Virus record (IMG/VR): IMGVR_UViG_3300042887_004758
Span: 1 to 64,000 of that record
Length of the DNA: 64,000 nucleotides
Source: a virus
Direction: 5' to 3' (one strand)
Shown here: positions 1 through 64,000 of the stretch, piece by piece
Layout of the letters: each line of letters begins with the position of its first letter
Position numbering within the stretch: the stretch's first letter is position 1
Notes under the pieces: generated by a model
Told to the model about the DNA's origin: nothing
What the model saw: the letters and a program-made list of their open reading frames with translations, nothing else
Databases searched by the model: none
Made by a program: the position numbers and the translations under genes

Positions 1-69
1 TCAATCATGGTTTTCATTCATTTGGTTATTAAAATATAATTCGATTTTGGAAAATGTCAAACTTGAATA

Positions 70-657
70 TTATAGAATATCACCATTTATCATATAGACA
101 GAGGATCCCTTATGATCATTATCCAATGTGTATTGAGGTGCACAAATTTCCCCCTTAAAGAAGATTTTGGAGATAAAATCAATCTCGAAATTTGGTGCAA
201 CCACTGATCCGCTTACAAATGAAAAATCTGATGGAACCGGAACTGTGTCGGATTCGATATTCAATTCAAAAAGACCTCCCTTGTATTCGTCAACAAACAA
301 CATAACATTTTCGAATTCTTCATCTATCATAATATCGAAAGTTTCTGACAAATCTTCTTCATCATAAAATTCCTCATGATTGTTGATTTCGGTTCCGATA
401 AATTCACAAACCACATTATTATCGGAATCTTCAACTTTAAACCAAAGATTTTCAAGATTGAAATGTGGTCGTGAAATATCCATAAGTTCCATACCTGCAA
501 GACTGAGCATGGTTTCAATTTCTTCATAAACGGACACAATATCATTTGTGTCGTTTTTCATCAAAATATCTTTGATTGTTTCAATATCAGATTTATCTAA
601 CCCGAATGTACGAAAGTGGTTCTCCCAACCACTAACAAGAACTCTATAACTTTGCAT
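70..657 (-). CDS. Hypothetical acidic protein, 195 aa
   Basis: I do not recognise a family. The product is strongly acidic, with a run of Asp and Glu in the middle (around residues 90-115), and has no signal peptide or membrane segment. It is the last complete gene of a minus-strand transcript that interleaves tRNAs with small proteins, and it follows tRNA-Lys. The ATG lies 59 nt downstream of that tRNA in an A/T-rich leader without a Shine-Dalgarno site, as is usual here. Function unknown. Confidence 0.75.
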   Translation of the reverse strand: MQSYRVLVSGWENHFRTFGLDKSDIETIKDILMKNDTNDIVSVYEEIETMLSLAGMELMDISRPHFNLENLWFKVEDSDNNVVCEFIGTEINNHEEFYDEEDLSETFDIMIDEEFENVMLFVDEYKGGLFELNIESDTVPVPSDFSFVSGSVVAPNFEIDFISKIFFKGEICAPQYTLDNDHKGSSVYMINGDIL

Positions 658-716
658 TTTTTTTATAAAAATATATGTAAAAAAAATTCAATAGACAAAT
701 TATTTTGAAAAAAAAG

Positions 717-790
717 TGACCCCTATGGGATTCGAACCCATGACTCTCACATTAAAAGTGTGATACTCTAGCCAGCTGAGTTAAGAGGTC
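717..790 (-). tRNA. tRNA-Lys(UUU)
   Basis: The cloverleaf folds well: acceptor GACCTCT pairs with AGGGGTC, the anticodon loop is CTTTTAA (UUU), the T-loop is TTCGAAT and the discriminator is A. CCA is not encoded. It lies between two small protein genes on the same strand. Confidence 0.95.
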
Positions 791-797
791 ATTAATA

Positions 798-1082
798 TCA
801 ATCCCGACAATGATATTTGATCAATACTCGGACATCTTCCAAATTCCGATATTTGTTTGCGATCTCATCTGCCTTAGCGGATGCTTCTTCAGGTGAAGAA
901 TTCATGATAGAAGAGAAACCTACATTATATGAATATTCATATTTCGGAAAAACAGAGTTACTTTGAACCTTACGACTTTTGAGACCATCGGAATAACTTA
1001 CTTTCTTACCCAACGCATTGTAGATAGATCGTTTGCGAGGAGAACAAATCTCAACAGAGTAGAAATCAAAAAGGTTTTCCAT
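798..1082 (-). CDS. Hypothetical protein, 94 aa
   Basis: Small basic protein starting MENLFDFYSVEI, not recognised. The middle contains several Ser/Lys/Arg residues and the C-terminal half (residues 65-90) looks helical. A very good Bacteroidetes-type promoter (TTTG-N20-TATATTTG) lies 21 nt upstream of the ATG, so this gene and the tRNA-Lys and acidic gene after it probably form one host-polymerase transcript. The predicted leader is short and has no Shine-Dalgarno site. Confidence 0.75.
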   Translation of the reverse strand: MENLFDFYSVEICSPRKRSIYNALGKKVSYSDGLKSRKVQSNSVFPKYEYSYNVGFSSIMNSSPEEASAKADEIANKYRNLEDVRVLIKYHCRD

Positions 1083-1102
1083 ATCGGTTTTCTTCAGTGA
1101 AA

Positions 1103-1134
1103 CAAATATACAACCAATTCACCGAATTACCAAA
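1103..1134 (-). promoter_or_regulatory. Bacteroidetes-type promoter
   Basis: On the minus strand the -33 element TTTG (1131-1134) is followed after 20 nt by TATATTTG (1103-1110), an exact match to the TAnnTTTG -7 element of Bacteroidetes primary-sigma promoters. It points at the 94-aa gene. Confidence 0.8.
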
Positions 1135-1172
1135 TATTTTAAAGAAAAGGAAGAGTTCTTTTGTTTATTTAT

Positions 1173-1538
1173 TTATTCACCCATTATGATTGACCCATAA
1201 CGATTAGTCAATCGGTTTTCTAGTTTATCTAATCTACTGTCCAAATCACGATTAAAGTTCATCTCAACTTCATCGATTCGTCTGTGAAGGTGATCTTTTG
1301 ATAAGTCAAGCTCACGAGACAAATCATCAACAACTTCTGAAACACGTCTATCCATCATTTCACGATCACGAGCATAGTTGGAATGATCGTATGACATTTG
1401 TTCTCTTATGTCATCTATTTCTTGTTGTTTTTCTTGCAACAATTTGATTTTTTTGTTCACGGAAACTAAAAACACTATCAAACCAATAAAACCTGATAGT
1501 ATCATACCCCCCACGAAATTTAATAATTCTATTGTCAT
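1173..1538 (-). CDS. Membrane-anchored coiled-coil protein, 121 aa
   Basis: One N-terminal membrane segment (about residues 7-28) is followed by a long charged helical region with heptad-like spacing to the C-terminus. This fits a short inner-membrane anchor with a coiled-coil cytoplasmic or periplasmic domain. The family is not recognised; spanin-like or phage-membrane organiser roles are possible but nothing specific supports them. It follows tRNA-Pro on the same strand. Confidence 0.75.
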   Translation of the reverse strand: MTIELLNFVGGMILSGFIGLIVFLVSVNKKIKLLQEKQQEIDDIREQMSYDHSNYARDREMMDRRVSEVVDDLSRELDLSKDHLHRRIDEVEMNFNRDLDSRLDKLENRLTNRYGSIIMGE

Positions 1539-1575
1539 TTTTTAAATTTTTTTAATGTCAAAGAACTCTTCCTTG

Positions 1576-1648
1576 TCGAGAAAGCGAGACTCGAACTCAC
1601 AACTTCTGCGTCCCAAACGCAGCGCTCTACCAATTGAACTATTTCTCG
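1576..1648 (-). tRNA. tRNA-Pro(UGG)
   Basis: Acceptor CGAGAAA pairs with TTTCTCG, the anticodon stem-loop is CTGCG-TTTGGGA-CGCAG (UGG) and the discriminator is A. It is separated by only 10 nt from tRNA-Tyr upstream. No encoded CCA. Confidence 0.95.
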
Positions 1649-1658
1649 ATATAACTTG

Positions 1659-1738
1659 TGGGGGTAGATGGACTCGAACCACCGAACCGTTAGGAGCTGA
1701 TTTACAGTCAGCCGCAATTGCCACTATGCGATACCCCC
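1659..1738 (-). tRNA. tRNA-Tyr(GUA)
   Basis: Acceptor GGGGGTA pairs with TACCCCC, the anticodon loop is CTGTAAA (GUA), and an extended variable region is present as expected for a bacterial class II tRNA-Tyr. Discriminator A, no encoded CCA. Confidence 0.95.
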
Positions 1739-1850
1739 AAAATGACCGTTTTTTCCCCCATTAGCCCACCCAAGAGAGGGACCTTGTGATGGATTTTAGT
1801 TCAGGAAGTCTGACAGGGTTTCCCCCATCAGACCGTTACCACGGACAAAC
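1739..1850 (-). other. Structured tRNA-array spacer
   Basis: No ORF. On the minus strand it contains a hairpin (1808-1833) with stem GTCTGA/TCAGAC and an inner GGG/CCC step, and the motif ATGGGGGAAA occurs twice (in this hairpin and just before tRNA-Tyr). It could be a processing signal, a decayed tRNA or a small RNA; the sequence does not decide. Confidence 0.4.
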
Positions 1851-2561
1851 CTACCCACTTACAACACCAATCATAAAATAATTTTCCTCGTAGATCAAGT
1901 AATTACCAACGGGCAAAGCATCAATTAAAAATAATTTATTTTCCAACATCAATTTCATCGGCATTTCTTTAACTTCTGTATGACCCACGACTTGAATATA
2001 TTGATCATTCAAAAAAGTATTTTTATTTCCCGACATCAAACTTCTTGGACGAATCCAAATCGGTGTTTGCATGATATCATCACCTGTTGGATCAAATATT
2101 CCGTTGAATTCAAAATTTCGTGGTTTGTATTTCCAAATTTCATTTACAAAGTTAGAGATAGGTTCTCCTTCCTTGTATCTATTTTGATTTACCAACCAAT
2201 CATAACCAATACCCGCATGTGAACACAAGATATTATCCATCTCATAACACATTTGAAGGTGGTGTAGGTTTTCTTTAATAAGAAGTTGAATTGCCGGTCC
2301 TGCACTCCGTTGAAATCCACTATACACTTCGTAAGTGTTGATATAATGGAAGTCATGATTACCAATCAACATAATAACCTCACATTCACCTTTTTCTTTG
2401 AACTCAATAATTTCCTTGAAATTATATTGTTGCTCTGCTGATCCAATGTCGAAACTGTCAAAATAATCCCCGATGAAAACAACCCGATCAGGTTTTTCAC
2501 TTTCTACGATTTTTTTCCATATGTCTCGACCATGAATATCTCCGATAAAGATTGTTTTCAT
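1851..2561 (-). CDS. Calcineurin-like metallophosphoesterase
   Basis: All signature metal-binding motifs of the calcineurin-like superfamily are present in order: GDIHGR (residues 7-12), GDYFDS (about 30), GNHDFH (about 66), SHAG (about 113) and GHTE (about 192). At 236 aa it has the size of phage and bacterial PPP-type serine/threonine or diadenosine-polyphosphate phosphatases. The substrate cannot be told. It lies in a tRNA-bearing transcript, so an RNA-end or nucleotide phosphatase role is conceivable but is inference only. The start is the only ATG giving the complete first metal motif. Confidence 0.9.
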   Translation of the reverse strand: MKTIFIGDIHGRDIWKKIVESEKPDRVVFIGDYFDSFDIGSAEQQYNFKEIIEFKEKGECEVIMLIGNHDFHYINTYEVYSGFQRSAGPAIQLLIKENLHHLQMCYEMDNILCSHAGIGYDWLVNQNRYKEGEPISNFVNEIWKYKPRNFEFNGIFDPTGDDIMQTPIWIRPRSLMSGNKNTFLNDQYIQVVGHTEVKEMPMKLMLENKLFLIDALPVGNYLIYEENYFMIGVVSG

Positions 2562-2577
2562 TAGTTTATTATTTTAG

Positions 2578-2675
2578 TAGTCAGGACAGGACTCGAACCT
2601 GTACGTATAGGATTAGCGCGTAGCCTATACACATCTTATTTGAGGAGTGCGTCTAACCAATTCCGCCACCTGACT
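2578..2675 (-). tRNA. Over-length tRNA-like gene (98 nt), anticodon unresolved
   Basis: The acceptor stem AGTCAGG/CCTGACT, a Leu-type D-arm (GCG...CGC with GG) and T-arm ACAGG-TTCGAGT-CCTGT are perfect. The region between the D- and T-arms is about 12 nt too long and holds a 7-bp hairpin (GTATAGG/CCTATAC) but no clean 5-bp anticodon stem with a 7-nt loop; CAA is the best anticodon candidate. It may be a divergent tRNA-Leu, an undetermined tRNA or a decaying gene. Confidence 0.6.
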
Positions 2676-2681
2676 GTGTTT

Positions 2682-2885
2682 TTAGTCTTTAAACTCTCGA
2701 TAAACAAACATGAAAAAACAAATGTAACTAAGGGTCAACCCACCCACTAGAGAGTATCTGATTAGCTCGTGAAGTAGGGTACCGTCGAGTGGCACATCCC
2801 AAAGGATACAAGTTAAAAAAACAATAAATGACAGGATGAAGAGTGTGAGTGATGCAAATCCTGTGATGTTGATTAGTTTTTTCAT
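2682..2885 (-). CDS. Small two-TM membrane protein, 67 aa
   Basis: Two hydrophobic segments (about residues 7-28 and 45-63) flank a short polar loop containing a GTLLHELIR stretch, and the C-terminus is charged. The gene sits between tRNA-Asn and an over-length tRNA-like gene on the same strand. The family is not recognised; a holin-like or membrane-modulator role is possible on size and topology alone. No Shine-Dalgarno site. Confidence 0.65.
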   Translation of the reverse strand: MKKLINITGFASLTLFILSFIVFLTCILWDVPLDGTLLHELIRYSLVGGLTLSYICFFMFVYREFKD

Positions 2886-2913
2886 AGTGATTCAGATAAT
2901 TTTTATTTTTTTG

Positions 2914-2987
2914 CTCTCCCTCTTGGGCTTGAACCAAGGACCTATTGATTAACAGTCAACCGCTCTAACCGACTGAGCTAAGGGAGA
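2914..2987 (-). tRNA. tRNA-Asn(GUU)
   Basis: Acceptor TCTCCCT pairs with AGGGAGA, the anticodon loop is CTGTTAA (GUU), the T-stem is CTTGG/CCAAG and the discriminator is G, the usual Asn identity base. Confidence 0.95.
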
Positions 2988-3010
2988 AAAAGGGTCGAGT
3001 TCAACACGCC

Positions 3011-3062
3011 AGGAAGGGCCCAACAAGCCTCTTTCACTGAAGAGGAAGGGCCCAACTAGCCT
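3011..3062. repeat. Near-perfect 20-bp direct repeat in tRNA spacer
   Basis: AGGAAGGGCCCAACAAGCCT (3011-3030) recurs at 3043-3062 with one mismatch (period 32). Each copy contains a GGGCCC palindrome. It lies in the spacer between tRNA-Gly and tRNA-Asn. It may mark a deleted tRNA or an RNA-processing element. Confidence 0.85.
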
Positions 3063-3087
3063 GTAGGTGAAGAACTTTCGACCTGTA

Positions 3088-3160
3088 AGAAGGAGACGAG
3101 ATTCAAACCCGCGACCATCAGATTGGAAGTCTGACGATCTACCAACTGAGATATTCCTGC
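3088..3160 (-). tRNA. tRNA-Gly(UCC), imperfect acceptor
   Basis: The anticodon arm TCAGA-CTTCCAA-TCTGA (UCC), the D-arm with GG and the T-arm are good, and the discriminator is U as expected for Gly. The acceptor stem has two mismatches (positions 2-71 and 7-66), so the gene may be drifting; a second, perfect tRNA-Gly(UCC) lies at 7425-7496. Confidence 0.8.
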
Positions 3161-3165
3161 AAACG

Positions 3166-3238
3166 AGCCTCTAGACGGACTCGAACCCCCGACCCGCTCA
3201 TTACAAATGAGCTGCTCTACCAACTGAGCTATAGAGGC
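3166..3238 (-). tRNA. tRNA-Thr(UGU)
   Basis: Acceptor GCCTCTA/TAGAGGC, anticodon arm GCTCA-TTTGTAA-TGAGC (UGU), T-loop TTCGAGT, discriminator U. Confidence 0.95.
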
Positions 3239-3244
3239 AAATAG

Positions 3245-3318
3245 TCCTCCCACTTGGATTTGAACCAAGGACCTACGGTTTATGAGACCGCCGCTCTAAC
3301 CGATTGAGCTATGAGAGG
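3245..3318 (-). tRNA. tRNA(CAU): Met or TilS-dependent Ile2
   Basis: Acceptor CCTCTCA/TGGGAGG with C1-G72 paired (so not a classical initiator), anticodon loop CTCATAA (CAU), discriminator A. CAU with A37 fits elongator tRNA-Met or the minor tRNA-Ile2 whose C34 is converted to lysidine. A TilS gene lies about 490 nt away, which makes the Ile2 reading attractive but unproven. First tRNA after the promoter and boxA-like element at 3341-3385. Confidence 0.9.
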
Positions 3319-3340
3319 GTTTTTTTATTATTCCGATACT

Positions 3341-3385
3341 TCAAAGAACACCACAAAGATATGAATTTTGGATTAATTAACCAAA
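3341..3385 (-). promoter_or_regulatory. Host-type promoter with boxA-like leader element
   Basis: Minus strand: TTTG (3382-3385), 20 nt, TATCTTTG (3354-3361), then TGTTCTTTGA (3341-3350), close to the rRNA-operon boxA antitermination consensus TGYTCTTTAA. It immediately precedes the tRNA(CAU)-Thr-Gly-Asn array. The same arrangement occurs before the tmRNA and two further tRNA transcripts. Confidence 0.75.
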
Positions 3386-3799
3386 TTAAACTAAACCTTT
3401 TTTCAGTACTTCTGAAACTAATTCTATATTCATTTCGGGATTGTGTTCCTCTCTATGACAATTCGAACAAAGGAGTTCACATTTTAAAAATTCTTGATTT
3501 ATGTAATCAATATTACGATTAGAAAGTATCCTCATATCTAATTTGGATTCTTTTTGTGTTGGATCAATATGATGAAATTCTAATGCCGCTATATTTTTAT
3601 TATAACCACATCTTTTACAAGATCCTCCAGCTTGTTCAATCAAGGATAGTTTTCTACGATAAGCCCTAATTGTTTGAGAATGATACGTATTTGTTTGTTT
3701 TTTTAATCTATGGTAGTGATGTTTTTGTTTACAAGCGCCAGAACAATACATTTTTTTTTGACCAGATAATTCAATATCACATACTATACATTTTTTCAT
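3386..3799 (-). CDS. HNH endonuclease with zinc ribbons
   Basis: The N-terminus has a treble-clef-like Cys set (C4, C7, C19, C23) and the C-terminal half has the HNH core: CKRCG at about 61-65, LEFHHIDP at about 73-80 and CSNCHREEH at about 111-119. At 137 aa it has the size of free-standing phage HNH homing-type nucleases. It is the last gene of the tRNA-Leu/HAD/tRNA-Ser/TilS transcript, but an [AG]TATTTAT motif 11 nt before its ATG could give it its own promoter. A homing nuclease beside tRNAs is common in T4-like phages. Confidence 0.88.
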   Translation of the reverse strand: MKKCIVCDIELSGQKKMYCSGACKQKHHYHRLKKQTNTYHSQTIRAYRRKLSLIEQAGGSCKRCGYNKNIAALEFHHIDPTQKESKLDMRILSNRNIDYINQEFLKCELLCSNCHREEHNPEMNIELVSEVLKKGLV

Positions 3800-3807
3800 G
3801 TTTTTAT

Positions 3808-4425
3808 TTATAAATATACAGTATTATGTTTTTGTTCATAATCCTTGATCATTTTTTTCACGACAGTTTTAAGACCGGGGTTGACCTTTAGAAGTTCGGG
3901 AATAATATTATGTCTGATTCTATTTCTTGAATATTCCACCGAGTTATTTGATTCGTCTTGAATAAAAGGTACATTTTTCCTTTTACACCAACTTTCGAAC
4001 TCAGACTTTTCAGTCAAAAGAAAAGGACGAATAACATTTTCCTTACGATAAGGGATGACCGATTGAAACCCCCTCGTCATAGTGAAAATATATGTTTCTA
4101 GACAATCATCCAAATGGTGACACGTTACGATTGGAAAATCAAATGATCTAAAAAACTTATACCTCAAATCAGACCACACCTTTTCCTTGTTGGATTTTGG
4201 TTTTTGATCCGTCCTTCCAACAAACAAACTCAAACCGTTTTCCTCACAATATTTGGTGATAAACTTTTCAGCATCATCACCGTGTTCTGTATTGTGATTG
4301 AAATAAAGGACGTGTGGATTATAATTTGATCTTCTCAAAAAATCCAAGACGGCCATAGAGTCAACCCCTCCCGAACAAGCAAGACCAAATTCAGAGGTTG
4401 GAATATTTCCGAGTACTTTGATCAT
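3808..4425 (-). CDS. tilS: Minimal tRNA(Ile)-lysidine synthase (TilS)
   Basis: An N-type ATP-pyrophosphatase with PP-loop SGGVDS (about residue 18), followed by CHHLDDCLET (about 103-112), a TilS/MesJ-family hallmark, and RNRIRHNIIP near the C-terminus. TilS ligates lysine to C34 of tRNA-Ile2(CAU) so that it reads AUA. The 205-aa length covers only the catalytic domain; host enzymes add RNA-binding domains and are about twice as long. I start at MIKVLG because a longer upstream frame would run through tRNA-Ser. A CAU tRNA lies nearby, so enzyme and substrate may travel together. Confidence 0.88.
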   Translation of the reverse strand: MIKVLGNIPTSEFGLACSGGVDSMAVLDFLRRSNYNPHVLYFNHNTEHGDDAEKFITKYCEENGLSLFVGRTDQKPKSNKEKVWSDLRYKFFRSFDFPIVTCHHLDDCLETYIFTMTRGFQSVIPYRKENVIRPFLLTEKSEFESWCKRKNVPFIQDESNNSVEYSRNRIRHNIIPELLKVNPGLKTVVKKMIKDYEQKHNTVYL

Positions 4426-4440
4426 AACATTATTTTTTTG

Positions 4441-4528
4441 TGGAAGGTAAGGGATTCGAACCCTTGCATCAGTTTCCCGACCTAGCGGTTTAGCAAACCG
4501 CCCCCTTCGGCCTCTTGGGTAACCTTCC
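4441..4528 (-). tRNA. tRNA-Ser(GCU)
   Basis: Acceptor GGAAGGT/ACCTTCC, anticodon arm GCGGT-TTGCTAA-ACCGC (GCU), a class II variable arm and T-loop TTCGAAT. The discriminator reads A rather than the usual G for Ser. Confidence 0.95.
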
Positions 4529-4537
4529 AACTTATTG

Positions 4538-5098
4538 TCACAATATAAGAACCGGTTGATTCAAATATTCGATCAATAAGGTTTTAACTTCGGAATTACA
4601 AATTCCATTTTTGTGATCTGTTGACAAAACAAAATGTTCCAAACCCCACCCTTGTTCTCCAAGTCTCATATCATCGATTGCTACCCATGATGCGACGTAA
4701 GGATGATTGTCCAACCATTTTCTGATTTCCAAAACTCGGGTTTGGTTTAACCCAAGACCCATCTTAAATTCGAACTCAGGTGGAACTTCACTTCGATCGA
4801 TGAAAGGGGTAAAACCGATTGGTTTTTTGATGATCCCCTGACTTTCATAATATTCACCGATTTCTTCCAAAGTTGCCCATGTTCTCCAATCAGAAGAAAT
4901 TACAATCTCACAATCGGTGTCCCTGATGACCTGATTCAGACATTCAACACAACTATGATTGAAGTTGTCAAACCTATCCAAGATTGGGATTTCTTTGATG
5001 GTGGGGCGTGGATCATATTTTTTTTGTTTATCGAATCTTGAACCCCATTCAGATTCCAAACAGATCACACCATCGTGATCCATAAAAATTACTTTCAT
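4538..5098 (-). CDS. HAD phosphatase of the RNA-repair-associated type
   Basis: HAD motif I MDHDGVI (residues 6-12, both catalytic Asp present), motif II ISSDWRTW and a late acidic motif AIDDMR are visible. The overall pattern (DHDGV near the start, SSDWR mid-protein) resembles the HAD domain found in bacterial 'Swiss army knife' RNA-repair proteins and in phage hydrolases. It is flanked by tRNA-Leu and tRNA-Ser in one transcript with TilS, which supports an RNA-end phosphatase role; this is inference. Start chosen at MKVIF because the longer frame overlaps tRNA-Leu. Confidence 0.82.
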   Translation of the reverse strand: MKVIFMDHDGVICLESEWGSRFDKQKKYDPRPTIKEIPILDRFDNFNHSCVECLNQVIRDTDCEIVISSDWRTWATLEEIGEYYESQGIIKKPIGFTPFIDRSEVPPEFEFKMGLGLNQTRVLEIRKWLDNHPYVASWVAIDDMRLGEQGWGLEHFVLSTDHKNGICNSEVKTLLIEYLNQPVLIL

Positions 5099-5116
5099 TT
5101 GTTTTAATTGTTGCGG

Positions 5117-5202
5117 TAGCCGGAGCGGGGATCGAACCCGCACGGACCCTTCGGTCCATTTGATTTTAAGTCAAACATGTATACCAATTTCATCATCCGG
5201 CC
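5117..5202 (-). tRNA. tRNA-Leu(UAA)
   Basis: Acceptor GGCCGGA/TCCGGCT (first pair G-U), anticodon arm TTTGA-CTTAAAA-TCAAA (UAA), class II variable arm (GGACCGAAGGGTCC), T-arm GCGGG-TTCGATC-CCCGC, discriminator A. Confidence 0.95.
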
Positions 5203-5219
5203 ATGATTATTCCGATATG

Positions 5220-5263
5220 TCAAAGAACACCCAAAACATACAACAAATCTTCTGAAGTTTCAA
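5220..5263 (-). promoter_or_regulatory. Host-type promoter with boxA-like leader element
   Basis: Minus strand: TTG (5261-5263), about 20 nt, TATGTTTTG (5232-5240, one extra T relative to TAnnTTTG), then TGTTCTTTGA (5220-5229). It precedes the tRNA-Leu/HAD/tRNA-Ser/TilS transcript. Confidence 0.65.
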
Positions 5264-5311
5264 CCCCTCCCTCTATTCTATATTTTTGGGGAGGGGAGAG
5301 GAGCCTACTAT

Positions 5312-5632
5312 TTAGTAGGCGTCCATCTCATCAATCACGTAAGCCACGTTTACGTTTACCTTGTCTTCGTGGTTTCGGATGTCCACAATGAACCCACCCA
5401 TCCCGAAGTTGGTCACTCCTTCCTGTTCGTAGGAAGTGAATGCTTGGTTCATCACGACGGTGGTATAGTCCTTGAGTGTTTGGACGTTGAAAGAGTCGGG
5501 TGACACTTCCAACCAAGAAGTATACATCGCCTCACGGTTCAGAGCCTTTACGACCTTCGCTACGGTTTCGTAGTCGAAGTTGTTGGTTACACGGCCAATC
5601 CGGTTTTGGGGGTTGGAGATGACGTTTTTCAT
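5312..5632 (-). CDS. Hypothetical protein, 106 aa, C-rich coding
   Basis: Not recognised. The protein has an alpha/beta appearance with a beta-rich C-terminal half (about residues 75-102). Codon use differs from its neighbours: many third positions are C or G, so the gene is visibly more GC-rich than the surrounding DNA and may be a recent acquisition or highly expressed. An excellent promoter (TTTG-N20-TACCTTTG) lies 22 nt upstream, supporting strong expression from the host polymerase. Confidence 0.8.
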   Translation of the reverse strand: MKNVISNPQNRIGRVTNNFDYETVAKVVKALNREAMYTSWLEVSPDSFNVQTLKDYTTVVMNQAFTSYEQEGVTNFGMGGFIVDIRNHEDKVNVNVAYVIDEMDAY

Positions 5633-5653
5633 GGTGTGATTGTTTTAACACCA

Positions 5654-5685
5654 CAAAGGTATGGCAGGAGATTGATCTTTCCAAA
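5654..5685 (-). promoter_or_regulatory. Bacteroidetes-type promoter
   Basis: TTTG (5682-5685), 20-nt spacer, TACCTTTG (5654-5661) on the minus strand, ahead of the GC-rich 106-aa gene. Confidence 0.8.
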
Positions 5686-5736
5686 TCTTGATGTGACTTT
5701 TTTCGATCTACGTAAATTAATCTTTAACTGAAGGTA

Positions 5737-6711
5737 TTAATATTCTTCAGGTTTTTCAAAATGTATCACTTCACTACCTCCAGGACCTACTTCATAGTTT
5801 TTATTAGGGAAAACATATACCTTACCACCTATTTTTGCATAAACAATATAATCAATACTTTTACTCTTATAGTCGTTCTTCATACCATAAGTTTTAACAA
5901 AATATTTACCGTCTTCTACGAGGAGTTTAGATAAAGGTTTTATTTGAAAACTCTGACCCCCAATAATCATGTCTATTGATTTGTGTCGGTCAATTATAGA
6001 ACCAGGAGGAAACAACTCAACATTACCTGGTATATGATTAGAAATTACTTCTGAGGCGTATACCTCAGTATTATAACCATTTTCTATTGACCTCCATTGG
6101 ATATCCAACAACTCTTTCATAAAATCTTTGTCGTTTTTAAATACATCCACTAACCATTCCTCTAAATCTCCGTTACCTTCATTATTCCATTTTTGTGATA
6201 TTTTTCTTTGTACTTCTTTTTTTGTATCAAAATAATTCATAATTGACCATGACTCACCCTTACCCGTTCTCTCACCTATTGTATTTATATCTCTAATACC
6301 TGCGCTATATATTTCATCTTGTTCTTTCCAATTATTTGGAAACGCCTTTTTTAACGCACTCCTAATTAAAGTTGATTTTACTTCTCCACTATCCTTACTA
6401 CCGAACAAAATTTTACGAATATCAGGTTTTATTTCTTCAAGTTTCCAATAGTCAACGTAACCCGATTCTCCATTTTTCGTAAAATTAAAATCTGTAGGAG
6501 TAATACCTGTCAACTTAATATTATTTCCAATCAAATTTATATATGTATTTTTACCATGTGAATATTGGCCTTCTTCGGTTTTTAAGTCGTTGAAGTATAC
6601 CCTCCACGGAGCGTATGTTGGTTTATAAGCCCTCATATAACTAAAACTAAAGGTTACAGGACCGTCACCTGAAGTTAATTCTTTTAGAATTTTGCGTATT
6701 TGCTCTCTCAC
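5737..6711 (-). CDS. Putative PD-(D/E)xK-like nuclease, 324 aa
   Basis: Family not recognised. The C-terminal third holds a candidate nuclease core: an acidic helix (E221 in YASEVISNH), D247 in SIDMIIGG and Q256-I-K258 in SFQIKP, spaced as in PD-(D/E)xK enzymes where Q can replace the acidic residue. The N-terminal 150 residues carry aromatic and basic patches that could bind nucleic acid. The only upstream start in frame is GTG. An [AG]TATTTAT motif (6716-6723) lies just before it. The nuclease assignment is inference from motif spacing alone. Confidence 0.6.
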   Translation of the reverse strand: MREQIRKILKELTSGDGPVTFSFSYMRAYKPTYAPWRVYFNDLKTEEGQYSHGKNTYINLIGNNIKLTGITPTDFNFTKNGESGYVDYWKLEEIKPDIRKILFGSKDSGEVKSTLIRSALKKAFPNNWKEQDEIYSAGIRDINTIGERTGKGESWSIMNYFDTKKEVQRKISQKWNNEGNGDLEEWLVDVFKNDKDFMKELLDIQWRSIENGYNTEVYASEVISNHIPGNVELFPPGSIIDRHKSIDMIIGGQSFQIKPLSKLLVEDGKYFVKTYGMKNDYKSKSIDYIVYAKIGGKVYVFPNKNYEVGPGGSEVIHFEKPEEY

Positions 6712-6758
6712 GTAAATAAATATTCCTAAATTAAGAAATGTTTAATCAAACCTTTTAT

Positions 6759-6786
6759 CCCACAAACTAAAGATTTGTGGGTTTTT
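6759..6786 (+). terminator. Hairpin with T-run (plus strand)
   Basis: Stem CCCACAAA/TTTGTGGG with a short loop is followed by TTTTT on the plus strand. No plus-strand gene lies just upstream, so it may stop read-through antisense to the tRNA array or act as a structured leader on the minus strand. Confidence 0.5.
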
Positions 6787-6809
6787 CGGTGGAGTTAATA
6801 AAACAAATG

Positions 6810-6881
6810 CGGTCTATGAGGGTTCCGACCCCTCTACTCCTGCGTGACAGGCAGGTATGATAGCCACTTCACCAATAAACC
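6810..6881 (-). tRNA. tRNA-Asp(GUC) with atypical T-loop
   Basis: Acceptor GGTTTAT/ATAGACC, anticodon arm CCTGC-CTGTCAC-GCAGG (GUC), discriminator G. The T-loop reads GTCGGAA: the conserved U54 and A58 are both G, so the usual reverse-Hoogsteen pair is lost. Confidence 0.88.
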
Positions 6882-6885
6882 TTTG

Positions 6886-6959
6886 TACTCGGTACGGGAT
6901 TCGAACCCGTGATTTCTTCCGTGAAAGGGAAGCGTCCTAAACCACTAGACCAACCGAGC
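6886..6959 (-). tRNA. tRNA-Glu(UUC)
   Basis: Acceptor GCTCGGT/ACCGAGT (first pair G-U), anticodon arm CTTCC-CTTTCAC-GGAAG (UUC), T-loop TTCGAAT, discriminator A. Confidence 0.95.
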
Positions 6960-6977
6960 ATTAATTTAGTTATATAT

Positions 6978-7069
6978 AAGTGTGGGTGAGAATCGAACTC
7001 AGACTCTCCGAATTTCTCCGAAGTTGGGAAACCAACCCGCCTTTGTTTATTTGTGGTCATGCCCACACC
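6978..7069 (-). tRNA. Over-length tRNA-like gene (92 nt), anticodon unresolved
   Basis: Acceptor GGTGTGG/CCACACT and a T-arm around TTCGATT are present, and GGG-TTGGTTT-CCC looks like a D-arm, but about 22 extra nt separate acceptor and D-arm, and no normal anticodon stem with U33 can be drawn. A CGGA-GAAA-TTCG hairpin lies before the T-arm. It sits inside an otherwise normal tRNA array. Confidence 0.45.
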
Positions 7070-7084
7070 TAATATATAACATTG

Positions 7085-7155
7085 TTTCCCCATCAGGACT
7101 CGAACCTAAAACCACGGAACCAAAATCCGTTGTATTACCATTATACTATGGGGAA
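7085..7155 (-). tRNA. tRNA-Gln(UUG)
   Basis: Acceptor TTCCCCA/TGGGGAA, anticodon arm ACGGA-TTTTGGT-TCCGT (UUG), T-loop TTCGAGT, discriminator A. Confidence 0.95.
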
Positions 7156-7159
7156 GTGG

Positions 7160-7230
7160 AGGTCGGAACTGGATTCGAACCAGTGTTGAATCTTTTGCAG
7201 AGATTCACCTAACCACTCGGACATCCGACC
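7160..7230 (-). tRNA. tRNA-Cys(GCA)
   Basis: Acceptor GGTCGGA/TCCGACC, anticodon arm AATCT-CTGCAAA-AGATT (GCA), T-arm ACTGG-TTCGAAT-CCAGT, discriminator U as expected for Cys. Confidence 0.95.
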
Positions 7231-7237
7231 TTATTGG

Positions 7238-7310
7238 CACGTCAGGTAGGACTCGAACCTACAACTTTCGGTTTTGGAGACCGACGCTCTACCAATTGAA
7301 CTACTGACGC
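7238..7310 (-). tRNA. tRNA-Trp(CCA)
   Basis: Acceptor GCGTCAG/CTGACGT (G-U first pair), anticodon arm TCGGT-CTCCAAA-ACCGA (CCA), discriminator G as expected for Trp. Confidence 0.95.
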
Positions 7311-7316
7311 ATTTTG

Positions 7317-7417
7317 AAGTCAGGACAGGATTCGAACCTGCAATGTGGCCTCGTAAAGAGGATCATACCTTTTCGACTTACCGAGCTTGAGCCCGCTTAC
7401 ATATCCACTACCTGACT
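7317..7417 (-). tRNA. Over-length tRNA-like gene (101 nt), anticodon unresolved
   Basis: It shares the acceptor stem AGTCAGG/CCTGACT and nearly the same T-arm (GCAGG-TTCGAAT-CCTGT) with the tRNA-like gene at 2578-2675. The D-arm region is about 28 nt too long. A CCTC-TTTAC-GAGG hairpin could be a weak anticodon arm (loop CTTTACG would give UUA) or a class II variable arm. Undetermined. Confidence 0.5.
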
Positions 7418-7424
7418 ATTTTTG

Positions 7425-7496
7425 AGCAATGGATGGGATTCGAACCCACAACATCCAGTTTGGAAGACTGGAACTCTACCATTGAGCTACCATTGC
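7425..7496 (-). tRNA. tRNA-Gly(UCC)
   Basis: Acceptor GCAATGG/CCATTGC, anticodon arm CCAGT-CTTCCAA-ACTGG (UCC), T-loop TTCGAAT, discriminator U. First gene of the eight-member array. Confidence 0.95.
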
Positions 7497-7513
7497 TTTT
7501 TTTTCCTCATATA

Positions 7514-7534
7514 TCAAAGAACGACACAAATATA
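7514..7534 (-). promoter_or_regulatory. Promoter -7 element and boxA-like leader of tRNA array
   Basis: Minus strand: TATATTTG (7527-7534) followed by CGTTCTTTGA (7514-7523), then tRNA-Gly. No -33 TTTG is seen at the right distance; the position is taken by the hairpin at 7543-7567. Confidence 0.6.
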
Positions 7535-7542
7535 CAACAAAA

Positions 7543-7567
7543 AACCCGAACTTTTGTTGTTCGGGTT
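7543..7567. terminator. Bidirectional terminator-like hairpin
   Basis: Perfect 9-bp stem AACCCGAAC/GTTCGGGTT with a 7-nt loop. A T-rich tract follows on the plus strand and a TTTTTTGTTG tract on the minus strand. It separates the tRNA block from the plus-strand genes that begin at 7749. Confidence 0.7.
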
Positions 7568-7748
7568 ACATTTTTTTTAAAAATATACTTTTTATACCCG
7601 AACAAATGGACATGATGGTTCCTGCTGCCAATCACAGCCGTTAAATCCTTTGATATGTCCTTTTTTGTTGAGCATTGTTTTAATTTCTGATTATAAATAT
7701 ATCATATATTTTGAAAAATTCAAATTTTTTTTTGGGGAATATATTTAT

Positions 7749-8429
7749 ATGAAAAAGATAATCATGTTAAAGGTAAATCAAGAAGAAAAGGAAAGGATAT
7801 TGAAACTTCATTCAATTGAAGAACAAGCAACTCTAGCAGGTCAGACAAGTGTACCTACTGCTTCTAATCAGTCGAATCAATCTTCAGGGAATGCACAAAA
7901 TAATCGTACATTAGAATTTATAGAGGTACTACGTAAATTGACCGCCGCGTTTCATAATCCGGGTACAAATGTAAAAAAGGCACTCGAAGCATTTCAACGT
8001 GCAAATCCGGCAAAATTCGACGATATTATCCGAGAACTTATGAAAGAAACTACCAAAATTGACACATACAATGGATTAACCGCTGCACTCAATGGTGAAT
8101 ACGGTTTTCAAAATCGAAAAGACTTGGTGAATATAAATAAAGTTTTTACTGATAACAATTCTAAATTTAAATTGGATTGGAAAATAGGTACTGGTGGTGA
8201 TGATGTTAAGTCAATAAGACTCATATTGAATCCGAACTATAAAGCACCTCAGACTCAATCTAAACCTCAAACTCAACCTCAAACTCAACCTTCAACAGTA
8301 AAAAAAGCTATTTCAACAGAAGTTCAGAATAAAACAAAGGAAATACAAAAGGTTTTAAGTTTGACACAAACAGGTACGATGGATCAAGCAACCATAAATA
8401 AAGCTTACGAAATGATAAGTAAATTATAA
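7749..8429 (+). CDS. Peptidoglycan-binding-like protein with propeptide-like N-terminus
   Basis: The first 25 residues form a charged helix ending LHSIEE before QATL, matching the [LI]-x-E cleavage pattern expected for the gp21-type head protease and shared with several other proteins here. The middle (about residues 35-150) is an unrecognised globular domain, then a Gln/Pro/Thr-rich linker (about 162-180) and a C-terminal segment, KEIQKVLSLTQTGTMDQATI, typical of peptidoglycan-binding domain 1. No signal peptide. ATG 7749 directly abuts a TATTTAT motif, so the ATG at 7764 is an alternative start. Co-directional with a second such protein 5 nt downstream. Confidence 0.75.
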   Translation: MKKIIMLKVNQEEKERILKLHSIEEQATLAGQTSVPTASNQSNQSSGNAQNNRTLEFIEVLRKLTAAFHNPGTNVKKALEAFQRANPAKFDDIIRELMKETTKIDTYNGLTAALNGEYGFQNRKDLVNINKVFTDNNSKFKLDWKIGTGGDDVKSIRLILNPNYKAPQTQSKPQTQPQTQPSTVKKAISTEVQNKTKEIQKVLSLTQTGTMDQATINKAYEMISKL

Positions 8430-8434
8430 TTACT

Positions 8435-8887
8435 ATGAAAAAATTCATACTGACAGAAAGTGAAAAAAAACATATAAAAAATTTATATGGTTTGAATGAA
8501 CAAGCACAAACAACGACTCCACCAACAAACTATACAATTAAACAATTACAAGATTTGGTAATAAGTAAAGGGGTTAAAATTGTTCCAGATAATAGATATG
8601 GTCCCAAAACAGCAGGCGCGATATTGCAGTTGTTGAATTCTAAACCTACGACACAAACTCAATCTCAACCTCAACCTCAATCTCAACCTCAACCTCAACC
8701 CATCAAAATTGACCCCACCCAAACCCGTACCCCTCTCAATATTAATCTTCAATCTCAACCTGAAGTTAAACCTCAACCTCAAACTCAACAAGAGACAACA
8801 CCACCTGTATCGGCACCCGAAAAAATAAAACCTAAAGGGCCAAATAAAATACCGACAAATCCTCCAAAACCTCAACTTCGAAGATAA
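8435..8887 (+). CDS. Peptidoglycan-binding domain protein with propeptide-like N-terminus
   Basis: The N-terminal 22 residues (FILTESEKKHIKNLYGLNE, then QAQ) repeat the charged-helix plus L-x-E/Q pattern. Residues about 33-68 match the peptidoglycan-binding fold (IKQLQDLVISKG, then YGPKTAGAI). The C-terminal half is a low-complexity Pro/Gln/Thr linker encoded by CAACCT repeats, ending in a basic tail. Probably a virion-associated or packaged wall-binding protein; no catalytic domain is visible. It is immediately downstream of a similar gene and ends at a strong terminator. Confidence 0.75.
   Translation: MKKFILTESEKKHIKNLYGLNEQAQTTTPPTNYTIKQLQDLVISKGVKIVPDNRYGPKTAGAILQLLNSKPTTQTQSQPQPQSQPQPQPIKIDPTQTRTPLNINLQSQPEVKPQPQTQQETTPPVSAPEKIKPKGPNKIPTNPPKPQLRR
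8640..8790 (+). repeat. CAACCT/CAATCT low-complexity coding repeat
   Basis: Tandem hexanucleotide-like repeats CAACCTCAATCT encode alternating Pro-Gln and Ser-Gln in the linker of the preceding protein. Such tracts are prone to slippage and create a spurious Arg/Leu-rich antisense ORF. Confidence 0.85.
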
Positions 8888-8910
8888 ATAATATTACATA
8901 CAGTGATAAA

Positions 8911-8940
8911 AAAAAATAGGTCATACGACCTATTTTTTTT
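8911..8940. terminator. Bidirectional intrinsic terminator
   Basis: Stem AAAAATAGGTC/GACCTATTTTT with a short loop, flanked by A-run and T-run, between convergent genes. Confidence 0.85.
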
Positions 8941-8962
8941 TGTTATAATTAAATAATTGGAG

Positions 8963-9457
8963 TTAATATGAGAAACTTGTCATAAACTCATTATACATCT
9001 TTTCCGCTTCAACGGTAAAGATCCCACAGAAAGTTTTGGGTACTTCAACCTTTTTTACAAATTTCATATTTGCTTCTTCAGGAGTTCTATTCCCCTTCCT
9101 TGAATTACATTTCTTGCAACAAGTCACAAGGTTTGCCCAAGTATTTCCTCCTCCCCTTGATTTTGGAATTACGTGATCGATGGATAGGTCATTTTTGGTT
9201 CCACAATAAACACATTCATGATTATCTCTTTTGTATATCTTGTGTCTTGAGATACGTGATTTCACGGGTCTAAAACTTACATAATGCAAAAGACGAATGA
9301 TCAATGGTCTGATAAAATTTCCGATCGAAGTTGCGATGGGTTTTTCACCTCCTTTCAAAATTTCAGCTTTTCCTTTATGTACCAAGACGAATCCCCTCGT
9401 TAAAGTTGTTGTATTGATGGGTGTATAATCTGCGTTTAAAACCAAAACAGCTTCCAT
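8963..9457 (-). CDS. HNH endonuclease
   Basis: A full HNH/McrA-like core is present: CVYCGTKNDLSIDHVIPKS (about residues 82-100; first Cys pair and catalytic DH), then GNTWANLVTCCKKCNSRKG (about 104-122; Asn and second Cys pair). The N-terminal 60 residues (VLNADYTPIN...) are typical of the bacterial HNH_5-type family that begins with this segment. Zinc-dependent nicking or cutting of DNA is expected; it could be a homing nuclease or be involved in packaging. Monocistronic on the minus strand. Confidence 0.92.
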   Translation of the reverse strand: MEAVLVLNADYTPINTTTLTRGFVLVHKGKAEILKGGEKPIATSIGNFIRPLIIRLLHYVSFRPVKSRISRHKIYKRDNHECVYCGTKNDLSIDHVIPKSRGGGNTWANLVTCCKKCNSRKGNRTPEEANMKFVKKVEVPKTFCGIFTVEAEKMYNEFMTSFSY

Positions 9458-9510
9458 AATTAAAATTTTAAATGAATTATAGTTTATTTTAATTTTATAA
9501 TCAAAAAAAA

Positions 9511-9532
9511 CCCTCCACTTTTTGGTGGAGGG
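9511..9532 (-). terminator. Intrinsic terminator
   Basis: Stem CCCTCCAC/GTGGAGGG, loop of six, followed on the minus strand by eight T, directly after the 77-aa membrane gene. Confidence 0.85.
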
Positions 9533-9542
9533 ATTCAGGTAT

Positions 9543-9776
9543 TCAACCGTTTTGTTCTTCCTTATTCGGCAGTTGGAACCGTTCTTTGTTTTTCAGGAAA
9601 CCAAAGACGACCAACACGAAACCGACAAGTACTTCAACTGCTTGTACTGTTCCGTCCAAGTTCTCTGTTAGATAATCAACCAAAGGAACATAACTGTTCA
9701 ATCCAAAGAATACCAATAAGGTACCGATAGCTGTGAGAGCGTGTCTTACAACTGATTTAAATTTTTCTGTGTTCAT
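9543..9776 (-). CDS. Holin-like two-TM protein, 77 aa
   Basis: Two hydrophobic helices (about residues 13-31 and 44-61) separated by a short loop, with a charged C-terminus (KNKERFQLPNKEEQNG). Size and topology match class II holins, and it lies among peptidoglycan-active genes, so a holin role is plausible; nothing more specific can be seen. An [AG]TATTTAT motif (9798-9805) lies 22 nt upstream of the ATG, consistent with late expression. Confidence 0.7.
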   Translation of the reverse strand: MNTEKFKSVVRHALTAIGTLLVFFGLNSYVPLVDYLTENLDGTVQAVEVLVGFVLVVFGFLKNKERFQLPNKEEQNG

Positions 9777-9805
9777 GGGCGTTATTGTTTTATATCAATA
9801 AATAT

Positions 9806-9961
9806 TCATGAACTTCTGAAATTCTTAATTAAGTTATCGATTAATATAATCCCTCCGAGAATAAACAAACCTCCGGGAAGAAAAAAAACCATCAAAGTTA
9901 ACGTTTTGATAAACCAATTCTGTGATTTATAATTCTCAAGGTATTTATAAAAAGTATTCAT
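9806..9961 (-). CDS. Small membrane protein, 51 aa
   Basis: A short ORF reading MNTFYKYLENYKSQNWF then a hydrophobic stretch with two Gly-rich turns (about residues 19-42, including FFLPGGLFILGGIIL) and a charged end. One hairpin-like or single membrane span. It is encoded just upstream of the holin-like gene on the same strand and could be its partner (antiholin or spanin-like), which is inference from position. Family unknown. Confidence 0.55.
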   Translation of the reverse strand: MNTFYKYLENYKSQNWFIKTLTLMVFFLPGGLFILGGIILIDNLIKNFRSS

Positions 9962-9968
9962 TTTATCT

Positions 9969-10406
9969 ATGAAATTTTATCTGAACGAAAAACCATCGGT
10001 TGAATTTGACAAAAAATATGGAACAAATGTTTCATATGAATATGATTTTCATCCGTATAATGATCAATATCTTTGGAATGTTTTTATTAACTGTTTGGAT
10101 GAGGATGATGAGGATGCTTGTGAAGAAATGGATGAATTATTACCTTTTATTTTAAGTAAGTTTCCCGATGAAGGATTTGAATCTATTTTTGGAAGTGAAC
10201 CGATGACCGTTGTCTTTGGGATGCTGAGCGGGTATCATCCAAAAGATATAATTCAATACGTTTCAGGTATAACTTATAAGAATAATATTGAAGCCAAAGA
10301 ATTTGAAGAAAATATGAGGGAACACGTAGATCCGGATTTTAATTTCAACGGATGGGTTCCCTCATATTATACTCTGAAAAAACTCAACAAGTTCTTCAAC
10401 TTTTAA
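9969..10406 (+). CDS. Hypothetical acidic protein, 145 aa
   Basis: Not recognised. Acidic, with a Glu/Asp cluster at about residues 47-57, and no signal or membrane segment. It is transcribed divergently from the 51-aa membrane gene and overlaps the 3' end of the zinc-finger gene on the other strand by 4 nt. Function unknown. Confidence 0.7.
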   Translation: MKFYLNEKPSVEFDKKYGTNVSYEYDFHPYNDQYLWNVFINCLDEDDEDACEEMDELLPFILSKFPDEGFESIFGSEPMTVVFGMLSGYHPKDIIQYVSGITYKNNIEAKEFEENMREHVDPDFNFNGWVPSYYTLKKLNKFFNF

Positions 10407-10825
10407 ACAAGGACATTGACAAGCATCGATGCGTCCCCTTCCCATTTGTCAATCTGACTCTTTGGGATTTTGATTTCAAATTCACCAAGAGATTCGATCT
10501 TGTTTTCAATTTCTTGACGGAACGATTCAACTTGATTCTGTGTGGTTGGGAACTTTACTCCCAAGTGTTTGGAACATACGGGTCCGATGCTGGTGAGTTG
10601 TGACATCGGAGTTTTAAGAGTTGCTCCGCAACAACGGCAAACCTTCCCATTTTCTTTGGTGAGCTTGATCACCAAGTTGATGTTCGTCTTATCAAGGTCA
10701 ACCAAACCTACCACGTCCACAACTCGGGGAAAAAAGGTCAATCCATATTTTTCTTTGATCTGCATTCCGAACTTGCGGTTCATTTTGATCGTGTTGCCAA
10801 CACCCAAGTTGAATACCTTTTTCAT
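10403..10825 (-). CDS. Zinc-binding protein (DUF6011-like motif)
   Basis: A compact zinc motif CRCCGATLKTPMSQLTSIGP (about residues 63-82) then VCSKHLG matches the 'CxxCG-L...GxGPxC' ribbon common in phage and mobile-element proteins. The flanks are alpha/beta and the C-terminus is helical. The start is placed at MKKVFN (10825), because the promoter TTTG-N20-TATATTTG lies directly upstream and its transcript would begin near there; a start eight codons further up is less likely. Probable nucleic-acid or protein-binding role. Confidence 0.78.
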   Translation of the reverse strand: MKKVFNLGVGNTIKMNRKFGMQIKEKYGLTFFPRVVDVVGLVDLDKTNINLVIKLTKENGKVCRCCGATLKTPMSQLTSIGPVCSKHLGVKFPTTQNQVESFRQEIENKIESLGEFEIKIPKSQIDKWEGDASMLVNVLV

Positions 10826-10846
10826 GTCGTTTGTTTTTTCAGAACA

Positions 10847-10878
10847 CAAATATATGAATTGTTTTTCAAAAAAACAAA
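10847..10878 (-). promoter_or_regulatory. Bacteroidetes-type promoter
   Basis: TTTG (10875-10878), 20 nt, TATATTTG (10847-10854) on the minus strand before the zinc-motif gene. Confidence 0.8.
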
Positions 10879-10927
10879 TTTTTTCAGTCCGATCGATATT
10901 TATATAATAAAAATTTCCTGATTAGAT

Positions 10928-11824
10928 ATGAAAAATAAAAAAATTATTTCTGAAATTGATAGGATTAAAGAAATTATGAATCTTATTGTTGAAGCCGAGG
11001 TTGTAACAAATTACGATAAAGATTGGGATTATAAAAAAGATGGAAACATGTTCTATGCGAAGAAAAAAAATGAATCCAATTGGAAACGATTGAGTGGTAA
11101 TGCATTGAATTCGGTAAAACGACTTGTTTTTAAGATTAAAGATCAGAGTGGAAAATCTACAGATAGTGATCAGGACTCAAAAAATAAGGGTATAAAGGTT
11201 GGTAATATTGCACCCGAACAAAGAAGTCAAATAAATTTCAACAACCTGAGTACAACAAGTAGTACTTCGAACATTTGTAAAACTGATTCAACGAATTGTG
11301 CACAATTTGTTAATGATATCAGACCCGATTTGGAATATGTTGGTGACGCTTGGCTCGCTTATCAGAACGAAAACCTGGGTAAACGAATCCATAATTCATT
11401 CAATGATCTTACAACTGATGAACAAAAAAAAATTAAGGATTTGTGGTTGAAAATTTACAAGTCAGGCGGAGATTATGATAATTACAATACTGAAGTGAAA
11501 AATGTAGTGAGTCAATTAGTTCCCGGCACAGGCAAAGTGACAGATTTAAAACTTAATGATGTGGTCGGGATTTTTTATCCACCATCAACACATCATGGAG
11601 AAGCATTTTATGAAGGTGGAAAAAAATGGTTCAAAGACAATGAAAAAGGGGAAAAGATAATTGGAAAAACTCTTGGAACAGGTCTTGGTTGGGGTATGAA
11701 TACTCACATAGGTACAGTTTCGGTAGTGAAAGATGGTGTCCCTTTGGTCTTCCATAATGTCAAAGGAAATGTAAAAAGTGAACCGGCTTCCAATCTCAGA
11801 ATAGCATGGATCAGAAGAAAATAA
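10928..11824 (+). CDS. NlpC/P60-like peptidase with propeptide-like N-terminus
   Basis: Residues 1-22 end in IISEIDRIKEIMNLIVE before AEVV, the strongest example of the shared [LI]-x-E tag. The C-terminal half has the arrangement of a papain-like wall peptidase: Cys in STNCAQFVNDI (about residue 125), His in NTHIGTVSVV (about 257) and a polar third position in VFHNVKG. Such enzymes cut peptide cross-bridges of peptidoglycan. There is no signal peptide, so delivery as virion cargo or through a holin is needed. The 3' end overlaps the next gene by 19 nt, suggesting translational coupling. Confidence 0.75.
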   Translation: MKNKKIISEIDRIKEIMNLIVEAEVVTNYDKDWDYKKDGNMFYAKKKNESNWKRLSGNALNSVKRLVFKIKDQSGKSTDSDQDSKNKGIKVGNIAPEQRSQINFNNLSTTSSTSNICKTDSTNCAQFVNDIRPDLEYVGDAWLAYQNENLGKRIHNSFNDLTTDEQKKIKDLWLKIYKSGGDYDNYNTEVKNVVSQLVPGTGKVTDLKLNDVVGIFYPPSTHHGEAFYEGGKKWFKDNEKGEKIIGKTLGTGLGWGMNTHIGTVSVVKDGVPLVFHNVKGNVKSEPASNLRIAWIRRK

Positions 11825-12573
11825 TTAGTATCAGAGAAGAAGTTCAAAGGATTAATGAGTTAATTTTTATCACAGAACAAGGTTCTGTTGATAGATTTGT
11901 AGATAATCAATCCAAAACTCTATTAGAACCATTTTTCAAGCAATTTAATGAACTAAAAAAACAGTACCCCTGTGTGCCCTCTAATTTTGTTATACCCTTA
12001 TCAAATTTAATTAATAAAGGATATGATAAAAATTATTTAAAATATGCTTTATCTATAATAGGTAGAGAAAGTTCTTTCGAATCAGGTACAAGGTATAATA
12101 CATACGGTCAGGCAAAAAACATTTTATCGACATTTGGTGTCGACACTTCAAGCGGACCTGCACAAATGAAACCTTCAACAGCGAAAGAACTTGGGTTTAC
12201 TCAACAAGATATTCTAAACAGAGAAAAGGCTTTGTTGGCGGTATATAAATATATCCAAAAATACATACAGGAATCTTCAAAAATGGGATTCCAAAACAAA
12301 CCATCAAACGTAAAAAATGGTTCAGGTAATGCTCAGATTGATATTACCATAGCTTCATATAATAAAGGTGTTCGTGACACAATAGTAAAATGGTGTGAAT
12401 CAAAATTACCCGAAAGAAAAAAACAAGGATTAAAAGATCCTTGTTTTGGTACGAATGGAGATAAGAGTAAACCAATAATGAATTATGTTCCGAATTATGT
12501 TGATGGAAACGCATCAACTCACGGATATATACAAGAAGTCGTACTCAATTACAAAAAATTTAGTTGTTTTTAG
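11806..12573 (+). CDS. SLT-like lytic transglycosylase with propeptide-like N-terminus
   Basis: Lysozyme-like fold motifs are in order: catalytic Glu in GRESSFESG (about residue 89), SSGPAQMKPSTAKELG (about 121-136) and ASYNKGV (about 187), as in soluble lytic transglycosylases that cleave the MurNAc-GlcNAc bond. The first 24 residues (IISIREEVQRINELIFITE then QGS) again match the propeptide pattern. No signal peptide. It overlaps the NlpC/P60-like gene, so two different wall hydrolases are made from one transcript. The 3' end abuts the convergent glycosidase gene. Confidence 0.82.
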   Translation: MDQKKIISIREEVQRINELIFITEQGSVDRFVDNQSKTLLEPFFKQFNELKKQYPCVPSNFVIPLSNLINKGYDKNYLKYALSIIGRESSFESGTRYNTYGQAKNILSTFGVDTSSGPAQMKPSTAKELGFTQQDILNREKALLAVYKYIQKYIQESSKMGFQNKPSNVKNGSGNAQIDITIASYNKGVRDTIVKWCESKLPERKKQGLKDPCFGTNGDKSKPIMNYVPNYVDGNASTHGYIQEVVLNYKKFSCF

Positions 12574-13292
12574 TCAATGGTGAGGTAAGTTGTTGGTTCA
12601 CCCAATGATAATAACTTGGAAATAATTTTTGGTGAAGAGTCGAACCCCACCGAAAATTCACCATTATCGAAGTAGTAATCAACAGAACTTCCACCATCAT
12701 AGAGAATTGCATTTTTCAAATTGAATTTGTTTGCTTCCTCAATAATTTCAGCGATAGTAACTAAACCATTAAATTTAGACGCGATAATTACAATATCTCC
12801 ATTATTATTTTGACCAACAATATTTCTGTACGTCCTTTCTTTGGCATGGTTCATACGAGTTAATCTTTTATTCACCCTACCGTTTTTGATCCCAATTAGA
12901 ATGGATTGAGAGGCAAAAGTTACATTTTTTGGACAGCTAGGTGACACATGACTTTTTCCATTTTTTACGTAAAAATATCCACCTCGATCAACTCTACTTG
13001 ACTTTCTTTTTTTGTTGATTACAACCAATCCGATGGGATTTTCGTTGGGATCAAAAAAATTTGTGTTCATATAGAATGTAGAATTACCTCTTTTATTTTC
13101 GGAGACTTCGAAGTCAGTATTCTTGTCAAAAATGAACACATTCATTTGGTTGTTTTCCAAAATCTTCACGGACTCGTTTTCATACTGTACTCTATAATCT
13201 TGAAATGCGGAAGTAATTCCGTTATTCATGAAAAAATTACATGAAGACAACAATATACTCATGCTCAAGAGAACTAAAAGGATATTTTTCAT
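12570..13292 (-). CDS. Lipoprotein phosphodiester glycosidase (NAGPA-like)
   Basis: A lipoprotein signal is clear: hydrophobic segment then LLSSC at residues 15-19. The body matches the phosphodiester glycosidase family: YMNTNFFDPNENPIGLVV (about 73-90), GGYFYVKNG, and ILYDGGSSVDYYF (about 201-213). Relatives remove sugar from phosphodiesters (GlcNAc-phosphomannose) or act on exopolymers. Predicted location is the inner or outer membrane, facing the periplasm. The -7 element TAAATTTG lies 5 nt upstream of the ATG. A role in superinfection exclusion or envelope polymer processing is inference. Confidence 0.82.
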   Translation of the reverse strand: MKNILLVLLSMSILLSSCNFFMNNGITSAFQDYRVQYENESVKILENNQMNVFIFDKNTDFEVSENKRGNSTFYMNTNFFDPNENPIGLVVINKKRKSSRVDRGGYFYVKNGKSHVSPSCPKNVTFASQSILIGIKNGRVNKRLTRMNHAKERTYRNIVGQNNNGDIVIIASKFNGLVTIAEIIEEANKFNLKNAILYDGGSSVDYYFDNGEFSVGFDSSPKIISKLLSLGEPTTYLTID

Positions 13293-13296
13293 GATT

Positions 13297-13304
13297 CAAA
13301 TTTA
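13297..13304 (-). promoter_or_regulatory. Promoter -7 element TAAATTTG
   Basis: Match to TAnnTTTG 5 nt before the lipoprotein start codon; no TTTG is found 19-21 nt further upstream. A TATTTAT motif also occurs higher up (about 13357). Confidence 0.5.
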
Positions 13305-13404
13305 CAAAATTTAGATGAAAAAAAAAAATTAATTCGTAACTTTATTCGAGGTCTAATAAATATATATCATATCGACTAAGATTACTGAGTGTTCAAAATA
13401 CATT

Positions 13405-13995
13405 TTATCTTCTAACATTTACAGTGGAGTAAAACCTTCTTTGTTCTTTGTCGTAAAGGGTGGATATTGAAATACGATTAAATTTTGGATCTGTAAGAAT
13501 TTTCCAATGAGAAGGACTGTCTCGATATTGAGTTAAAAACATACTTTCCTCGGTTTCATCGAATCGATAATTGAAAGCCACACATTCTCCAACACCGTTA
13601 TATCCGACATATTCGATTCTTTCGGATAAGGTATACTTACCTTCACTATGTGAAATTTTCCTGTTTTGTAGTTGCCATAAGTTGTGAGGATGACTTAAGA
13701 TAAGATACATAGAAGAATCATAGGATAATGAATTCAAATTCATTTCTCTTCTTACCTTATTCAGATGGTTATAAAAATTTAAACTCATTTGATGACATAG
13801 TGAATCGATATTTGTCTCATCAGGATCTAAGTTACGGGTGTTTGAGATGATGTGAGGGTGTTCTTCACAAGAAACAATAATCGTGTCTTTTCCTACTATT
13901 TCAAAACAGGTATAGAACTTTGGTGACATACCTGTGATCTGAGATTTCATCGATATAGAGAATAACAAAAGAGGGATGAGGATCCAAAATTTCAT
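13405..13995 (-). CDS. Secreted CAP/SCP-like protein
   Basis: Signal peptide MKFWILIPLLLFSISMKSQ fixes the start at this internal Met; an in-frame Met 16 codons earlier would put a hydrophobic, Lys-rich stretch before it. The mature part carries CAP-superfamily features: HLNKVRREMNLNSLSYDSSM (helix with 'VR...L.yd'), HSEGKYTLSERI, GECVAF in place of the GEN motif, and SPSHWKILTDPKF. Bacterial CAP proteins are extracellular with mostly unknown roles. Predicted periplasmic. A phage-secreted CAP protein is unusual. Confidence 0.75.
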   Translation of the reverse strand: MKFWILIPLLLFSISMKSQITGMSPKFYTCFEIVGKDTIIVSCEEHPHIISNTRNLDPDETNIDSLCHQMSLNFYNHLNKVRREMNLNSLSYDSSMYLILSHPHNLWQLQNRKISHSEGKYTLSERIEYVGYNGVGECVAFNYRFDETEESMFLTQYRDSPSHWKILTDPKFNRISISTLYDKEQRRFYSTVNVRR

Positions 13996-14066
13996 GTATT
14001 TCAACGTTTTTAGAAAGATAAAAATATTTAAATTCTTATACAACTATTTATTAAGAAAAAATTAGT

Positions 14067-15368
14067 ATGAAAAAAAATGTTATTTTCGAAATTGATAGGA
14101 TGAAAGAAATGATGGGTTTGATTAATGAACAAACAACTATTGGTCAGTGTTCAGGTAGTAATGAAATTAGTAATCCAGTTGTTGATGTATTGGAAATGTC
14201 ACAAGACGGTAACAGTGTAAAATTCAGATTAAAAGGATTTTTTGGGGCATCTAAAACAGAATCTGATAGTTATACGAGTATGTTGACCAAATTGAAAAAT
14301 ACCATAATTTCTAAATTAGATAAGGCATCGAGTCCTGAAGGATATGAATTGAAATTTATTAATATAGAATCAGCTATAGGATCGGCTAGTAATTATTATA
14401 ACGGACCTCTGAGACCAACTAACGATAATAATGGTAAGTTGATGAATCTTGATGTTTTATATAAACAGGAGCCTTATAAGGATATAAGAAAATTACATGG
14501 AGGGGACCCCAAAAAGTTCGATAGTGATACCGAAACAAATATGGGATTTGCATCTCAGAGAGTAAGTAAATTTCTTAAACATATTCAGGAAACCGCCGAT
14601 AAAACAGGTATTTCTTTAAGTGAAAACTTTACTCAAAGTAAAATATCTCCAATTATCACAGATACTGGAGGTTGTATAGATGAAAAAAGAGATAGTTCTA
14701 AATACCCAAATCCAGGTCAATATGTTGATTTAACAGGGTTAGTTCAGATAAAAAAGAATCCCGCAAAATGTTTAGAGGGTTTAAAAATTGTGGTTGGTTA
14801 TTTTAGATCTCCTAAAGTTGTGGATGGAATAAAAATCCCTAAAAATTCCCAAAATCACACATGTGTATTTGCCACATTTAATATTTTTGCAAATGGTGTT
14901 CCTATTGGTATATCTAATATGAATAATATGACTAAAGACTATCATAATCGGGAGCATTTTGATAAGTACGGTACAAGGTCTAAACTTGATTGGAATACAA
15001 CTCGTATTGGTACTCAAGATAATAGTACTCAAAAAAGATTTGAATTTGTAGAAGACGGTTTAATACCTGAGGATCCAGTATATGGAAAACAAGGATGGAC
15101 TGTCTATACGATCATTGACGTACCTAGTGACAAATTGAAGGAAATTGCGAGTAAAAGCCCTGATGGAAGGGTTAATTTGATGATGTCACCAAACACTGAC
15201 AGTGCACTAAGGGAGGGTGGTAAGGCGCATGGTGATGCGCCAATGGTTGCCGCTTATAAAATAAATAACGGTGTAGTTACCGAATTTTACGGACCAAAAG
15301 AACCCTATGGTAATATAGGTAATGTGAAAAGTGCCGTCGGTATAGGTAGTTTCATACCATGTCAATAA
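14067..15368 (+). CDS. Unknown protein with propeptide-like N-terminus, 433 aa
   Basis: Residues 1-21 (VIFEIDRMKEMMGLINE then QTT) are almost the same as the tag on the NlpC/P60-like protein, and LINE is also the predicted cleavage site of the major capsid protein. The remaining 410 residues are not recognised; they contain few Cys, a Gly/Asn-rich pattern and a beta-rich C-terminal half. No signal peptide. Preceded by TATTTAT 15 nt before the ATG and followed by a strong terminator, so it is an independent, probably late unit. A packaged or virion protein is inferred. Confidence 0.72.
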   Translation: MKKNVIFEIDRMKEMMGLINEQTTIGQCSGSNEISNPVVDVLEMSQDGNSVKFRLKGFFGASKTESDSYTSMLTKLKNTIISKLDKASSPEGYELKFINIESAIGSASNYYNGPLRPTNDNNGKLMNLDVLYKQEPYKDIRKLHGGDPKKFDSDTETNMGFASQRVSKFLKHIQETADKTGISLSENFTQSKISPIITDTGGCIDEKRDSSKYPNPGQYVDLTGLVQIKKNPAKCLEGLKIVVGYFRSPKVVDGIKIPKNSQNHTCVFATFNIFANGVPIGISNMNNMTKDYHNREHFDKYGTRSKLDWNTTRIGTQDNSTQKRFEFVEDGLIPEDPVYGKQGWTVYTIIDVPSDKLKEIASKSPDGRVNLMMSPNTDSALREGGKAHGDAPMVAAYKINNGVVTEFYGPKEPYGNIGNVKSAVGIGSFIPCQ

Positions 15369-15370
15369 TA

Positions 15371-15397
15371 AATAACCCCCTTTTGAAGGGGGTTATT
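15371..15397. terminator. Bidirectional intrinsic terminator
   Basis: Stem AATAACCCCC/GGGGGTTATT between convergent genes; it overlaps the stop codon of the minus-strand gene. Confidence 0.85.
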
Positions 15398-16010
15398 GTT
15401 TAAAATAAGACTGATCTAAAGTTTTATTTTTGAAGAAAAATTCAGCATTATTATAGTTCAAGGAATGATATGTAAAATTTGTAAAAGTATCGTAATTATC
15501 AAAACTTAAATCACCTCCTTCCACAAAAATTTCAGAATCAAGATCTGACGATAATACATCTGTTTTAATGATAAGGAAAACACCAAACCAATTACGTTCA
15601 ACCATATAAGTAAGAGTTACATCGGAATCAAAATACCATTTGTAATCATAACGAAATGCACATTTCACTCCTTTTAAAGTTGTACTAAGTGTATCAACAA
15701 AAGTTATCGTAGCATCTTCAGTATAACCTTCTGACCAAGAACTATAAAACGCACTGTCAACCAACATCAGAGCATTTTTGAAGGATTCCATACTTTGTGA
15801 ATTATCAAAAATAATTCTGACATCCTGCGATTCACCAAGATCATTAATCTGATAAAAATACACAAACTCATCTTGGTCATTTACAGAAACTGTTATAGAA
15901 TAACTATCACGTAACTTATCAGATGGTTGATACAGACCAAGTAAATGTTGTGAGGTGACAACATTATAACCACCCATAAGGAAAATAAGGACGATAAGAA
16001 ATTTTTTCAT
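15393..16010 (-). CDS. Secreted protein of unknown function, 205 aa
   Basis: Start placed at MKKFLIVLIFLMGGYNVVTS, a standard signal peptide, five nt after the promoter -7 element. The mature protein is beta-rich with many aromatic and Asp residues (for example YFDSDVTLTYMVERN) and no recognised motif. Predicted periplasmic or exported. One of four minus-strand secreted proteins in this region, each with its own promoter. Confidence 0.75.
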   Translation of the reverse strand: MKKFLIVLIFLMGGYNVVTSQHLLGLYQPSDKLRDSYSITVSVNDQDEFVYFYQINDLGESQDVRIIFDNSQSMESFKNALMLVDSAFYSSWSEGYTEDATITFVDTLSTTLKGVKCAFRYDYKWYFDSDVTLTYMVERNWFGVFLIIKTDVLSSDLDSEIFVEGGDLSFDNYDTFTNFTYHSLNYNNAEFFFKNKTLDQSYFKQ

Positions 16011-16014
16011 ACCA

Positions 16015-16046
16015 CAAATATAATAAAAATTTTTGTAATTCACAAA
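16015..16046 (-). promoter_or_regulatory. Bacteroidetes-type promoter
   Basis: TTTG (16043-16046), 20 nt, TATATTTG (16015-16022), ending 5 nt before the ATG: the transcript would be nearly leaderless. Confidence 0.8.
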
Positions 16047-16065
16047 AAGTCTTTAATTATTTTAT

Positions 16066-16590
16066 TTATTGAAATACTGTAAAAGTTGCAACAAGAACCC
16101 ATTTGTTTTTTGCTTCAGGATCATATTTTATTTTATATAGTACGATAAAAGTTTGATAATCCCAATCATCTCGTTTGGACCATTTTTTATCACTCATCAT
16201 AACATAATAGTGACCTTTTGGTGAGTTTTTCCAACGAGTGAAAAATTCATAGGCAATTTGTTTTGGGTCGACATACTGACTTGAAAAATTATAAGGACTG
16301 TAGGTTGCTAAAAAATTCTCAATATTAGTTGTTGAATGTGGAAAGTAACTTCCTGTATACATGAGATCATCAACACACCTATCCAGATGTTCAAGGGGAT
16401 TAATAAATTTTGTGACATCTGTCTCGATAGTAACTTTATTTAAATCAGACCTTTGATGAAGGCGAATACTGTCTCTATCATGATTGAGTAAAATATTGAA
16501 GTAGTAATTCACAGAATCAATATCTGATTGTGATTGAGAAAACACACATATCGGTGTCGACAGAAAAAATAAGAAGATCAAATTTTTCAT
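16066..16590 (-). CDS. Secreted protein of unknown function, 174 aa
   Basis: Start placed at MKNLIFLFFLSTPICVFS (signal peptide ending before QSQSD). The mature part is basic and alpha/beta, with YYVMMSDKKW and a C-terminal KNKWVLVATFTVF; no family recognised. Predicted periplasmic. Like the neighbouring secreted gene it has a near-perfect promoter ending at its start codon. Confidence 0.75.
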   Translation of the reverse strand: MKNLIFLFFLSTPICVFSQSQSDIDSVNYYFNILLNHDRDSIRLHQRSDLNKVTIETDVTKFINPLEHLDRCVDDLMYTGSYFPHSTTNIENFLATYSPYNFSSQYVDPKQIAYEFFTRWKNSPKGHYYVMMSDKKWSKRDDWDYQTFIVLYKIKYDPEAKNKWVLVATFTVFQ

Positions 16591-16594
16591 AGTA

Positions 16595-16625
16595 CAAATA
16601 TAAAAATAAATCCCCAACTCTCAAA
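16595..16625 (-). promoter_or_regulatory. Bacteroidetes-type promoter
   Basis: TTTG (16622-16625), 19 nt, TATATTTG (16595-16602) directly upstream of the 174-aa secreted protein. Confidence 0.8.
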
Positions 16626-16646
16626 ATAATCGGGGATTATATTTAG

Positions 16647-17035
16647 TGAAGGCGGGCGGACTCGAACCGCCGTCCCTAGTATCTCAAACAGAGAGTACTA
16701 CACGTTTAGGTCATTATTAATTCACAATAATCCGAAATATCTGAATTCTCACACCGTTCAGCCACGGTGGTAATACTTAAGGAGTACCACATCCTTTGGT
16801 TATTAAGGTAACCAACCTTCAGTGGACTTCTGTTCATAGGTGTATGTCCTGACCGACCCGTAGGTTTTCGGAGCCTTAGGCTACGTAAACCTCTTCAGTT
16901 TGGATCAAACCAATAGACTGAAGTTTTGCGAAAGTTTCGCCAGTTGTTTTTGAAACCGTAGATTAAAGTGATAGATCTCGTCTCACTACGTGCACTCTGT
17001 GCCTGACCATACCGGTCAAATCCAAAATCGCCCCC
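16647..17035 (-). ncRNA. ssrA: tmRNA (ssrA) with non-canonical tag
   Basis: The mature 5' end GGGGGCGATTTTGGATTTGA and 3' end GGCGG-TTCGAGT-CCGCC-CGCCTTC-A form the tRNA-like domain: acceptor GGGGGCG/CGCCTTC with a G-U at position 3 (alanine identity). CCA is not encoded. Of the two plausible tag frames, GCG at 16940 gives an 11-residue tag (AKLSQNFSLLV, stop TGA at 16905-16907 inside the loop of helix CTTCAGT/ACTGAAG), while GGC at 16941 starts with the Bacteroidetes-like GET but runs 21 residues to ...EEVYVA. Neither ends in the usual ALAA. Promoter and boxA-like element lie directly upstream. Confidence 0.93.
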
Positions 17036-17041
17036 ATATTA

Positions 17042-17087
17042 TCAAAGAACACCACAAATATACATATTTTTTTTAGATAAAATCAAA
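17042..17087 (-). promoter_or_regulatory. tmRNA promoter with boxA-like leader element
   Basis: Minus strand: TTTG (17084-17087), 21 nt, TATATTTG (17055-17062), then TGTTCTTTGA (17042-17051), 7 nt before the mature tmRNA 5' end. Confidence 0.8.
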
Positions 17088-17111
17088 TCCGTAAAAAAAA
17101 TATTATACAGG

Positions 17112-17145
17112 TTTGTTAATAAATAGATTTTTTTTTATATATTTG
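17112..17145 (+). promoter_or_regulatory. Candidate promoter of the peptidase gene
   Basis: TTTG (17112-17115), 22 nt, TATATTTG (17138-17145) on the plus strand; the ATG follows 5 nt later, so the mRNA may be leaderless. Confidence 0.65.
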
Positions 17146-17149
17146 TATA

Positions 17150-17935
17150 ATGAAACAACAAGATTTAGATTTTTTCAAAACACTACTCAGTATTCCATCC
17201 AAAACTTACCAAGAAGATCTGATGGTGAGTTTCATCACGGATTTTTTGTATAGTAGAGGATATGAATTTTACACGGATGATTTATCAAATATCTATGTAA
17301 CCAAAGGTATTGCAGAATATTATCCTTGTTTTGTGTCCCACCTTGATACTGTACATTCTATGACTCCAATCCGAGTTGTAGAAAAGATGTTGCCAAATGA
17401 TAATGGAGAGATGAAACTTGCTTTGCAAGGGTACTCCATGTTTAATGATCAACACGTCGGTATTGGTGGTGATGACAAGTGTGGGATTTATGTGTGTTTG
17501 AAGTTACTTGAATCTTTGGACAATGTCAAGATTGCTTTTTTTGTATCCGAAGAAGTCGGATGTATCGGATCCTCTGAAGCGGATAATTACTTTTTCTCCG
17601 ATGTCGGATATGTGGTTCAGTTTGACGCTCCTTCAAACTATATGGTGAGTGAATATTGTTCAGGTGTCCAATTGTTTGACCGTAACTCTGAATTCTTTAC
17701 TCGTATGGAGCTTGTCTTAAGTGAAACATTTAATCCTGAATTCGAGTTACAAAAACATCCTTATACTGATGTGAAGGCCCTCAAGGAATTATTCCCTCAT
17801 ATCAACATGATTAATCTATCTTGTGGTTATCACAGGTATCATACACCTCATGAATATATCATCGTTGAGGAAGTCGAGAATGCTGTTAATACAGGTATTG
17901 AAATCTATGATAAGTTAGGATGTGAAAGGATCTAA
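17150..17935 (+). CDS. M20-like metallopeptidase
   Basis: A di-zinc peptidase pattern is visible: SHLDTVH (about residues 63-69), GIGGDDKCGI (about 103-112), SEEVGCIGSSE (about 133-143), FDAPS (about 160-164) and YHRYHTPHEYI (about 227-237). These correspond to the His, bridging Asp, catalytic Glu pair, Asp and His ligands of the M20/M28/M42 clan. At 261 aa it lacks or shortens the lid/dimerisation domain of full-length (about 400 aa) M20 enzymes. Cytoplasmic. It lies between the tmRNA and the ClpC-like unfoldase, which suggests a role in finishing peptide breakdown; substrate unknown. Confidence 0.82.
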   Translation: MKQQDLDFFKTLLSIPSKTYQEDLMVSFITDFLYSRGYEFYTDDLSNIYVTKGIAEYYPCFVSHLDTVHSMTPIRVVEKMLPNDNGEMKLALQGYSMFNDQHVGIGGDDKCGIYVCLKLLESLDNVKIAFFVSEEVGCIGSSEADNYFFSDVGYVVQFDAPSNYMVSEYCSGVQLFDRNSEFFTRMELVLSETFNPEFELQKHPYTDVKALKELFPHINMINLSCGYHRYHTPHEYIIVEEVENAVNTGIEIYDKLGCERI

Positions 17936-17942
17936 AGAAAAA

Positions 17943-17960
17943 AGTGGGATTTCTCCCACT
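17943..17960. terminator. Bidirectional intrinsic terminator
   Basis: AGTGGGA-TTTC-TCCCACT stem with A-run and T-run flanks, between the convergent peptidase and clpC genes. Confidence 0.88.
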
Positions 17961-17964
17961 TTTT

Positions 17965-19983
17965 TTATCTCTTTTTTCTTAAGGTCACTTTGTCTTCCTT
18001 CATATATAGTTCGTATTTTTTATCGAGAACTATATTTTTCCTCAACACATTTTCGGATATAAAATCTTCAATCTGTTCTTGTATTGCTCTTTTTAGAGGT
18101 CGTGCTCCGAATTCTTCATCATATCCAATTTTCGAGATATGTTTGTATATACTATCATCGAAGTTGATGTAGTAACCGAGTTCGTCTAATCTATCTTTGA
18201 GTTGAACAAACTCGATCTCAATAATTTTGTGAATGTCGTTCTCATTTAAAGAATTAAAGAGAACTATCTCATCTACGCGATTTAAAAACTCAGGTGAAAA
18301 GTAATTTTTGACTTCCTTTTTTAGAATATCCCTTTTTATTTCCTCTGTGTTTGCTGCTCTTGATGCTGTATTGAAACCAACTCCTGTTCCAAATTCCATC
18401 AATTTTTTCACACCCAAGTTGGAGGTCATAATGATCAAGGTATTCTTGAAGTTGATGTGTCTTCCTGTAGAGTCGGTGATGTATCCATCATCTAAGATTT
18501 GTAACATCAAAGAGAATATATCTTTGTTTGCCTTTTCAACTTCGTCAAACAAAATAACAGAATATGGTTTATTTTTAACTTGTTCTGTTAATTGTCCACC
18601 TTCATTGTATCCAACATAACCCGGTGGAGATCCAATCAATCTACTCAGAGAATGTTTTTCTTGGTACTCACTCATATCAACTCTGATCAAAGAATTTGCA
18701 TCACCGAAGACTTGTTTTGCAAGTTGTTTTGCCAAATATGTTTTTCCGACCCCTGTGGATCCCAAGAAAATGAATGAACCGATTGGTCTGTTTGGATCTT
18801 TAATCCCAAGACGGTTTCTTCTGATTGCTTTTGAAATTTTTTCAACGGCATCATGTTGACCAATCACCTTTTCATTGAGATTATTTTCCAAGTTTATCAA
18901 AGCATCAACATCATCGGCTGATAATTTTGATACAGGTATTTTGGTGATTGATGCAACGACATCATATACCATATCCTCAGATATCTCTTTCCTTATTGTG
19001 TTTTGTTCCCTTTCAAACTTGTTCTTTTGGTCTTCAAGTTCTTTCAAGACTTTTTTCTCTCTATCTCTTAGATTTGCGGCTTCTTCATATCGTTGAGCCT
19101 TAACTACTTCGAGTTTTAATCTTTTGATGTCGGCGGCCTCTTCTTTTAACTTTTCAATGGACTCGGGAAGTTTTGTTGTAACCTGACTTCTTGCTCCAAG
19201 TTCATCCAAAATATCAATTGCTTTATCGGGGAATTCTCTGTTGGTGATATATCTATCGGACAAACGAACACAAGCGGTTATTGCATCATCGTGATATACT
19301 ACTTTATGAAAGTCCTCGTATTTGTCTTTGATATTCATCAGAATCTGAATGGTTTCTTTCACTGATGGTGGTTCAACTACAACCTTTTGGAATCTCCTTT
19401 CTAATGCTCCGTCTTTTTCGATGTTTTGTCTATATTCGTCTAATGTCGTAGCACCAATACATTGAATCTCACCTCGTGCTAAAGCCGGTTTAAAGATATT
19501 GGAAGCATCCAAAGATCCCGAACTATTTCCCGCACCCACGATGTTATGTATCTCGTCGATGAATACGATGACTTCTTTGGTTTCCTGAAGCTCCTCCAAG
19601 ATCACCTTTAGTCTCTCTTCAAATTGTCCTCTATATTTTGTTCCTGCAACTATGGATGTCATATCTAAAGAAACGATTCTTTTGTCACATAAGTTTCTTG
19701 GACAATCCCCTTCAAAAATCTTTTGAGCTAGACCCTCAACTATGGCGGTTTTACCACAACCGGGTTCACCGATTATTATTGGATTATTTTTCTTTCTTCT
19801 TGAAAGAATTTGAGCAATCCGTAAAATTTCTTCATCCCTACCTACAACAGGATCCAACGCTCCGAGTTCAGCAAGTTTAGATAAATCTCTTGAGAAATTA
19901 TCTAAGACAGGTGTTTTGGAGTTTGGATTTTGTTTTGGTTTTCTGTCCTTTTTGGACTCGCTTGGGTCGATATCTTCAATCAT
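17965..19983 (-). CDS. clpC: ClpC-like AAA+ unfoldase without N-domain
   Basis: Both AAA+ modules are intact: Walker A1 GEPGCGKT (72-79), Walker B1 [10 protein letters not shown], Walker A2 GSTGVGKT (about 407-414), Walker B2 [10 protein letters not shown], with a UVR-type coiled coil between them (about 286-317, [15 protein letters not shown]), which points to ClpC rather than ClpA. The VGF sequence at about residue 535 occupies the ClpP-docking loop, so it could feed host ClpP. The Clp N-terminal double repeat is absent; about 26 Lys/Ser/Pro-rich residues replace it, giving 672 aa instead of about 820. Divergent from a UVR-motif protein. Confidence 0.92.
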
Positions 19984-20034
19984 TTTTTTTATTTTAAGAA
20001 TATATGTTTTTCATGAAAAAATCAATATTTGTAA

Positions 20035-20100
20035 TTTTGTCAGGTTTTTTTAATTTGTATGACATTTTGTCAGTTTGTAGAGTTTGGCACAGATTTGATA
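20035..20100. promoter_or_regulatory. Divergent regulatory region with palindrome and -24/-12-like element
   Basis: Between clpC and the UVR gene are a 13-bp palindrome TGACA-TTT-TGTCA (20060-20072), a direct repeat of TTTTGTCAG (20035-20043 and 20065-20073, period 30), and TTGGCACAGATTTGATAAG (20084-20102). The last resembles a sigma-54 -24 element (TGGCAC) but its -12 part has GA instead of GC. It looks like an activator or repressor-controlled stress promoter for the UVR gene. Confidence 0.5.
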
Positions 20101-20143
20101 AGTAGAGATTTTCAGAAATAAACTAATAAAAAAATTAATAAAA

Positions 20144-20581
20144 ATGTTACGTAAAAAAATTAACTTCAACAATTTGTTCTCTGAATTTGATTCTTTGTTC
20201 GAAGATTTCGGTTCATTTACTTCACCTTATATGATCAGGGGTAAAAGGAACGTGGAATCGGGAGATGATGAAAATGGATCTTGGACTAAAGAATCATTTG
20301 TATCAGAAGACGGATCATTTCAGGTGACTACAATATATAAAACATCTGGTGATCACAATAAGCCTTCAGGTGAAACATGGGATCTCAAAAAACAACTCGA
20401 AAGTGCGGTTGAAAAACAAGATTATGAGAGTGCCGCTAAACTAAGAGATAAAATCAAATCTATTGAATCTAACAAGGAAAAAATTAAAGAGTTAGAAACA
20501 AAGTTGAATAATTCTGTCACCAATCAAGATTTCGAATCGGCAATAAAATATAGGGATGAAATAAAAAAGTTGAAATCGTAA
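20144..20581 (+). CDS. UVR-motif protein, candidate ClpC adaptor
   Basis: Two UVR motifs fill the C-terminal half: LKKQLESAVEKQDYESAAKL (about residues 80-99) and LNNSVTNQDFESAIKYRDEI (about 122-141). UVR motifs mediate UvrB-UvrC contacts and also the docking of McsA-type adaptors to ClpC. The N-terminal 70 residues (FSEFDSLFEDFGSF..., then a beta-rich part) are not recognised and lack the zinc fingers of McsA. Divergent pairing with a UVR-containing ClpC-like gene makes an adaptor or regulator role likely, as inference. Ends at a strong terminator. Confidence 0.8.
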   Translation: MLRKKINFNNLFSEFDSLFEDFGSFTSPYMIRGKRNVESGDDENGSWTKESFVSEDGSFQVTTIYKTSGDHNKPSGETWDLKKQLESAVEKQDYESAAKLRDKIKSIESNKEKIKELETKLNNSVTNQDFESAIKYRDEIKKLKS

Positions 20582-20589
20582 AATTGAAG

Positions 20590-20613
20590 CCCCTCCCCCA
20601 CGGAGGGGTTTTT
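20590..20613 (+). terminator. Intrinsic terminator
   Basis: CCCCTCC/GGAGGGG stem with CCCAC-type loop followed by a T-run, after the UVR gene. Confidence 0.88.
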
Positions 20614-20635
20614 AATTCTTGATATATTTATAATC

Positions 20636-20938
20636 ATGAATATTAACGATTATTTATCTTCTACAACTGACGACTCAGTCCTTCTTTCTGAATATAGAAA
20701 TTTCAGGACTTTGTTTAATAATCTTTGTGAAGAAGGTACAGATCTGACATCTGAATCAGATAATACTGAGGTATTGAGAAATCAACTAAACAAAATTCAG
20801 GACGAAATTTTAAATTTTAAAAATATTATCCAAAATAATGGGTTTGATATTTCCGATAACAAATTTTTTGAACATATTTATTCAAAATTCAATATAATAG
20901 AAGAAGAAATACCTTTCAAAAATGGCAATAATATCTGA
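20636..20938 (+). CDS. Hypothetical protein, 100 aa
   Basis: Helical, acidic protein (for example NQLNKIQDEILNFKNII) with no recognised motif. ATATTTAT ends 4 nt before its ATG, so it begins a probable late transcript. Its 3' end overlaps the KTSC gene by 17 nt. Confidence 0.7.
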   Translation: MNINDYLSSTTDDSVLLSEYRNFRTLFNNLCEEGTDLTSESDNTEVLRNQLNKIQDEILNFKNIIQNNGFDISDNKFFEHIYSKFNIIEEEIPFKNGNNI

Positions 20939-21164
20939 AAAAATAGAAGGAACAAAGATTTTGAATGAGATTGAATCCTCAAACATCAATCAAACAATTT
21001 ATGACACCAAAACTCAAAACCTTGAGGTGACATTTAAAAATGGATTGGTGTATTCTTATGAAGAGGTTCCACATCAAATTTATACGAAGTTCAGAATGGC
21101 GGAATCACAAGGGTCATTTTTTAATAAAGAAATCGCCAAAACTTTCAAATATACTAAAAAATGA
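20922..21164 (+). CDS. KTSC-domain protein
   Basis: The 80-aa product matches the KTSC domain: SSNINQTIYDTKTQNLEVTF, then FKNGLVYSYEEVP and ESQGSFFNKEI, the usual order of a small beta-rich fold ending in the 'S.G.fFN..I' motif. KTSC domains occur alone or fused to nucleic-acid enzymes and lysyl-tRNA synthetases; precise function unknown. It overlaps the next gene by 4 nt (coupled). Confidence 0.85.
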   Translation: MAIISEKIEGTKILNEIESSNINQTIYDTKTQNLEVTFKNGLVYSYEEVPHQIYTKFRMAESQGSFFNKEIAKTFKYTKK

Positions 21165-21919
21165 ATTCAATCAATCAGGTCGTTGACACCTTGTTATATA
21201 AGGATGAGTTGAATCCCAAGTTTTGGGACAATCCTAAAACACCTGATAGTTCAACTTTGAAAGAAAACATCAGAAAACAACTCATGAAAATTAGTGAGGA
21301 GTTTTTTGAGTATTTGGATCTCGATATATTTTTGTCAGACATCACGATGACAGGATCTTTAGCGAATTTTAACTGGTCTGACTTATCTGATGTTGACCTT
21401 CATTTTATTTTGGATTACAAACAATTAGAAGGAAACGAAGAATTATATAAAGAATATTTTAACCTCAAAAAAACTTTATTCAACAGTACTCATGATATTA
21501 CGATTTATGGACATGATGTGGAAGTTTATATCCAAGATATATTGGAGTCTCATCATTCTTCTGGTGTATACAGTATCTTACATAATGATTGGGTTGAAAT
21601 ACCCAAACAAGAAGAAACACAGATTGACAAAGATATTTTAAAGAGAAAAATCAAGAATGTTATTTCACAATTTGATGACGTATTTTCAAATTTAAATGAC
21701 GAGGATCCCAAAAAAGCTATAGAAATATTGGATAATTTTAAAGATAAACTAAAAAAATATAGGTCAACTGGGTTACTCAAAGGTGGAGAAAAATCATATG
21801 AAAACCTCGTTTTTAAATATATGAGGAGGGCTGGATATATTCAAAAACTATTTGATGCTAAAAATAAAATTATAGACAAAACACTTTCTTTAGAATCACA
21901 TAGTAGGAAAAAAAGATAA
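21161..21919 (+). CDS. Nucleotidyltransferase-fold protein
   Basis: The signature of pol-beta-type nucleotidyltransferases is clear: TGSLANFNWSDLSDVDLHFI (about residues 64-83, GS motif plus DxD) and a third acidic position in HDVEVYIQD (about 113-121). The C-terminal 100 residues are helical and basic. Substrate unknown; such proteins can adenylylate or otherwise modify RNA, proteins or antibiotics. Co-transcribed with the KTSC gene at the front of the packaging block. Confidence 0.82.
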   Translation: MNSINQVVDTLLYKDELNPKFWDNPKTPDSSTLKENIRKQLMKISEEFFEYLDLDIFLSDITMTGSLANFNWSDLSDVDLHFILDYKQLEGNEELYKEYFNLKKTLFNSTHDITIYGHDVEVYIQDILESHHSSGVYSILHNDWVEIPKQEETQIDKDILKRKIKNVISQFDDVFSNLNDEDPKKAIEILDNFKDKLKKYRSTGLLKGGEKSYENLVFKYMRRAGYIQKLFDAKNKIIDKTLSLESHSRKKR

Positions 21920-21957
21920 TTTGTATTTATCTCTATATTTATTTATAAAAAACTATA

Positions 21958-22143
21958 ATGGCAATAACCGCTTGTACTCAATCAAACTACGCTAACGTAA
22001 ACAGAATAAGTGTGGCAAGAAATGACGCAGCTCCTTTCTACTCAATTCCTACTCCATTATGGACAGAGGGAGATAATACAACAGAAATTGCATATCAATG
22101 TAACGCCGTTACTCTTGGAGGTTTTCGAGGGTTAAATTCATAA
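21958..22143 (+). CDS. Small hypothetical protein, 61 aa
   Basis: Neutral, Asn/Thr/Ala-rich peptide (MAITACTQSNYANVNRIS...) ending in GGFRGLNS, with no recognised motif. Two [AG]TATTTAT motifs (21923-21930, 21935-21942) lie 15-35 nt upstream, so it is likely late and strongly expressed; a small virion protein is a reasonable guess. Confidence 0.6.
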   Translation: MAITACTQSNYANVNRISVARNDAAPFYSIPTPLWTEGDNTTEIAYQCNAVTLGGFRGLNS

Positions 22144-22168
22144 AATTAAAAATTAACAAAAAATACAA

Positions 22169-23413
22169 ATGTCAGATTTGAGACCATTAGGAAGCGAAAG
22201 ACTTCAAGGGGATGAAAAAATCAGAAGAATCTTGGAGATCGCAAGATATAAAGAAGTTCCAAAGCAGGTAGTTAACGAAGTATCTAGCGTGGAATATTCC
22301 AAAACATTAAGTGATGGTGTAAAGTATGTCATAGCCAAAGAAAAGCTTGGATATATTATAAAAAAATCTATCAACGAAGGTGTTGAGGAATACATTGAGC
22401 CTATGAAGAATAGACGATATTATAATTCGTATTCTCAAGCTCTTAAGAGATTAAATTTATTGGCTCGTGAGGTCAATTACACTCAAGGTGTAAATGAAGA
22501 AACAACTCTTTTTGGTGAACAAAAGAAATTTGTATTAAAAACGCCCAAATCCGCACCTGAACCAACATATGATGAACCATCTGCTGATCTTGGTATGGAC
22601 GCAGGATTGGAAGCTCAAACTGACTTGGAGATGCCGGCAGAACCATCTATGGATGCTGGAACCGATACGGGATCTGATTTAGATTTCGATTTGGGTATGG
22701 ATGCTGGTACAGAGGAAACCCCTGATATGGGGATGGAACCTCCAACAGATGAGGAAGGTACTGACTTTAAAACAATCCAAAAAATTACAGGCAAACTTTC
22801 TCAAAAGTTGAGAGAATTGGATTCTACCCAAGGGTTGGACTCCTCAAATATGAAATATGTTATTAATTCGATTCTTTCGGCGATGGATTTAGAAAAATTC
22901 AAAGATGAAGATAAAGATGAGGTTATTGAAAGATTGGAAGGGGAAATTGATTATGGTATGGAGGATACATCCGTTGATGTAACAGCAGATGAAGATGGAG
23001 GTGGAATGGATATGGAATTAGATATGGAAATGGGCACTGAAGAAACACCAGAATCTCCTGAAAAAACAGAGGAGTTAGGTGAGGGTGGTGATTATATGAT
23101 GGAGAAACCAAAAAGTGACTTAGATAAGATTATGGATTCAATATTTGCAGAATCGAAGGTTGAAAAAACTATCAACAAATACTTGAGTGAATCCGTTATT
23201 AAGGAAACCAAAATCAAAAACGAAAAGAAGAAACAACTTATGATTGAGTCAGTCAACAAAATGGCTACAACATATGAACAAGAAGTTGCTTCCAAGAAAA
23301 TCATTAAGGAATTTAAAGAGGTTGAGTTAATCGGAAGAACAAACAAGAAAAATATCGTTGTCAAGATCAATGGTGAAGAATTCAAAATTAATCAAAAAGG
23401 ATTTTTGGAATGA
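22169..23413 (+). CDS. Acidic structural-type protein, 414 aa
   Basis: Residues about 130-200 and 270-300 are Asp/Glu/Met/Thr/Pro-rich low complexity separating a basic N-terminal domain and a helical C-terminal domain ending VVKINGEEFKINQKGFLE. No enzyme motif is visible. Its position as the first large gene before TerL and its acidic linkers resemble proteins of the head-assembly block in T4-like phages, but I do not recognise the family. Overlaps the next gene by 4 nt. Confidence 0.72.
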   Translation: MSDLRPLGSERLQGDEKIRRILEIARYKEVPKQVVNEVSSVEYSKTLSDGVKYVIAKEKLGYIIKKSINEGVEEYIEPMKNRRYYNSYSQALKRLNLLAREVNYTQGVNEETTLFGEQKKFVLKTPKSAPEPTYDEPSADLGMDAGLEAQTDLEMPAEPSMDAGTDTGSDLDFDLGMDAGTEETPDMGMEPPTDEEGTDFKTIQKITGKLSQKLRELDSTQGLDSSNMKYVINSILSAMDLEKFKDEDKDEVIERLEGEIDYGMEDTSVDVTADEDGGGMDMELDMEMGTEETPESPEKTEELGEGGDYMMEKPKSDLDKIMDSIFAESKVEKTINKYLSESVIKETKIKNEKKKQLMIESVNKMATTYEQEVASKKIIKEFKEVELIGRTNKKNIVVKINGEEFKINQKGFLE

Positions 23414-23805
23414 AACTCGTCTATGTGAATGAACTTGGACCTGACTATAAAGGAAATAACACATACGAATTTATTTTCTCAAAAAACGAAGAGGTCTACG
23501 GTGAAGATTGGGATGTAAGTCCCGCCTCAGGGAGACCATTTCCACCCCAATTGGAGTTCATTCATTGTGTTTTAAAACTGAGCAGTTCCGACATTAAGTT
23601 GGAACTTGTTCGTAATTCTGATTACTTCAATATGTACGATGCAATTGATGGTGTCATTTCTTTGGCTTGGGAATCTGAAGACTCGGGATATGAAGGAAAC
23701 CAAAGATTGGTCTTTAGATTTGGAGATGATATTTCTATAATAAAGGATAAATTTTACGAAAGAGATATAGTTCTTTCAGAGGAAAAAATATTGCAAACAC
23801 CATGA
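23410..23805 (+). CDS. Hypothetical protein, 131 aa
   Basis: A compact acidic alpha/beta protein starting MKLVYVNELGPDYKGNNTYE, with aromatic and acidic residues throughout, not recognised. Overlaps both neighbours by 4 nt, so it is translationally coupled in the pre-TerL operon. Confidence 0.75.
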   Translation: MKLVYVNELGPDYKGNNTYEFIFSKNEEVYGEDWDVSPASGRPFPPQLEFIHCVLKLSSSDIKLELVRNSDYFNMYDAIDGVISLAWESEDSGYEGNQRLVFRFGDDISIIKDKFYERDIVLSEEKILQTP

Positions 23806-24767
23806 ACAAAAAAAATATCAAAGTCTTACTTGACGAAGGTTTTTCAATTAAAACAATTCGTTCTTTAAGTGAAAACCAAAGAAATATTTTGGCAAAAAAA
23901 ATATTAAAAGAAGCTCAAACTTCTATTGTGAAACAAACAACTTATCCAAAAGCGGAAGTTGATAAAATGAAAAAAGAAGGGGGATTGCCTGTGAATGGTA
24001 AAGTTGTTCCGAATCAAGATGGATCTTTGACTGTTGTTTCAGGTGATGGAGAAATGAAAGAAAATCAGGATGATTTGACTGCTCTCACAAGAGAAGGACT
24101 ACATGATGCTGACGACATGGCGCCTGATGGTATGGATGATGATTCCGACAATAATAGATCAATGATGAATGAATTATCTGACGAAGAAATTGATCTTATG
24201 TTAGATATCATTAAGTCAAAAAAATCAAATGGTGAAAAAGGTGAAATCGAAGAAAAGTTTCAAAGTAAATCACAACAAAAATACTTCTTTGCTAAATGTA
24301 ATGATGAATCATTAAGTAAAAAAGAAAGAAATAAGTGGTGTAGTATGGCTGACGAATTTGCACAACACACAAATTTCAAAAAACTACCCGAAAAAGTAAA
24401 AGAAGATAATCTTAAATCTTTGGAGGAAAGTGTTATGAAAATTGTTAAAAAACATATTCCAGCAAGTATTACCAAGGGTGACTTGGTTAAATTAGTTAAT
24501 GAAGCTCCTTTAACCAAACCTGTACCTGTAAAGGAACCTGGTGTTGTTCCGTCGAGACCTGAAAGAAAAACACCTTTTCAACCAAAACACAAACCAAAAC
24601 CAAAGGCAGGAAAAGAATTACCTGATTGGATGAGTTATTCGGAAATTTTTGATTCTGAACCATTTACAAAGCCAGTACCTGTAAAACCAGATGTTGCACC
24701 ATCCAAACCTGAAAGAAAAACTCCATTTCAACCAAAGCATAAACCAAAACCAAAGGCGGAGAAATAA
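23802..24767 (+). CDS. Structural-type protein with duplicated basic tail, 321 aa
   Basis: The N-terminus (about 37 residues, ending KKILKE before AQT) again fits an [LI]-x-E protease site. The middle holds an acidic stretch and a motif YFFAKCNDESLSKKERNKWC followed by MADEFAQHT, seen in other T4-like phage head-region proteins. The C-terminus consists of two copies of a Pro/Lys-rich segment (TKPVPVK..., ERKTPFQPKHKPKPKA), the first at residues about 237-269, the second at 288-320. Such basic tails could bind DNA. Function unknown. Confidence 0.72.
   Translation: MNKKNIKVLLDEGFSIKTIRSLSENQRNILAKKILKEAQTSIVKQTTYPKAEVDKMKKEGGLPVNGKVVPNQDGSLTVVSGDGEMKENQDDLTALTREGLHDADDMAPDGMDDDSDNNRSMMNELSDEEIDLMLDIIKSKKSNGEKGEIEEKFQSKSQQKYFFAKCNDESLSKKERNKWCSMADEFAQHTNFKKLPEKVKEDNLKSLEESVMKIVKKHIPASITKGDLVKLVNEAPLTKPVPVKEPGVVPSRPERKTPFQPKHKPKPKAGKELPDWMSYSEIFDSEPFTKPVPVKPDVAPSKPERKTPFQPKHKPKPKAEK
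24512..24762 (+). repeat. Imperfect intragenic duplication (about 97 bp units)
   Basis: Two diverged copies (24512-24608 and 24665-24762) encode the Pro/Lys-rich tail segments of the preceding protein, separated by a 56-bp spacer. Confidence 0.8.
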
Positions 24768-26056
24768 TGAGACAGGATTTAAAAAATACAGTAAGAAAGG
24801 CTTTATTAGAGGCACCGATTAGATATGATGGTCCTGAAAGAATGGATCCTTCTTTGGAAGATCTTTTTAACAGAGGAGAAACACCTTATAGTAAAAATCC
24901 TGCTCTTCCCGATAAAAATAACGATGGAATACCTGATTCTTTCGAACAAATTATCGCAAGTAAAAGATTCAAGGATGTTATTGAAAATTTGAAACGCCTT
25001 ACAGGTGTAACAAATTTATCGGGAATGAATGGTATGATGCAGTTACAAACTTTGGTTATGGGAGCATCGAATAGAATTCTACAGATTCAATCTAGTCACA
25101 AAGAATATTTGGAAAATTTGGCAATTGATTTGGTGAAGAAGGAAACCGGTATTACAGATCAAGTAAATTTTGAAGCGGACTTAGTTAATCCAGGTGAAAT
25201 TTCAAAACAAGGTATGAGTTCTAAACCAGAAGAGTACGATGAGGATGAAATTGAAAAACAATTCGGAGGTGAAGAGGACGAAGAAGAAGATTTTCAAGAT
25301 GACTTTATGTCATTTATGAATTCTATGGAGAATTTTAACGCGGAAACCGCAAAAAGAAGAATTTTAAATGCATTGATTCAGGGTGGTGCAAAAAAAGGTC
25401 ACTACATGTACCAACTTGTAGTTCCAGAATTAGATAGATTGAATCCTGATTTGGTAAGATTATATGGTGTTATAATGTCATATGCTGACTATCTATATTG
25501 GATTATGCCTAACCAACAAATGTTGAATATGGCAGGTAGTGGTGAAGGAATGATGGGTAAAGAAGAAGTTGACGAAACTACAGATCCTCCAACCGTAAAA
25601 GCACAGGCTACATGGTTTCCACTTCTCATTCATGAACTACTTAAAGGTGTGAACGATTTGGTTATGACTCAGGGTTTACCTGACGATCCAAGATCGGCAG
25701 AAATGGTTATGGGGGTTGCAGACACTTTACCACATGAAATTTGGGATATGAGAGTCGGACCAATTATATATGAAAAATTGGTAAATGCTTATCCTGATGA
25801 ACTATTTGACGAAGACAAGAAAATCATTCAGTTCTATCTCAAATCAAGAATTGCCTCTCTGAGTACTGACGAGTTCTTCAAGACTATGAAAGAAATTCTC
25901 GCAGAAACACCAAAAGGCAAGCAAATTGTGGACAAAATGGTAAAAGAGATTATTCAGGAACTCAAAGATCAAGAATATGAAGATGCTATGGGTTCAGAAG
26001 ATGATGATGAAGACTTGGATAATTTCCTCTCTAATCTCGGAATAAGTTTAAATTAA
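24767..26056 (+). CDS. Structural-type protein upstream of terminase, 429 aa
   Basis: The first 15 residues (LKNTVRKALLE before APIR) fit the propeptide pattern. A calcium-binding-like loop DKNNDGIPDSFE occurs at about residues 44-55, an acidic linker at about 157-185, and the rest is mostly helical. It directly precedes TerL (3-nt gap), where T4 has the small terminase, but it is far larger than gp16 and shows no helix-turn-helix. A neck, head-completion or maturation-protease substrate is possible; not resolved. Confidence 0.72.
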   Translation: MRQDLKNTVRKALLEAPIRYDGPERMDPSLEDLFNRGETPYSKNPALPDKNNDGIPDSFEQIIASKRFKDVIENLKRLTGVTNLSGMNGMMQLQTLVMGASNRILQIQSSHKEYLENLAIDLVKKETGITDQVNFEADLVNPGEISKQGMSSKPEEYDEDEIEKQFGGEEDEEEDFQDDFMSFMNSMENFNAETAKRRILNALIQGGAKKGHYMYQLVVPELDRLNPDLVRLYGVIMSYADYLYWIMPNQQMLNMAGSGEGMMGKEEVDETTDPPTVKAQATWFPLLIHELLKGVNDLVMTQGLPDDPRSAEMVMGVADTLPHEIWDMRVGPIIYEKLVNAYPDELFDEDKKIIQFYLKSRIASLSTDEFFKTMKEILAETPKGKQIVDKMVKEIIQELKDQEYEDAMGSEDDDEDLDNFLSNLGISLN

Positions 26057-26059
26057 TGG

Positions 26060-27829
26060 ATGGGGTTAACAAGAGAACAGGTATTATTAGAATATGCCAA
26101 ATGTGTCAAAAGTCCTGAATATGCGTTAAAAACATATTTGAAAACTTATGATCAAACAGTTCAGGGGTTCGTACCCCTGAAGTTGTTTCCTGACCAAGTG
26201 AAATTGATTGAGGATTTTGAAAAGTTTGAAGAAAATATTGCGTTAAAATATAGACAGGCGGGAGTTTCCACTGTCACCGCAGCTTGGATTTCCAAAAAGT
26301 TGATCACAGCTCCGAAGGGAAAACCTGAAAAGATATTGATCATTGCCAACAAACTTGACACTGCCGTTGGTATGGCCGATAAAATCAGGTCTTTCCAAGA
26401 GCAATGGCCCGATTGGTTTGGCGTTAGTTTTTCATCGGAAAAAAACTCCCAACGTCACTTCAGATTGACAAATGGTTGTGAAGTAAAAGCGGTTGCAACA
26501 TCAAAAGACGCATTGAGAGGTTATACCCCAACTATCCTTGTATTTGACGAAGCAGCATATATTGAAGCGGATGATGATTTCTGGGCGGCTTGTATGGCCT
26601 CACTCTCAACGGGTGGTAAAGTTATAGTTATTTCAACTCCCAACGGATTTGATCAAATTTATTATTCAATTTACGATCAAGCTTTACGGGGTATGAATGA
26701 TTTTAAAATATCTGAAATGTATTGGTATAGAGATCCAAGATATACCAAAGACCTTTATTTAGTAAAAACCAAAGATATAGTTCATTATTTGTTAAATAAA
26801 GAAGAATATTCTGAAGAGGAACACGTAATTAGGTTGGATGGTGCGGGTTGGGATTTGGATCTTGAATTTGTTATTCAAAAAATCAATGAAGGTTATAAAC
26901 CTTGTTCTTCTTGGTTTGAAACTATGGTTAAGAAGTTGAAATACGATAGAAGAAAGGTGTCTCAAGAATTGGAGTGTAACTTTCTTGGTTCGGGTGACAA
27001 TGTCATTGACTCTGGAACTATGGAAAAAATCAAGAAAAATGATATTAAAGAACCCAAAGACAAGATGATGGGAGGGGCGTTATGGGTTTGGGAGGATCCA
27101 ATATTGGATCACAAATATATTATGGGTGTGGATGTGTCAAGAGGTGATTCAGAGGACTTTACAACCTTTAATATAGTTGATTTTGATACAAGAGAACAGG
27201 TTGTTGAATTTTTGGACAAAGTTCCACCTGATATTGCCGCTGAAATTGCCTTAAAATGGGCACAAAGATACAACGCATTTGTGGTTATTGACATCACGGG
27301 TGGTATGGGTGTATCAACGGCAAGGAAGATGCAAGAGCTGGGGTATAAAAACCTTTATATCGATGGTCAAGTATCGACTGACATATGGAAATATGATCCA
27401 AAAGCGCAAGAGAAAATACCGGGAATTAATTTCAATAACAAAAGGGTTCAGATTATTGCAACTTTTGAAGAATATATTAGACACGGTTTCAAAATCAGAT
27501 CATCAAGATTATATAATGAATTACTAACTTTTGTTTATATAAACGGAAGACCTGACCATATCAAAGGACAACATGACGACTTGATTATGTCTGTTGCTAT
27601 GGCTTTATATGTTGGGGAAAGTAGTTTTTCCAAACTTACAAAGGTGACCGAACAAGCAAAAGCAATGATTGATTCTTGGACGGTAAATGAAAGTGTAAAA
27701 TATAAAACTGACTTTATGAATCCGAGTGTTCCATCGTATTATGGTCAAACAAATAACGATTCCAATCGAAGTTATAATCAGAAAGACGTAGAGAAATATT
27801 TATGGCTCTTCGGAGGAATGAGAAGATAA
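26060..27829 (+). CDS. Terminase large subunit (gp17-like)
   Basis: ATPase motor: adenine-binding/Walker-A-like region KYRQAGVSTV (about residues 63-72; the T4-type deviant P-loop), Walker B ILVFDEAAYI (about 165-174) and coupling motif STPNG. Nuclease domain: GVDVSRGDSEDFTTF (about 356-370) with the catalytic Asp, later acidic residues in DITGG and QHDDLIMSVA. At 589 aa it is a normal size for T4-type TerL. It packages concatemeric DNA through the portal. Downstream gene order (portal, protease, scaffold, capsid) matches T4. Confidence 0.96.
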   Translation: MGLTREQVLLEYAKCVKSPEYALKTYLKTYDQTVQGFVPLKLFPDQVKLIEDFEKFEENIALKYRQAGVSTVTAAWISKKLITAPKGKPEKILIIANKLDTAVGMADKIRSFQEQWPDWFGVSFSSEKNSQRHFRLTNGCEVKAVATSKDALRGYTPTILVFDEAAYIEADDDFWAACMASLSTGGKVIVISTPNGFDQIYYSIYDQALRGMNDFKISEMYWYRDPRYTKDLYLVKTKDIVHYLLNKEEYSEEEHVIRLDGAGWDLDLEFVIQKINEGYKPCSSWFETMVKKLKYDRRKVSQELECNFLGSGDNVIDSGTMEKIKKNDIKEPKDKMMGGALWVWEDPILDHKYIMGVDVSRGDSEDFTTFNIVDFDTREQVVEFLDKVPPDIAAEIALKWAQRYNAFVVIDITGGMGVSTARKMQELGYKNLYIDGQVSTDIWKYDPKAQEKIPGINFNNKRVQIIATFEEYIRHGFKIRSSRLYNELLTFVYINGRPDHIKGQHDDLIMSVAMALYVGESSFSKLTKVTEQAKAMIDSWTVNESVKYKTDFMNPSVPSYYGQTNNDSNRSYNQKDVEKYLWLFGGMRR

Positions 27830-27869
27830 TAATATTGTATTTATTGAAAAAACTACTATTTTAATTACT

Positions 27870-29738
27870 ATGGCACAAACTAATCAACAATATACAATTT
27901 GGCAACGACTTTCAAGGGTCTTTGGACCAGATTCCACATTGGATCAACAAGTTCCTCAATATAGGTTCGATAAAAAAGAAATTTTAAGAACCAAATCTAA
28001 AGGGGAATACGAAAAGGAAAAACTTCAAGCTCAACAGAGTTTGTATTTGGCAAACCAATGGTCAAAGGTTGAAAACAATCTTTACACACAAGCCGTATAT
28101 TATGAACCAACAAGGTTGGCTTCATATTATGATTATGAATCTATGGAGTTTACACCCGAAATATCCGCAGCTTTGGACATTTATGCTGAAGAATCAACAA
28201 CCCCAAATGAAAATGGATTTATACTTCAAATATATTCAGAATCCAATAGAATCAAAAGTATTTTGGCCGACTTGTTCAATAACAAGTTGGATATTAATAC
28301 CAACTTACCTATGTGGACAAGAAATACTTGTAAGTATGGTGATAATTTTCTCTATTTAAAGATAGATCCTGAACAAGGTGTTGTCGGAGCACAACAATTA
28401 CCAAATATTGAAATCGAAAGATTCGAGAGAGGTATGGTTGTTAATACCGTTGCAATGAATACCGGTGTTGAAAATACCCACTTAACTTTTACTTGGAAAA
28501 ATAAAAATATAGAATTCAATACGTGGGAGGTTGCTCACTTTAGACTTTTGGGTGACGACTCAAAATTACCCTATGGAACTTCTATGTTAGAAAAAGCAAG
28601 AAGAGTTTGGAAACAACTTCTTTTGTCGGAAGATGCGATGTTAATCTATAGAACATCAAGAGCACCTGAAAGAAGAGTTTTCAAAGTTTTTGTTGGAAAT
28701 ATGGATGATAAAGATGTTGAAGCCTATGTCCAAAGGGTTGCCAACAAATTCAAGAGAGACCAAATTGTGGATCCAAAGAATGGTAATGTGGATATGAGAT
28801 ATAATCAGATGGCCGTGGATCAGGATTATTTTATTCCTGTTCGTGATCCGAACGCACCAAATCCAATTGATACTTTACCTGGCGCTCAGAATCTGAGTGA
28901 AATTGCGGATATTGAATATATTCAAAAGAAATTATTGACCGCTTTAAGAATACCGAAAGCTTTCCTTGGATTTGAAGAAGTGGTTGGTGATGGTAAGAAT
29001 CTTTCTCTTTTGGATATTAGATTTTCAAGGACCATCAATAGAATTCAACAAGCGATGATTCAAGAATTAAATAAAATCGCGATTATTCATCTATATATCT
29101 TGGGATTTGAGGACGAACTTAATAACTTCACTTTGGGTCTAACCAATCCATCAACACAACAGGATATGTTGAAGATTGAACAACTTCAATCCAAAATCCA
29201 ACTCTACAGAGACGCAGTTACTGATCCTGGAAATGGTATTCAGGCGGTATCCGCTTCTTGGGCTAAGAAACATATTCTTGGGTTCAGTGATGAAGAAATT
29301 AAGTTGGATATACAACAACAAAGAATTGAAAAAGCTGTAGCTAAGGAACTTGAAGAAACTCCGAATGTAATTACCAAGACAGGTATATTTGACAATATTG
29401 ACAAGTTGTACGGTAATGGAAAACCAAAGGAGGGAGGTGAAGCAGGTGCAGGTGAGGCAACAACACCAGGTGGTGGAGAAACAACAAGTCCTGATTTAGG
29501 TGGTTTTGGTGAGGTAGGGGGTACAACCACAGTTCCTGAACCTGCGGCTGAAACAGGTGGTACTGAAACAGAGACTATACCTCCACCGGCTGAAGTAACT
29601 CCTGAATCCAAAGAAAAAGATGAAAATTTAATCCTTGAAGATAATATGTTAAACGGTGTTGTAGAACTCAATATCAACAAAGCTAAAAAATCTTTACAGG
29701 AGATTGATAAAAAACTAAACGAGTTACTAGGATCATAA
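27870..29738 (+). CDS. Portal protein (gp20-like)
   Basis: T4-type portal features: SYYDYESMEFTPEISAALDI (about residues 87-106), LPNIEIERFERG, a wing/stem region with EDAMLIYRTSRAPERRVF (about 252-269), MRYNQMAVDQDYFIP and LPGAQNLSEIADIEYIQKKL (about 334-353). It forms the dodecameric vertex through which DNA is packaged and to which the neck attaches. Unusually, the C-terminus (about 515-590) is a Gly/Thr/Pro/Glu-rich low-complexity linker ending in a short helix. Separate promoter motif GTATTTAT 25 nt upstream. Confidence 0.95.
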   Translation: MAQTNQQYTIWQRLSRVFGPDSTLDQQVPQYRFDKKEILRTKSKGEYEKEKLQAQQSLYLANQWSKVENNLYTQAVYYEPTRLASYYDYESMEFTPEISAALDIYAEESTTPNENGFILQIYSESNRIKSILADLFNNKLDINTNLPMWTRNTCKYGDNFLYLKIDPEQGVVGAQQLPNIEIERFERGMVVNTVAMNTGVENTHLTFTWKNKNIEFNTWEVAHFRLLGDDSKLPYGTSMLEKARRVWKQLLLSEDAMLIYRTSRAPERRVFKVFVGNMDDKDVEAYVQRVANKFKRDQIVDPKNGNVDMRYNQMAVDQDYFIPVRDPNAPNPIDTLPGAQNLSEIADIEYIQKKLLTALRIPKAFLGFEEVVGDGKNLSLLDIRFSRTINRIQQAMIQELNKIAIIHLYILGFEDELNNFTLGLTNPSTQQDMLKIEQLQSKIQLYRDAVTDPGNGIQAVSASWAKKHILGFSDEEIKLDIQQQRIEKAVAKELEETPNVITKTGIFDNIDKLYGNGKPKEGGEAGAGEATTPGGGETTSPDLGGFGEVGGTTTVPEPAAETGGTETETIPPPAEVTPESKEKDENLILEDNMLNGVVELNINKAKKSLQEIDKKLNELLGS

Positions 29739-29750
29739 TATTTATTTAGT

Positions 29751-30422
29751 ATGAAAACACTAGGAAGTTATATCACCCAACTCGAAAATGAATTGGTGGA
29801 AGGTTATAAAAAAGGAACCTTCAAAAGTTCATTTACCAAATTTAAGAATCAGGTTTTAAAAAATAAGAACTTAAAGGAGGCGACAAATATATATTACGAA
29901 TTGTCATCCAAAAAAGGATATGACAAGGAATTCAGTGAAATGTTCCTTAATGAATCTATCGATAGATTAAAAGAATTATATAAAAGAAAAGATATTCAAA
30001 AATATTTGTCTGAAGGATCCAACAATTACGAATCTATTGACAACTTGATTTTCTCAACAAACATAGAAAAAAAGGTTGAGACAAAACTTTCTCTGTTGGA
30101 AAATCTTCGAAAAAAGGATGAGGTAAACGAAACCATTTATCTTCCTTTATCTATGCAAGTAGACATTGCAAATTCCAAAATCAAACCAATCTTAGAAAGT
30201 CTTTCAGAGGAAGAACTTTCATTACTCAAAGAAATGAAGGAATTAACTGAAGGTGATTTAACAAACTTGATTGAAGAAACTAAATCTGAAATTGTTTCTG
30301 TATTTGAGAAAAATACTATAGAAGAAGGTAAATTGGATCAGTTGAAGTCAAAGTTGGGGTCTTATGATAAATCCCACCGTTCGTTGTTTGAACTCAGAAA
30401 ATTCTTGAACGAGATAGTTTAA
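29751..30422 (+). CDS. Helical prohead-core-like protein, 223 aa
   Basis: Almost entirely helical and Lys/Glu-rich with heptad-like leucines and no enzyme motif. It lies between portal and protease, where T4 encodes the small prohead core proteins gp67/gp68, so a core or scaffold component is the most likely role; this rests on position and composition. ATATTTAT lies 5 nt before the ATG. Convergent with, and overlapping by 4 nt, the bS21 gene. Confidence 0.7.
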   Translation: MKTLGSYITQLENELVEGYKKGTFKSSFTKFKNQVLKNKNLKEATNIYYELSSKKGYDKEFSEMFLNESIDRLKELYKRKDIQKYLSEGSNNYESIDNLIFSTNIEKKVETKLSLLENLRKKDEVNETIYLPLSMQVDIANSKIKPILESLSEEELSLLKEMKELTEGDLTNLIEETKSEIVSVFEKNTIEEGKLDQLKSKLGSYDKSHRSLFELRKFLNEIV

Positions 30423-30604
30423 TCCTTTTTAAACTTGTCGTTCACATAGATGGCCTTATTCATCTTTTCTCTGTTTTTCACTGAATCTTTAATATATTCT
30501 TTATTTTCCCACAGTTTTTTGTGAACTTGGGTCTTATAAACTTTATATTTATAAGTTTTCAGAGCGGCCTCTATATTTTTTTTATTTACCTCTACTATTA
30601 TCAT
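30419..30604 (-). CDS. rpsU: Ribosomal protein bS21
   Basis: The 61-aa product aligns along its whole length with Bacteroidetes bS21: MIIVEV, NIEAALKTYKYKVYKT, a basic helix with YIKDSVKNREK and KAIYV near the end. bS21 sits at the 16S 3' end on the 30S platform. In Flavobacteriia it helps hide the anti-Shine-Dalgarno sequence, and host rpsU is normally the gene with a strong Shine-Dalgarno site; here none is present upstream. Start at MIIVEV chosen by homology. It is alone on the minus strand inside the head gene block, with GTATTTAT (30622-30629) as candidate promoter. Confidence 0.9.
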   Translation of the reverse strand: MIIVEVNKKNIEAALKTYKYKVYKTQVHKKLWENKEYIKDSVKNREKMNKAIYVNDKFKKD

Positions 30605-30714
30605 AAGTTGTATTTGTAACGATAAATACAAACGAATTTACGAAATTTTGACAATAACCCTTATTTTTATTATGTTTTTCAAAAAATAAACGTTTTTACA
30701 TATGAAGGGATTTT

Positions 30715-31167
30715 ATGAAGAAGGGAAAATCAATAAAAATTAATGGATTTAAAGATTTCAAAATAAATTATGGTACGGTAGATTTCAAATCTATGAAATC
30801 AATTTATTTGGTCATTCAGGCGTGGGTGGAACCAATAACAGATCTTGAATCGTGGTCATCGGTGGTCAATACATTAAGAAGGGACATAAAACACAAATTA
30901 TTGGATTCAATAGATCTGAATATATTCAACGGAAGAACAATAGTTGATCTTGATCTCAGAACCTCAGGAATTCAGGAAGGGAAGAGGAGTTTTATGAATT
31001 TGGAAATCACATTATTTTTGGATGAATATATTGATTTCAAATCAGAACAATTAAAAAAATCATTAACAACAATCTGTAAATATATTACAAAAAATAGTTT
31101 CAAATCCAACAGGTATTTCTCATTTCATCTTTCAAAGATGGAAACACCCGTAAAATTGTTGGCGTGA
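30715..31167 (+). CDS. Hypothetical head-region protein, 150 aa
   Basis: Basic alpha/beta protein with VDLDLRTSGIQEGKRSFMNL (about residues 82-101) and a long helical C-terminus; not recognised, but its position between core protein and protease suggests head assembly. An AAGGGA 8 nt before the ATG is one of the few Shine-Dalgarno-like sequences in the window. Confidence 0.7.
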   Translation: MKKGKSIKINGFKDFKINYGTVDFKSMKSIYLVIQAWVEPITDLESWSSVVNTLRRDIKHKLLDSIDLNIFNGRTIVDLDLRTSGIQEGKRSFMNLEITLFLDEYIDFKSEQLKKSLTTICKYITKNSFKSNRYFSFHLSKMETPVKLLA

Positions 31168-31182
31168 ATTATATTTATTTAT

Positions 31183-32028
31183 ATGATTGAAAAATTTATT
31201 GAGTTATCACAAGAAACCGATAAAAGTCTCGTAGAATTTATCGAGGCTTTTTTCGGTGGTAATATTGAAGTTTTTTATAAAAAAATTAAATCGAGTGGTG
31301 ATTCAATTCCTGCCTCTATTTTACTTGATCTATATCACCAATATCCAGCATCAACTTTAAAATATGTTTCATCTGTCGGTGATCAGGAACTTAATGAACT
31401 TATATTTGAGGTGTTAATTGATCATAGTAGGGGTTTATCAAAGGATGGTGATGAATATTTCTATCGTATTGATAAGTTAAGAGATTTTGAGATATTCTTT
31501 GATCGTGAGACAAAAGAAGATAGATGGTTAACACAAGGGTTTTGGGACATAGATTGTTATGATTATTGGAATGATGTAATATCTTCTGAAAACAAAAAAA
31601 ATATTAAGAATTTTTCGGATTATGAAAAATCTATAATTTGTATATTCATAGAAACAGCAATTAAAATTTCAATAAAAGATAAAATAAATTCCAAAATATT
31701 TCAGACAATCAGTGATTATTTGGGATACCCCGATGGATCGGGTGTTCGTGAAGATGGAAATGGATATATTTTAAATGTCACCAAAATGATTTCTCAATTG
31801 GCTGAGGACACAAAAGAGTTAATCGAAAATGGTGAAGTTGACAATTCAACACAGCTTGCTTGGGACAACGGAATGTTTTATTTAATACGTTTTACTGTCT
31901 CTATTGAGGTTGAATTCGGTTCATTAGTTGACGAAAACTCGATAAGAAAAGTCTCAAAAGACATTAATAATTATATTACAACATATTTATCTAGTAAAAA
32001 AAATGAAAGAACAACTAAGAGTACTTGA
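31183..32028 (+). CDS. Hypothetical head-region protein, 281 aa
   Basis: Acidic mixed alpha/beta protein with no recognised motif. ATATTTAT ends 4 nt before the ATG. Its last 26 nt overlap the start of the head protease gene, so the two are translationally coupled, which suggests a role in protease regulation or prohead assembly (inference). Confidence 0.7.
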   Translation: MIEKFIELSQETDKSLVEFIEAFFGGNIEVFYKKIKSSGDSIPASILLDLYHQYPASTLKYVSSVGDQELNELIFEVLIDHSRGLSKDGDEYFYRIDKLRDFEIFFDRETKEDRWLTQGFWDIDCYDYWNDVISSENKKNIKNFSDYEKSIICIFIETAIKISIKDKINSKIFQTISDYLGYPDGSGVREDGNGYILNVTKMISQLAEDTKELIENGEVDNSTQLAWDNGMFYLIRFTVSIEVEFGSLVDENSIRKVSKDINNYITTYLSSKKNERTTKST

Positions 32029-32731
32029 GGCTCACGAAACCGGTAAAGGTATTTTGGTGGAGCACGATGCGGGATATATCTCACCAAATCATCCTGAAAA
32101 CGAAAAGGTTATCATGGAATCCAAGTCAATGAGAGATCATTCCAAACCATTTATATTCTATGCTGTTCTTCAAAAGTTTGATACTCCAAATAGAAACGGA
32201 AGATTATATCCCGAAAAAATATTAAAAAGAGAAGCCGAAAATTATAAGAGAATGATCCAAAAGGGAACTTCCCTTTCAGAGTTGAATCACCCCGAATCAT
32301 CTATTGTAGATTTGGAAAGAGTTTCACACATTATTGATGATGTATGGTGGGACGGAAATACCTTGATGGGTAAACTCAGACTTCTAACCTCACCAGCGTT
32401 TCACGAAACAGGTATTGTTTCTACACCTGGTGATATTGCTGCAAACCTTATGAGACAAGGATGTACAATGGGTATATCTTCAAGAGGGGTGGGGACTCTA
32501 AAAAAGAAGGGAGAACAAAATGAAGTACAAGACGATTTTGAACTTATCTGTTTTGACTTAGTTAGTTCACCATCAACACCAGGAGCATATCTTTTTGACA
32601 AACCTGAAGATAAATTCAACTTTGAAGAAAACATAGAAGAAGAAAGAAATTTAAGAAAACCTGAATCTGAAAAAGGATTGGGTAAGTCTCTTGATTTAAT
32701 GAACAAACTTTCCGATTTTTTGGGAAGATAA
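32003..32731 (+). CDS. Prohead maturation protease (gp21-like)
   Basis: A serine protease of the T4 gp21 / herpesvirus-assemblin type: DTPNRNGRLYPEKIL (about residues 53-67), catalytic His in SELNHPESS (about 93), and catalytic Ser in TMGISSRGVG (about 157-158), followed by FDLVSSPSTPGA. These enzymes cut head proteins after [LI]-x-E. Matching sites are visible in the capsid protein and many other proteins in this window. 242 aa is a normal length; the C-terminal 40 residues are a likely autocleaved tail. Confidence 0.93.
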   Translation: MKEQLRVLEAHETGKGILVEHDAGYISPNHPENEKVIMESKSMRDHSKPFIFYAVLQKFDTPNRNGRLYPEKILKREAENYKRMIQKGTSLSELNHPESSIVDLERVSHIIDDVWWDGNTLMGKLRLLTSPAFHETGIVSTPGDIAANLMRQGCTMGISSRGVGTLKKKGEQNEVQDDFELICFDLVSSPSTPGAYLFDKPEDKFNFEENIEEERNLRKPESEKGLGKSLDLMNKLSDFLGR

Positions 32732-32741
32732 ATAATTAATT

Positions 32742-32954
32742 ATGGACGAAAAATATTTCATTGCAAAAATCCAATTTGAAACAGTAGATATTCAAACTGG
32801 TAAAACCAAAAAAACAAGAGAGGAGAAATTGGTGAGGGGTTTTAGTGTAACCGATGTTGAAGCAAAAGTTACAAAGATTTTTGAAAGGTACACTGAAGAT
32901 TGGAGAATCACAAGTGTAATAGAAAGTAAAATCAACGAAGTAATTGAAAAATAA
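32742..32954 (+). CDS. Small DUF4494-like protein, 70 aa
   Basis: A beta-rich N-terminal half (YFIAKIQFETVDIQTGKTKK), LVRGFSVTDVEAKVTKIFER and a final ITSVIESKINEVIE resemble the DUF4494 family of Bacteroidetes, a small protein of unknown function. It follows the protease by 10 nt and ends at an intrinsic terminator. Confidence 0.6.
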   Translation: MDEKYFIAKIQFETVDIQTGKTKKTREEKLVRGFSVTDVEAKVTKIFERYTEDWRITSVIESKINEVIEK

Positions 32955-32981
32955 AAGAGGGGTCATTTGACCCCTCTTTTT
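32953..32981 (+). terminator. Intrinsic terminator
   Basis: AAAGAGGGGTCA/TGACCCCTCTTT stem followed by T-rich sequence; it overlaps the stop codon of the 70-aa gene. Confidence 0.9.
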
Positions 32982-33068
32982 ATTTAATTTCATTAATATA
33001 CAAAAAATGTTAGATTTTTCTATAGAAGGGTATATTTATTTAGAAAAATAAATCTACTTAAATAGAAA

Positions 33069-34322
33069 ATGAGCAAAAAAGAAATTCTATTAGACGATAC
33101 ACTCTTACAGTTGAAGAACTTAGAAGAGTCTATTGCAAAAAACACAAAAGGAATACTTGCTTCAGTAATGAAGGAAGAAATCAAGTCTTTAGTAAAAGAA
33201 TCTTTAGGTGGTGACACCGATGAGATTAAAGAACAAGGTGAGGAAGATGAACTCGATCTTGAACTCGACACCGAGATGGGTGATGAGGGAGAAGAAGAGG
33301 AAGTTGAACTCGACCTTGATGATGAAGAGGAAATGGACGTTGACCTTCCTGCTGAATTCGGAGACGAGGACTTGGAATCTATGGATGACGAGGAACTCGA
33401 AATGGATTTTGAAGACGAAATGGAAGACGAAGATTTAATCGACATCACAAACATGAGTGATGAAGAACTCGTAAAGGTTTTCAAATTGATGGGTGATCAA
33501 GATGGAGTTATCGTTCAAAAGGAAGATGACGAAATTCACTTGAAAGATGAAAATGCAGATGTAGAATATGAAATTCAATTGGAAGGTGAAGATCACGAAT
33601 TGGAGGAAATGATGGACATGGAGGAAATGATCGACATGGATGAACTCGAAGAAGAAATGGAAGTTTCTGAAATGGAGGACATGGAAGTTTCTGAAATGGA
33701 GGACATGGACGAAGAGGAAGTGATGTACGAAATTGAGTTTGACGAAGAAGAAGAAGACGAAGAAGAAGAGGAAGAAGTTGAGTTAGAAGAAACATACGAA
33801 GAGGCTCACGAAGGTGAGGCACACAAAGAAGAAGCCAAGGAAGCGGCTAGAACCTTGGGTAATGGAAAGGCTTTTGGTAGAAAAGGTTTACCAAAACCAA
33901 GATCAGCACCTTATCATTTGAAAGTAGAATCTTATGAAAAACAAATAAGTCTACTCAAAGAAAAGAATGAAGAGTACAAAAAGGCTCTTGACCTTTTCAG
34001 AACTAAATTAAACGAGGTTGCGATTTTCAACTCAAATTTAGCTTACGCTACCAGATTGTTCACTGAACATTCTACAACCAAACAGGAGAAAATCAATATT
34101 CTTAAAAGATTTGACAACGTAGAGACATTAAAAGAATCAAAAAATCTCTATAAGTCAATCAAGAATGAATTGGTTTCCTCTACAAATGTTGTAACCGAAT
34201 CTGTGGTAAACAAAGTTCAAAAAACACCACAAAAAGGTTCAACAAACTTAGTTGAATCTAAAACATACGAGAACGCTCAGTTCTTGAGAATGAAAGATTT
34301 AATGAACAAAATAAACAAATAA
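33069..34322 (+). CDS. Acidic prohead scaffold protein (gp22-like)
   Basis: Residues about 55-250 are dominated by Glu, Asp and Met, including a tandem repeat of SEMEDMEV; the C-terminal third is a coiled coil (YEKQISLLKEKNEEYKKALD) ending in LVESKTYENAQF. Composition, size (417 aa) and position between protease and capsid gene match the T4 scaffold gp22, which forms the prohead core and is degraded by the protease during maturation. Promoter motif ATATTTAT at 33032-33039. Confidence 0.82.
   Translation: MSKKEILLDDTLLQLKNLEESIAKNTKGILASVMKEEIKSLVKESLGGDTDEIKEQGEEDELDLELDTEMGDEGEEEEVELDLDDEEEMDVDLPAEFGDEDLESMDDEELEMDFEDEMEDEDLIDITNMSDEELVKVFKLMGDQDGVIVQKEDDEIHLKDENADVEYEIQLEGEDHELEEMMDMEEMIDMDELEEEMEVSEMEDMEVSEMEDMDEEEVMYEIEFDEEEEDEEEEEEVELEETYEEAHEGEAHKEEAKEAARTLGNGKAFGRKGLPKPRSAPYHLKVESYEKQISLLKEKNEEYKKALDLFRTKLNEVAIFNSNLAYATRLFTEHSTTKQEKINILKRFDNVETLKESKNLYKSIKNELVSSTNVVTESVVNKVQKTPQKGSTNLVESKTYENAQFLRMKDLMNKINK
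33660..33707 (+). repeat. 24-bp tandem duplication in scaffold gene
   Basis: Two identical 24-bp units encode the duplicated Glu/Met/Asp segment of the scaffold protein. Confidence 0.85.
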
Positions 34323-34343
34323 ACTAAACAAAAAAAAATTAAT

Positions 34344-36146
34344 ATGGGAGCATTATTAGAAAGTGGTTTAGTTGGTAACATCGGTCTTAAGCACCTTAAA
34401 GTTATCAAAGAAGACACTATAAACAAATGGGACAAACTTGGTTTCTTGGAAGGATTGGGCGGACACTTAAAAGAAAACATGGCTCAACTTTATGAGAACC
34501 AAGCGTCACACTTAATCAACGAAGCGGCATCAACAGATTCTTCAGGTTCATTTGAGACTGTTGTATTCCCTATCATCAGAAGAGTTTTCTCAAAACTTTT
34601 GGCTAATGATATCGTTTCTGTTCAGGCGATGAACTTACCTATCGGTAAACTTTTCTACTTCGTACCTAAGATTCAAGCTTATGATACAGGAAATGCACAT
34701 TATCCACCGGTTGGTTCACCTGAAGCGGTTGCAAACGGGGATAATAATCCAAACCAAGGATATTCAACAGGTAAAAACCTTTATGATAGATTCTATGAGG
34801 GTAATGAAGCAACTTTGGACCCTCCTGGTTTGTTCGACTACTCAAAAGGAAGATATTCTTCAATTACTTCAACTGACGTTGTTACACAAGTTTGGAGTAG
34901 TGGTGATTTGATTGCATCAGGTTATGGTGCTGGTGAATACAGAAAAGTTCTCCTTACATTATCAGGATTTAGTAACGGTGGTTTTGGTAAATTACTCGGA
35001 CCTGACGGTAATATGGTTGATAGTGAGACTTTCCTTTCGGATTTGACTGTAAAAGCAACAACTATAGCTGGAGGTGCATTCTCAGGTGCTGGTAGTGGTA
35101 ACTTACTCTTTAGAGTTGTGACTCAAAAATACGGAAAAGGAATTGTTCAATATGGATCACAAGAAACTGTAGCTTTCGGACAAAGCAATACAGGTAATGG
35201 TGGAACTTTTGACAATATTTGTGATGCGAATGGTAAAATTTACTTAGAAGTTGACCTTCAGGTTCCTTGTTCCATAGGTGCAAATTCATTGGATGGTTAC
35301 TCAGGTTTAACTACTACCTTTGCAGGTACTTCAATTGCGGGATCCCAATTCTACTGTACTTACAGAATTTATGAAGAACTCGAATTCGAAGATAAGATTG
35401 GTGAAGTTTCATTTGATCTTGAGTCTGTGACTGTTTCTGTTTCAGAAAGAAAGTTGAGAGCTCAATGGTCTCCTGAACTTGCTCAAGACGTTGCTGCGTT
35501 CCACAACATCGACGCTGAGGCTGAATTGACAGCGTTGTTATCAGAACAGGTCGCGGCAGAAATCGACAGAGAAATCTTGAGAGATTTGAGAAAAGGTGCG
35601 GCATGGCAGTTAAGATGGGACTACAACGGTTGGAAGAGAGGTACATCATCTAACCCATTAACCCAGTACACACAGAAGGATTGGAACCAAACATTGATCA
35701 CTGCGATCAACCAACTTTCTGCACAAATCCACAAATCAACATTGAGAGGTGGTGCGAACTGGATCGTTGTTTCATCCGAAGTTTCAGCTATTTTTGATGA
35801 CTTGGAATACTTCCACGTTTCAAACGCAGCTCCTGAACAGGATCAATACAACATGGGTATTGAAAGAGTTGGTACATTATCTGGTAGATACCAGGTTTAC
35901 CGTGACCCATACTTCCCACCAAACCAAATCTTGATTGGTCATAAGGGAACGTCATTACTTGACACAGGTTACGTTTACGCACCATATGTACCTCTCCAAT
36001 TGACACCAACAATGTATAACCCATTCAACTTCACCCCAATCAAGGGTATCATGACCAGATACGCTAAGAAGATGGTGAACAACAGATTCTACGGTAGAAT
36101 CACTGTTGATGGTGTTAGAACATTCGACCTCAACGAATTGAGATAA
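34344..36146 (+). CDS. Major capsid protein (gp23-like)
   Basis: T4 gp23-type HK97-fold protein: an N-terminal helical propeptide of 60 residues ending SHLINE before AASTDSS (predicted protease site), then VFPIIRRVFSKLLANDIVSV, QAMNLPIGKLFYF, and a C-terminal conserved part with TPTMYNPFNFTPIKGIMTRY. At 600 aa it is somewhat longer than T4 gp23 (521), with extra loops at about residues 190-330 that may form an insertion domain. Codon use is richer in C at many positions, consistent with very high expression. Ends at a UUCG-loop terminator. Confidence 0.95.
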   Translation: MGALLESGLVGNIGLKHLKVIKEDTINKWDKLGFLEGLGGHLKENMAQLYENQASHLINEAASTDSSGSFETVVFPIIRRVFSKLLANDIVSVQAMNLPIGKLFYFVPKIQAYDTGNAHYPPVGSPEAVANGDNNPNQGYSTGKNLYDRFYEGNEATLDPPGLFDYSKGRYSSITSTDVVTQVWSSGDLIASGYGAGEYRKVLLTLSGFSNGGFGKLLGPDGNMVDSETFLSDLTVKATTIAGGAFSGAGSGNLLFRVVTQKYGKGIVQYGSQETVAFGQSNTGNGGTFDNICDANGKIYLEVDLQVPCSIGANSLDGYSGLTTTFAGTSIAGSQFYCTYRIYEELEFEDKIGEVSFDLESVTVSVSERKLRAQWSPELAQDVAAFHNIDAEAELTALLSEQVAAEIDREILRDLRKGAAWQLRWDYNGWKRGTSSNPLTQYTQKDWNQTLITAINQLSAQIHKSTLRGGANWIVVSSEVSAIFDDLEYFHVSNAAPEQDQYNMGIERVGTLSGRYQVYRDPYFPPNQILIGHKGTSLLDTGYVYAPYVPLQLTPTMYNPFNFTPIKGIMTRYAKKMVNNRFYGRITVDGVRTFDLNELR

Positions 36147-36164
36147 TCAATTTAGAACACAAAG

Positions 36165-36190
36165 AAAAAGGGAACTTCGGTTCCCTTTTT
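36165..36190 (+). terminator. Intrinsic terminator with UUCG tetraloop
   Basis: AAAAAGGGAAC-TTCG-GTTCCCTTTTT directly after the capsid gene; also usable for the convergent 74-aa gene. Confidence 0.92.
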
Positions 36191-36415
36191 TTATTCCTCA
36201 GAATTTCTGATTTTTCTTATAGATTTACTTATAATTTCAGCTTCTTCCAAACTTAGAATACCCTTCCCTTGTGCGTATTCACAGCACCACATCAAACAGA
36301 ACATGGATTGTTCTACTGTAAGATTATCTATAAATTTGTTCAAATCATCAACTGTGTAATAATTCAGAGTATTGAATAAAATACCGAGTGGTTTTTGTTC
36401 TTCTTCATTTTCCAT
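36191..36415 (-). CDS. Small hypothetical protein, 74 aa
   Basis: Starts MENEEEQKPLGILF; helical with several Cys and Trp in the middle (SMFCLMWCCEYAQ). Not recognised. Transcribed opposite to the head block and divergently from the next plus-strand gene. The start at 36415 is preferred over one five codons earlier because it leaves room for the divergent promoter. Confidence 0.6.
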   Translation of the reverse strand: MENEEEQKPLGILFNTLNYYTVDDLNKFIDNLTVEQSMFCLMWCCEYAQGKGILSLEEAEIISKSIRKIRNSEE

Positions 36416-36458
36416 AGGTAAAAAATACAATTTTCCGATATATTTATCAATAAAAAAG

Positions 36459-37361
36459 ATGTCTCAGTTAAAAGAAGATTTAGCGGTTTGGTTTGGTAAA
36501 AAGAAAAAATCTAAAGGGTCAAAACAACCACAAGGGCCGTGGGTGAATATATGTAAAAAAAAGGAAGGTGGTGGTCATCCTCCCTGTGGAAGAGATGAGG
36601 GTGAAACAAGAGGTTATCCTGTATGTAGGGCTAGATCTGTGGCTTCCAAAATGACTGAAGAGGAGAAAAAATCTGCTTGTGCAAGAAAAAGATCAAAAGA
36701 AAAGAAAGACCCTCAATCAGGGAAGGGACAAAAACCAACAAGAATTCAAATAAAAGGATACAAAAAAGAATCAGTTATGGATAAAAAGCCAATTTTTGAG
36801 TGGAAAACTCTCAACGAAAATAAGATTGTTTTGAGTGAAGAAATGAAATATCATATTGATAATAATATTTCAATTCACGAAAATGTTTTTAGGATGGGAT
36901 CTGACAAATATTTCTCTTTATTTAGGGAAGCAAGAAGTTTGGGTTATGAAAACTTCAACAATCAAGTGGATAGATGGTTAATTAAAAATACAGATATTGG
37001 TTTGTTTGAACTATATGAAGGGGAATTAGTTCCTTTAGATGTCCCGATGTTATATGAAGCCGAGTATCAGGGAAAAAAGGTTCAATTAAATAAACCTATG
37101 AGAGGGGGTAGTGGTGGAAAAAAATTCAAGGTTTATGTAAAAGATCCAAAGACGGGTAATGTAAGAAAAGTTTCATTTGGTGCCGCTGGAGGTGGTGGAT
37201 CCTTGGCTGTTAAATTAAAAGATCCTGCGGCTAAGAGATCATTTGCCGCAAGACACAAATGTCATACAACCAAAGACAAAACAACTGCGTCTTATTGGGC
37301 ATGTCGTTTACCAAGATATGCTAAGTCTTTGGGGTTAAGTGGTGGTGGAACATGGTGGTAA
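36459..37361 (+). CDS. DUF5872-like virion protein, 300 aa
   Basis: The first 90 residues match the DUF5872 pattern of phage structural genes: DLAVWFGKKKKSKGSKQPQG, PWVNICKKKEGGGHPPCGR, then YPVCRARSVASKM. The C-terminal 90 residues carry a second Cys/His set (AARHKCHTTKDKTTASYWAC then RLPRY), which also recurs near head genes of T4-like cyanophages. Probably a metal-binding structural or neck-region protein. ATATTTAT lies 11 nt before the ATG. Overlaps the next gene by 10 nt. Confidence 0.78.
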   Translation: MSQLKEDLAVWFGKKKKSKGSKQPQGPWVNICKKKEGGGHPPCGRDEGETRGYPVCRARSVASKMTEEEKKSACARKRSKEKKDPQSGKGQKPTRIQIKGYKKESVMDKKPIFEWKTLNENKIVLSEEMKYHIDNNISIHENVFRMGSDKYFSLFREARSLGYENFNNQVDRWLIKNTDIGLFELYEGELVPLDVPMLYEAEYQGKKVQLNKPMRGGSGGKKFKVYVKDPKTGNVRKVSFGAAGGGGSLAVKLKDPAAKRSFAARHKCHTTKDKTTASYWACRLPRYAKSLGLSGGGTWW

Positions 37362-37621
37362 ATCCTTATCAGGAAGAAGTAAATGACCGTGTAATCACCC
37401 GCATTTTCAACGAAAATGTTGGGAGTGATGAACTGGTATGGCATCGTGATAGAAACGACCGTATTGTGGAGATATTGGAGTCTGACGGATGGTATTTTCA
37501 GTTTGAAGATCAGTTACCAACAGAAATGAAAAAAGGGGATGTATTGAACATCCCCAAAGAAAGTTATCACCGAATTATCAAAGGTTCAAATGATTTGATT
37601 GTGAAGATTTACGAAATTTGA
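37352..37621 (+). CDS. Cupin-like small protein, 89 aa
   Basis: A short beta-barrel-like protein: ELVWHRDRNDRIVEILESDG, WYFQFEDQLP, then GDVLNIPKESYHRIIKGSND. The pattern HRD...IP...YHR resembles cupin/hydroxylase-like small proteins found in T4-like marine phages. The conserved His residues suggest metal binding. Coupled by overlap to the DUF5872-like gene; role in virions unknown. Confidence 0.7.
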   Translation: MVVNPYQEEVNDRVITRIFNENVGSDELVWHRDRNDRIVEILESDGWYFQFEDQLPTEMKKGDVLNIPKESYHRIIKGSNDLIVKIYEI

Positions 37622-37754
37622 TTTGGTAGTGTGGTGAAGACATTAAATCTTCGTGGAATAAATTAAAATAATCTAACGCTGAATCCGCAGATTGAGCCTC
37701 TGTTTGGTTAATAACTTTTCCTTCCTTAATTAGTTCATAGGTCCGATAATTCAT
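37578..37754 (-). CDS. Small hypothetical protein, 58 aa
   Basis: MNYRTYELIKEGKVINQTEA..., a compact alpha/beta peptide with no recognised motif. It overlaps the cupin-like gene on the other strand by 44 nt at its 3' end, which is unusual in this genome, so it is a moderate-confidence gene. Confidence 0.5.
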   Translation of the reverse strand: MNYRTYELIKEGKVINQTEAQSADSALDYFNLFHEDLMSSPHYQIKFRKSSQSNHLNL

Positions 37755-37801
37755 TGTTATGGGATTTGTCAATAAATACACAAAAATGTGTAATAATTAC
37801 A

Positions 37802-40585
37802 TCAATTGAAATTATATTTCAAACTAAAATTGACATTTGATCCCATCCTTGTTTCTTGCCATCTGTTGTCCCCTTCATCCAATTTTTCATTACCGTTAAG
37901 GTCTTGGAACATCACCAAATCTTGTGAGAGTAAATCTCTAACATTAAATTTCATTTCAATATTTCCGAATTTTTTGGAAACCTGAAGATCAATCAAATTT
38001 CGCCCATTTTCCCAAACCGATGGTTCTTGAATATTTCCGACGATGAAGATTCTCGGACCGACCATATTGTAACTTGCGGAAACATTCCAATTATTTTGTG
38101 TGTTATATAACAAACCAAAGTTATAAACATAAGGTGATTGACCCTGTAATGGTCTTCCATTTTCAGATCCCTCAAATCCATTCAAATCAACTTCAGATTG
38201 AACCAATGAAACATTGGATGTAAGATTTAGATTGTCAATCAGATTTATTTTACCTTCAAATTCAATACCTCTGATAAACGCACTTTCAACATTCGAATAA
38301 TAAATCTCTGGTGCCCCTGAAACACCAGTTCTATTAATCAATTCAATTGGATTGGTTAAGTTCTTGTTGAATATCGAAATAGAAAAAATCTCATTTAAAT
38401 CGGGATAAAACTCAAACCTTACTTCTTGGTTATTTATTTTTGTTCTTTCTAAATATGGATTTCCTGTGATGATATTATCTTGAATAAAGTTGTAGAAGGT
38501 GAAGGGTGCGAGTTCTCTAAATTCAGGTCTTGAAACACTTGAATATACGGACGACCTAAGTTGGGTCTTTTCATTTATTGTATAAACAAAATTGAATGAA
38601 GGTAAGAAGTCAGTTATATTACTATTAATATGAATTGGTTTATTTGAACCAAATTCTGTGTAGAAAAAGTTTTGATTGTAATTTTCAATTCTTACACCAT
38701 AGATAAATCTGAATGATTTATATTTTGTATCAAATGATGTATATCCCGCCCCTAATGTGGAGTTTGCATTATAACTATCATCCACATTGGTTGATTCATC
38801 TAATTTAAAACCACCCATCCCATTGTCCAATAGTCCCATATTTTCTTGTGAAAAAATCTGACTTGGATCCAAAAGAAGTAATGAACTATCAAAATAACCG
38901 TTTTGTGGTTTGTATTGTGAATAACCTAAGTTACGAGAGATAAAATTTCTATCTCTGTGTTGATACATCCCACCTATCTTCACTTCATTTTCAAATGAAC
39001 CGAGTGTTATATTTCTTGACCAATCTAATTTTCCTGAATATAGATCTTCATCAGAATAAGACCAAAACATATTTCCCGCTGCGGTGGGGATAGTTCCATT
39101 TGATTGTATTACAGCAGTATATTGTGTATTTGGATCATCTTCATTCAAAGAATATTTTCGGTAAACTATTCTTCTTAAGTTTGGAATATCTCTTCTAACA
39201 TTGTTGTAACTCAAATTCCAATTCAACTTTGAATTTATGATGTTGTGAGTTCCAATTAACTGTTGTGATAAAAAGTTATTTTGTGTATACCAAAAATTTG
39301 TGGATCTTTCCCATTGTCTTGGGTCATTATCCATCTCTCTTACACCTTGTCTTACGTTAATTCTATCTTCAGAATTTATGGTGTAAAAGTTCTTTAATTT
39401 TATGGTATTATTAGGATTTAATAACAAAGAAAAATTAAGAAGACCACTGTTTGCGATATTGTGAACAAAAACTGAGTCATTAAGTTCCATCTTTTGAACA
39501 ACACCCAAACTTTGTTCTTCAAAATCTCTTCTTGTTGTAGTGGTGGTATTAAACTGACTTGAATAATTATAAGCTCCGCTTAAAAGAAGGGTTCTACTTC
39601 CAAATGAATAATTTTTTCCTACTGAATATTGAAAAGTAGAAGATACAGGTGCTTTTCTTGAATATGTTGACCAATCCGTTTGAATCAACGATGCAAGTTC
39701 AGCTCTTTCTTGTTTGGATAAATTTACAAACTCAGAAGTGTTTGGAATATTGTCGGGTAAACATCTAAATTCCGATCCCAACCCAATTGGATCCATCGGA
39801 CTCCCTCTGTAAGTTCCAAAGTCTTGGAAGGTGGTCATCGTGTTGAATGATGTTCCGATCTGAAAATTCTGATATGTCACTTCCTTCGGATCTGTTGTAT
39901 TGATGTTAATTAAACCACCTGAGAATTCACCAGAGAGATCAGGTGAGGACGATTTATTAACATACAAGTTGTCAATCATATTGGAAGGAAACAAATCAAA
40001 TGAAAATGCTCTTCTATCTGATTCGGTTGAAGGGAGAGGAGTTCCATTGATATAAGCGAAGTTATATCTATCGTTTAAACCCCTGATAATAACAAATTTA
40101 TTTTCTTGTATTGTTACACCCCCAACTCTTTTGAATACATCGGATGCTTTAGCGTCGGGTGTTTTACTAAAAACCTCTGAAGAAACACCATCAATAACTG
40201 ATGCTGATCTTTTTTGTAAAGCAATCATCTGTGTTGCAGATTGTTGATTTGCCTGAGCAACAACTGTGGCCTCACCTATTTCCAAAAAGACGGGGTTAAG
40301 AGATACATCAACAACCCCACTTTTTCCAACCATATTTATACTTTCAACTGAAGTGTCATAACCGATAAAACTGAATCTAACATTATAAACCCCTGAAGGA
40401 ATATTTTGAATTGAGAAGTTTCCATCAAGGTCACTCATCGTCCCTTTACCTAATTCCTCAATATATACCGTTGCACCAATCAACGACTCCCGTGATTGAG
40501 AGTCGTTGACCGTGCCAGATAAATTATATTGTGAAAATAAACAAAAAGGTAAGAATAAAAATATAAATAAGTTGAAGTATTTCAT
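37802..40585 (-). CDS. TonB-dependent outer-membrane receptor
   Basis: Full-length SusC/CirA-type architecture: signal peptide (1-19), carboxypeptidase-like regulatory domain (about 22-100: LSGTVNDSQSRESLIGATVY), plug (about 110-245, with VGGVTIQENKFVIIRGLNDR and SGEFSGGLININT) and a 22-strand-type barrel ending in a C-terminal aromatic strand (NFSLKYNFN). Such receptors import large or scarce substrates across the outer membrane with TonB energy. Finding one on a phage, amid virion genes and 1 nt from a T9SS cargo gene, is highly unusual. Substrate unknown; a Pho-box-like repeat upstream of the pair hints at phosphate limitation. Confidence 0.93.
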   Translation of the reverse strand: MKYFNLFIFLFLPFCLFSQYNLSGTVNDSQSRESLIGATVYIEELGKGTMSDLDGNFSIQNIPSGVYNVRFSFIGYDTSVESINMVGKSGVVDVSLNPVFLEIGEATVVAQANQQSATQMIALQKRSASVIDGVSSEVFSKTPDAKASDVFKRVGGVTIQENKFVIIRGLNDRYNFAYINGTPLPSTESDRRAFSFDLFPSNMIDNLYVNKSSSPDLSGEFSGGLININTTDPKEVTYQNFQIGTSFNTMTTFQDFGTYRGSPMDPIGLGSEFRCLPDNIPNTSEFVNLSKQERAELASLIQTDWSTYSRKAPVSSTFQYSVGKNYSFGSRTLLLSGAYNYSSQFNTTTTTRRDFEEQSLGVVQKMELNDSVFVHNIANSGLLNFSLLLNPNNTIKLKNFYTINSEDRINVRQGVREMDNDPRQWERSTNFWYTQNNFLSQQLIGTHNIINSKLNWNLSYNNVRRDIPNLRRIVYRKYSLNEDDPNTQYTAVIQSNGTIPTAAGNMFWSYSDEDLYSGKLDWSRNITLGSFENEVKIGGMYQHRDRNFISRNLGYSQYKPQNGYFDSSLLLLDPSQIFSQENMGLLDNGMGGFKLDESTNVDDSYNANSTLGAGYTSFDTKYKSFRFIYGVRIENYNQNFFYTEFGSNKPIHINSNITDFLPSFNFVYTINEKTQLRSSVYSSVSRPEFRELAPFTFYNFIQDNIITGNPYLERTKINNQEVRFEFYPDLNEIFSISIFNKNLTNPIELINRTGVSGAPEIYYSNVESAFIRGIEFEGKINLIDNLNLTSNVSLVQSEVDLNGFEGSENGRPLQGQSPYVYNFGLLYNTQNNWNVSASYNMVGPRIFIVGNIQEPSVWENGRNLIDLQVSKKFGNIEMKFNVRDLLSQDLVMFQDLNGNEKLDEGDNRWQETRMGSNVNFSLKYNFN

Positions 40586-40586
40586 T

Positions 40587-42179
40587 TTACTTTTGTATTA
40601 CAAACTTCTGAACATCATTGGATGTTTGAATGAAATAAATTCCATCTTCAAAGTTTGAAAGATTGATTGTGGTTGGTGCATAATCCTCATAAACTCTTTG
40701 ACCCACCTGATTCATCACGAAGATGGGAGTTCTATTTGGTGAAACAACATTCAAAAAGTCAGAGGTTGGGTTGGGGTAAATTGTGAAGTTGGATGTGGTT
40801 TTGTTGTCAACACCGATCACAACAGGATTTGACAAAAGTGGATGTGTGAAATCCGCTCCCAAAGCTGGTGAATTACTTTCGCTAAGTCTAGCATCAGGAG
40901 TCAAACCCAAATCAACAAACAAATTAACCCAATCAATTTGTTCAACTGTTGTTGTTGAGTCGTTGTTGTTTACACCGAAGAATGAGTTGTAAAAATCCTC
41001 CGTTCCTGAAACACAATTTGAACCATTCGGAAGATCAGCCAAAATATTATTTGCAAACACCAAATCTCCGATTGTTACATTCACTTGTGACGAAATACCT
41101 TCAATTGACACGCCTTTTTCCCAACCTGTAACCAAAGAATTGAAGATAGAAGTTGAGGTGTTTCTTCTCAAACGAAATGCCTTTTCAAAGGTCTCACCAT
41201 TTGGAAGAGTTTCTGTAACATCATCACCAAATGGTCCAACCAAAGTTACATTAGAAAAAACAGGTGAGGTTAGAGGTTCATTAGGAGATCCTTGACCATC
41301 GTTGTCTGATTCAAATGAGTTAGAGTCACCAACTGCATCATACATATATTTGTTTCTAATTGACAAAACAAATTGAACTTTTCCTCTGTAACCAAAGTCT
41401 GTGTCAAAATCATCATCAATACCACTATAAGCGATGAGGTGCTTACAATTTACAGTTCCACCGAACCATTCAAATGAATCATCACCTGAATAAGATACTT
41501 GAACATTATTTACATAAGTCCCTGAACCGACAGAACCAAAGGTAATGCCGTTGATTTCTTTATTTGGTTCAAGAGCAATACCACAAAATTCAACTCTAAC
41601 ATATTCTAATATACCTGAGTTGTCATTATCATCAGTTCCACCGTATTCAGTATCCGAAGAGGCTGGAATACCTTCGATATTTGCAATACCACCAGGTTGA
41701 TTATTGATTGCATTACCCAAAATAACTAATCCTCCCCAATCACCCTCAGCTCTCTCACCCACAGGTTGATTGGATGTAAAAACGATGGGTTGGTCTTGTG
41801 TCCCTTGTGCAATAATTTTGGAACCTTTCGTGACAATCAAAGTTGCTTGTGTTGATGCGTCTCCTCTGATAATTGTTCCTGGTTGAATTGTCAAAACCGC
41901 ACCATTTTTGACATATATTTTGTTTTGGAGTTCAACAACACCTCCGATGGTTGTATTAACCGTAATATCAGAAGAAAGGATCATAGACGGGGTTGGGTAT
42001 TCTGTGTTTTGTGGATCCCAATTTGTCCATCCATAAGTCCAATCGGTGGCTGTTGTGTTGTCAGTCACAGGGAAGGCACCTCTGTAGTTTACATAATCCC
42101 AAGTCCATTCTTGAGCATTAGTCGTCAAAAGACCCATAAATAGTGACAGGGTCAGCAAAATTTGTTTTCTCATAATCAT
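40587..42179 (-). CDS. Secreted T9SS type A sorting-domain protein
   Basis: Signal peptide MRKQILLTLSLFMGLLTTNA (after a possible extra Met-Ile), a Thr/Asn/Gly-rich body with beta-helix-like steps (for example GDWGGLVILGNAINNQPGGI), and a classical type IX sorting domain at the C-terminus: TIYPNPTSDFLNVV, then GQRVYE, GIYFIQTSNDVQKFVIQK. T9SS moves such cargo across the outer membrane and usually anchors it to the surface. It is the first gene of a two-gene operon with the TonB-dependent receptor, and proteins of this kind commonly pair with TonB receptors in Bacteroidetes. Confidence 0.92.
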   Translation of the reverse strand: MIMRKQILLTLSLFMGLLTTNAQEWTWDYVNYRGAFPVTDNTTATDWTYGWTNWDPQNTEYPTPSMILSSDITVNTTIGGVVELQNKIYVKNGAVLTIQPGTIIRGDASTQATLIVTKGSKIIAQGTQDQPIVFTSNQPVGERAEGDWGGLVILGNAINNQPGGIANIEGIPASSDTEYGGTDDNDNSGILEYVRVEFCGIALEPNKEINGITFGSVGSGTYVNNVQVSYSGDDSFEWFGGTVNCKHLIAYSGIDDDFDTDFGYRGKVQFVLSIRNKYMYDAVGDSNSFESDNDGQGSPNEPLTSPVFSNVTLVGPFGDDVTETLPNGETFEKAFRLRRNTSTSIFNSLVTGWEKGVSIEGISSQVNVTIGDLVFANNILADLPNGSNCVSGTEDFYNSFFGVNNNDSTTTVEQIDWVNLFVDLGLTPDARLSESNSPALGADFTHPLLSNPVVIGVDNKTTSNFTIYPNPTSDFLNVVSPNRTPIFVMNQVGQRVYEDYAPTTINLSNFEDGIYFIQTSNDVQKFVIQK

Positions 42180-42238
42180 CTTTTTTTAAATTTATTGTAA
42201 ATTATACGTCTATAATTACAATAGGTCAAAAGAAGGTT

Positions 42239-42255
42239 GTTAAGAGAAAGTTAAG
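42239..42255 (-). promoter_or_regulatory. Direct repeat CTTAAC-N5-CTTAAC, Pho-box-like
   Basis: Two copies of CTTAAC spaced 11 bp apart, 60-76 nt before the T9SS-protein start. The 11-bp period and the TTAAC core resemble PhoB/PhoP-family operators. TATAATTTA follows downstream as a possible -10 region. No other gene in the window has this repeat. Confidence 0.45.
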
Positions 42256-42272
42256 TAAATAATAATAAGGAG

Positions 42273-42527
42273 TTATTTTTTTTCTTTACAGTAGGAACCT
42301 GAACATCTTTTCTTACCATCAAGACCAGGCATCCTTCCTTTACACACTTGAACCGCATATCCATTAGCATATGCACTTGGATAAACATCATATTTTGCTT
42401 TAGCGGCTGATATACCACGAGAACACAACTTATTTGATTTTTTCTTTTTCTCGGTAATGTAAGCCTCAATAAGAAACCTTCTCAAGATTTCTTTCATATC
42501 TTCATTATTTAAAATAATTTTACTCAT
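42273..42527 (-). CDS. Small Cys-rich virion-type protein, 84 aa
   Basis: The N-terminal 21 residues (IILNNEDMKEILRRFLIE then AYIT) fit the [LI]-x-E propeptide pattern. The remainder contains KLCSRGISAAKAKYDVYPSA and YANGYAVQVCKGRMPG, a motif shared with T4-like marine phages, and two further Cys. Likely a small structural protein matured by the head protease; metal binding by the Cys is possible. It overlaps the next gene by 4 nt. Confidence 0.72.
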   Translation of the reverse strand: MSKIILNNEDMKEILRRFLIEAYITEKKKKSNKLCSRGISAAKAKYDVYPSAYANGYAVQVCKGRMPGLDGKKRCSGSYCKEKK

Positions 42528-44023
42528 TTTTTATTTACGACTTGGAAATTTATTTCGTTTTTGTATGTGACAATATTATTATTTTGATTTAGTTGTAAAT
42601 CAATAAAATATTCATTTGGGATCTTGTCTTTAAGATCTAAAATAAAGAAATATTCCTGAGGTGTTCTATTAAGTTCAGTCCAATCTGTAACCTGAACCTC
42701 GGTTTGACCCTCCTTTACATATATCCTGTATTGAACATCAATGTCGTCGACAATATGTGATTTCGTATAAGCCTTTTTAGGTATAACCGATATTTTTCTT
42801 TGATCTGTGTTCAATATTTTCTCGGCGTATTGAATTCCATAGAATGTAAATCCGTACTCTTGAGTGTCGGGTAATGAGGTGTCATATTGTAAACTATCAC
42901 TATAAGATTTGAGTTCAAATTCATTTTCTATATTGGATAATACAACACCATTTAATACAAGATTTTTCCATCTATCGGTATATAAACAATTCAAACTTCC
43001 CCCCGTAATGGCAGGTACTGAAACCTTATATATCCCTTTACTAACTCTACAGGTTGATATACCTGTCAATCCCGCAATTTCATCGCCATTTGGATCTAAG
43101 ATGTCCACCGTAGGACTTGAATCCAAATTTATTGGGGATCCATTTCTTGAAATGTAGAGATAAAGTTCATTGGATGTACCTTCGGTAAAATTAGTTCTTG
43201 AATCATCAATCACATCATTCCAAGTGGAATAAAGGTAGGGTTCATAAAATGTTTGAGTATGTCTTGTAAAGAATCCCACAAAATATGATTCACTCAAACC
43301 TGTTAAGTTTTCTACTTGTGGAACATAAGCGACACCCCACCCTACATTATTTGTCAAAGATCCGTTTAAAATGGAGTTTATTTCACTTGTCATATCGAAT
43401 GAAATATCTTCGTCACCAAATTCAAAATGTTGGGTGTCTACAATGGTGAGTGCTGAATAATTAACCTGACCACTTGTTCCGGTATTATCATTTATATAAA
43501 TTCCGTTTGTACTCCAATCGTAAATAAGTTGTCTGTCAAAGTAATTGGATGGTCTCAATGAATAGGATTTATCAGTTTCAATAATGTTTCTATAATATTG
43601 ACTGTTAACATTGTCTACAGAGGTTTCGTTGAAATCATATCCAACACCTTCATCCCAACTTTGTGTTGTTCCTGTCGCTCCACCCGATTTTGGTATTCTA
43701 AAAAGAATCAAATCAAATGAAGTAGCTCTTCTTCTACCATCACTATTTGTTTCGTTTAGTAGATCCTCAAAGGCCGACGAATTGGTCATTCTTAATTCGT
43801 GGGTGATGTTTGTGTTACAGGATAAATTAAGATATCCTTCGGTAATTTTCTGTTGGAGAGGTTCTAAATCAAGATCAAAAATAAATCTCGAGAAAGATTT
43901 TGTTCCGATGGCGGGAAAGTTTGATCCGAAAAATAATTCTGTAACAGGGTTTCTACCCGTGTTTACTTCAGAATTAAAAACTATAGTATTGTTTCTACTA
44001 AAATATGAACGATGGTCAGACAT
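42524..44023 (-). CDS. Beta-rich structural protein, 499 aa
   Basis: Almost wholly beta-strand in appearance, with Asn/Ser/Thr/Tyr-rich repeats, several DxD/N loops and no enzyme motif. Probably a tail or fibre-associated virion protein, from composition and its place before the baseplate genes. ATATTTAT (44039-44046) precedes the ATG by 15 nt. Family not recognised. Confidence 0.75.
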   Translation of the reverse strand: MSDHRSYFSRNNTIVFNSEVNTGRNPVTELFFGSNFPAIGTKSFSRFIFDLDLEPLQQKITEGYLNLSCNTNITHELRMTNSSAFEDLLNETNSDGRRRATSFDLILFRIPKSGGATGTTQSWDEGVGYDFNETSVDNVNSQYYRNIIETDKSYSLRPSNYFDRQLIYDWSTNGIYINDNTGTSGQVNYSALTIVDTQHFEFGDEDISFDMTSEINSILNGSLTNNVGWGVAYVPQVENLTGLSESYFVGFFTRHTQTFYEPYLYSTWNDVIDDSRTNFTEGTSNELYLYISRNGSPINLDSSPTVDILDPNGDEIAGLTGISTCRVSKGIYKVSVPAITGGSLNCLYTDRWKNLVLNGVVLSNIENEFELKSYSDSLQYDTSLPDTQEYGFTFYGIQYAEKILNTDQRKISVIPKKAYTKSHIVDDIDVQYRIYVKEGQTEVQVTDWTELNRTPQEYFFILDLKDKIPNEYFIDLQLNQNNNIVTYKNEINFQVVNKK

Positions 44024-44045
44024 ATAGATATTTTATCTATAAATA

Positions 44046-45569
44046 TCAATTTATCTTAAAGTTTTGACTTAAAACTTTTTGATAAGCATCCATCATTTTT
44101 TTCATTAATTCAGTTGTCGTCGCCCCATTTGTTGTAGTTGGTACTGGTGGTAGACCATGATAAGAGTGAACGTGAGTTATCAAATACTCGATTATGTAAT
44201 TCAACAATTCCAATAGCTCTTCACCTCTCACCATAGAAGACACATTCGGAACAATATTTTCATTTATAAAATCAGCTGATACTCCATAATTTGTCCCCTC
44301 TAAATTGACTTTTTGTTTTCCTGGTATTGTAGATTGGTGAGATAAAAAATAAAACTTATCGGCTCCGAATATTTGTACAGTTGAGTTGTCGGATGAAGTC
44401 TTCGAATCTTCTAAATTAAGTTGTCTAATCTGAACTGGATTATCTTTTTTATCCTTCGAAAAAATTAATCCGAATCCACCAAAACCAGAAGATTCAGTTG
44501 AACTCAAAGATATGCCTACTTGACCTTGAAATTGTAATGAGTTAAGTAAAACACGGGCATCAGAGGTTTGAGTTGTTGCCTCCAAAACTCTTTGTGTTGG
44601 TCTGTAATAAAATGGAAATACATTACCTAAAGAAGGAGAAATACTTAGAGTTGAGTTTTTGAATTTGTCTAATAAAGTATTGATGAACTCAATCGCTTCG
44701 TCTATGGGTTTTCCAAGAAAGCTTTCTTTATAAGCTAATGTTTTTCCTTCGACAATAGTATCAGGAAGGATGTCCATAGTTCTTACATTTTGACCGGCAT
44801 CAATTCTATAAAAATAGATGTCGCCTGAAAAGTTGGACGTACTATCCAAATTAATTATATCCCACTCAACTAAATAAGATACATTAGTTACGACAGGTTC
44901 GAATTTAAAAACTTTTTTCAAAGTTTTTTCAGAAGTTGTTGTCTCCAAATTACTTAATTGAATAAACGATCTTCTTGGGTTCTCGTAGGGATAAATTTGT
45001 CCATTAGGCATTTTGAGTCCAATAGATTTTGCCTTCCCTGATCTCAATAAAAGATCTTCATCTTTTAAAATTATATCGGTATTATATCTTCCTAAAATTG
45101 CAATATCATTCGGATCGGGAAAAACAGATTGTGTTTTTGGATTGATATAAGAACCATCAGGGTTTTTTAGGTCCGGCATAGATGTAACTCTATTTCCCGT
45201 ATTTAATAATTGTTCAGAATTTGCATATACATCTTTATATTGAACTACAGGTGAAGAAATTGGCCCCTGAACATAAAACTTATTCTTATCATCTTCATAT
45301 TTTGGGTTAGAATAAATAATGTGAACATATTCACCGACCTTAGGAATTTGTCTGAAAAAGTATGGAATTAAAGAATTATAGACAAAAGGATCTCGTTTAG
45401 TCCAAAAATACTTAGAAGGAATATCACCGGGAATGTCAAATACTTCATCAGGAAAACTCGCCTTTATGATGTCATTACTATATCGTGTGGTTGGGCGAGC
45501 ACGAATTCTACCAATCACCAAAGGATCGTCAACCGAAACACATATTCCAGGATGTATTATTTTGGGCAT
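44046..45569 (-). CDS. Baseplate hub/spike-like protein (gp5-like OB fold), 507 aa
   Basis: The N-terminus has an OB-fold baseplate signature: CVSVDDPLVIGRIRARPT (about residues 11-28) and QIPKVGEYVHIIYSNPKYED (about 74-93), as in gp5/GpV-type spike proteins. The C-terminus is a helix-rich end with YLITHVHSYHGLPPVP (about 464-479), containing His residues that could bind iron or zinc at a tip. No lysozyme domain is visible. Probably part of the central baseplate hub. Confidence 0.78.
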   Translation of the reverse strand: MPKIIHPGICVSVDDPLVIGRIRARPTTRYSNDIIKASFPDEVFDIPGDIPSKYFWTKRDPFVYNSLIPYFFRQIPKVGEYVHIIYSNPKYEDDKNKFYVQGPISSPVVQYKDVYANSEQLLNTGNRVTSMPDLKNPDGSYINPKTQSVFPDPNDIAILGRYNTDIILKDEDLLLRSGKAKSIGLKMPNGQIYPYENPRRSFIQLSNLETTTSEKTLKKVFKFEPVVTNVSYLVEWDIINLDSTSNFSGDIYFYRIDAGQNVRTMDILPDTIVEGKTLAYKESFLGKPIDEAIEFINTLLDKFKNSTLSISPSLGNVFPFYYRPTQRVLEATTQTSDARVLLNSLQFQGQVGISLSSTESSGFGGFGLIFSKDKKDNPVQIRQLNLEDSKTSSDNSTVQIFGADKFYFLSHQSTIPGKQKVNLEGTNYGVSADFINENIVPNVSSMVRGEELLELLNYIIEYLITHVHSYHGLPPVPTTTNGATTTELMKKMMDAYQKVLSQNFKIN

Positions 45570-45571
45570 TT

Positions 45572-45784
45572 TTATGAATTTGTTCTATTTTTATATCTAA
45601 CTAAAAGTTCATTGTAAACCGTTTCAGTTATTTTCATATGTTCAGAAACTTTTTCGATAATTTTCTTGGAATCATCAAAATCTCTTCTAAGAATATCCAA
45701 AACTTCGGTAATTTTTTTATTTGGGGTATTATCGAAGTCAGATATTACTTCCTTTATAAATTTTTGTTCGTTTTCTGTAATCAT
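45572..45784 (-). CDS. Small helical protein, 70 aa
   Basis: Charged coiled-coil-like peptide (EVLDILRRDFDDSKKIIEKV) with no recognised motif. It overlaps the upstream gene by 4 nt and sits 2 nt before the gp5-like gene, so it is coupled with baseplate expression. Confidence 0.7.
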   Translation of the reverse strand: MITENEQKFIKEVISDFDNTPNKKITEVLDILRRDFDDSKKIIEKVSEHMKITETVYNELLVRYKNRTNS

Positions 45785-47721
45785 GTTACTTTACCATATA
45801 GTTTAGCTGGACCCAAAAAACCACCCGCAGTAGGTACTAATGGTGTAAGTTCATTTCCAAAATTTACTGTTGAAATTTGAACTTTTGAGTTTTCATCCAT
45901 TTCTTTTTTATATGCCCTCATTTGTGAGAAAGCATCTATCAAACCTAAATTTGGTGATCCATCAGGCATATCCCCGTTTGGGAATCCTAGTTTGTCTCTC
46001 TGTTCAATGTGATTTGAAAAAGCTCTGATTTCGGAAAATCCTTCCAACAAACCGGCAAAAGCAAGTGCGGGAAGAGGTATATCCAGTTTAGGGGCCAACA
46101 ATCTCAAAAGTGTTAATAACTCGTCAACTATACTTCTACACCTTTTGTAGTCACGAATCAAATTTACTAAAACAAAAGCAATAGAAAGTAATTTAGTGAT
46201 GATTACTATATATGAATTCTTAACTGATTTACTTATTTCTTTATTTAAGGAAGTAATGAGTTTGTAAATTTGTTTTTTTATTATTATAACTAAAACTTCT
46301 TTGAATTTTGCTTGAATTTCAGCAATCAAAGTGATCATGATATTTCTCATGTTGTCCAAGAAACTTTGGAAATCTTCTACTAAATCGACAAAATTTTGTT
46401 TTAATGCTTTGAACATTATAAAAATCGGCAACAAAACTTTAGGACTAATCAAAGACATAACAATAGTTTTGGGGAGTTGCCTCAGTACTTCTAAGTTTAG
46501 AACCGCATTAAAGTCAATTGTAGGAAGATTTTGTGACCACTCGGGGTTTTGTGCGGTTTCTTTAATATATTCTAAGAGTTCTTCTTGCAGTTGTTCATCA
46601 GTTTTATTTGAAGGGTTTTCCCAAATATTTGAAATATTAGTAATAATTTGATTGTAATCGACAGGTAATTTAACAGTATCACAACCCTCGAATTCAGAGA
46701 CTCGATTCATTACGTTATTGACCTCATTTTCTACATCTCTCAACTCAAATTCGGATAATTCAAAAAAAGAATCATCGATTTCCTCCAAAACAGAAATTTT
46801 AGAAGTTCCACCCACCTCAATTTCTTGAGTATTGTCAAAACATAGTCCAAGTATTCTCTGTATTATTTTCAATGAAACCGAAACATCCTCCAATTTTTTT
46901 TGACCAACATTCAATGACATATCAAGACATCCTGTAAGTAAGTTCATGATATTTTTGGCTATGTCCGTAAATTCAAAAATTTGGACACTTTGATAATAAT
47001 CAACTAAAAAGTCAGAAACGGTAGTAGGTGAGTTGAGTTTAGGTTGAAGTGTTATTTCATAAAAATCACCAAAATTACCAGTGTTAAGATCTTGAGTAAC
47101 ATATTTTATATCAAAAAGATCTTGACCTGAATTTCCTTTATAAAATTGACCATATTGTTCCGAATAACTTTGACTACTTAAAGTTCGATTATATAATTCT
47201 CTATTCATCGAAAATGGATTATTTTGAATAGAAAGAGGATCTTTTTCGTACAAAATTTTAGTTTGATTATCGTCGGGTGAATATTTTAAATAATCTAACA
47301 GGTCAATAGATTCGAGTTTTATGTATATTTTTTCGTTTGGAACATACTGTTGTTCTTGGTCACACCCTAAAGCTTTGATGGTAGAATCGGTAAGAAGTGT
47401 GGGGAGTTGATTTTTGACTTCTCTTGCCGCGTCCAACATGGCTTTCAATAAAATATCCAAAGTTTCACTTCCCGTCTCTGGATTTCTTACCAATTCTAAT
47501 AGCTGATCGTATTGGTTTTTTACCTTAGAAGAATTAAACTTTTGTGTTGCATTCTCTTTAGCGGAATTCAGTGTTTCAGAAAAAAACTTATTACTGGCAC
47601 TTTCAGCGTCACCAAGTCTTGTTTCTATTGAACTTATTTGTTTGAGTATTTTTTTACTGGTCTGACCACTTTTGATCTTACTCTTAATCTGATCGAAGTC
47701 ACCGCTTAAATCAAGTGCCAT
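45781..47721 (-). CDS. Large structural protein, 646 aa
   Basis: Alternates long coiled-coil helices (residues 1-110, 240-400) with a hydrophobic stretch of about 70 residues (about 425-540; several segments such as LLPIFIMFKALK, VLVIIIKKQIYKLI, VIITKLLSIAFVLVNLI). The hydrophobic region could insert in a membrane, as tape-measure or pore proteins do, but the rest is not tape-measure-like. It belongs to the baseplate operon. Family not recognised. Confidence 0.75.
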   Translation of the reverse strand: MALDLSGDFDQIKSKIKSGQTSKKILKQISSIETRLGDAESASNKFFSETLNSAKENATQKFNSSKVKNQYDQLLELVRNPETGSETLDILLKAMLDAAREVKNQLPTLLTDSTIKALGCDQEQQYVPNEKIYIKLESIDLLDYLKYSPDDNQTKILYEKDPLSIQNNPFSMNRELYNRTLSSQSYSEQYGQFYKGNSGQDLFDIKYVTQDLNTGNFGDFYEITLQPKLNSPTTVSDFLVDYYQSVQIFEFTDIAKNIMNLLTGCLDMSLNVGQKKLEDVSVSLKIIQRILGLCFDNTQEIEVGGTSKISVLEEIDDSFFELSEFELRDVENEVNNVMNRVSEFEGCDTVKLPVDYNQIITNISNIWENPSNKTDEQLQEELLEYIKETAQNPEWSQNLPTIDFNAVLNLEVLRQLPKTIVMSLISPKVLLPIFIMFKALKQNFVDLVEDFQSFLDNMRNIMITLIAEIQAKFKEVLVIIIKKQIYKLITSLNKEISKSVKNSYIVIITKLLSIAFVLVNLIRDYKRCRSIVDELLTLLRLLAPKLDIPLPALAFAGLLEGFSEIRAFSNHIEQRDKLGFPNGDMPDGSPNLGLIDAFSQMRAYKKEMDENSKVQISTVNFGNELTPLVPTAGGFLGPAKLYGKVT

Positions 47722-48092
47722 TACTTAAGATGATATTTACCATCATCAAGTTTGTCAATGTCTTTTCCGATTAAATTTTGAAGAACATCATCATCAATTT
47801 CACTTAAACTGAAATTTTCTTCACTTTGGTTGTTAGATTTTTCCCAAATCTGAGATTGAAGTTTTGACAAACTTAATTTTTTCTCGATGGTGTCATTTAT
47901 TATTTTTTGTTGTTCTTTAATAATTGGACCTAACACAGTCAAATCTTCAGGATCTTTCATCATTGAAGCCATCTTGTTCTGAAGTCTAACTGCAGTATTT
48001 CTTTGTTCAACCAACTCGTTGTAAATTTCTTGCATCAATCCCAAGATTGAATCTTTGGATAATTTGATTTCTTTTCTGCGTGGTTTTGTCAT
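47721..48092 (-). CDS. Coiled-coil protein, 123 aa
   Basis: Basic N-terminus (TKPRRKEIKLSK) then helical heptad-like sequence with many Gln, Glu and Lys; no motif recognised. It shares one base with the downstream gene's start region and lies just after the sigma-factor gene. Confidence 0.72.
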   Translation of the reverse strand: MTKPRRKEIKLSKDSILGLMQEIYNELVEQRNTAVRLQNKMASMMKDPEDLTVLGPIIKEQQKIINDTIEKKLSLSKLQSQIWEKSNNQSEENFSLSEIDDDVLQNLIGKDIDKLDDGKYHLK

Positions 48093-48100
48093 ATCTATAA

Positions 48101-48844
48101 TTATTCAGAATTCAATTTATTTAAGAATTCATAATACAGATGACGGTACTTTTTGATTGAACTCCTGACTTCTTTTGTGGACATGTTTGTCATTTCTCTT
48201 ATTGAAAGAAGTATGACGTTTTTATTGAATTTGTTGTTGTCGTTACCCAAGAAAACTCTCTCATAGTTTTTCAATAATTCAACAAGAGCATATCCCAACT
48301 TTATTTCATTTGTATTGAGATCAGATTTTTCAATAAAATCTTCAAGTTTTTCAACATACATATCAATGACTTCGGTCGTTTCTACATTTTCATATTCTAA
48401 ATAATAAATCAAGTCAGGTCTATTCTCTAAATTACTTGAAATATCCTCATATGAAATTCTTCTATTCTGATCTTTTTGGTCTTTTATGATCTGACCCATC
48501 AAATAGTTTTTACATATGGTTCCGAAATAAGAATATGCTTTTTTGTTTTTTTCAGGTTGAAATTTATCAACTTTGGTCAATAAAAAAGAATGCGTATCAC
48601 TATGGATGTCATTAAAATCCATATCTTTTCTGTATAACTTATATCGTCTTATGATTGATGAAATCATCTTATCCAATGGTGCGTGGAGAAACTCATCGTA
48701 GATTTTGTTTTTTTCACCCCACGTTTCGGCCTGAAGGAACATACGAACTGCATGTTCCTCCCTCTCGGCGAAATAATTTTTTTCTTTGGGTTTACGTCCC
48801 TTCTTAACTTTTTCAGTTTCCGTTACTGCTGACGTTGGATTCAT
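48101..48844 (-). CDS. Late-transcription sigma factor (gp55-like)
   Basis: Sigma-2-region features: DKMISSIIRRYKLYRKDMDF, LLTKVDKFQPEKNKKAYSYF then GTICKNYLMGQIIKDQ, matching the AYSYF..I.KN.L...I.. signature of region 2.4 helices in T4 gp55 and related phage sigma factors. A basic N-terminus (KKGRKPKEK) precedes. At 247 aa it is somewhat longer than gp55 (185). Such factors recruit host polymerase to late promoters together with the sliding clamp. Its probable targets are the [AG]TATTTAT motifs noted here. The start overlaps the upstream glycosyltransferase gene by 32 nt. Confidence 0.83.
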   Translation of the reverse strand: MNPTSAVTETEKVKKGRKPKEKNYFAEREEHAVRMFLQAETWGEKNKIYDEFLHAPLDKMISSIIRRYKLYRKDMDFNDIHSDTHSFLLTKVDKFQPEKNKKAYSYFGTICKNYLMGQIIKDQKDQNRRISYEDISSNLENRPDLIYYLEYENVETTEVIDMYVEKLEDFIEKSDLNTNEIKLGYALVELLKNYERVFLGNDNNKFNKNVILLSIREMTNMSTKEVRSSIKKYRHLYYEFLNKLNSE

Positions 48845-49652
48845 CCACTAATTCAGGTTCGTATTTTATTTCCCTATCCTGAATGAAGAAGTATTCCTTT
48901 TTGGCAACTTCTAACCAAAACTTAGCTTCATCAGGACTTAAAGGACTTTCACCGAACTTATAATTCCAAAAAATGGATCCTAACCTCATATTCGTATGTT
49001 TGTAACCAATCTTAGGGATGGTTCTTATAATTGCGGAATTATATGTCATTCTCATTAAGAATTCATACACAAATGTTAACTTCATCGACTCTTTAAATCC
49101 TCCATAATCCAAGAATGTTTCTTTTCTAATAACCATCCCACTACTTTGGAAGTTCTGAAAACGAGCGAGTAACTCGTTTGTAACTATACCGTAATCCAAA
49201 TTAAAGTTTGCGGCAAAGGTTGCTTCGTTGGTGAAACCAGCAAATTGGTTTTTGTCATCGACATCAACAACTACAGGCAAAAATGCTTGAGAGTCAGGAT
49301 ATGCTTCTTTATAGATTTCTACATTTTTGAACCAAATTGCGGAATATTCATCATCGAATTCACAAAAAGAAACCCACTCGTTAGTTGCTTTTGACACACC
49401 ATAGTTTATTTGTGCTTGAAATGATGGTTCACCTTCATAAGTCTCGATTTTGACTATATTTTGTAAGTCTCCGAAATCATAATCTGTCAAAAATAACTGA
49501 AGTGATTCTTCGGCGGTGGGGACGATTATGAATTCTGTTGGTAATACCTTTTGTTTTTGTATTGATTCAACAAGTTTTGAAAAAAAATCCGAAAAGTCTT
49601 TTGTTTTGGATGACTTGATCGGTAATATTATTGTAGTATTTGATGTACTCAT
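48813..49652 (-). CDS. GT2-like glycosyltransferase, 279 aa
   Basis: GT-A organisation: N-terminal beta-strand TTIILPIKSSKTKDFSDFF, a nucleotide-sugar-binding segment with NEWVSFCEFDDEYSAIW (acidic DD pair at about residues 99-100 serving as DXD), then SSGMVIRKETFLDYGGF, typical of family 2 enzymes acting after the donor site. Acceptor unknown. It lies in the same transcript as sigma and a GT-B enzyme, which suggests virion glycosylation or DNA modification. Confidence 0.8.
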   Translation of the reverse strand: MSTSNTTIILPIKSSKTKDFSDFFSKLVESIQKQKVLPTEFIIVPTAEESLQLFLTDYDFGDLQNIVKIETYEGEPSFQAQINYGVSKATNEWVSFCEFDDEYSAIWFKNVEIYKEAYPDSQAFLPVVVDVDDKNQFAGFTNEATFAANFNLDYGIVTNELLARFQNFQSSGMVIRKETFLDYGGFKESMKLTFVYEFLMRMTYNSAIIRTIPKIGYKHTNMRLGSIFWNYKFGESPLSPDEAKFWLEVAKKEYFFIQDREIKYEPELVDESNVSSNGN

Positions 49653-50713
49653 AGTTCAGCTTCTACTGGTTTAAGTTTATCTAATTGTTGTTCCAATGAT
49701 TCAACTCGATTAGAAACATATTCTTGAAATAATTTATTCGAAAGAGTTACGAACTCTTCATGATTCTGATATTTTTTGGCAGTGTCCAAACCTTCTTGTA
49801 TTAAAGTTTCCGACACATTATCTTCTAACCAATTTTTAATATATTCTGCCAAGATATCAACCAAATCAAAATTATTTGTTGTCCAAATACCATTCTTCTC
49901 ATTAATCCATTCAGGTTCGATATAGGGAATTCTTCCAATGACTGGTGTACCCACAGACATTGACTCCAACGGATATGTTCCAAAAGATGATTTTTCATCT
50001 ATCCAAACAGAAACACATGCGTCTCGGAGTGGTTCATAAAATTGATCTTGATTCATAGATCTCATATCACGGAATGTAAACCAACGGTATTGAGGATATT
50101 TCTGATAGAAAATTTTAATCAAATTCAAAGAGTCTCTCTGTTCTCTTGAGTGAATCGCAATAATTGGTTTTGCTGGTTTATCTTTTTCGGTTGCGTATTT
50201 TGATAGAGGAACGGGTAAAACATCAACAGACACACTTCTGAAAATATCTCTTACCTTTTCAGCTAAAATTTCTGAAGTGGTCAAACACTTGTACACTCCA
50301 AATCCATTCCAACTTTGACCTGGTTTGAGAGTCTCGAATACATGATCATATGCTTGTGTGAGAATAATTTTACCACATGGAAGATTTTGAACCTGTTCGA
50401 TGATATATCCCAATAACTCAGGAATAATCAAAAAATCCTCAACCCCAACCTGTAAATTCTGACCATTTACATAATTTTCTTCGAGATCCTCGTATCCTTC
50501 ACCCAACCATGTTTTGTGTGATGTATATCCTTTTTCTTCAAACAAAATGATTGCATTTTTTCCATTTTGTTTCAAAGCATTCGCCAAATCATAAATGTAT
50601 TTTATTGATGCTTTGGGATTTCCTTTTGTATCTTGCACAAAAAAATAAAACTTATTAGTTCCGTTCTTAAGTGCTAAAATAGTTTTCTCTATTTTTACTA
50701 TATTATCTGTCAT
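49649..50713 (-). CDS. GT-B glycosyltransferase, 354 aa
   Basis: The C-terminal half shows a GT4-like nucleotide-sugar-binding fold: KPIIAIHSREQRDSLNLI, RWFTFRDM, then SVWIDEKSSFGTYPLESMSV (about residues 246-265) with G-x-x-x-E in place of the E-x(7)-E donor motif, followed by GTPVIGRIPY. Start coupled by ATGA overlap to the GT2-like gene. Likely a phage sugar transferase; donor and acceptor unknown. Confidence 0.8.
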   Translation of the reverse strand: MTDNIVKIEKTILALKNGTNKFYFFVQDTKGNPKASIKYIYDLANALKQNGKNAIILFEEKGYTSHKTWLGEGYEDLEENYVNGQNLQVGVEDFLIIPELLGYIIEQVQNLPCGKIILTQAYDHVFETLKPGQSWNGFGVYKCLTTSEILAEKVRDIFRSVSVDVLPVPLSKYATEKDKPAKPIIAIHSREQRDSLNLIKIFYQKYPQYRWFTFRDMRSMNQDQFYEPLRDACVSVWIDEKSSFGTYPLESMSVGTPVIGRIPYIEPEWINEKNGIWTTNNFDLVDILAEYIKNWLEDNVSETLIQEGLDTAKKYQNHEEFVTLSNKLFQEYVSNRVESLEQQLDKLKPVEAEL

Positions 50714-51011
50714 CGTCTTCTGTTTTTTTCAATATATTATCTTTAACTAAGGTATTAAATGCTAATTTAAAATCTATAGGAACATCACTTCCTCTCATCC
50801 CCATATTTTCATCGATATCTTCTTTCTCTGTTAATAAAACTTCAATCAAAAATTTGTAAACTTCGTAACTTACAACATTTATTGAAATTTTTTCATCAAC
50901 ATCGGCTCCATCTTCTTCTGTAATGACTTGTGTTGGTTTTGCGTCAATACGAAGTTTCGCATCTAGATGATTTAAATCTAAATACCATTCATCTCCAAAA
51001 ATTTTAAACAT
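50703..51011 (-). CDS. Hypothetical protein, 102 aa
   Basis: Beta-rich, acidic (FGDEWYLDLNHLDAKLRIDA), no recognised motif. Overlaps both neighbours by 8-11 nt, so it is embedded in the minus-strand operon. Confidence 0.7.
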   Translation of the reverse strand: MFKIFGDEWYLDLNHLDAKLRIDAKPTQVITEEDGADVDEKISINVVSYEVYKFLIEVLLTEKEDIDENMGMRGSDVPIDFKLAFNTLVKDNILKKTEDDDR

Positions 51012-51612
51012 TAATTATATTATTTTTATAAAAATTTATAAATTCTTCTAAAGAGTAAATCCTTTTACCGTATTCATAAGATGAGTTTTGTTCGTTACTA
51101 AATAAAACTACATTCGGAATCCAGTTTTTATAATCGTTTATTAGTGAGGTGTTACAAGTTACCAACACATCGACATCTTTCAAAATACGATCAATAGTTT
51201 TATCATTGTAGAATAATATCTCCTCAATTTCACATCCAAATTTAGACAGAAAAAATAAAGTGGAGGGTTTAGATCTACCGATTTCATCTGAAACAATAAT
51301 TATTTGATTGTCATCTCGTAGTTCTTTATAGATTTGGTTCAGAACTTGAAATGTATTCATTTCTGTTGATGGGGCATGACCAAAAATAGTCATTGGGTTT
51401 TCTATATAAATAAATTCATACAGTTCATCGTCAGATTGAAACTTGAAATGATCTTTAATAATTTCAGTGTTGATGGGTCGTACTATTTCGTATTGGAATT
51501 GTTCTTCCTCTTCACCAACCTCTAACTCATCTATCAAATATTTCTCATATGTAGATTCCAATTTTTTAATGGTGTCCCGAAGAACACCATTTACTTCGAA
51601 AGCGATCCTCAT
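51004..51612 (-). CDS. Degenerate HAD-fold protein
   Basis: The fold markers are clear but motif I reads AFEVNGVLRDT where active enzymes have DxDG: the nucleophile Asp is Glu and the second Asp is Asn. Motif II (IIIVSDE), the Lys motif (GRSKPSTLFF) and motif IV (DVDVLVTC) remain. It therefore may bind a phospho-ligand or protein rather than hydrolyse. Related HAD-like proteins occur next to phoH in T4-like phages. Overlaps phoH by 4 nt. Confidence 0.75.
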   Translation of the reverse strand: MRIAFEVNGVLRDTIKKLESTYEKYLIDELEVGEEEEQFQYEIVRPINTEIIKDHFKFQSDDELYEFIYIENPMTIFGHAPSTEMNTFQVLNQIYKELRDDNQIIIVSDEIGRSKPSTLFFLSKFGCEIEEILFYNDKTIDRILKDVDVLVTCNTSLINDYKNWIPNVVLFSNEQNSSYEYGKRIYSLEEFINFYKNNIINV

Positions 51613-52361
51613 TCTTCGTATTTATCTAATATTTTATTGATCAGGGGATTACGAATAATGTCTTTATTGTCAAAACTAAATACACCAATATCTTCAACAT
51701 TTTGGAATTTGACCAAAGCGTCGTATAATCCCGAATGAGTTTTATCCTTGTATCTATCAGTCTGTTCTAAGTCGCCCGAGATAAAAAATTTACTATTGAA
51801 TCCAATACGAGTAAGAAGAAGTTTCATTTGTTTTGGAGTGGCATTTTGACCTTCTTCAAATATTAGAATTGAGTTGTCAATATTCATACCCCTCATGTAC
51901 GCCAAGGCAAAGACCTCAATTACCTCTACTTCTTTCAATTTTTCTCTAGCTTCTTTACCAATGATCTTATTCATTAAGTAATAACTCGGAAAGATGTAGG
52001 GATCAAGTTTTTCTTCTACATTACCAGGTAATGATCCTAATTTTTCTTCAGCTTCAACGGCTGGTCTTACTATTATAATTTTCTCATAACCATTTTCAGG
52101 GTCACAAAGTAAATCAATAGCCGCTCTCATAGCAACAAAAGATTTCCCAACACCAGCCGGACCTGAACAAATCGTGATCTGATTGTTACAAAGAATATCA
52201 TAATAATCTTTTTGTGAATCAGTCAAAAACTTTTTTCTTGGTCTTTTAGTGACTATAGAATTTATTAATTCTTTCTTGTTTACATAAACCTCTCTTGGTT
52301 TAGTATCTTCTTTTTTTCTTTGTGTTCTTGTTTTTTTATACTCCTGTTGACCCGAATCCAT
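51609..52361 (-). CDS. phoH: PhoH-like ATPase
   Basis: Walker A CSGPAGVGKSF (about residues 57-67), IIIVRPAVEAEEKLGSLPGN (about 93-112, a PhoH hallmark), Walker B ILIFEEGQNATPKQMKLLLT (about 156-175, with EEGQN instead of DEAQN) and ISGDLEQTD. PhoH-like NTPases are widespread in T4-like phages; they are linked to RNA metabolism with unclear role. The N-terminal 30 residues are basic. Coupled with dUTPase by a 26-nt overlap. Confidence 0.94.
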   Translation of the reverse strand: MDSGQQEYKKTRTQRKKEDTKPREVYVNKKELINSIVTKRPRKKFLTDSQKDYYDILCNNQITICSGPAGVGKSFVAMRAAIDLLCDPENGYEKIIIVRPAVEAEEKLGSLPGNVEEKLDPYIFPSYYLMNKIIGKEAREKLKEVEVIEVFALAYMRGMNIDNSILIFEEGQNATPKQMKLLLTRIGFNSKFFISGDLEQTDRYKDKTHSGLYDALVKFQNVEDIGVFSFDNKDIIRNPLINKILDKYEE

Positions 52362-52905
52362 TCGCGTTTCTATCTTTATCGTTTATTTCGTTGACTTTGG
52401 TAAGATTAACTGAATCACCATTTAACACAGGTGCCATTACCGCTTGAGCAACTTTCATTCCTTTGTGTATTGTAATGTCCATCGTACTGTTATTCATTAA
52501 TATAACCTTTATTTCACCATTGTAACCAGAATCGACAGTTCCTGGAGAATTTAAGACGGAAATACCTTTATTAAGGGCAAGACCACTTTTGGATCTTACT
52601 TGAATTTCATATCCATAAGGAATATCGAAATATAGTCCTGTTGGGACAATAGACCATGATTTAGCCGATATGGTCACTTCAACATTTGATAGTAGATCAA
52701 AACCTGAATCACTTCCATAATTGTAAAAAGGGTCAGGGTTGTCTGATTTATTTACAAAAGACAAAGCGATTTTAGGTTTATAATCTTTTATCTGTTGTTC
52801 CAACAAAGACATGGTTTCTTGCATTTTTGACTGATCGGCTGACATATCCATCAATTCTTTTAGTGCCGACATTGTACTTGTAAAATTTTTAATCTCTTTA
52901 ATCAT
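52336..52905 (-). CDS. dut: dUTPase (dUTP pyrophosphatase)
   Basis: All five conserved motifs of the trimeric family are visible in order: GSDSGFDLLS (I), RSKSGLALNKG (II), VLNSPGTVDSGYNGEIKVIL (III), KGMKVAQAV (IV) and the C-terminal RNANGFGSTGV (V). It hydrolyses dUTP to dUMP, keeping uracil out of DNA and feeding thymidylate synthesis. An N-terminal 45-residue helical extension (MSADQSKMQETMSLLEQ) is additional to the core. Confidence 0.95.
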   Translation of the reverse strand: MIKEIKNFTSTMSALKELMDMSADQSKMQETMSLLEQQIKDYKPKIALSFVNKSDNPDPFYNYGSDSGFDLLSNVEVTISAKSWSIVPTGLYFDIPYGYEIQVRSKSGLALNKGISVLNSPGTVDSGYNGEIKVILMNNSTMDITIHKGMKVAQAVMAPVLNGDSVNLTKVNEINDKDRNANGFGSTGV

Positions 52906-53606
52906 TTTAAATCAAATATTTTTTTAATTATGTGAGCAAGTGCCACTGTATCTTTTTCACAATACTCACCAATCGTTTCAAGATTTTTGGTTTTGTAATA
53001 ATATTCATTAAGATTTTCACCTGTTACTTCACTGTCTTTGGGAGATTCAATTCCCATACTTACACACAAGAGATCCAAAGAACCAATTGAATAAGGATTA
53101 TTATAATTCCACAAATCTTTAGTATCAATTGCTTTTACTTCCCAAGGCTTTGTATTGTAAATTGGAAATATTTTTGGTGGTTTCATGTCGTTGATTACGA
53201 ATCTTTTACCGAGTGTTGGGATATCAAAAAGTTTGATATTATGACCACACATGTAAAAATCCAATCTTTCAATACGATTAAAAAGATTTCTAATTTCAGT
53301 CAGAAGTTCAACCTCGTTGTGGTTAGTAAAGGTTGTTCTATGAAGTTCTTTTTTAGTATCATAAAAACAAAAAGAGGCCGCAACAACTCTTGAAAATTCA
53401 GGAACAAGGGCTGCACGTTTGAAGTAGGTTTCTTCGGGTGAAATATCGCCATCTTCAGGGTACCTTCGTTTGAAGAAATCAATATAATCCAAAAAAACTT
53501 TATGTAACTTTGGTTTTTGTTTCTTTAACTCGGACAAAGTTTCAAATTCAGATACTGTTTCAATATCAAAAAACAGGATCTTGTCAAGTGGTTTATCTAA
53601 TGTCAT
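52902..53606 (-). CDS. DEDD-type 3'-5' exonuclease (PolB-exonuclease-like)
   Basis: Exo I motif ILFFDIETVSEF (DxE, about residues 10-21), Exo II GHNIKLFDIPTL (about 118-129), and Exo III YCEKDTVALAHI (about 215-226, Tyr-x3-Asp, DEDDy). This fits the stand-alone exonuclease family related to PolB proofreading domains found in phages. Likely DNA end processing or RNA degradation during replication. Coupled to dut by a 4-nt overlap. Confidence 0.9.
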   Translation of the reverse strand: MTLDKPLDKILFFDIETVSEFETLSELKKQKPKLHKVFLDYIDFFKRRYPEDGDISPEETYFKRAALVPEFSRVVAASFCFYDTKKELHRTTFTNHNEVELLTEIRNLFNRIERLDFYMCGHNIKLFDIPTLGKRFVINDMKPPKIFPIYNTKPWEVKAIDTKDLWNYNNPYSIGSLDLLCVSMGIESPKDSEVTGENLNEYYYKTKNLETIGEYCEKDTVALAHIIKKIFDLK

Positions 53607-54817
53607 AATGAATTATAGAAATTTCTTCTGTTTTCGGAAAGTACTTTCAAATGATATTTTTCATTTACAGTTTCATAGAGTTGCTCACCCAAATCTTCAA
53701 CCCAACTCGGATTTTCGATCAGTTTTTTCATGAACTTACTCCAATCTTTGTGGTTCTTGTATTCATCAACCAAGAGTCCATTTGCGCCTTTGACAAATTC
53801 ACCGTTATTCAATCCGTGTTTAATGTCAATTGTATAAGGACCGATATTGGATGCGATAATTGCCTTCTTGTAGAACCCCGCTTCAATGACTTTGAGTTGT
53901 GACTTCATCCGATTGAACATCGTATTCTTAATCGGTGCAAGTGATACGTCAAATTTACTGTAGTTCTTGGCATATGAAGTGACAGGTGCGGTCCAAACCC
54001 TTGTATAGAAAGGATCGGGTTCATCCATATAATCTTCCTGTTTCCATTTCATCAAAAATTCTTTTTGTTTTTCAGAAACATATTTGTAGTTTGATGTAAA
54101 AATCTTTTCATATTTAGCCCAAACAGTTTCTTCGGGAAGGATGGGTCTTTGTTTTTGTGTACCCGTTGCTTTATCAATCTCAGTCACTGTTCCACGAGTA
54201 TCAAAACCACAAATGTACAGACGATATTTGTCTTTCAAGTCAGAAATTTTATCAAATGTGCCATCCAAAATCATAAGGTCGTGTAAGTGAGATGACCCAC
54301 CCAACCATCCAAATCTGACTTTATCGGATGGGATTGTTTTCTCTTTGAATTGTGGTTCTTCTGGATCGATTCCGTTTGGAATGACGTGAACATTCTTGTT
54401 AATAGTTTTTCTAATTTCATTAGCAAAAATATCAGTGGTGGTGGTCACCCACTCCGCTTCACGTAGATTATTAACAATTATTTTATCAAACTTTCTTTCA
54501 ACAACCATTGCGTGAGCAGGGTGTTCCATACCCGGCATCCAATAATCGTCAATATCACAGACAGTTTTAATACCCATCTGTTTGAGTTGTCCGATTACTT
54601 CTCTTGATTTTTCATAGTTTGTGTTAAGTGATCTATGAAATGATACAATATCATAATTTTTGAAGAAATTCAAATCGTCAATACTGATATCGTACATAAT
54701 ATCAATATGGAATTCGTCGGGATATTGCTGTTGTAGATAAGTGTGTGGTTGAACAGAACGAAACTTACCAACACCTGTTCTGTCGCTCGGTAATACTAAA
54801 ATTCGTTTTTTTGACAT
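53603..54817 (-). CDS. GT-B glycosyltransferase (GT4-like), 404 aa
   Basis: N-terminal Rossmann domain begins RILVLPSDRTGVGKFR with the G-x-G-K loop; DIVSFHRSLNTNYEKSREVI follows. C-terminal donor domain: VRFGWLGGSSHLHDL, then MKSQLKVIEAGFYKKAIIAS (the E-x-x-x-x-x-A-x donor helix). Typical of GT4 enzymes. Substrate unknown. The C-terminal tail overlaps the exonuclease gene by 4 nt. Third glycosyltransferase in the virion gene cluster. Confidence 0.85.
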   Translation of the reverse strand: MSKKRILVLPSDRTGVGKFRSVQPHTYLQQQYPDEFHIDIMYDISIDDLNFFKNYDIVSFHRSLNTNYEKSREVIGQLKQMGIKTVCDIDDYWMPGMEHPAHAMVVERKFDKIIVNNLREAEWVTTTTDIFANEIRKTINKNVHVIPNGIDPEEPQFKEKTIPSDKVRFGWLGGSSHLHDLMILDGTFDKISDLKDKYRLYICGFDTRGTVTEIDKATGTQKQRPILPEETVWAKYEKIFTSNYKYVSEKQKEFLMKWKQEDYMDEPDPFYTRVWTAPVTSYAKNYSKFDVSLAPIKNTMFNRMKSQLKVIEAGFYKKAIIASNIGPYTIDIKHGLNNGEFVKGANGLLVDEYKNHKDWSKFMKKLIENPSWVEDLGEQLYETVNEKYHLKVLSENRRNFYNSL

Positions 54818-54863
54818 ATTTTTTTATTGAAAGTATAATTAAAAACTCTCAATAAAAAAAGGG

Positions 54864-55436
54864 TTACTTAAGTTTTTTGATACTTGTAATCTTACCTTCA
54901 AAAATATGTTTACCTACCGAAAGCTTCATTGTTTCGTTAGTAACCTTGGATTCAGAGATCATTCCTTTTATATCACCAAATTCTTCTTTGATAACATCTC
55001 TAACTGTATCTCTCACTAAATTTCTGATCATAGTCTTGAAACTTTCATCAATAATCGGACTTTGTGATGATTGTTTTTTGGGTTGAGTCCCTGATTGACT
55101 TTGAATTAATTTCGCAGCACCTTCAATAATTTCATCTGGTAATGTTGCACTGTATGAGTCAGGTTTTGCTATAGGATTTTCAATCATCAATCTTTTGATT
55201 TCATCAGGAAGATTCGAGCTCATAATTCTTTGTTCGTTGATCTCTGGCTCCGATACTTTGGGTTGCGCGGGAATGTTGTATATTGGTTCTTTATATTCTG
55301 ACGGGATATTGATGTTTGGAGATTGTCTAACCTCACCACGACCCATATTGTCGTGTCTCTCCATTATTTTTTTGGAAACTGCCAATTTCTGCATCAGGGA
55401 ATTCATATCGTTTGACATCTTAATTAAATTTTGCAT
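54864..55436 (-). CDS. Hypothetical structural-type protein, 190 aa
   Basis: Helical N-terminus (SLMQKLAVSKKIMERHDN), Pro-rich middle (about residues 40-110) and a C-terminal helix then a beta end VGKHIFEGKITSIKKL; no motif recognised. It probably belongs to the virion set. Overlaps the next gene by 17 nt. Confidence 0.7.
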   Translation of the reverse strand: MQNLIKMSNDMNSLMQKLAVSKKIMERHDNMGRGEVRQSPNINIPSEYKEPIYNIPAQPKVSEPEINEQRIMSSNLPDEIKRLMIENPIAKPDSYSATLPDEIIEGAAKLIQSQSGTQPKKQSSQSPIIDESFKTMIRNLVRDTVRDVIKEEFGDIKGMISESKVTNETMKLSVGKHIFEGKITSIKKLK

Positions 55437-55806
55437 TTTTAAATACTCTCGTCATAGATTTGTCACCGTTTGGGTTATAACCTGGACGAGCCTCAGTAAA
55501 TTTATCACCTGTTAGATTAAAAGAAAATGTTTTAGGTACAATAAATAAACGCCAACCTGGTAAGGGTTGTTTACCTATTGTAGATGTATGTGATGCACCC
55601 TCTCTTTCCCAAGCTCTCAACACCAAATTTCCTTTTTTTGATATTCCTAAACATACTGGTTCGAGTTCTCTCAATCCTTTACCTCCCGGTTCATCACCAT
55701 CATAGTTTATGACAATAATATTTTTATTGCGTATTGCGTCTATAAGGTCTTTTTGGGACGCGACCTCAAGAATAATTTGTTTTTTTAATATCTCTAATAA
55801 CTTCAT
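55420..55806 (-). CDS. WYL-like SH3-barrel protein with propeptide-like N-terminus, 128 aa
   Basis: The N-terminus (MKLLEILKKQIILE then VASQ) fits the [LI]-x-E pattern. The body resembles a WYL-like beta barrel: NIIVINYDGD, GLRELEPVCLGISKKGNLVL, RLFIVPKTFSFNLTGDKF. WYL domains bind nucleic acid or nucleotides; no helix-turn-helix is attached. It could be a packaged DNA-binding protein. Shares one base with the next gene (stop/start). Confidence 0.6.
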   Translation of the reverse strand: MKLLEILKKQIILEVASQKDLIDAIRNKNIIVINYDGDEPGGKGLRELEPVCLGISKKGNLVLRAWEREGASHTSTIGKQPLPGWRLFIVPKTFSFNLTGDKFTEARPGYNPNGDKSMTRVFKNAKFN

Positions 55807-56099
55807 TATTCAGGAATAGTATAACCTTTGTCCTTGTTATACTTATTGATCTTGATGTTATTTGTTCTTTCAGCAGTATCTAATGAAGTACCGGCTTGAA
55901 CATTATAAACATCCAAGTAAAATCCAGTTCCTCTTCCGATATCATCACCATCAGCAAGAGCGTCAGGGTGAACGGATGAATAACTCTGTGAACGAGGTGA
56001 GAAATCATTTCTTGGGAATAATATACCTCTTTGTTGTTCAGCGATTTTACTCAATTCATTTGCAGGTTGTGCAAAATCTAATCTATCATTTGCTTCCAT
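55806..56099 (-). CDS. Hypothetical protein, 97 aa
   Basis: Asp/Arg/Gly-rich, disordered in appearance, with FYLDVYNVQAGTSLDTAERT near the C-terminus; no motif recognised. Overlaps both neighbours, so it is part of the same minus-strand operon, probably structural. Confidence 0.68.
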   Translation of the reverse strand: MEANDRLDFAQPANELSKIAEQQRGILFPRNDFSPRSQSYSSVHPDALADGDDIGRGTGFYLDVYNVQAGTSLDTAERTNNIKINKYNKDKGYTIPE

Positions 56100-56550
56100 A
56101 ATTTATTAATTTTTTTATTCTGTTTATTTCCTCATTTATATTTTCAGGGGCAAGTTGTTTAAAGTGACTCTGATGTGTATTGTCAGATGCATTTGGAACT
56201 ATAGGATTGAGATCTGTATCAGGTTTTGTATGTTTTTGAATAATGGATGACTTCTTATCTTTTTCTCTCATAGACTGAAGTATACCAGTAACCCAACTCC
56301 TCATTTTATCTCCTCCGAGAAGTTCAAACGACAATCCTTCTTTCGGGTTGGTTTTGAACCAATTTTGAATTCTCTCCAAGTTTTGGAATGTCAACATACC
56401 CTTCTTTACCAAGTCCAAATTTCTTTTCCACCCTTGAGTTTGAGATAATTCCTCTTTGGATTTTCCCGCACCGAGTTTTTGTTTCTCTTTTAGAAGACTT
56501 ATAAGTTCTTGTGGAACCTTTATTTGTTTTCCGTAGAGTGAACTATTCAT
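56086..56550 (-). CDS. Basic helical protein, 154 aa
   Basis: Lys/Arg-rich with MRSWVTGILQSMREKDKKS and a helical C-terminus (INEEINRIKKLINYGS) that resembles the charged helices at the N-termini of the propeptide proteins. Not recognised; a DNA-binding or prohead protein is possible. Confidence 0.7.
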   Translation of the reverse strand: MNSSLYGKQIKVPQELISLLKEKQKLGAGKSKEELSQTQGWKRNLDLVKKGMLTFQNLERIQNWFKTNPKEGLSFELLGGDKMRSWVTGILQSMREKDKKSSIIQKHTKPDTDLNPIVPNASDNTHQSHFKQLAPENINEEINRIKKLINYGSK

Positions 56551-57323
56551 AGGTTCTTTATTAATTTCAATAATTCAGACATTGTTAATCCTTCTTTGTC
56601 TGCCAATTTTTTGATGGATTTTATATTTCTTTGTAAGATTTTTGATGTTTTTGGTTCTTTATCACTAACATCATTATCTTTTGATGATTTTCTAACCAAG
56701 ATATCTTCCACCATCTTAATCGCTTTTTGTCGTTGTTCTTCTTGAATTTCTCTTTCTTTTAGAACACTTCTTGATACGAAATTTGGATCGTCTTTGTATG
56801 GTGATTTTTCGTCCATTTCTGATTTTTTTCCGAATTCTATGGTTCTATCTTCAGCATCGGCAACATCCATACCCAGTTCTTTTTCAAGGTACTTAATTGT
56901 ATCTTCCGCGTCCATAAATTTGGTTTCTTCATAACCAAATGCATCTTCAAAATTTACTTCTTTCAACGAAGGTGAAAAATAAGCTCCGAAAGCTCTGAAA
57001 CCTCTTGATAGTGGATCGTTAGTAATTCTTGCGTTTGGAATGGTTTGATCCATCGTTTTTCTTGGATGAAGTTTTGGGTTAAGTCCAAATGGTATTTTAG
57101 AACTGTTCATAGTTCCATCAAAATCAATTAATTCATCCAATTCTTTTTTGGGTTCCTTTGATTTTGAAACATATTGTTTTTTGGGTTCCTTTGATTTTGA
57201 AACATATTGTTTGTGACTTTTGCATGGCATAAAGACCTCACCGTGTTTGTGAGTTCCTTCACAACCGAGTTCTTCTGCCTTTTTTTCGGCCGTTGTTTCT
57301 AACTTATATCCCTTAAGTTTCAT
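56547..57323 (-). CDS. Cys-motif protein with tandem duplication, 258 aa
   Basis: A compact motif CEGTHKHGEVFMPCKSH (about residues 20-36) with Cys/His spacing of a small zinc site is followed by two copies of KQYVSKSKEPK and a long helical C-terminal half (KILQRNIKSIKKLADKEGLT). No family recognised. First gene of the long minus-strand structural operon, transcribed from a divergent late-motif region. Confidence 0.72.
   Translation of the reverse strand: MKLKGYKLETTAEKKAEELGCEGTHKHGEVFMPCKSHKQYVSKSKEPKKQYVSKSKEPKKELDELIDFDGTMNSSKIPFGLNPKLHPRKTMDQTIPNARITNDPLSRGFRAFGAYFSPSLKEVNFEDAFGYEETKFMDAEDTIKYLEKELGMDVADAEDRTIEFGKKSEMDEKSPYKDDPNFVSRSVLKEREIQEEQRQKAIKMVEDILVRKSSKDNDVSDKEPKTSKILQRNIKSIKKLADKEGLTMSELLKLIKNL
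57144..57209 (-). repeat. Perfect 33-bp tandem duplication
   Basis: Units 57144-57176 and 57177-57209 are identical, encoding the repeated KQYVSKSKEPK segment; perfect identity indicates a recent duplication. Confidence 0.95.
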
Positions 57324-57338
57324 TAAGTTTTTTTATCT

Positions 57339-57364
57339 ATAAATACAAGGTGAGATGTATTTAT
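57339..57364. promoter_or_regulatory. Divergent late-type promoter motifs
   Basis: GTATTTAT occurs in the sense direction of both flanking genes: minus strand 57339-57346 before the Cys-motif gene and plus strand 57357-57364 before the adhesin-like gene. Confidence 0.6.
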
Positions 57365-57380
57365 TTTAAAAAAAGAATCC

Positions 57381-59777
57381 GTGGGAATACAAAATATCCG
57401 AAATCATTCCAACAACTCCATTAAATTGAGATTGGATACTTCTGAGTATTATGATTTTTATCTATCTAAAGATGAAATTGAATATGATCAGGAGACCGTA
57501 TTTTCAACAAATTTGATCGGTTTTGATGACGGAAATGTATTACCTGTTAATATAAGATTGTGGGATCCGGATTGTTCACCTCAACTCGAATTATTTTACG
57601 ATGATTTTGAAACTGATAATAATTTAGTATCGGATAAGTTCTATCCTTTTCCTGATTTAGTTGATGCATCTTGTTACTCGTTGAGTGGAATTTGTGATGT
57701 TGGATTAACAGGAATTGACAATGGACTCACAGACAGAATGAGTGGTGAAACACTCTATTACACAAGAGGATTATTAGATTCAATTAACAAATTTGACAGA
57801 TTAACATACGATAGACATCTTAAATTAATTTCGGTCACATCAAATGTAAGATCACCCAACTCAAGATTTTCAGGTATAACGGCAAACACCCTATATAATA
57901 TAGTTTCAAAACAAGAGGCGGGTATAGGATACTACCAAGAATTATATGGTGGTTTTTATCAAGGTTTTTACAAACTATACGAATATGATTGGCAAATATT
58001 ACCCGAAAGATATGAACTCGGATGGTCTATGGAGACGGTAATAAAGCCAAGAATATATGATGAATTTGAACCCGGCGCAGGTGAGACCACTCTAAACGAA
58101 ATCTATCCAAATAACGCAGGGATTTTCTTCTATATGGGGACAAGAGCGGAAGATAAATTCTATCATTATGCCACAGGTCATCCTGAAAGTTACACAGCTT
58201 ATACACGAGTAACCGAAGAATTAAGTTGTTTGAAAACTTGTTCTTGTACTTTGACGGCATTCACTTCAGATTGTTACAATGTTTACCCAATATCAGGTGA
58301 CACCTATCAAGGAACGGATTGTACCGTTTGTGGAAATGCATGTGAACACAAAGTGGTTGCCATACCACCCAAAGATCCAACGATAGATGTATTATCAAAT
58401 TCATTTGCAATACGATTATCGGGTGACCCAAAAAACCCAAAAATTAATATAAGGACAATTACCATCACGGGAGCATGTCAAACAACTGCGGATTGTGAAA
58501 CACACGAATATTATTTAACAGGATATACAATCAACAACATTTATTCCAATATTGGAATTTACGATTTCTGTTCGGGAAGTACCAACCAAACTGACTTTTT
58601 GAATACTGAAAAATGGTTACAGGTTGATGTCGTATTCAAACGATATACTTTCTACGAGGGATGTGACTTATTCTATGAAGGTGGAATTGGGGAAATGAGT
58701 TCCTTAATTTACCCTGCAACTGAAAGAGGTGACACTTTAAGTTTAATTCAACCACCTTATACTCACGACCAAGAAAAAGAATACCCCGTCCAAAGAGTCG
58801 TTATGAATAGAGATTTCATTGACTCAAAAGATAAAAGACTTGGATCTTTGAAAGTATATCTCAATGGTTATTTATTTATGATCGTAGAAAACTTTGAGGA
58901 AATTATTCCAAGACCTTTGAATACCGAAAAAGAAAAACAAATCGGTGTAAGTTATTCAATGTCATGGGGTGGTGGTACTCAAGGATTAAGGGAGAATCTA
59001 ACATTTAATAGTTGTACAGGAACCACTTACCAACAGGATCCTGAGTTATTTCCCGATACAGTTTTGTCAGGTACATCACTTTCACAATTAGAGACCGGTA
59101 TTTTATTAGAAAAGTACTTTGGGGGAACTTTTGATGGTGCAATTTCAGAATTTAGATTCTATGCCGAACCATTGAATGGTGGACAAGTTCAACACAATAA
59201 CAGAATTTTAAGAAATACTTATGATCTCTTTGATTATTTCTGTTTGGATTGTGAAAATTTCGAACCTTTACCAACACCATCACCAACCCCAACACCTACA
59301 GTTACACCAACGGTCACCAAAACTCCAACAAATACGCCAACAGTAACACCAACACTTACACCTTCAATTACCCAAACAATAACACCTACTCAAACAATTA
59401 CTCCCACACCCACAGAAACACCTACACCCACGGCAACAGTAACACCCACAGAAACACCTACACAAACCCCTACACCATCTATTACTCCGAGTATCACACC
59501 AACAATATCTTTAACTCCAAGTCAAACAGTTACACCTGGACTTACTCCAACACAAACACCAAGTGTAACCCCCACTCAAACTCCAACACAGACACCAACA
59601 GTTACGACGACACCAACGGTGACAACTACTCCAACACCAACTCAAACTCCAACTCAGACTCAAACTCCAACCGTATCACCGACAACTACTATAACACCAT
59701 CAATTACGCCTTCTATTTCAGAAACACCTACCGCTTCGGGTATAAGAACTGTCTTTGTTAGATTTAATACGCTGTAA
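57381..59777 (+). CDS. Large tail/adhesin-like protein with Pro/Thr-rich stalk, 798 aa
   Basis: Starts at GTG. Residues 1-620 are beta-rich with several disulphide-like Cys clusters (CLKTCSC, DCTVCGNACEHK) and a jelly-roll or lectin-like concanavalin flavour (KVYLNGYLFMIVENFEE, ISEFRFYAEPLNGGQ). From about 630 to 786 the protein is a mucin-like repeat of Pro and Thr, then a short end (GIRTVFVRFNTL). This looks like a receptor-binding or decorating fibre on a stiff, potentially O-glycosylated stalk. It directly precedes a trypsin-like protease and a sugar-modification cluster. Confidence 0.75.
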   Translation: MGIQNIRNHSNNSIKLRLDTSEYYDFYLSKDEIEYDQETVFSTNLIGFDDGNVLPVNIRLWDPDCSPQLELFYDDFETDNNLVSDKFYPFPDLVDASCYSLSGICDVGLTGIDNGLTDRMSGETLYYTRGLLDSINKFDRLTYDRHLKLISVTSNVRSPNSRFSGITANTLYNIVSKQEAGIGYYQELYGGFYQGFYKLYEYDWQILPERYELGWSMETVIKPRIYDEFEPGAGETTLNEIYPNNAGIFFYMGTRAEDKFYHYATGHPESYTAYTRVTEELSCLKTCSCTLTAFTSDCYNVYPISGDTYQGTDCTVCGNACEHKVVAIPPKDPTIDVLSNSFAIRLSGDPKNPKINIRTITITGACQTTADCETHEYYLTGYTINNIYSNIGIYDFCSGSTNQTDFLNTEKWLQVDVVFKRYTFYEGCDLFYEGGIGEMSSLIYPATERGDTLSLIQPPYTHDQEKEYPVQRVVMNRDFIDSKDKRLGSLKVYLNGYLFMIVENFEEIIPRPLNTEKEKQIGVSYSMSWGGGTQGLRENLTFNSCTGTTYQQDPELFPDTVLSGTSLSQLETGILLEKYFGGTFDGAISEFRFYAEPLNGGQVQHNNRILRNTYDLFDYFCLDCENFEPLPTPSPTPTPTVTPTVTKTPTNTPTVTPTLTPSITQTITPTQTITPTPTETPTPTATVTPTETPTQTPTPSITPSITPTISLTPSQTVTPGLTPTQTPSVTPTQTPTQTPTVTTTPTVTTTPTPTQTPTQTQTPTVSPTTTITPSITPSISETPTASGIRTVFVRFNTL
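59267..59740 (+). repeat. Pro/Thr-encoding low-complexity tract
   Basis: Degenerate repeats of ACACCAACA-type codons encode the mucin-like stalk; length variation between relatives is expected. Confidence 0.85.
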
Positions 59778-59779
59778 AA

Positions 59780-61000
59780 ATGGAAACGAACAATTTACTC
59801 CAATCAATTGAAAATTTAAAGATAGAATATAACAATGATTCAATTTGTTTGGGAAAAAAAATCAAAAATGGTGTGGTTACTGATGAATTATCTATAGTTT
59901 TTTTTGTTGACGAAAAAAAACCAATAGAAAATTTAACTCAAAGTGATCTAATACCATCGAGAATAAATGTTGGTGGGACTATTTTGAAGACCGATGTTGT
60001 TGAAAGTACAACACTGAACGTTCATCCTTGTCCAACAGAATTTAATTCAACCTGTATCTTTAATCCAGTACCAAATAGATCTTATATAAGACCAATAAAG
60101 GGTGGTATTTCAATAAGAAAAACAACTGATGGTATTGGAACTCTTGGTTTTTTGGCTAAACATACTGAAACAGGTGCATTGGTTGGTGTTACTAATTTAC
60201 ACGTTGCACTAAAAGTACATTTTAATGCAAATGACCTTTGTAAAGAACCACCTTGTACGTTTGATTATAACTCCCTAATTGAACAAATTTATCAACCAGG
60301 TGAAAGTTCATCTTACGAAACAGATTTTTATAACTTAGGCCGTGTTATGTATTGTACTTTACTTTATAATACTGGTTCGGCTGAAATTGATTGTTGTTTA
60401 GTGGCTTTAAAAGAAAGTGTATTGTCAAATAGTGAATCTTTCAAACAATATGGATTGAGTTTTACAACACCCCCTGTATTTGCAACAACCGCTGAGCTTG
60501 ATTCTATTTTAACAAATAATATTCCTTTAGCCGCGTCCGGTAGATCATCAGGACCGAAAGAAGGTTCATTGTGTGGACTAAAAGCATTATATGTAAATTA
60601 TTCATCTATGGTTAATGGATATAGAAAAAACAACGACGGATACGTTTGGGGTAAGAGATTTGCAAATCAAATTGCCTATACTAGAGTAGATCAAGATTGT
60701 CCTGACCCATCAATACCCGGTGATTCGGGTTCCGCGGTTTTTGGAAATTTCGGAGGAACTTGGAAAGTTGTTGGTCTGAACTTTGCCGGTGGAACTATGA
60801 GTTCAGGCATTGATATAGGAATATTCAATAGAATCGATAGGGTTGCGGCCTTAATGGGAATTGAAGCGTGGGATGGATCTCAATTGAATTTTATAGATCT
60901 TAATAATGTCAGTACTTACCAAGTTCAAGGTTTCAACTCCAACAACACAATAACTGTTGATGGTTCTACTTATTGTCAATCTGGATTAGTTAATAGTTAA
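59780..61000 (+). CDS. Trypsin-like serine protease, 406 aa
   Basis: The chymotrypsin-fold triad is visible: GVTNLHVAL (His about 141), AEIDCCLVAL (Asp about 204) and IPGDSGSAVF (Ser about 316), followed by WKVVGLNFAGG, the usual strand after the serine motif. There is no signal peptide. The N-terminal 120 residues and C-terminal 60 are extra domains, several Cys present. It follows the Pro/Thr-stalk protein by 2 nt and may act in cleaving or maturing that fibre, or on host surface proteins; this is inference. Confidence 0.85.
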   Translation: METNNLLQSIENLKIEYNNDSICLGKKIKNGVVTDELSIVFFVDEKKPIENLTQSDLIPSRINVGGTILKTDVVESTTLNVHPCPTEFNSTCIFNPVPNRSYIRPIKGGISIRKTTDGIGTLGFLAKHTETGALVGVTNLHVALKVHFNANDLCKEPPCTFDYNSLIEQIYQPGESSSYETDFYNLGRVMYCTLLYNTGSAEIDCCLVALKESVLSNSESFKQYGLSFTTPPVFATTAELDSILTNNIPLAASGRSSGPKEGSLCGLKALYVNYSSMVNGYRKNNDGYVWGKRFANQIAYTRVDQDCPDPSIPGDSGSAVFGNFGGTWKVVGLNFAGGTMSSGIDIGIFNRIDRVAALMGIEAWDGSQLNFIDLNNVSTYQVQGFNSNNTITVDGSTYCQSGLVNS

Positions 61001-61062
61001 TATTTACCTCTTCAAAACTTAATTTATGATTTGAATAAAATAAATTTTCAAACATAATTAAA

Positions 61063-62307
61063 GTGACTATATTTGTCCAAATAGCATCATACAGAGATCC
61101 CGAATTAGAAAACACAGTTAGGGATATGATTTCAAACGCCGATCGACCCGAAAAATTAAGGTTTGGTATTGCAAGACAATATAAAGAAGAGGACGGTTTT
61201 GATAAATTAGAAGAATTTAGAAATGATGATAGATTCAGAATTTTAGATATACCTTACGAAGAATCAAACGGAGCTTGTTGGGCGAGACACCTTATCCAAC
61301 AACTTTATAGGAATGAAACCTATACCCTCCAAATCGATTCACATATGAGATTCGAAAAGGGTTGGGACACCACTTTGATCGATATGATTGACCAACTACA
61401 AGAAGATGGACATGAGAAACCACTTCTAACAGGATATGTAAGTTCATTTGATCCTGATAATGACCCCGCAGGAAGAGCAAGAGATCCTTGGAGAATGGCA
61501 TTCGATAGATTTATCCCCGAGGGTGCAGTTTTCTTCCTACCTGAAACAATACCTGGTTGGACTGAACTAACCAAACCAGTTCCCGCTAGATTTTATTCCG
61601 CACACTTTTGCTTCACACTCGGAAAATTTTCAAAAGAAGTTCAACACGACCCTGAATATTATTTCCACGGAGAGGAAATCAGCATCGCAGCAAGAGCATA
61701 CACTCACGGATATGATTTGTTTCACCCTCACAAGGTAGTTGTTTATCACGAATACACAAGAAAAGGACGAACCAAACAGTGGGATGACGATAAGAAGTGG
61801 GTTGAAAAGAACAATCATTCTCATAAGAGAAACAGACAACTTTTTGGTATGGATGGTGAAGAAATGGTTGACTTAGGTCAATTTGGATTTGGTCCCGTCA
61901 GAACTTTAAGAGATTATGAAAAATATTCAGGTCTCCTCTTTAGTAAAAGAGCGGTTCAAAAATACACTTTGGATAAGGAATATCCACCAAATCCAAATAA
62001 TTACGAAACGGAGGAAGACTGGATCAACTCATTCACAAAACAATTCAAACATTGTATCGATGTTGCCTATGATCAGGTTCCCGAAAGAGATTATGATTTT
62101 TGGGTGGTTGCATTCCATGATCACAAGGATGAAACAATATACCGTAAGGATGCGGATAAACACGAAATTCAAGGGTTTTTTAGAGATCCTGACGGGTATT
62201 GTAAAGTTTGGAGAACTTTCAATGCTGAAGAAAAACCTGCATATTGGGTTGTTTGGCCACACTCTGAATCTAAAGGGTGGGGTGAAAGAATGACAGGAAA
62301 TTTATAA
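61063..62307 (+). CDS. GlcNAc-transferase-like glycosyltransferase (GT60 type)
   Basis: GTG start. The order TIFVQIASYRDPELENTVRD (1-20), GACWARHLIQQLYRNETYTL, QIDSHMRFEKGW (DXD at about 91-95) and ARFYSAHFCFTLGKF, then FHGEEISIAARAYTHG matches the GlcNAc-transferase family also found in bacteria and large phages. A C-terminal domain of about 130 residues is extra. It begins the sugar-modification cluster after the protease. Confidence 0.85.
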   Translation: MTIFVQIASYRDPELENTVRDMISNADRPEKLRFGIARQYKEEDGFDKLEEFRNDDRFRILDIPYEESNGACWARHLIQQLYRNETYTLQIDSHMRFEKGWDTTLIDMIDQLQEDGHEKPLLTGYVSSFDPDNDPAGRARDPWRMAFDRFIPEGAVFFLPETIPGWTELTKPVPARFYSAHFCFTLGKFSKEVQHDPEYYFHGEEISIAARAYTHGYDLFHPHKVVVYHEYTRKGRTKQWDDDKKWVEKNNHSHKRNRQLFGMDGEEMVDLGQFGFGPVRTLRDYEKYSGLLFSKRAVQKYTLDKEYPPNPNNYETEEDWINSFTKQFKHCIDVAYDQVPERDYDFWVVAFHDHKDETIYRKDADKHEIQGFFRDPDGYCKVWRTFNAEEKPAYWVVWPHSESKGWGERMTGNL

Positions 62308-62311
62308 AAAA

Positions 62312-62872
62312 ATGAAAGATTTATTTCTCAATTTAAAAAATGAAGACTTGGATGAGTTGAAAATGGAATCTTATTCTTTAATCAATAATGAAGAATATCA
62401 AAATTATTTTTTACAAAAATCATCTCAGGAACACTATCGACTACTAACTTTTTTATCCAATTATTTTGATGGTGTATCATTTGTTGATGTCGGTACTTTA
62501 TTAGGTTGTTCAGCATTGGCTTTGGCCGCAAACAAAACAAATAAAGTTTACTCATTTAATTTGACAGATCAATTACAATTGAAAGAAAAACCGCAAAATG
62601 TTGAGTTTATAGTCGATGACGTAATGAGTGATAAATACAAAGAAATCATATTAGATTCCAAAATAATTCTGTTAGATACTTTCCATACAGGAGATTTTGA
62701 ACTTATTTTTTTGAACTATTTGAAAAAAATTAATTATAATGGAATATTGATATTAGACGACATACGTTTGAATAATGAAATGTCTCAGTTTTGGGAGACA
62801 ATAAATGAAGATAAAATGGAAATCACCAACTTGGGTCATGTATCAGGGACTGGTGTTGTTTTTTTTGATTAA
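62312..62872 (+). CDS. SAM-dependent methyltransferase, 186 aa
   Basis: Class I motif I VDVGTLLGCSALALA (about residues 56-70), motif around ILLDTFHTGDFE and GILILDDIRLNN. Lacks a DNA-methyltransferase catalytic tetrad, so it is more like sugar or small-molecule O-methyltransferases, in line with its glycosyltransferase neighbours. Coupled 4 nt after the GlcNAc-transferase. Confidence 0.78.
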   Translation: MKDLFLNLKNEDLDELKMESYSLINNEEYQNYFLQKSSQEHYRLLTFLSNYFDGVSFVDVGTLLGCSALALAANKTNKVYSFNLTDQLQLKEKPQNVEFIVDDVMSDKYKEIILDSKIILLDTFHTGDFELIFLNYLKKINYNGILILDDIRLNNEMSQFWETINEDKMEITNLGHVSGTGVVFFD

Positions 62873-62874
62873 AG

Positions 62875-63507
62875 ATGATAAAAAGTTGGACATATAACAC
62901 CACCGGTGGTAAAAGGGAAGACATAAAAAAATATATATCCGACAACAATTTGAAAACAGTTGATGTTGGTGCATCTTACATGTTTTGGTCTTATCCTGAG
63001 TGTAAATTTGTTGCCGATTCGATTGTTGTCAATAAGGATGATGTTACTTTTTTTAATTTGAATTTGGAAGATAAAACCACATGGGGTGAGATATTATCAT
63101 ATGTCGAAACCTATGGAAAATTTGATTTCTCTATTTGCTCACACACAATTGAAGATGTATTTAATCCTTTGGAATTAACAGACTTGTTGACTAAAATATC
63201 ACTTGAGGGGTTTATTGCGTCACCATCAAAATATGATGAATTTTCGTTTTTATACCAAAATAAATATCGTGGTAATGCCCATCATAAACAATTTTTAGAA
63301 ATTATTAACAATGAAGTTGTTATTTTTCCAAAATTTTCTTGGATTGAAAATGATGTTAGAAGTGATGAAATCTTGATGAAAAATAAAGGTAAGGAAATTT
63401 CTTTTTTTTGGGAAAAGGAAATACCTATAAAAGTATTCGGAAATGGTATACCGTTTCAATCAGATAGTAACTTAATTAATGAATATTATAGACAATTGGA
63501 TAATTAA
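62875..63507 (+). CDS. Methyltransferase-like protein, 210 aa
   Basis: VDVGASYMFWSYPECKFVAD (about residues 24-43) resembles a class I methyltransferase motif I, and FDFSICSHTIEDVFNP (about 82-97) matches the 'D....H.lEH..nP' motif of methyltransferase type 11 proteins. The C-terminal part is divergent. Two nt separate it from the previous gene. Probably modifies a glycan. Confidence 0.7.
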   Translation: MIKSWTYNTTGGKREDIKKYISDNNLKTVDVGASYMFWSYPECKFVADSIVVNKDDVTFFNLNLEDKTTWGEILSYVETYGKFDFSICSHTIEDVFNPLELTDLLTKISLEGFIASPSKYDEFSFLYQNKYRGNAHHKQFLEIINNEVVIFPKFSWIENDVRSDEILMKNKGKEISFFWEKEIPIKVFGNGIPFQSDSNLINEYYRQLDN

Positions 63508-63508
63508 T

Positions 63509-64000
63509 ATGGAAAATGAAAAAATTTGCCTGATTACAGTATTATTTGACTATCCTGATTATTACGAACCATCTTTTTATAAAAACGCGTTGAAATATTT
63601 TTCATCTGAGGATATTCACATAGTCAGAAATTCTGGTTTGGTTAAGAATGGATCTTACTATGACAAACTGTATTACTATAAAATAGTAAATCTTTTAGAA
63701 TACATTAAATCTCAAATTCTTGGGAAGTATAAATATATACTATTTTTAGATGCCACGGACACAAATTTTATCGGTTCACCAAAAAATATAGTTGAAGATT
63801 TTCATTCATTGAATTGTAGTATAGTTATGGGAGCTGAGAAGGGTTTGTGGCCACCGACTAACTATACTCACTTATATGAAAAAAAAAGGTCTATAAACAA
63901 TTCCAAATATCTTAACTCAGGTACATATTTCGGATACACTGAAAAAATAATCTATCATTTAGAGGATATTATTACTAAAGAATATCAAACGGGTATTGAT
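63509..64000 (+). CDS. Glycosyltransferase (PLOD-like GT), 5' part only
   Basis: Open to the window edge. KYKYILFLDATDTNFIGSPK (about residues 72-91), SIVMGAEKGLWPP (about 105-117), and KYLNSGTYFGY (about 134-144) match the glycosyltransferase domain of procollagen lysyl hydroxylase-type and giant-virus/phage enzymes, which add sugars to proteins. The stop codon lies beyond the window. Confidence 0.75.
   Translation, partial: MENEKICLITVLFDYPDYYEPSFYKNALKYFSSEDIHIVRNSGLVKNGSYYDKLYYYKIVNLLEYIKSQILGKYKYILFLDATDTNFIGSPKNIVEDFHSLNCSIVMGAEKGLWPPTNYTHLYEKKRSINNSKYLNSGTYFGYTEKIIYHLEDIITKEYQTGID

What the first reader, a model, noticed from the sequence alone, without database searches (positions are those of the whole stretch)
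7749..15368. Shared N-terminal tag with head-protease sites on peptidoglycan hydrolases and unknown proteins
Five proteins here (7749, 8435, 10928, 11806, 14067) start with a 21-25 residue charged helix that ends in [LI]-x-E followed by Q or A (for example IISEIDRIKEIMNLIVE and VIFEIDRMKEMMGLINE). The same pattern ends the propeptide of the major capsid protein (LINE before AAS, residue 60) and occurs in proteins at 23802, 24767, 42273 and 55420. T4 gp21-type proteases cut after [LI]-x-E, and T4 internal proteins carry a cleaved capsid-targeting sequence. If these tags work the same way, the phage packages two wall hydrolases and two wall-binding proteins inside the head and ejects them with DNA, which to my knowledge is not described. 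Alternatively they are assembly propeptides of virion lysins.
Basis: partly seen in the sequence, partly recalled or inferred. Interest (0 to 1): 0.88.

Follow-up and report, generated by a model that had tools for sequence, protein, structure and literature searches.

The report
Interchangeable head-targeting tags on phage cargo
Phages related to T4 that appear to infect Bacteroidota carry several interchangeable N-terminal tags, each ending at a head-protease cut site, on dozens of otherwise unrelated proteins (cell-wall enzymes, a polyphosphate kinase and many unknowns), which suggests a large protein payload loaded into the virus head and probably injected with the DNA.

Summary
The window belongs to a 110-kb T4-like phage record. 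It and ten relatives share four N-terminal tag classes ending in [LIV]-x-E: A (LTESDLxRIVKRVIxE|Q), B (ITEEEKxxIxxLY), C (EIxRIKEIMGL) and D (short, T4-like). Conservation stops just after the E (3.55 bits at E, 0.24 two residues later, 102 class-A tags); 119 class-A payloads fall in 86 clusters. Homologous payloads carry different tags: relatives of window gene 11806 carry A, B or C, those of 10928 carry A, B, C or tandem B+A. The tags are swappable modules. Three further lines fit a capsid-targeting sequence cut by the phage's gp21-like (S77) protease: the capsid protein keeps the same LINE| site; mature tagged bodies are depleted in [LI]xE; 44 of 49 tagged lead genes have a TATTTAT motif shared with head and tail genes but rare at replication genes. 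Payload calls hold only in part: 11806 looks like a lytic transglycosylase; 10928 and 14067 are unidentified. Wall enzymes inside heads are already known (T7 gp16, phi29 gp3). Packaging, cleavage and ejection are inferred; I found no proteomics. Verdict: a new, much expanded variant of the T4 capsid-targeting sequence.

The parts
7749..7823 (+). class-B tag of gene 7749-8429, MKKIIMLKVNQEEKERILKLHSIEE|Q; real start probably 7764
   Evidence: TATTTAT spacing
7824..8429 (+). body of gene 7749; PG_binding_1-like stretch below Pfam cut-off
   Evidence: E 0.0091
8435..8500 (+). class-B tag MKKFILTESEKKHIKNLYGLNE|Q
   Evidence: 39.4 bits (seed)
8501..8887 (+). body of gene 8435, Pro/Gln-rich, no confident family
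10928..10993 (+). class-C tag MKNKKIISEIDRIKEIMNLIVE|A
   Evidence: low-confidence detached helix in the model
10994..11824 (+). body of gene 10928, unknown fold; some homologs carry PG_binding_1
11806..11877 (+). class-C tag MDQKKIISIREEVQRINELIFITE|Q
   Evidence: residues 1-25 pLDDT <50 in the model
11878..12573 (+). body of gene 11806, lytic-transglycosylase-like
14067..14129 (+). class-C tag MKKNVIFEIDRMKEMMGLINE|Q
   Evidence: 38 bits (seed)
14130..15368 (+). body of gene 14067, unknown
23802..23912 (+). N-terminal region of virion-cluster gene 23802 ending LKE|A
   Evidence: homologs with similar ends
24767..24811 (+). short tag MRQDLKNTVRKALLE|A of virion-cluster gene 24767; homologs have N-termini of varying length ending in xxE before the same body
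32003..32731 (+). gp21-like S77 prohead protease
   Evidence: PF03420 E 9e-26; conserved in relatives
33069..34322 (+). scaffold-position (gp22-like) protein, presumed tag-binding core
   Evidence: position and blastp to the immuto counterpart
34344..34523 (+). capsid protein propeptide ending LINE-60|AAS
   Evidence: LINE in 80 of 80 relatives
34524..36146 (+). mature gp23-like major capsid protein
42465..42527 (-). tag-like N-terminus MSKIILNNEDMKEILRRFLIE|A
   Evidence: payload related to phrog_27331
55765..55806 (-). short tag MKLLEILKKQIILE|V, same ending in homologs
10897..10903 (+). TATTTAT motif 31 nt upstream of gene 10928
14045..14051 (+). TATTTAT motif 22 nt upstream of gene 14067
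7742..7748 (+). TATTTAT motif upstream of gene 7749 (22 nt from Met at 7764)
33033..33039 (+). TATTTAT motif upstream of the scaffold-position gene

Best explanation
The tags are capsid-targeting propeptides. Cargo genes are transcribed with the virion genes. The N-terminal amphipathic helix binds the prohead core (scaffold), so the protein is built into the prohead. The gp21-like S77 protease then cuts after [LIV]-x-E and frees the mature protein inside the head, where it stays with the DNA and is probably ejected at infection. Several tag classes (A-D, plus others in phage immuto) are interchangeable, so cargo can be exchanged freely. Wall-active cargo would act in the periplasm during entry; enzymes such as PPK2 and the unknown proteins would act in the new host cell. 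Shown here: tag modularity, a conserved cut-like end, motif depletion in the bodies, a shared upstream motif, and the protease with its motif in the capsid protein. Inferred: scaffold binding, cleavage, packaging, late expression and ejection.
For: N-terminal-only tags with near-empty controls. Conservation ends right after [LIV]xE; 119 payloads in 86 clusters. Homologous payloads with different tags: 11806 family A/B/C, 10928 family A/B/C and tandem B+A, YMFFSN family A or D. Same [LI]xE end in the capsid protein: LINE in 80/80 relatives, LIYE|A and IVSE|A in distant ones. [LI]xE depletion in tagged bodies, 269 forward to 371 reversed against 3,566 to 3,602 in controls, none of 5,000 length-matched draws as low; mature T4 internal proteins show the same. 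TATTTAT upstream of 44/49 tagged lead genes against 223/566 others, of 51/81 virion genes against 2/29 replication-type genes. All 13 large tag-bearing records with a gp23 head also have the S77 protease; random records 3/16, and the one of these with a tag is among the 3. T4 precedent: L/I-x-E cuts and a 10-residue CTS sufficient for packaging (PMC9026906).
Against: No proteomics; no direct test of cleavage, packaging or ejection. Some class-A tags sit on genes in Prevotella-type chromosomes with no obvious phage genes within 8 kb. The tag HMMs include their seeds; TATTTAT was noticed in the same genes it was then counted in; smaller deficits at other L-to-E spacings exist in the tagged bodies. 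11 of 25 large tag records lack S77, but these also lack gp23 and look like fragments.
Confidence: 0.84

Rival explanations
1. The tags are assembly propeptides that dock proteins on another virion part (tail or baseplate), where they act as virion-associated lysins; they are not head cargo.
For: Wall enzymes are over-represented among the recognisable payloads; most known virion lysins of myoviruses sit in the tail (PMC5380687).
Against: The cut motif equals that of the capsid protein; [LI]xE depletion points to exposure to the head protease; many payloads are not wall enzymes (PPK2).
Confidence: 0.07
2. The tagged wall enzymes are ordinary lysis enzymes and the tag is an inhibitory propeptide that delays activity.
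For: Window genes 10928 and 11806 lie together with wall-related homologs, like a lysis cassette.
Against: The same tags sit on PPK2 and many small unknown proteins; G008 has a separate untagged lysozyme (237333) besides its tagged one.
Confidence: 0.05
3. The N-terminal helix has an uncut role (oligomerisation, degradation signal or translation control) and the [LIV]xE end is incidental.
For: Some Bacteroidota chromosomes carry class-A-tagged genes without nearby phage genes.
Against: Conservation ends one residue after E while the residue before E varies; [LI]xE depletion in the bodies; S77 and gp23 concordance.
Confidence: 0.03
4. Chance resemblance of short charged helices.
For: [LI]xE alone is common (5.7% of internal windows), and class D alone is only 3.3-fold enriched.
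Against: Shuffled and internal controls are near empty for A-C; 141 of 145 LTESDLxxIVK matches lie at an N-terminus.
Confidence: 0.01

Closest known systems
T4 capsid-targeting sequence (CTS) of internal proteins IPI-III and Alt, cut by gp21
   Same: Short N-terminal propeptide ending in L/I-x-E, unrelated payloads, gp21-family (S77) protease, gp23 head; T4 CTSs are 6-19 residues (MKTYQEFIAE|A)
   Different: Several unrelated tag classes, mostly 20-33 residues, interchangeable on homologous payloads, far more cargo per genome, a different upstream motif, different cargo families
Propeptides of phiKZ-like and SPN3US head proteins
   Same: Many head and ejection proteins cut after x-x-E by a gp21-related protease (PMC9026906, PMC5694885)
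   Different: Those propeptides are mostly long (often >100 residues), follow S/A-x-E or A-x-E, and are not described as a shared swappable tag
P1 DarB capsid-targeting sequence
   Same: N-terminal signal sends a protein, and a fused reporter, into the head (PMC9024508)
   Different: No shared consensus among Dar proteins was found there; here tags are clearly shared
Internal or ejected wall enzymes: T7 gp16, SP6 gp36, phi29 gp3
   Same: Wall hydrolases packed in the head and delivered at entry (PMC5380687, PMC8954989)
   Different: Podovirus proteins without a described shared cleavable tag; here separate enzymes behind propeptides in T4-like phages

Membership tests
T4-type capsid-targeting sequence | N-terminal propeptide ending in L/I-x-E | tested here: met
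T4-type capsid-targeting sequence | Same propeptide on proteins with unrelated mature parts | tested here: met
   86 payload clusters behind class A; homologs with different tags
T4-type capsid-targeting sequence | Encoded with a gp21-family protease and gp23 head | tested here: met
   all 13 large tag records with gp23 have S77
T4-type capsid-targeting sequence | Sequence similarity to the T4 CTS itself | tested here: inconclusive
   class D resembles it in length and pattern; one homolog begins MKTYKKRINE|A against T4 MKTYQEFIAE|A; classes A-C do not
T4-type capsid-targeting sequence | Tag sufficient for packaging, then removed by the protease | not testable with these tools
   needs virion proteomics or tag fusions
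Peptidase S77 (gp21) | Pfam PF03420 above cut-off | tested here: met
   window 32003-32731, 91 bits, cut-off 27
Lytic transglycosylase (gene 11806) | Sequence or fold match to the family | tested here: inconclusive
   no Pfam or PDB sequence match; top Foldseek hits all lytic transglycosylases, prob up to 0.99 but E >= 0.1
Wall hydrolase (gene 10928) | Sequence or fold match to a known hydrolase | tested here: not met
Internal, ejected wall enzyme (T7 gp16 type) | Located inside the head and ejected | not testable with these tools
   needs proteomics of heads and of infected cells

The most novel reading that the evidence does not exclude
A large, widespread group of T4-like phages of Bacteroidota runs a general cargo system: several interchangeable head-targeting tags, swapped like plug-in modules, deliver a changing set of up to dozens of proteins per virion (wall enzymes, a polyphosphate kinase, many unknowns), making the virion a multi-protein injection particle.
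Probability: 0.55. Interest if true: 0.88.

Novelty: new variant of a known kind. Interest (0 to 1): 0.76.

Why it matters
If right, a short N-terminal pattern predicts, from sequence alone, the head contents of a common but largely uncultured phage group, and gives a first functional clue to at least 86 clusters of mostly nameless proteins: they are virion cargo, likely acting in the first minutes of infection (entry, anti-defence, metabolism). It turns the question of what tailed phages inject besides DNA into a searchable list, and offers further tags for loading proteins into phage heads. It also shows cargo evolving by tag-payload shuffling, as suggested for T4 CTSs (PMC9026906), here visible as homologous payloads behind three tag classes.

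Tried and rejected
The T4 late promoter TATAAATA is not enriched upstream of tagged genes; TATTTAT, which is its reverse complement minus one base, is. tblastn of a class-A consensus in the INPHARED phages gave no match even at E 10; a short query, so not proof of absence. The search for related loci gave no relatives for 11806 or 14067 in IMG/VR; relatives of 11806 came from neighbouring genes and blastp instead. PDB searches with payloads 10928 and 11806 and their profiles gave nothing meaningful; the fold search with 10928 gave only noise. Chance was rejected by shuffled and internal-window controls. 'Tag belongs to the globular fold' was rejected for 10928 and 11806 by tag swapping and the models. 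An absolute S77 requirement could not be shown: of 25 large tag-bearing viral records 14 have S77; the other 11 lack gp23 too, so absence looks like a missing head module. A paper search for the tag letters found nothing relevant, but protein letters are rarely printed in papers.
Full report
What was examined. The window is bases 1-64000 of a 109,981-base IMG/VR virus record. It carries a T4-type head module: a terminase-like gene (26060), portal (27870), an S77 prohead protease (32003-32731, PF03420 E 9e-26), a scaffold-position gene (33069) and a gp23-like capsid gene (34344). Among annotated phages with a named Bacteroidota host the best capsid match is Flavobacterium phage immuto (about 42% identity over 56%). 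At least 599 IMG/VR stretches encode a relative of the capsid protein. Ten related records and immuto were taken nearly whole and read with a simple ORF caller. The host group is inferred from immuto, from Bacteroidota-type secreted proteins in the window and from Prevotella-type genomes with the tag, not measured.

Observation. The five N-termini and the four further sites exist as described. They belong to a larger set. Four classes were defined: A (KKIxRLTESDLxRIVKRVIxE), B (KFIITEEEKxxIxxLY...E), C (KxIxSEIxRIKEIMGLxxxE) and D (short, roughly 10-19 aa, T4-like). Profiles of A, B and C pick out N-termini and almost nothing in internal windows or shuffled sequence; they contain their own seeds, so the near-empty controls matter more than the counts. 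Class D is 3.3-fold enriched over internal windows, so perhaps one D call in three is wrong. Counts of A-C per record: 23 in the 294-kb record G008, 14 in G006, 13 in G002, 6 in the window's record. Immuto has members of C and D and an extra class, MENFDLKKFLVENKLT.

The tag is a module. Among 122 non-redundant cases 102 have [LIVM]xE ending at residue 16 and 13 at residue 20, the latter mostly the LHxIVKESVN form also seen in Prevotella-type genomes and adding about one helical turn. Three of the seven others are ORFs that stop inside or just after the tag. In the 102 short-form tags information is 3.55 bits at E, 0.91 at the residue before it, 1.56 after it and near zero from there on. The 102 were chosen for having [LIVM]xE, so invariance of E is partly by construction; the drop after it is not. 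The 119 payloads of the whole set fall in 86 blastp clusters.

Tags swap. Homologs of window gene 11806 carry C (window), A (G006, L316) and B (L315), with the last Glu of every tag aligned. Homologs of 10928 carry C, A, B and, in L315, a tandem B+A. In G006, L315 and L316 the two genes are neighbours as in the window. A third family in the virion gene cluster (YMFFSNLEQMRRQC) has tag A in most records and short tag D in G002, G008 and G009; a fourth has B in G002 and A in G008. So the classes are exchangeable in evolution and the tag is not part of these payload folds. The AlphaFold model of 11806 agrees: helix 3-22 of very low confidence (pLDDT <50 for residues 1-25) before a better-predicted body; 10928 is similar.

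Protease exposure. If tagged proteins sit in a prohead with an active [LI]xE protease, their bodies should avoid that motif. They do: 269 [LI]xE against 371 reversed Ex[LI] in 167 bodies (ratio 0.725), against 3,566 and 3,602 in untagged genes of the same records (0.99); none of 5,000 length-matched draws was as low. The direction is the same in A (0.71), B (0.77), C (0.81) and an outside class-A set (0.74); LxD and LxK show no asymmetry. Smaller deficits at other spacings and composition differences mean this is support, not proof. In T4 the mature internal proteins IPI-III contain none if IPI's ITE-19 is taken as its cut, whereas gp22, which is degraded, is rich in the motif (16 against 6 reversed).

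Expression. TATTTAT within 50 nt upstream, mostly 11-13 or 20-25 nt from the start codon, precedes 44 of 49 tagged genes with an upstream gap, against 223 of 566 others (p 2e-12). In the same records it precedes virion genes (51 of 81; protease 10/10, scaffold 9/10, portal 9/10, sheath 6/6; not the capsid gene, which follows the scaffold gene closely) and rarely replication-type genes (2 of 29), p 7e-8. The motif was first noticed upstream of these same tagged genes, so the first figure is partly post hoc; the virion-against-replication contrast was a separate check, though orthologs in related phages are not independent. That it is a late promoter is inference.

Protease and capsid. The capsid protein keeps LINE| in all 80 relatives inspected, LIYE|A in L206 and IVSE|A in immuto. 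Of 25 large tag-bearing viral records all 13 with a gp23 head also have the S77 protease; one more has S77 alone and 11 have neither. Of 16 random large viral records 3 have S77 (two are nearly identical in size and match), and the only one of the 16 with a class-A tag is among those 3.

Payloads. 11806 is probably a lytic transglycosylase (top Foldseek hits all of that kind, E >= 0.1). 10928 is of unknown fold; 3 of 7 aligned members have PG_binding_1. 14067 is unknown. 7749 matches PG_binding_1 below the cut-off. Elsewhere tagged payloads include VanY plus PG_binding_1 (G002 56904), Phage_lysozyme (G008 26906, short tag), an M23 match in the set and PPK2 (G008 25806, class-C tag, PDB PPK2 matches from residue 122 on, E 1e-69). 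Wall-active enzymes are thus common among the recognisable payloads but not the rule; most payloads match nothing.

Interpretation. In T4 the first ten residues of IPIII suffice for packaging and gp21 cuts after L/I-x-E (PMC9026906). The evidence here matches this logic, with several longer, exchangeable tags and a much larger cargo. Packaging, cutting and ejection remain untested.

Noticed in passing
window 37802-42179 (-): A 927-aa TonB-dependent-receptor-like gene and a 530-aa gene with a signal peptide and a C-terminus resembling a type-IX secretion sorting domain lie between virion genes; no PHROG match. Unusual for a phage.
   Followed up: partly
L295, L306, L273, L300: Class-A tags on genes in Prevotella, Segatella and Bacteroidaceae genomes without obvious phage genes within 8 kb; two (L306, L273) lie beside similar transposase-like genes. 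Could be phage remnants, satellites or host genes that exploit the tag.
   Followed up: partly
G008 25806-26906 (L110): A polyphosphate kinase 2 with a class-C tag and about 100 extra N-terminal residues, next to a short-tagged phage lysozyme.
   Followed up: partly
G008 48148-49728 (L111): Tagged 526-aa protein with what look like two wall-peptidase domains separated by a tag-like linker (LFGE|SVNNRKILTE|): perhaps a polyprotein split by the head protease.
   Followed up: no
G002, G006, G007, G008, G009 (e.g. G008 36916-37392): A further N-terminal family resembling class B but followed by a conserved NGYQTxQPxxxxxPLxVxxxAxDK segment without the cut motif.
   Followed up: no
G055 (record behind L347), 30848-31858: The S77 protease match is split in two pieces about 500 bases apart within one open frame of 402 aa: possible in-frame insertion.
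   Followed up: no
window 12570-13292 (-): A secreted-looking protein on the opposite strand that follows the 10928-11806 pair here and in L315 and L316; no PHROG match.
   Followed up: partly
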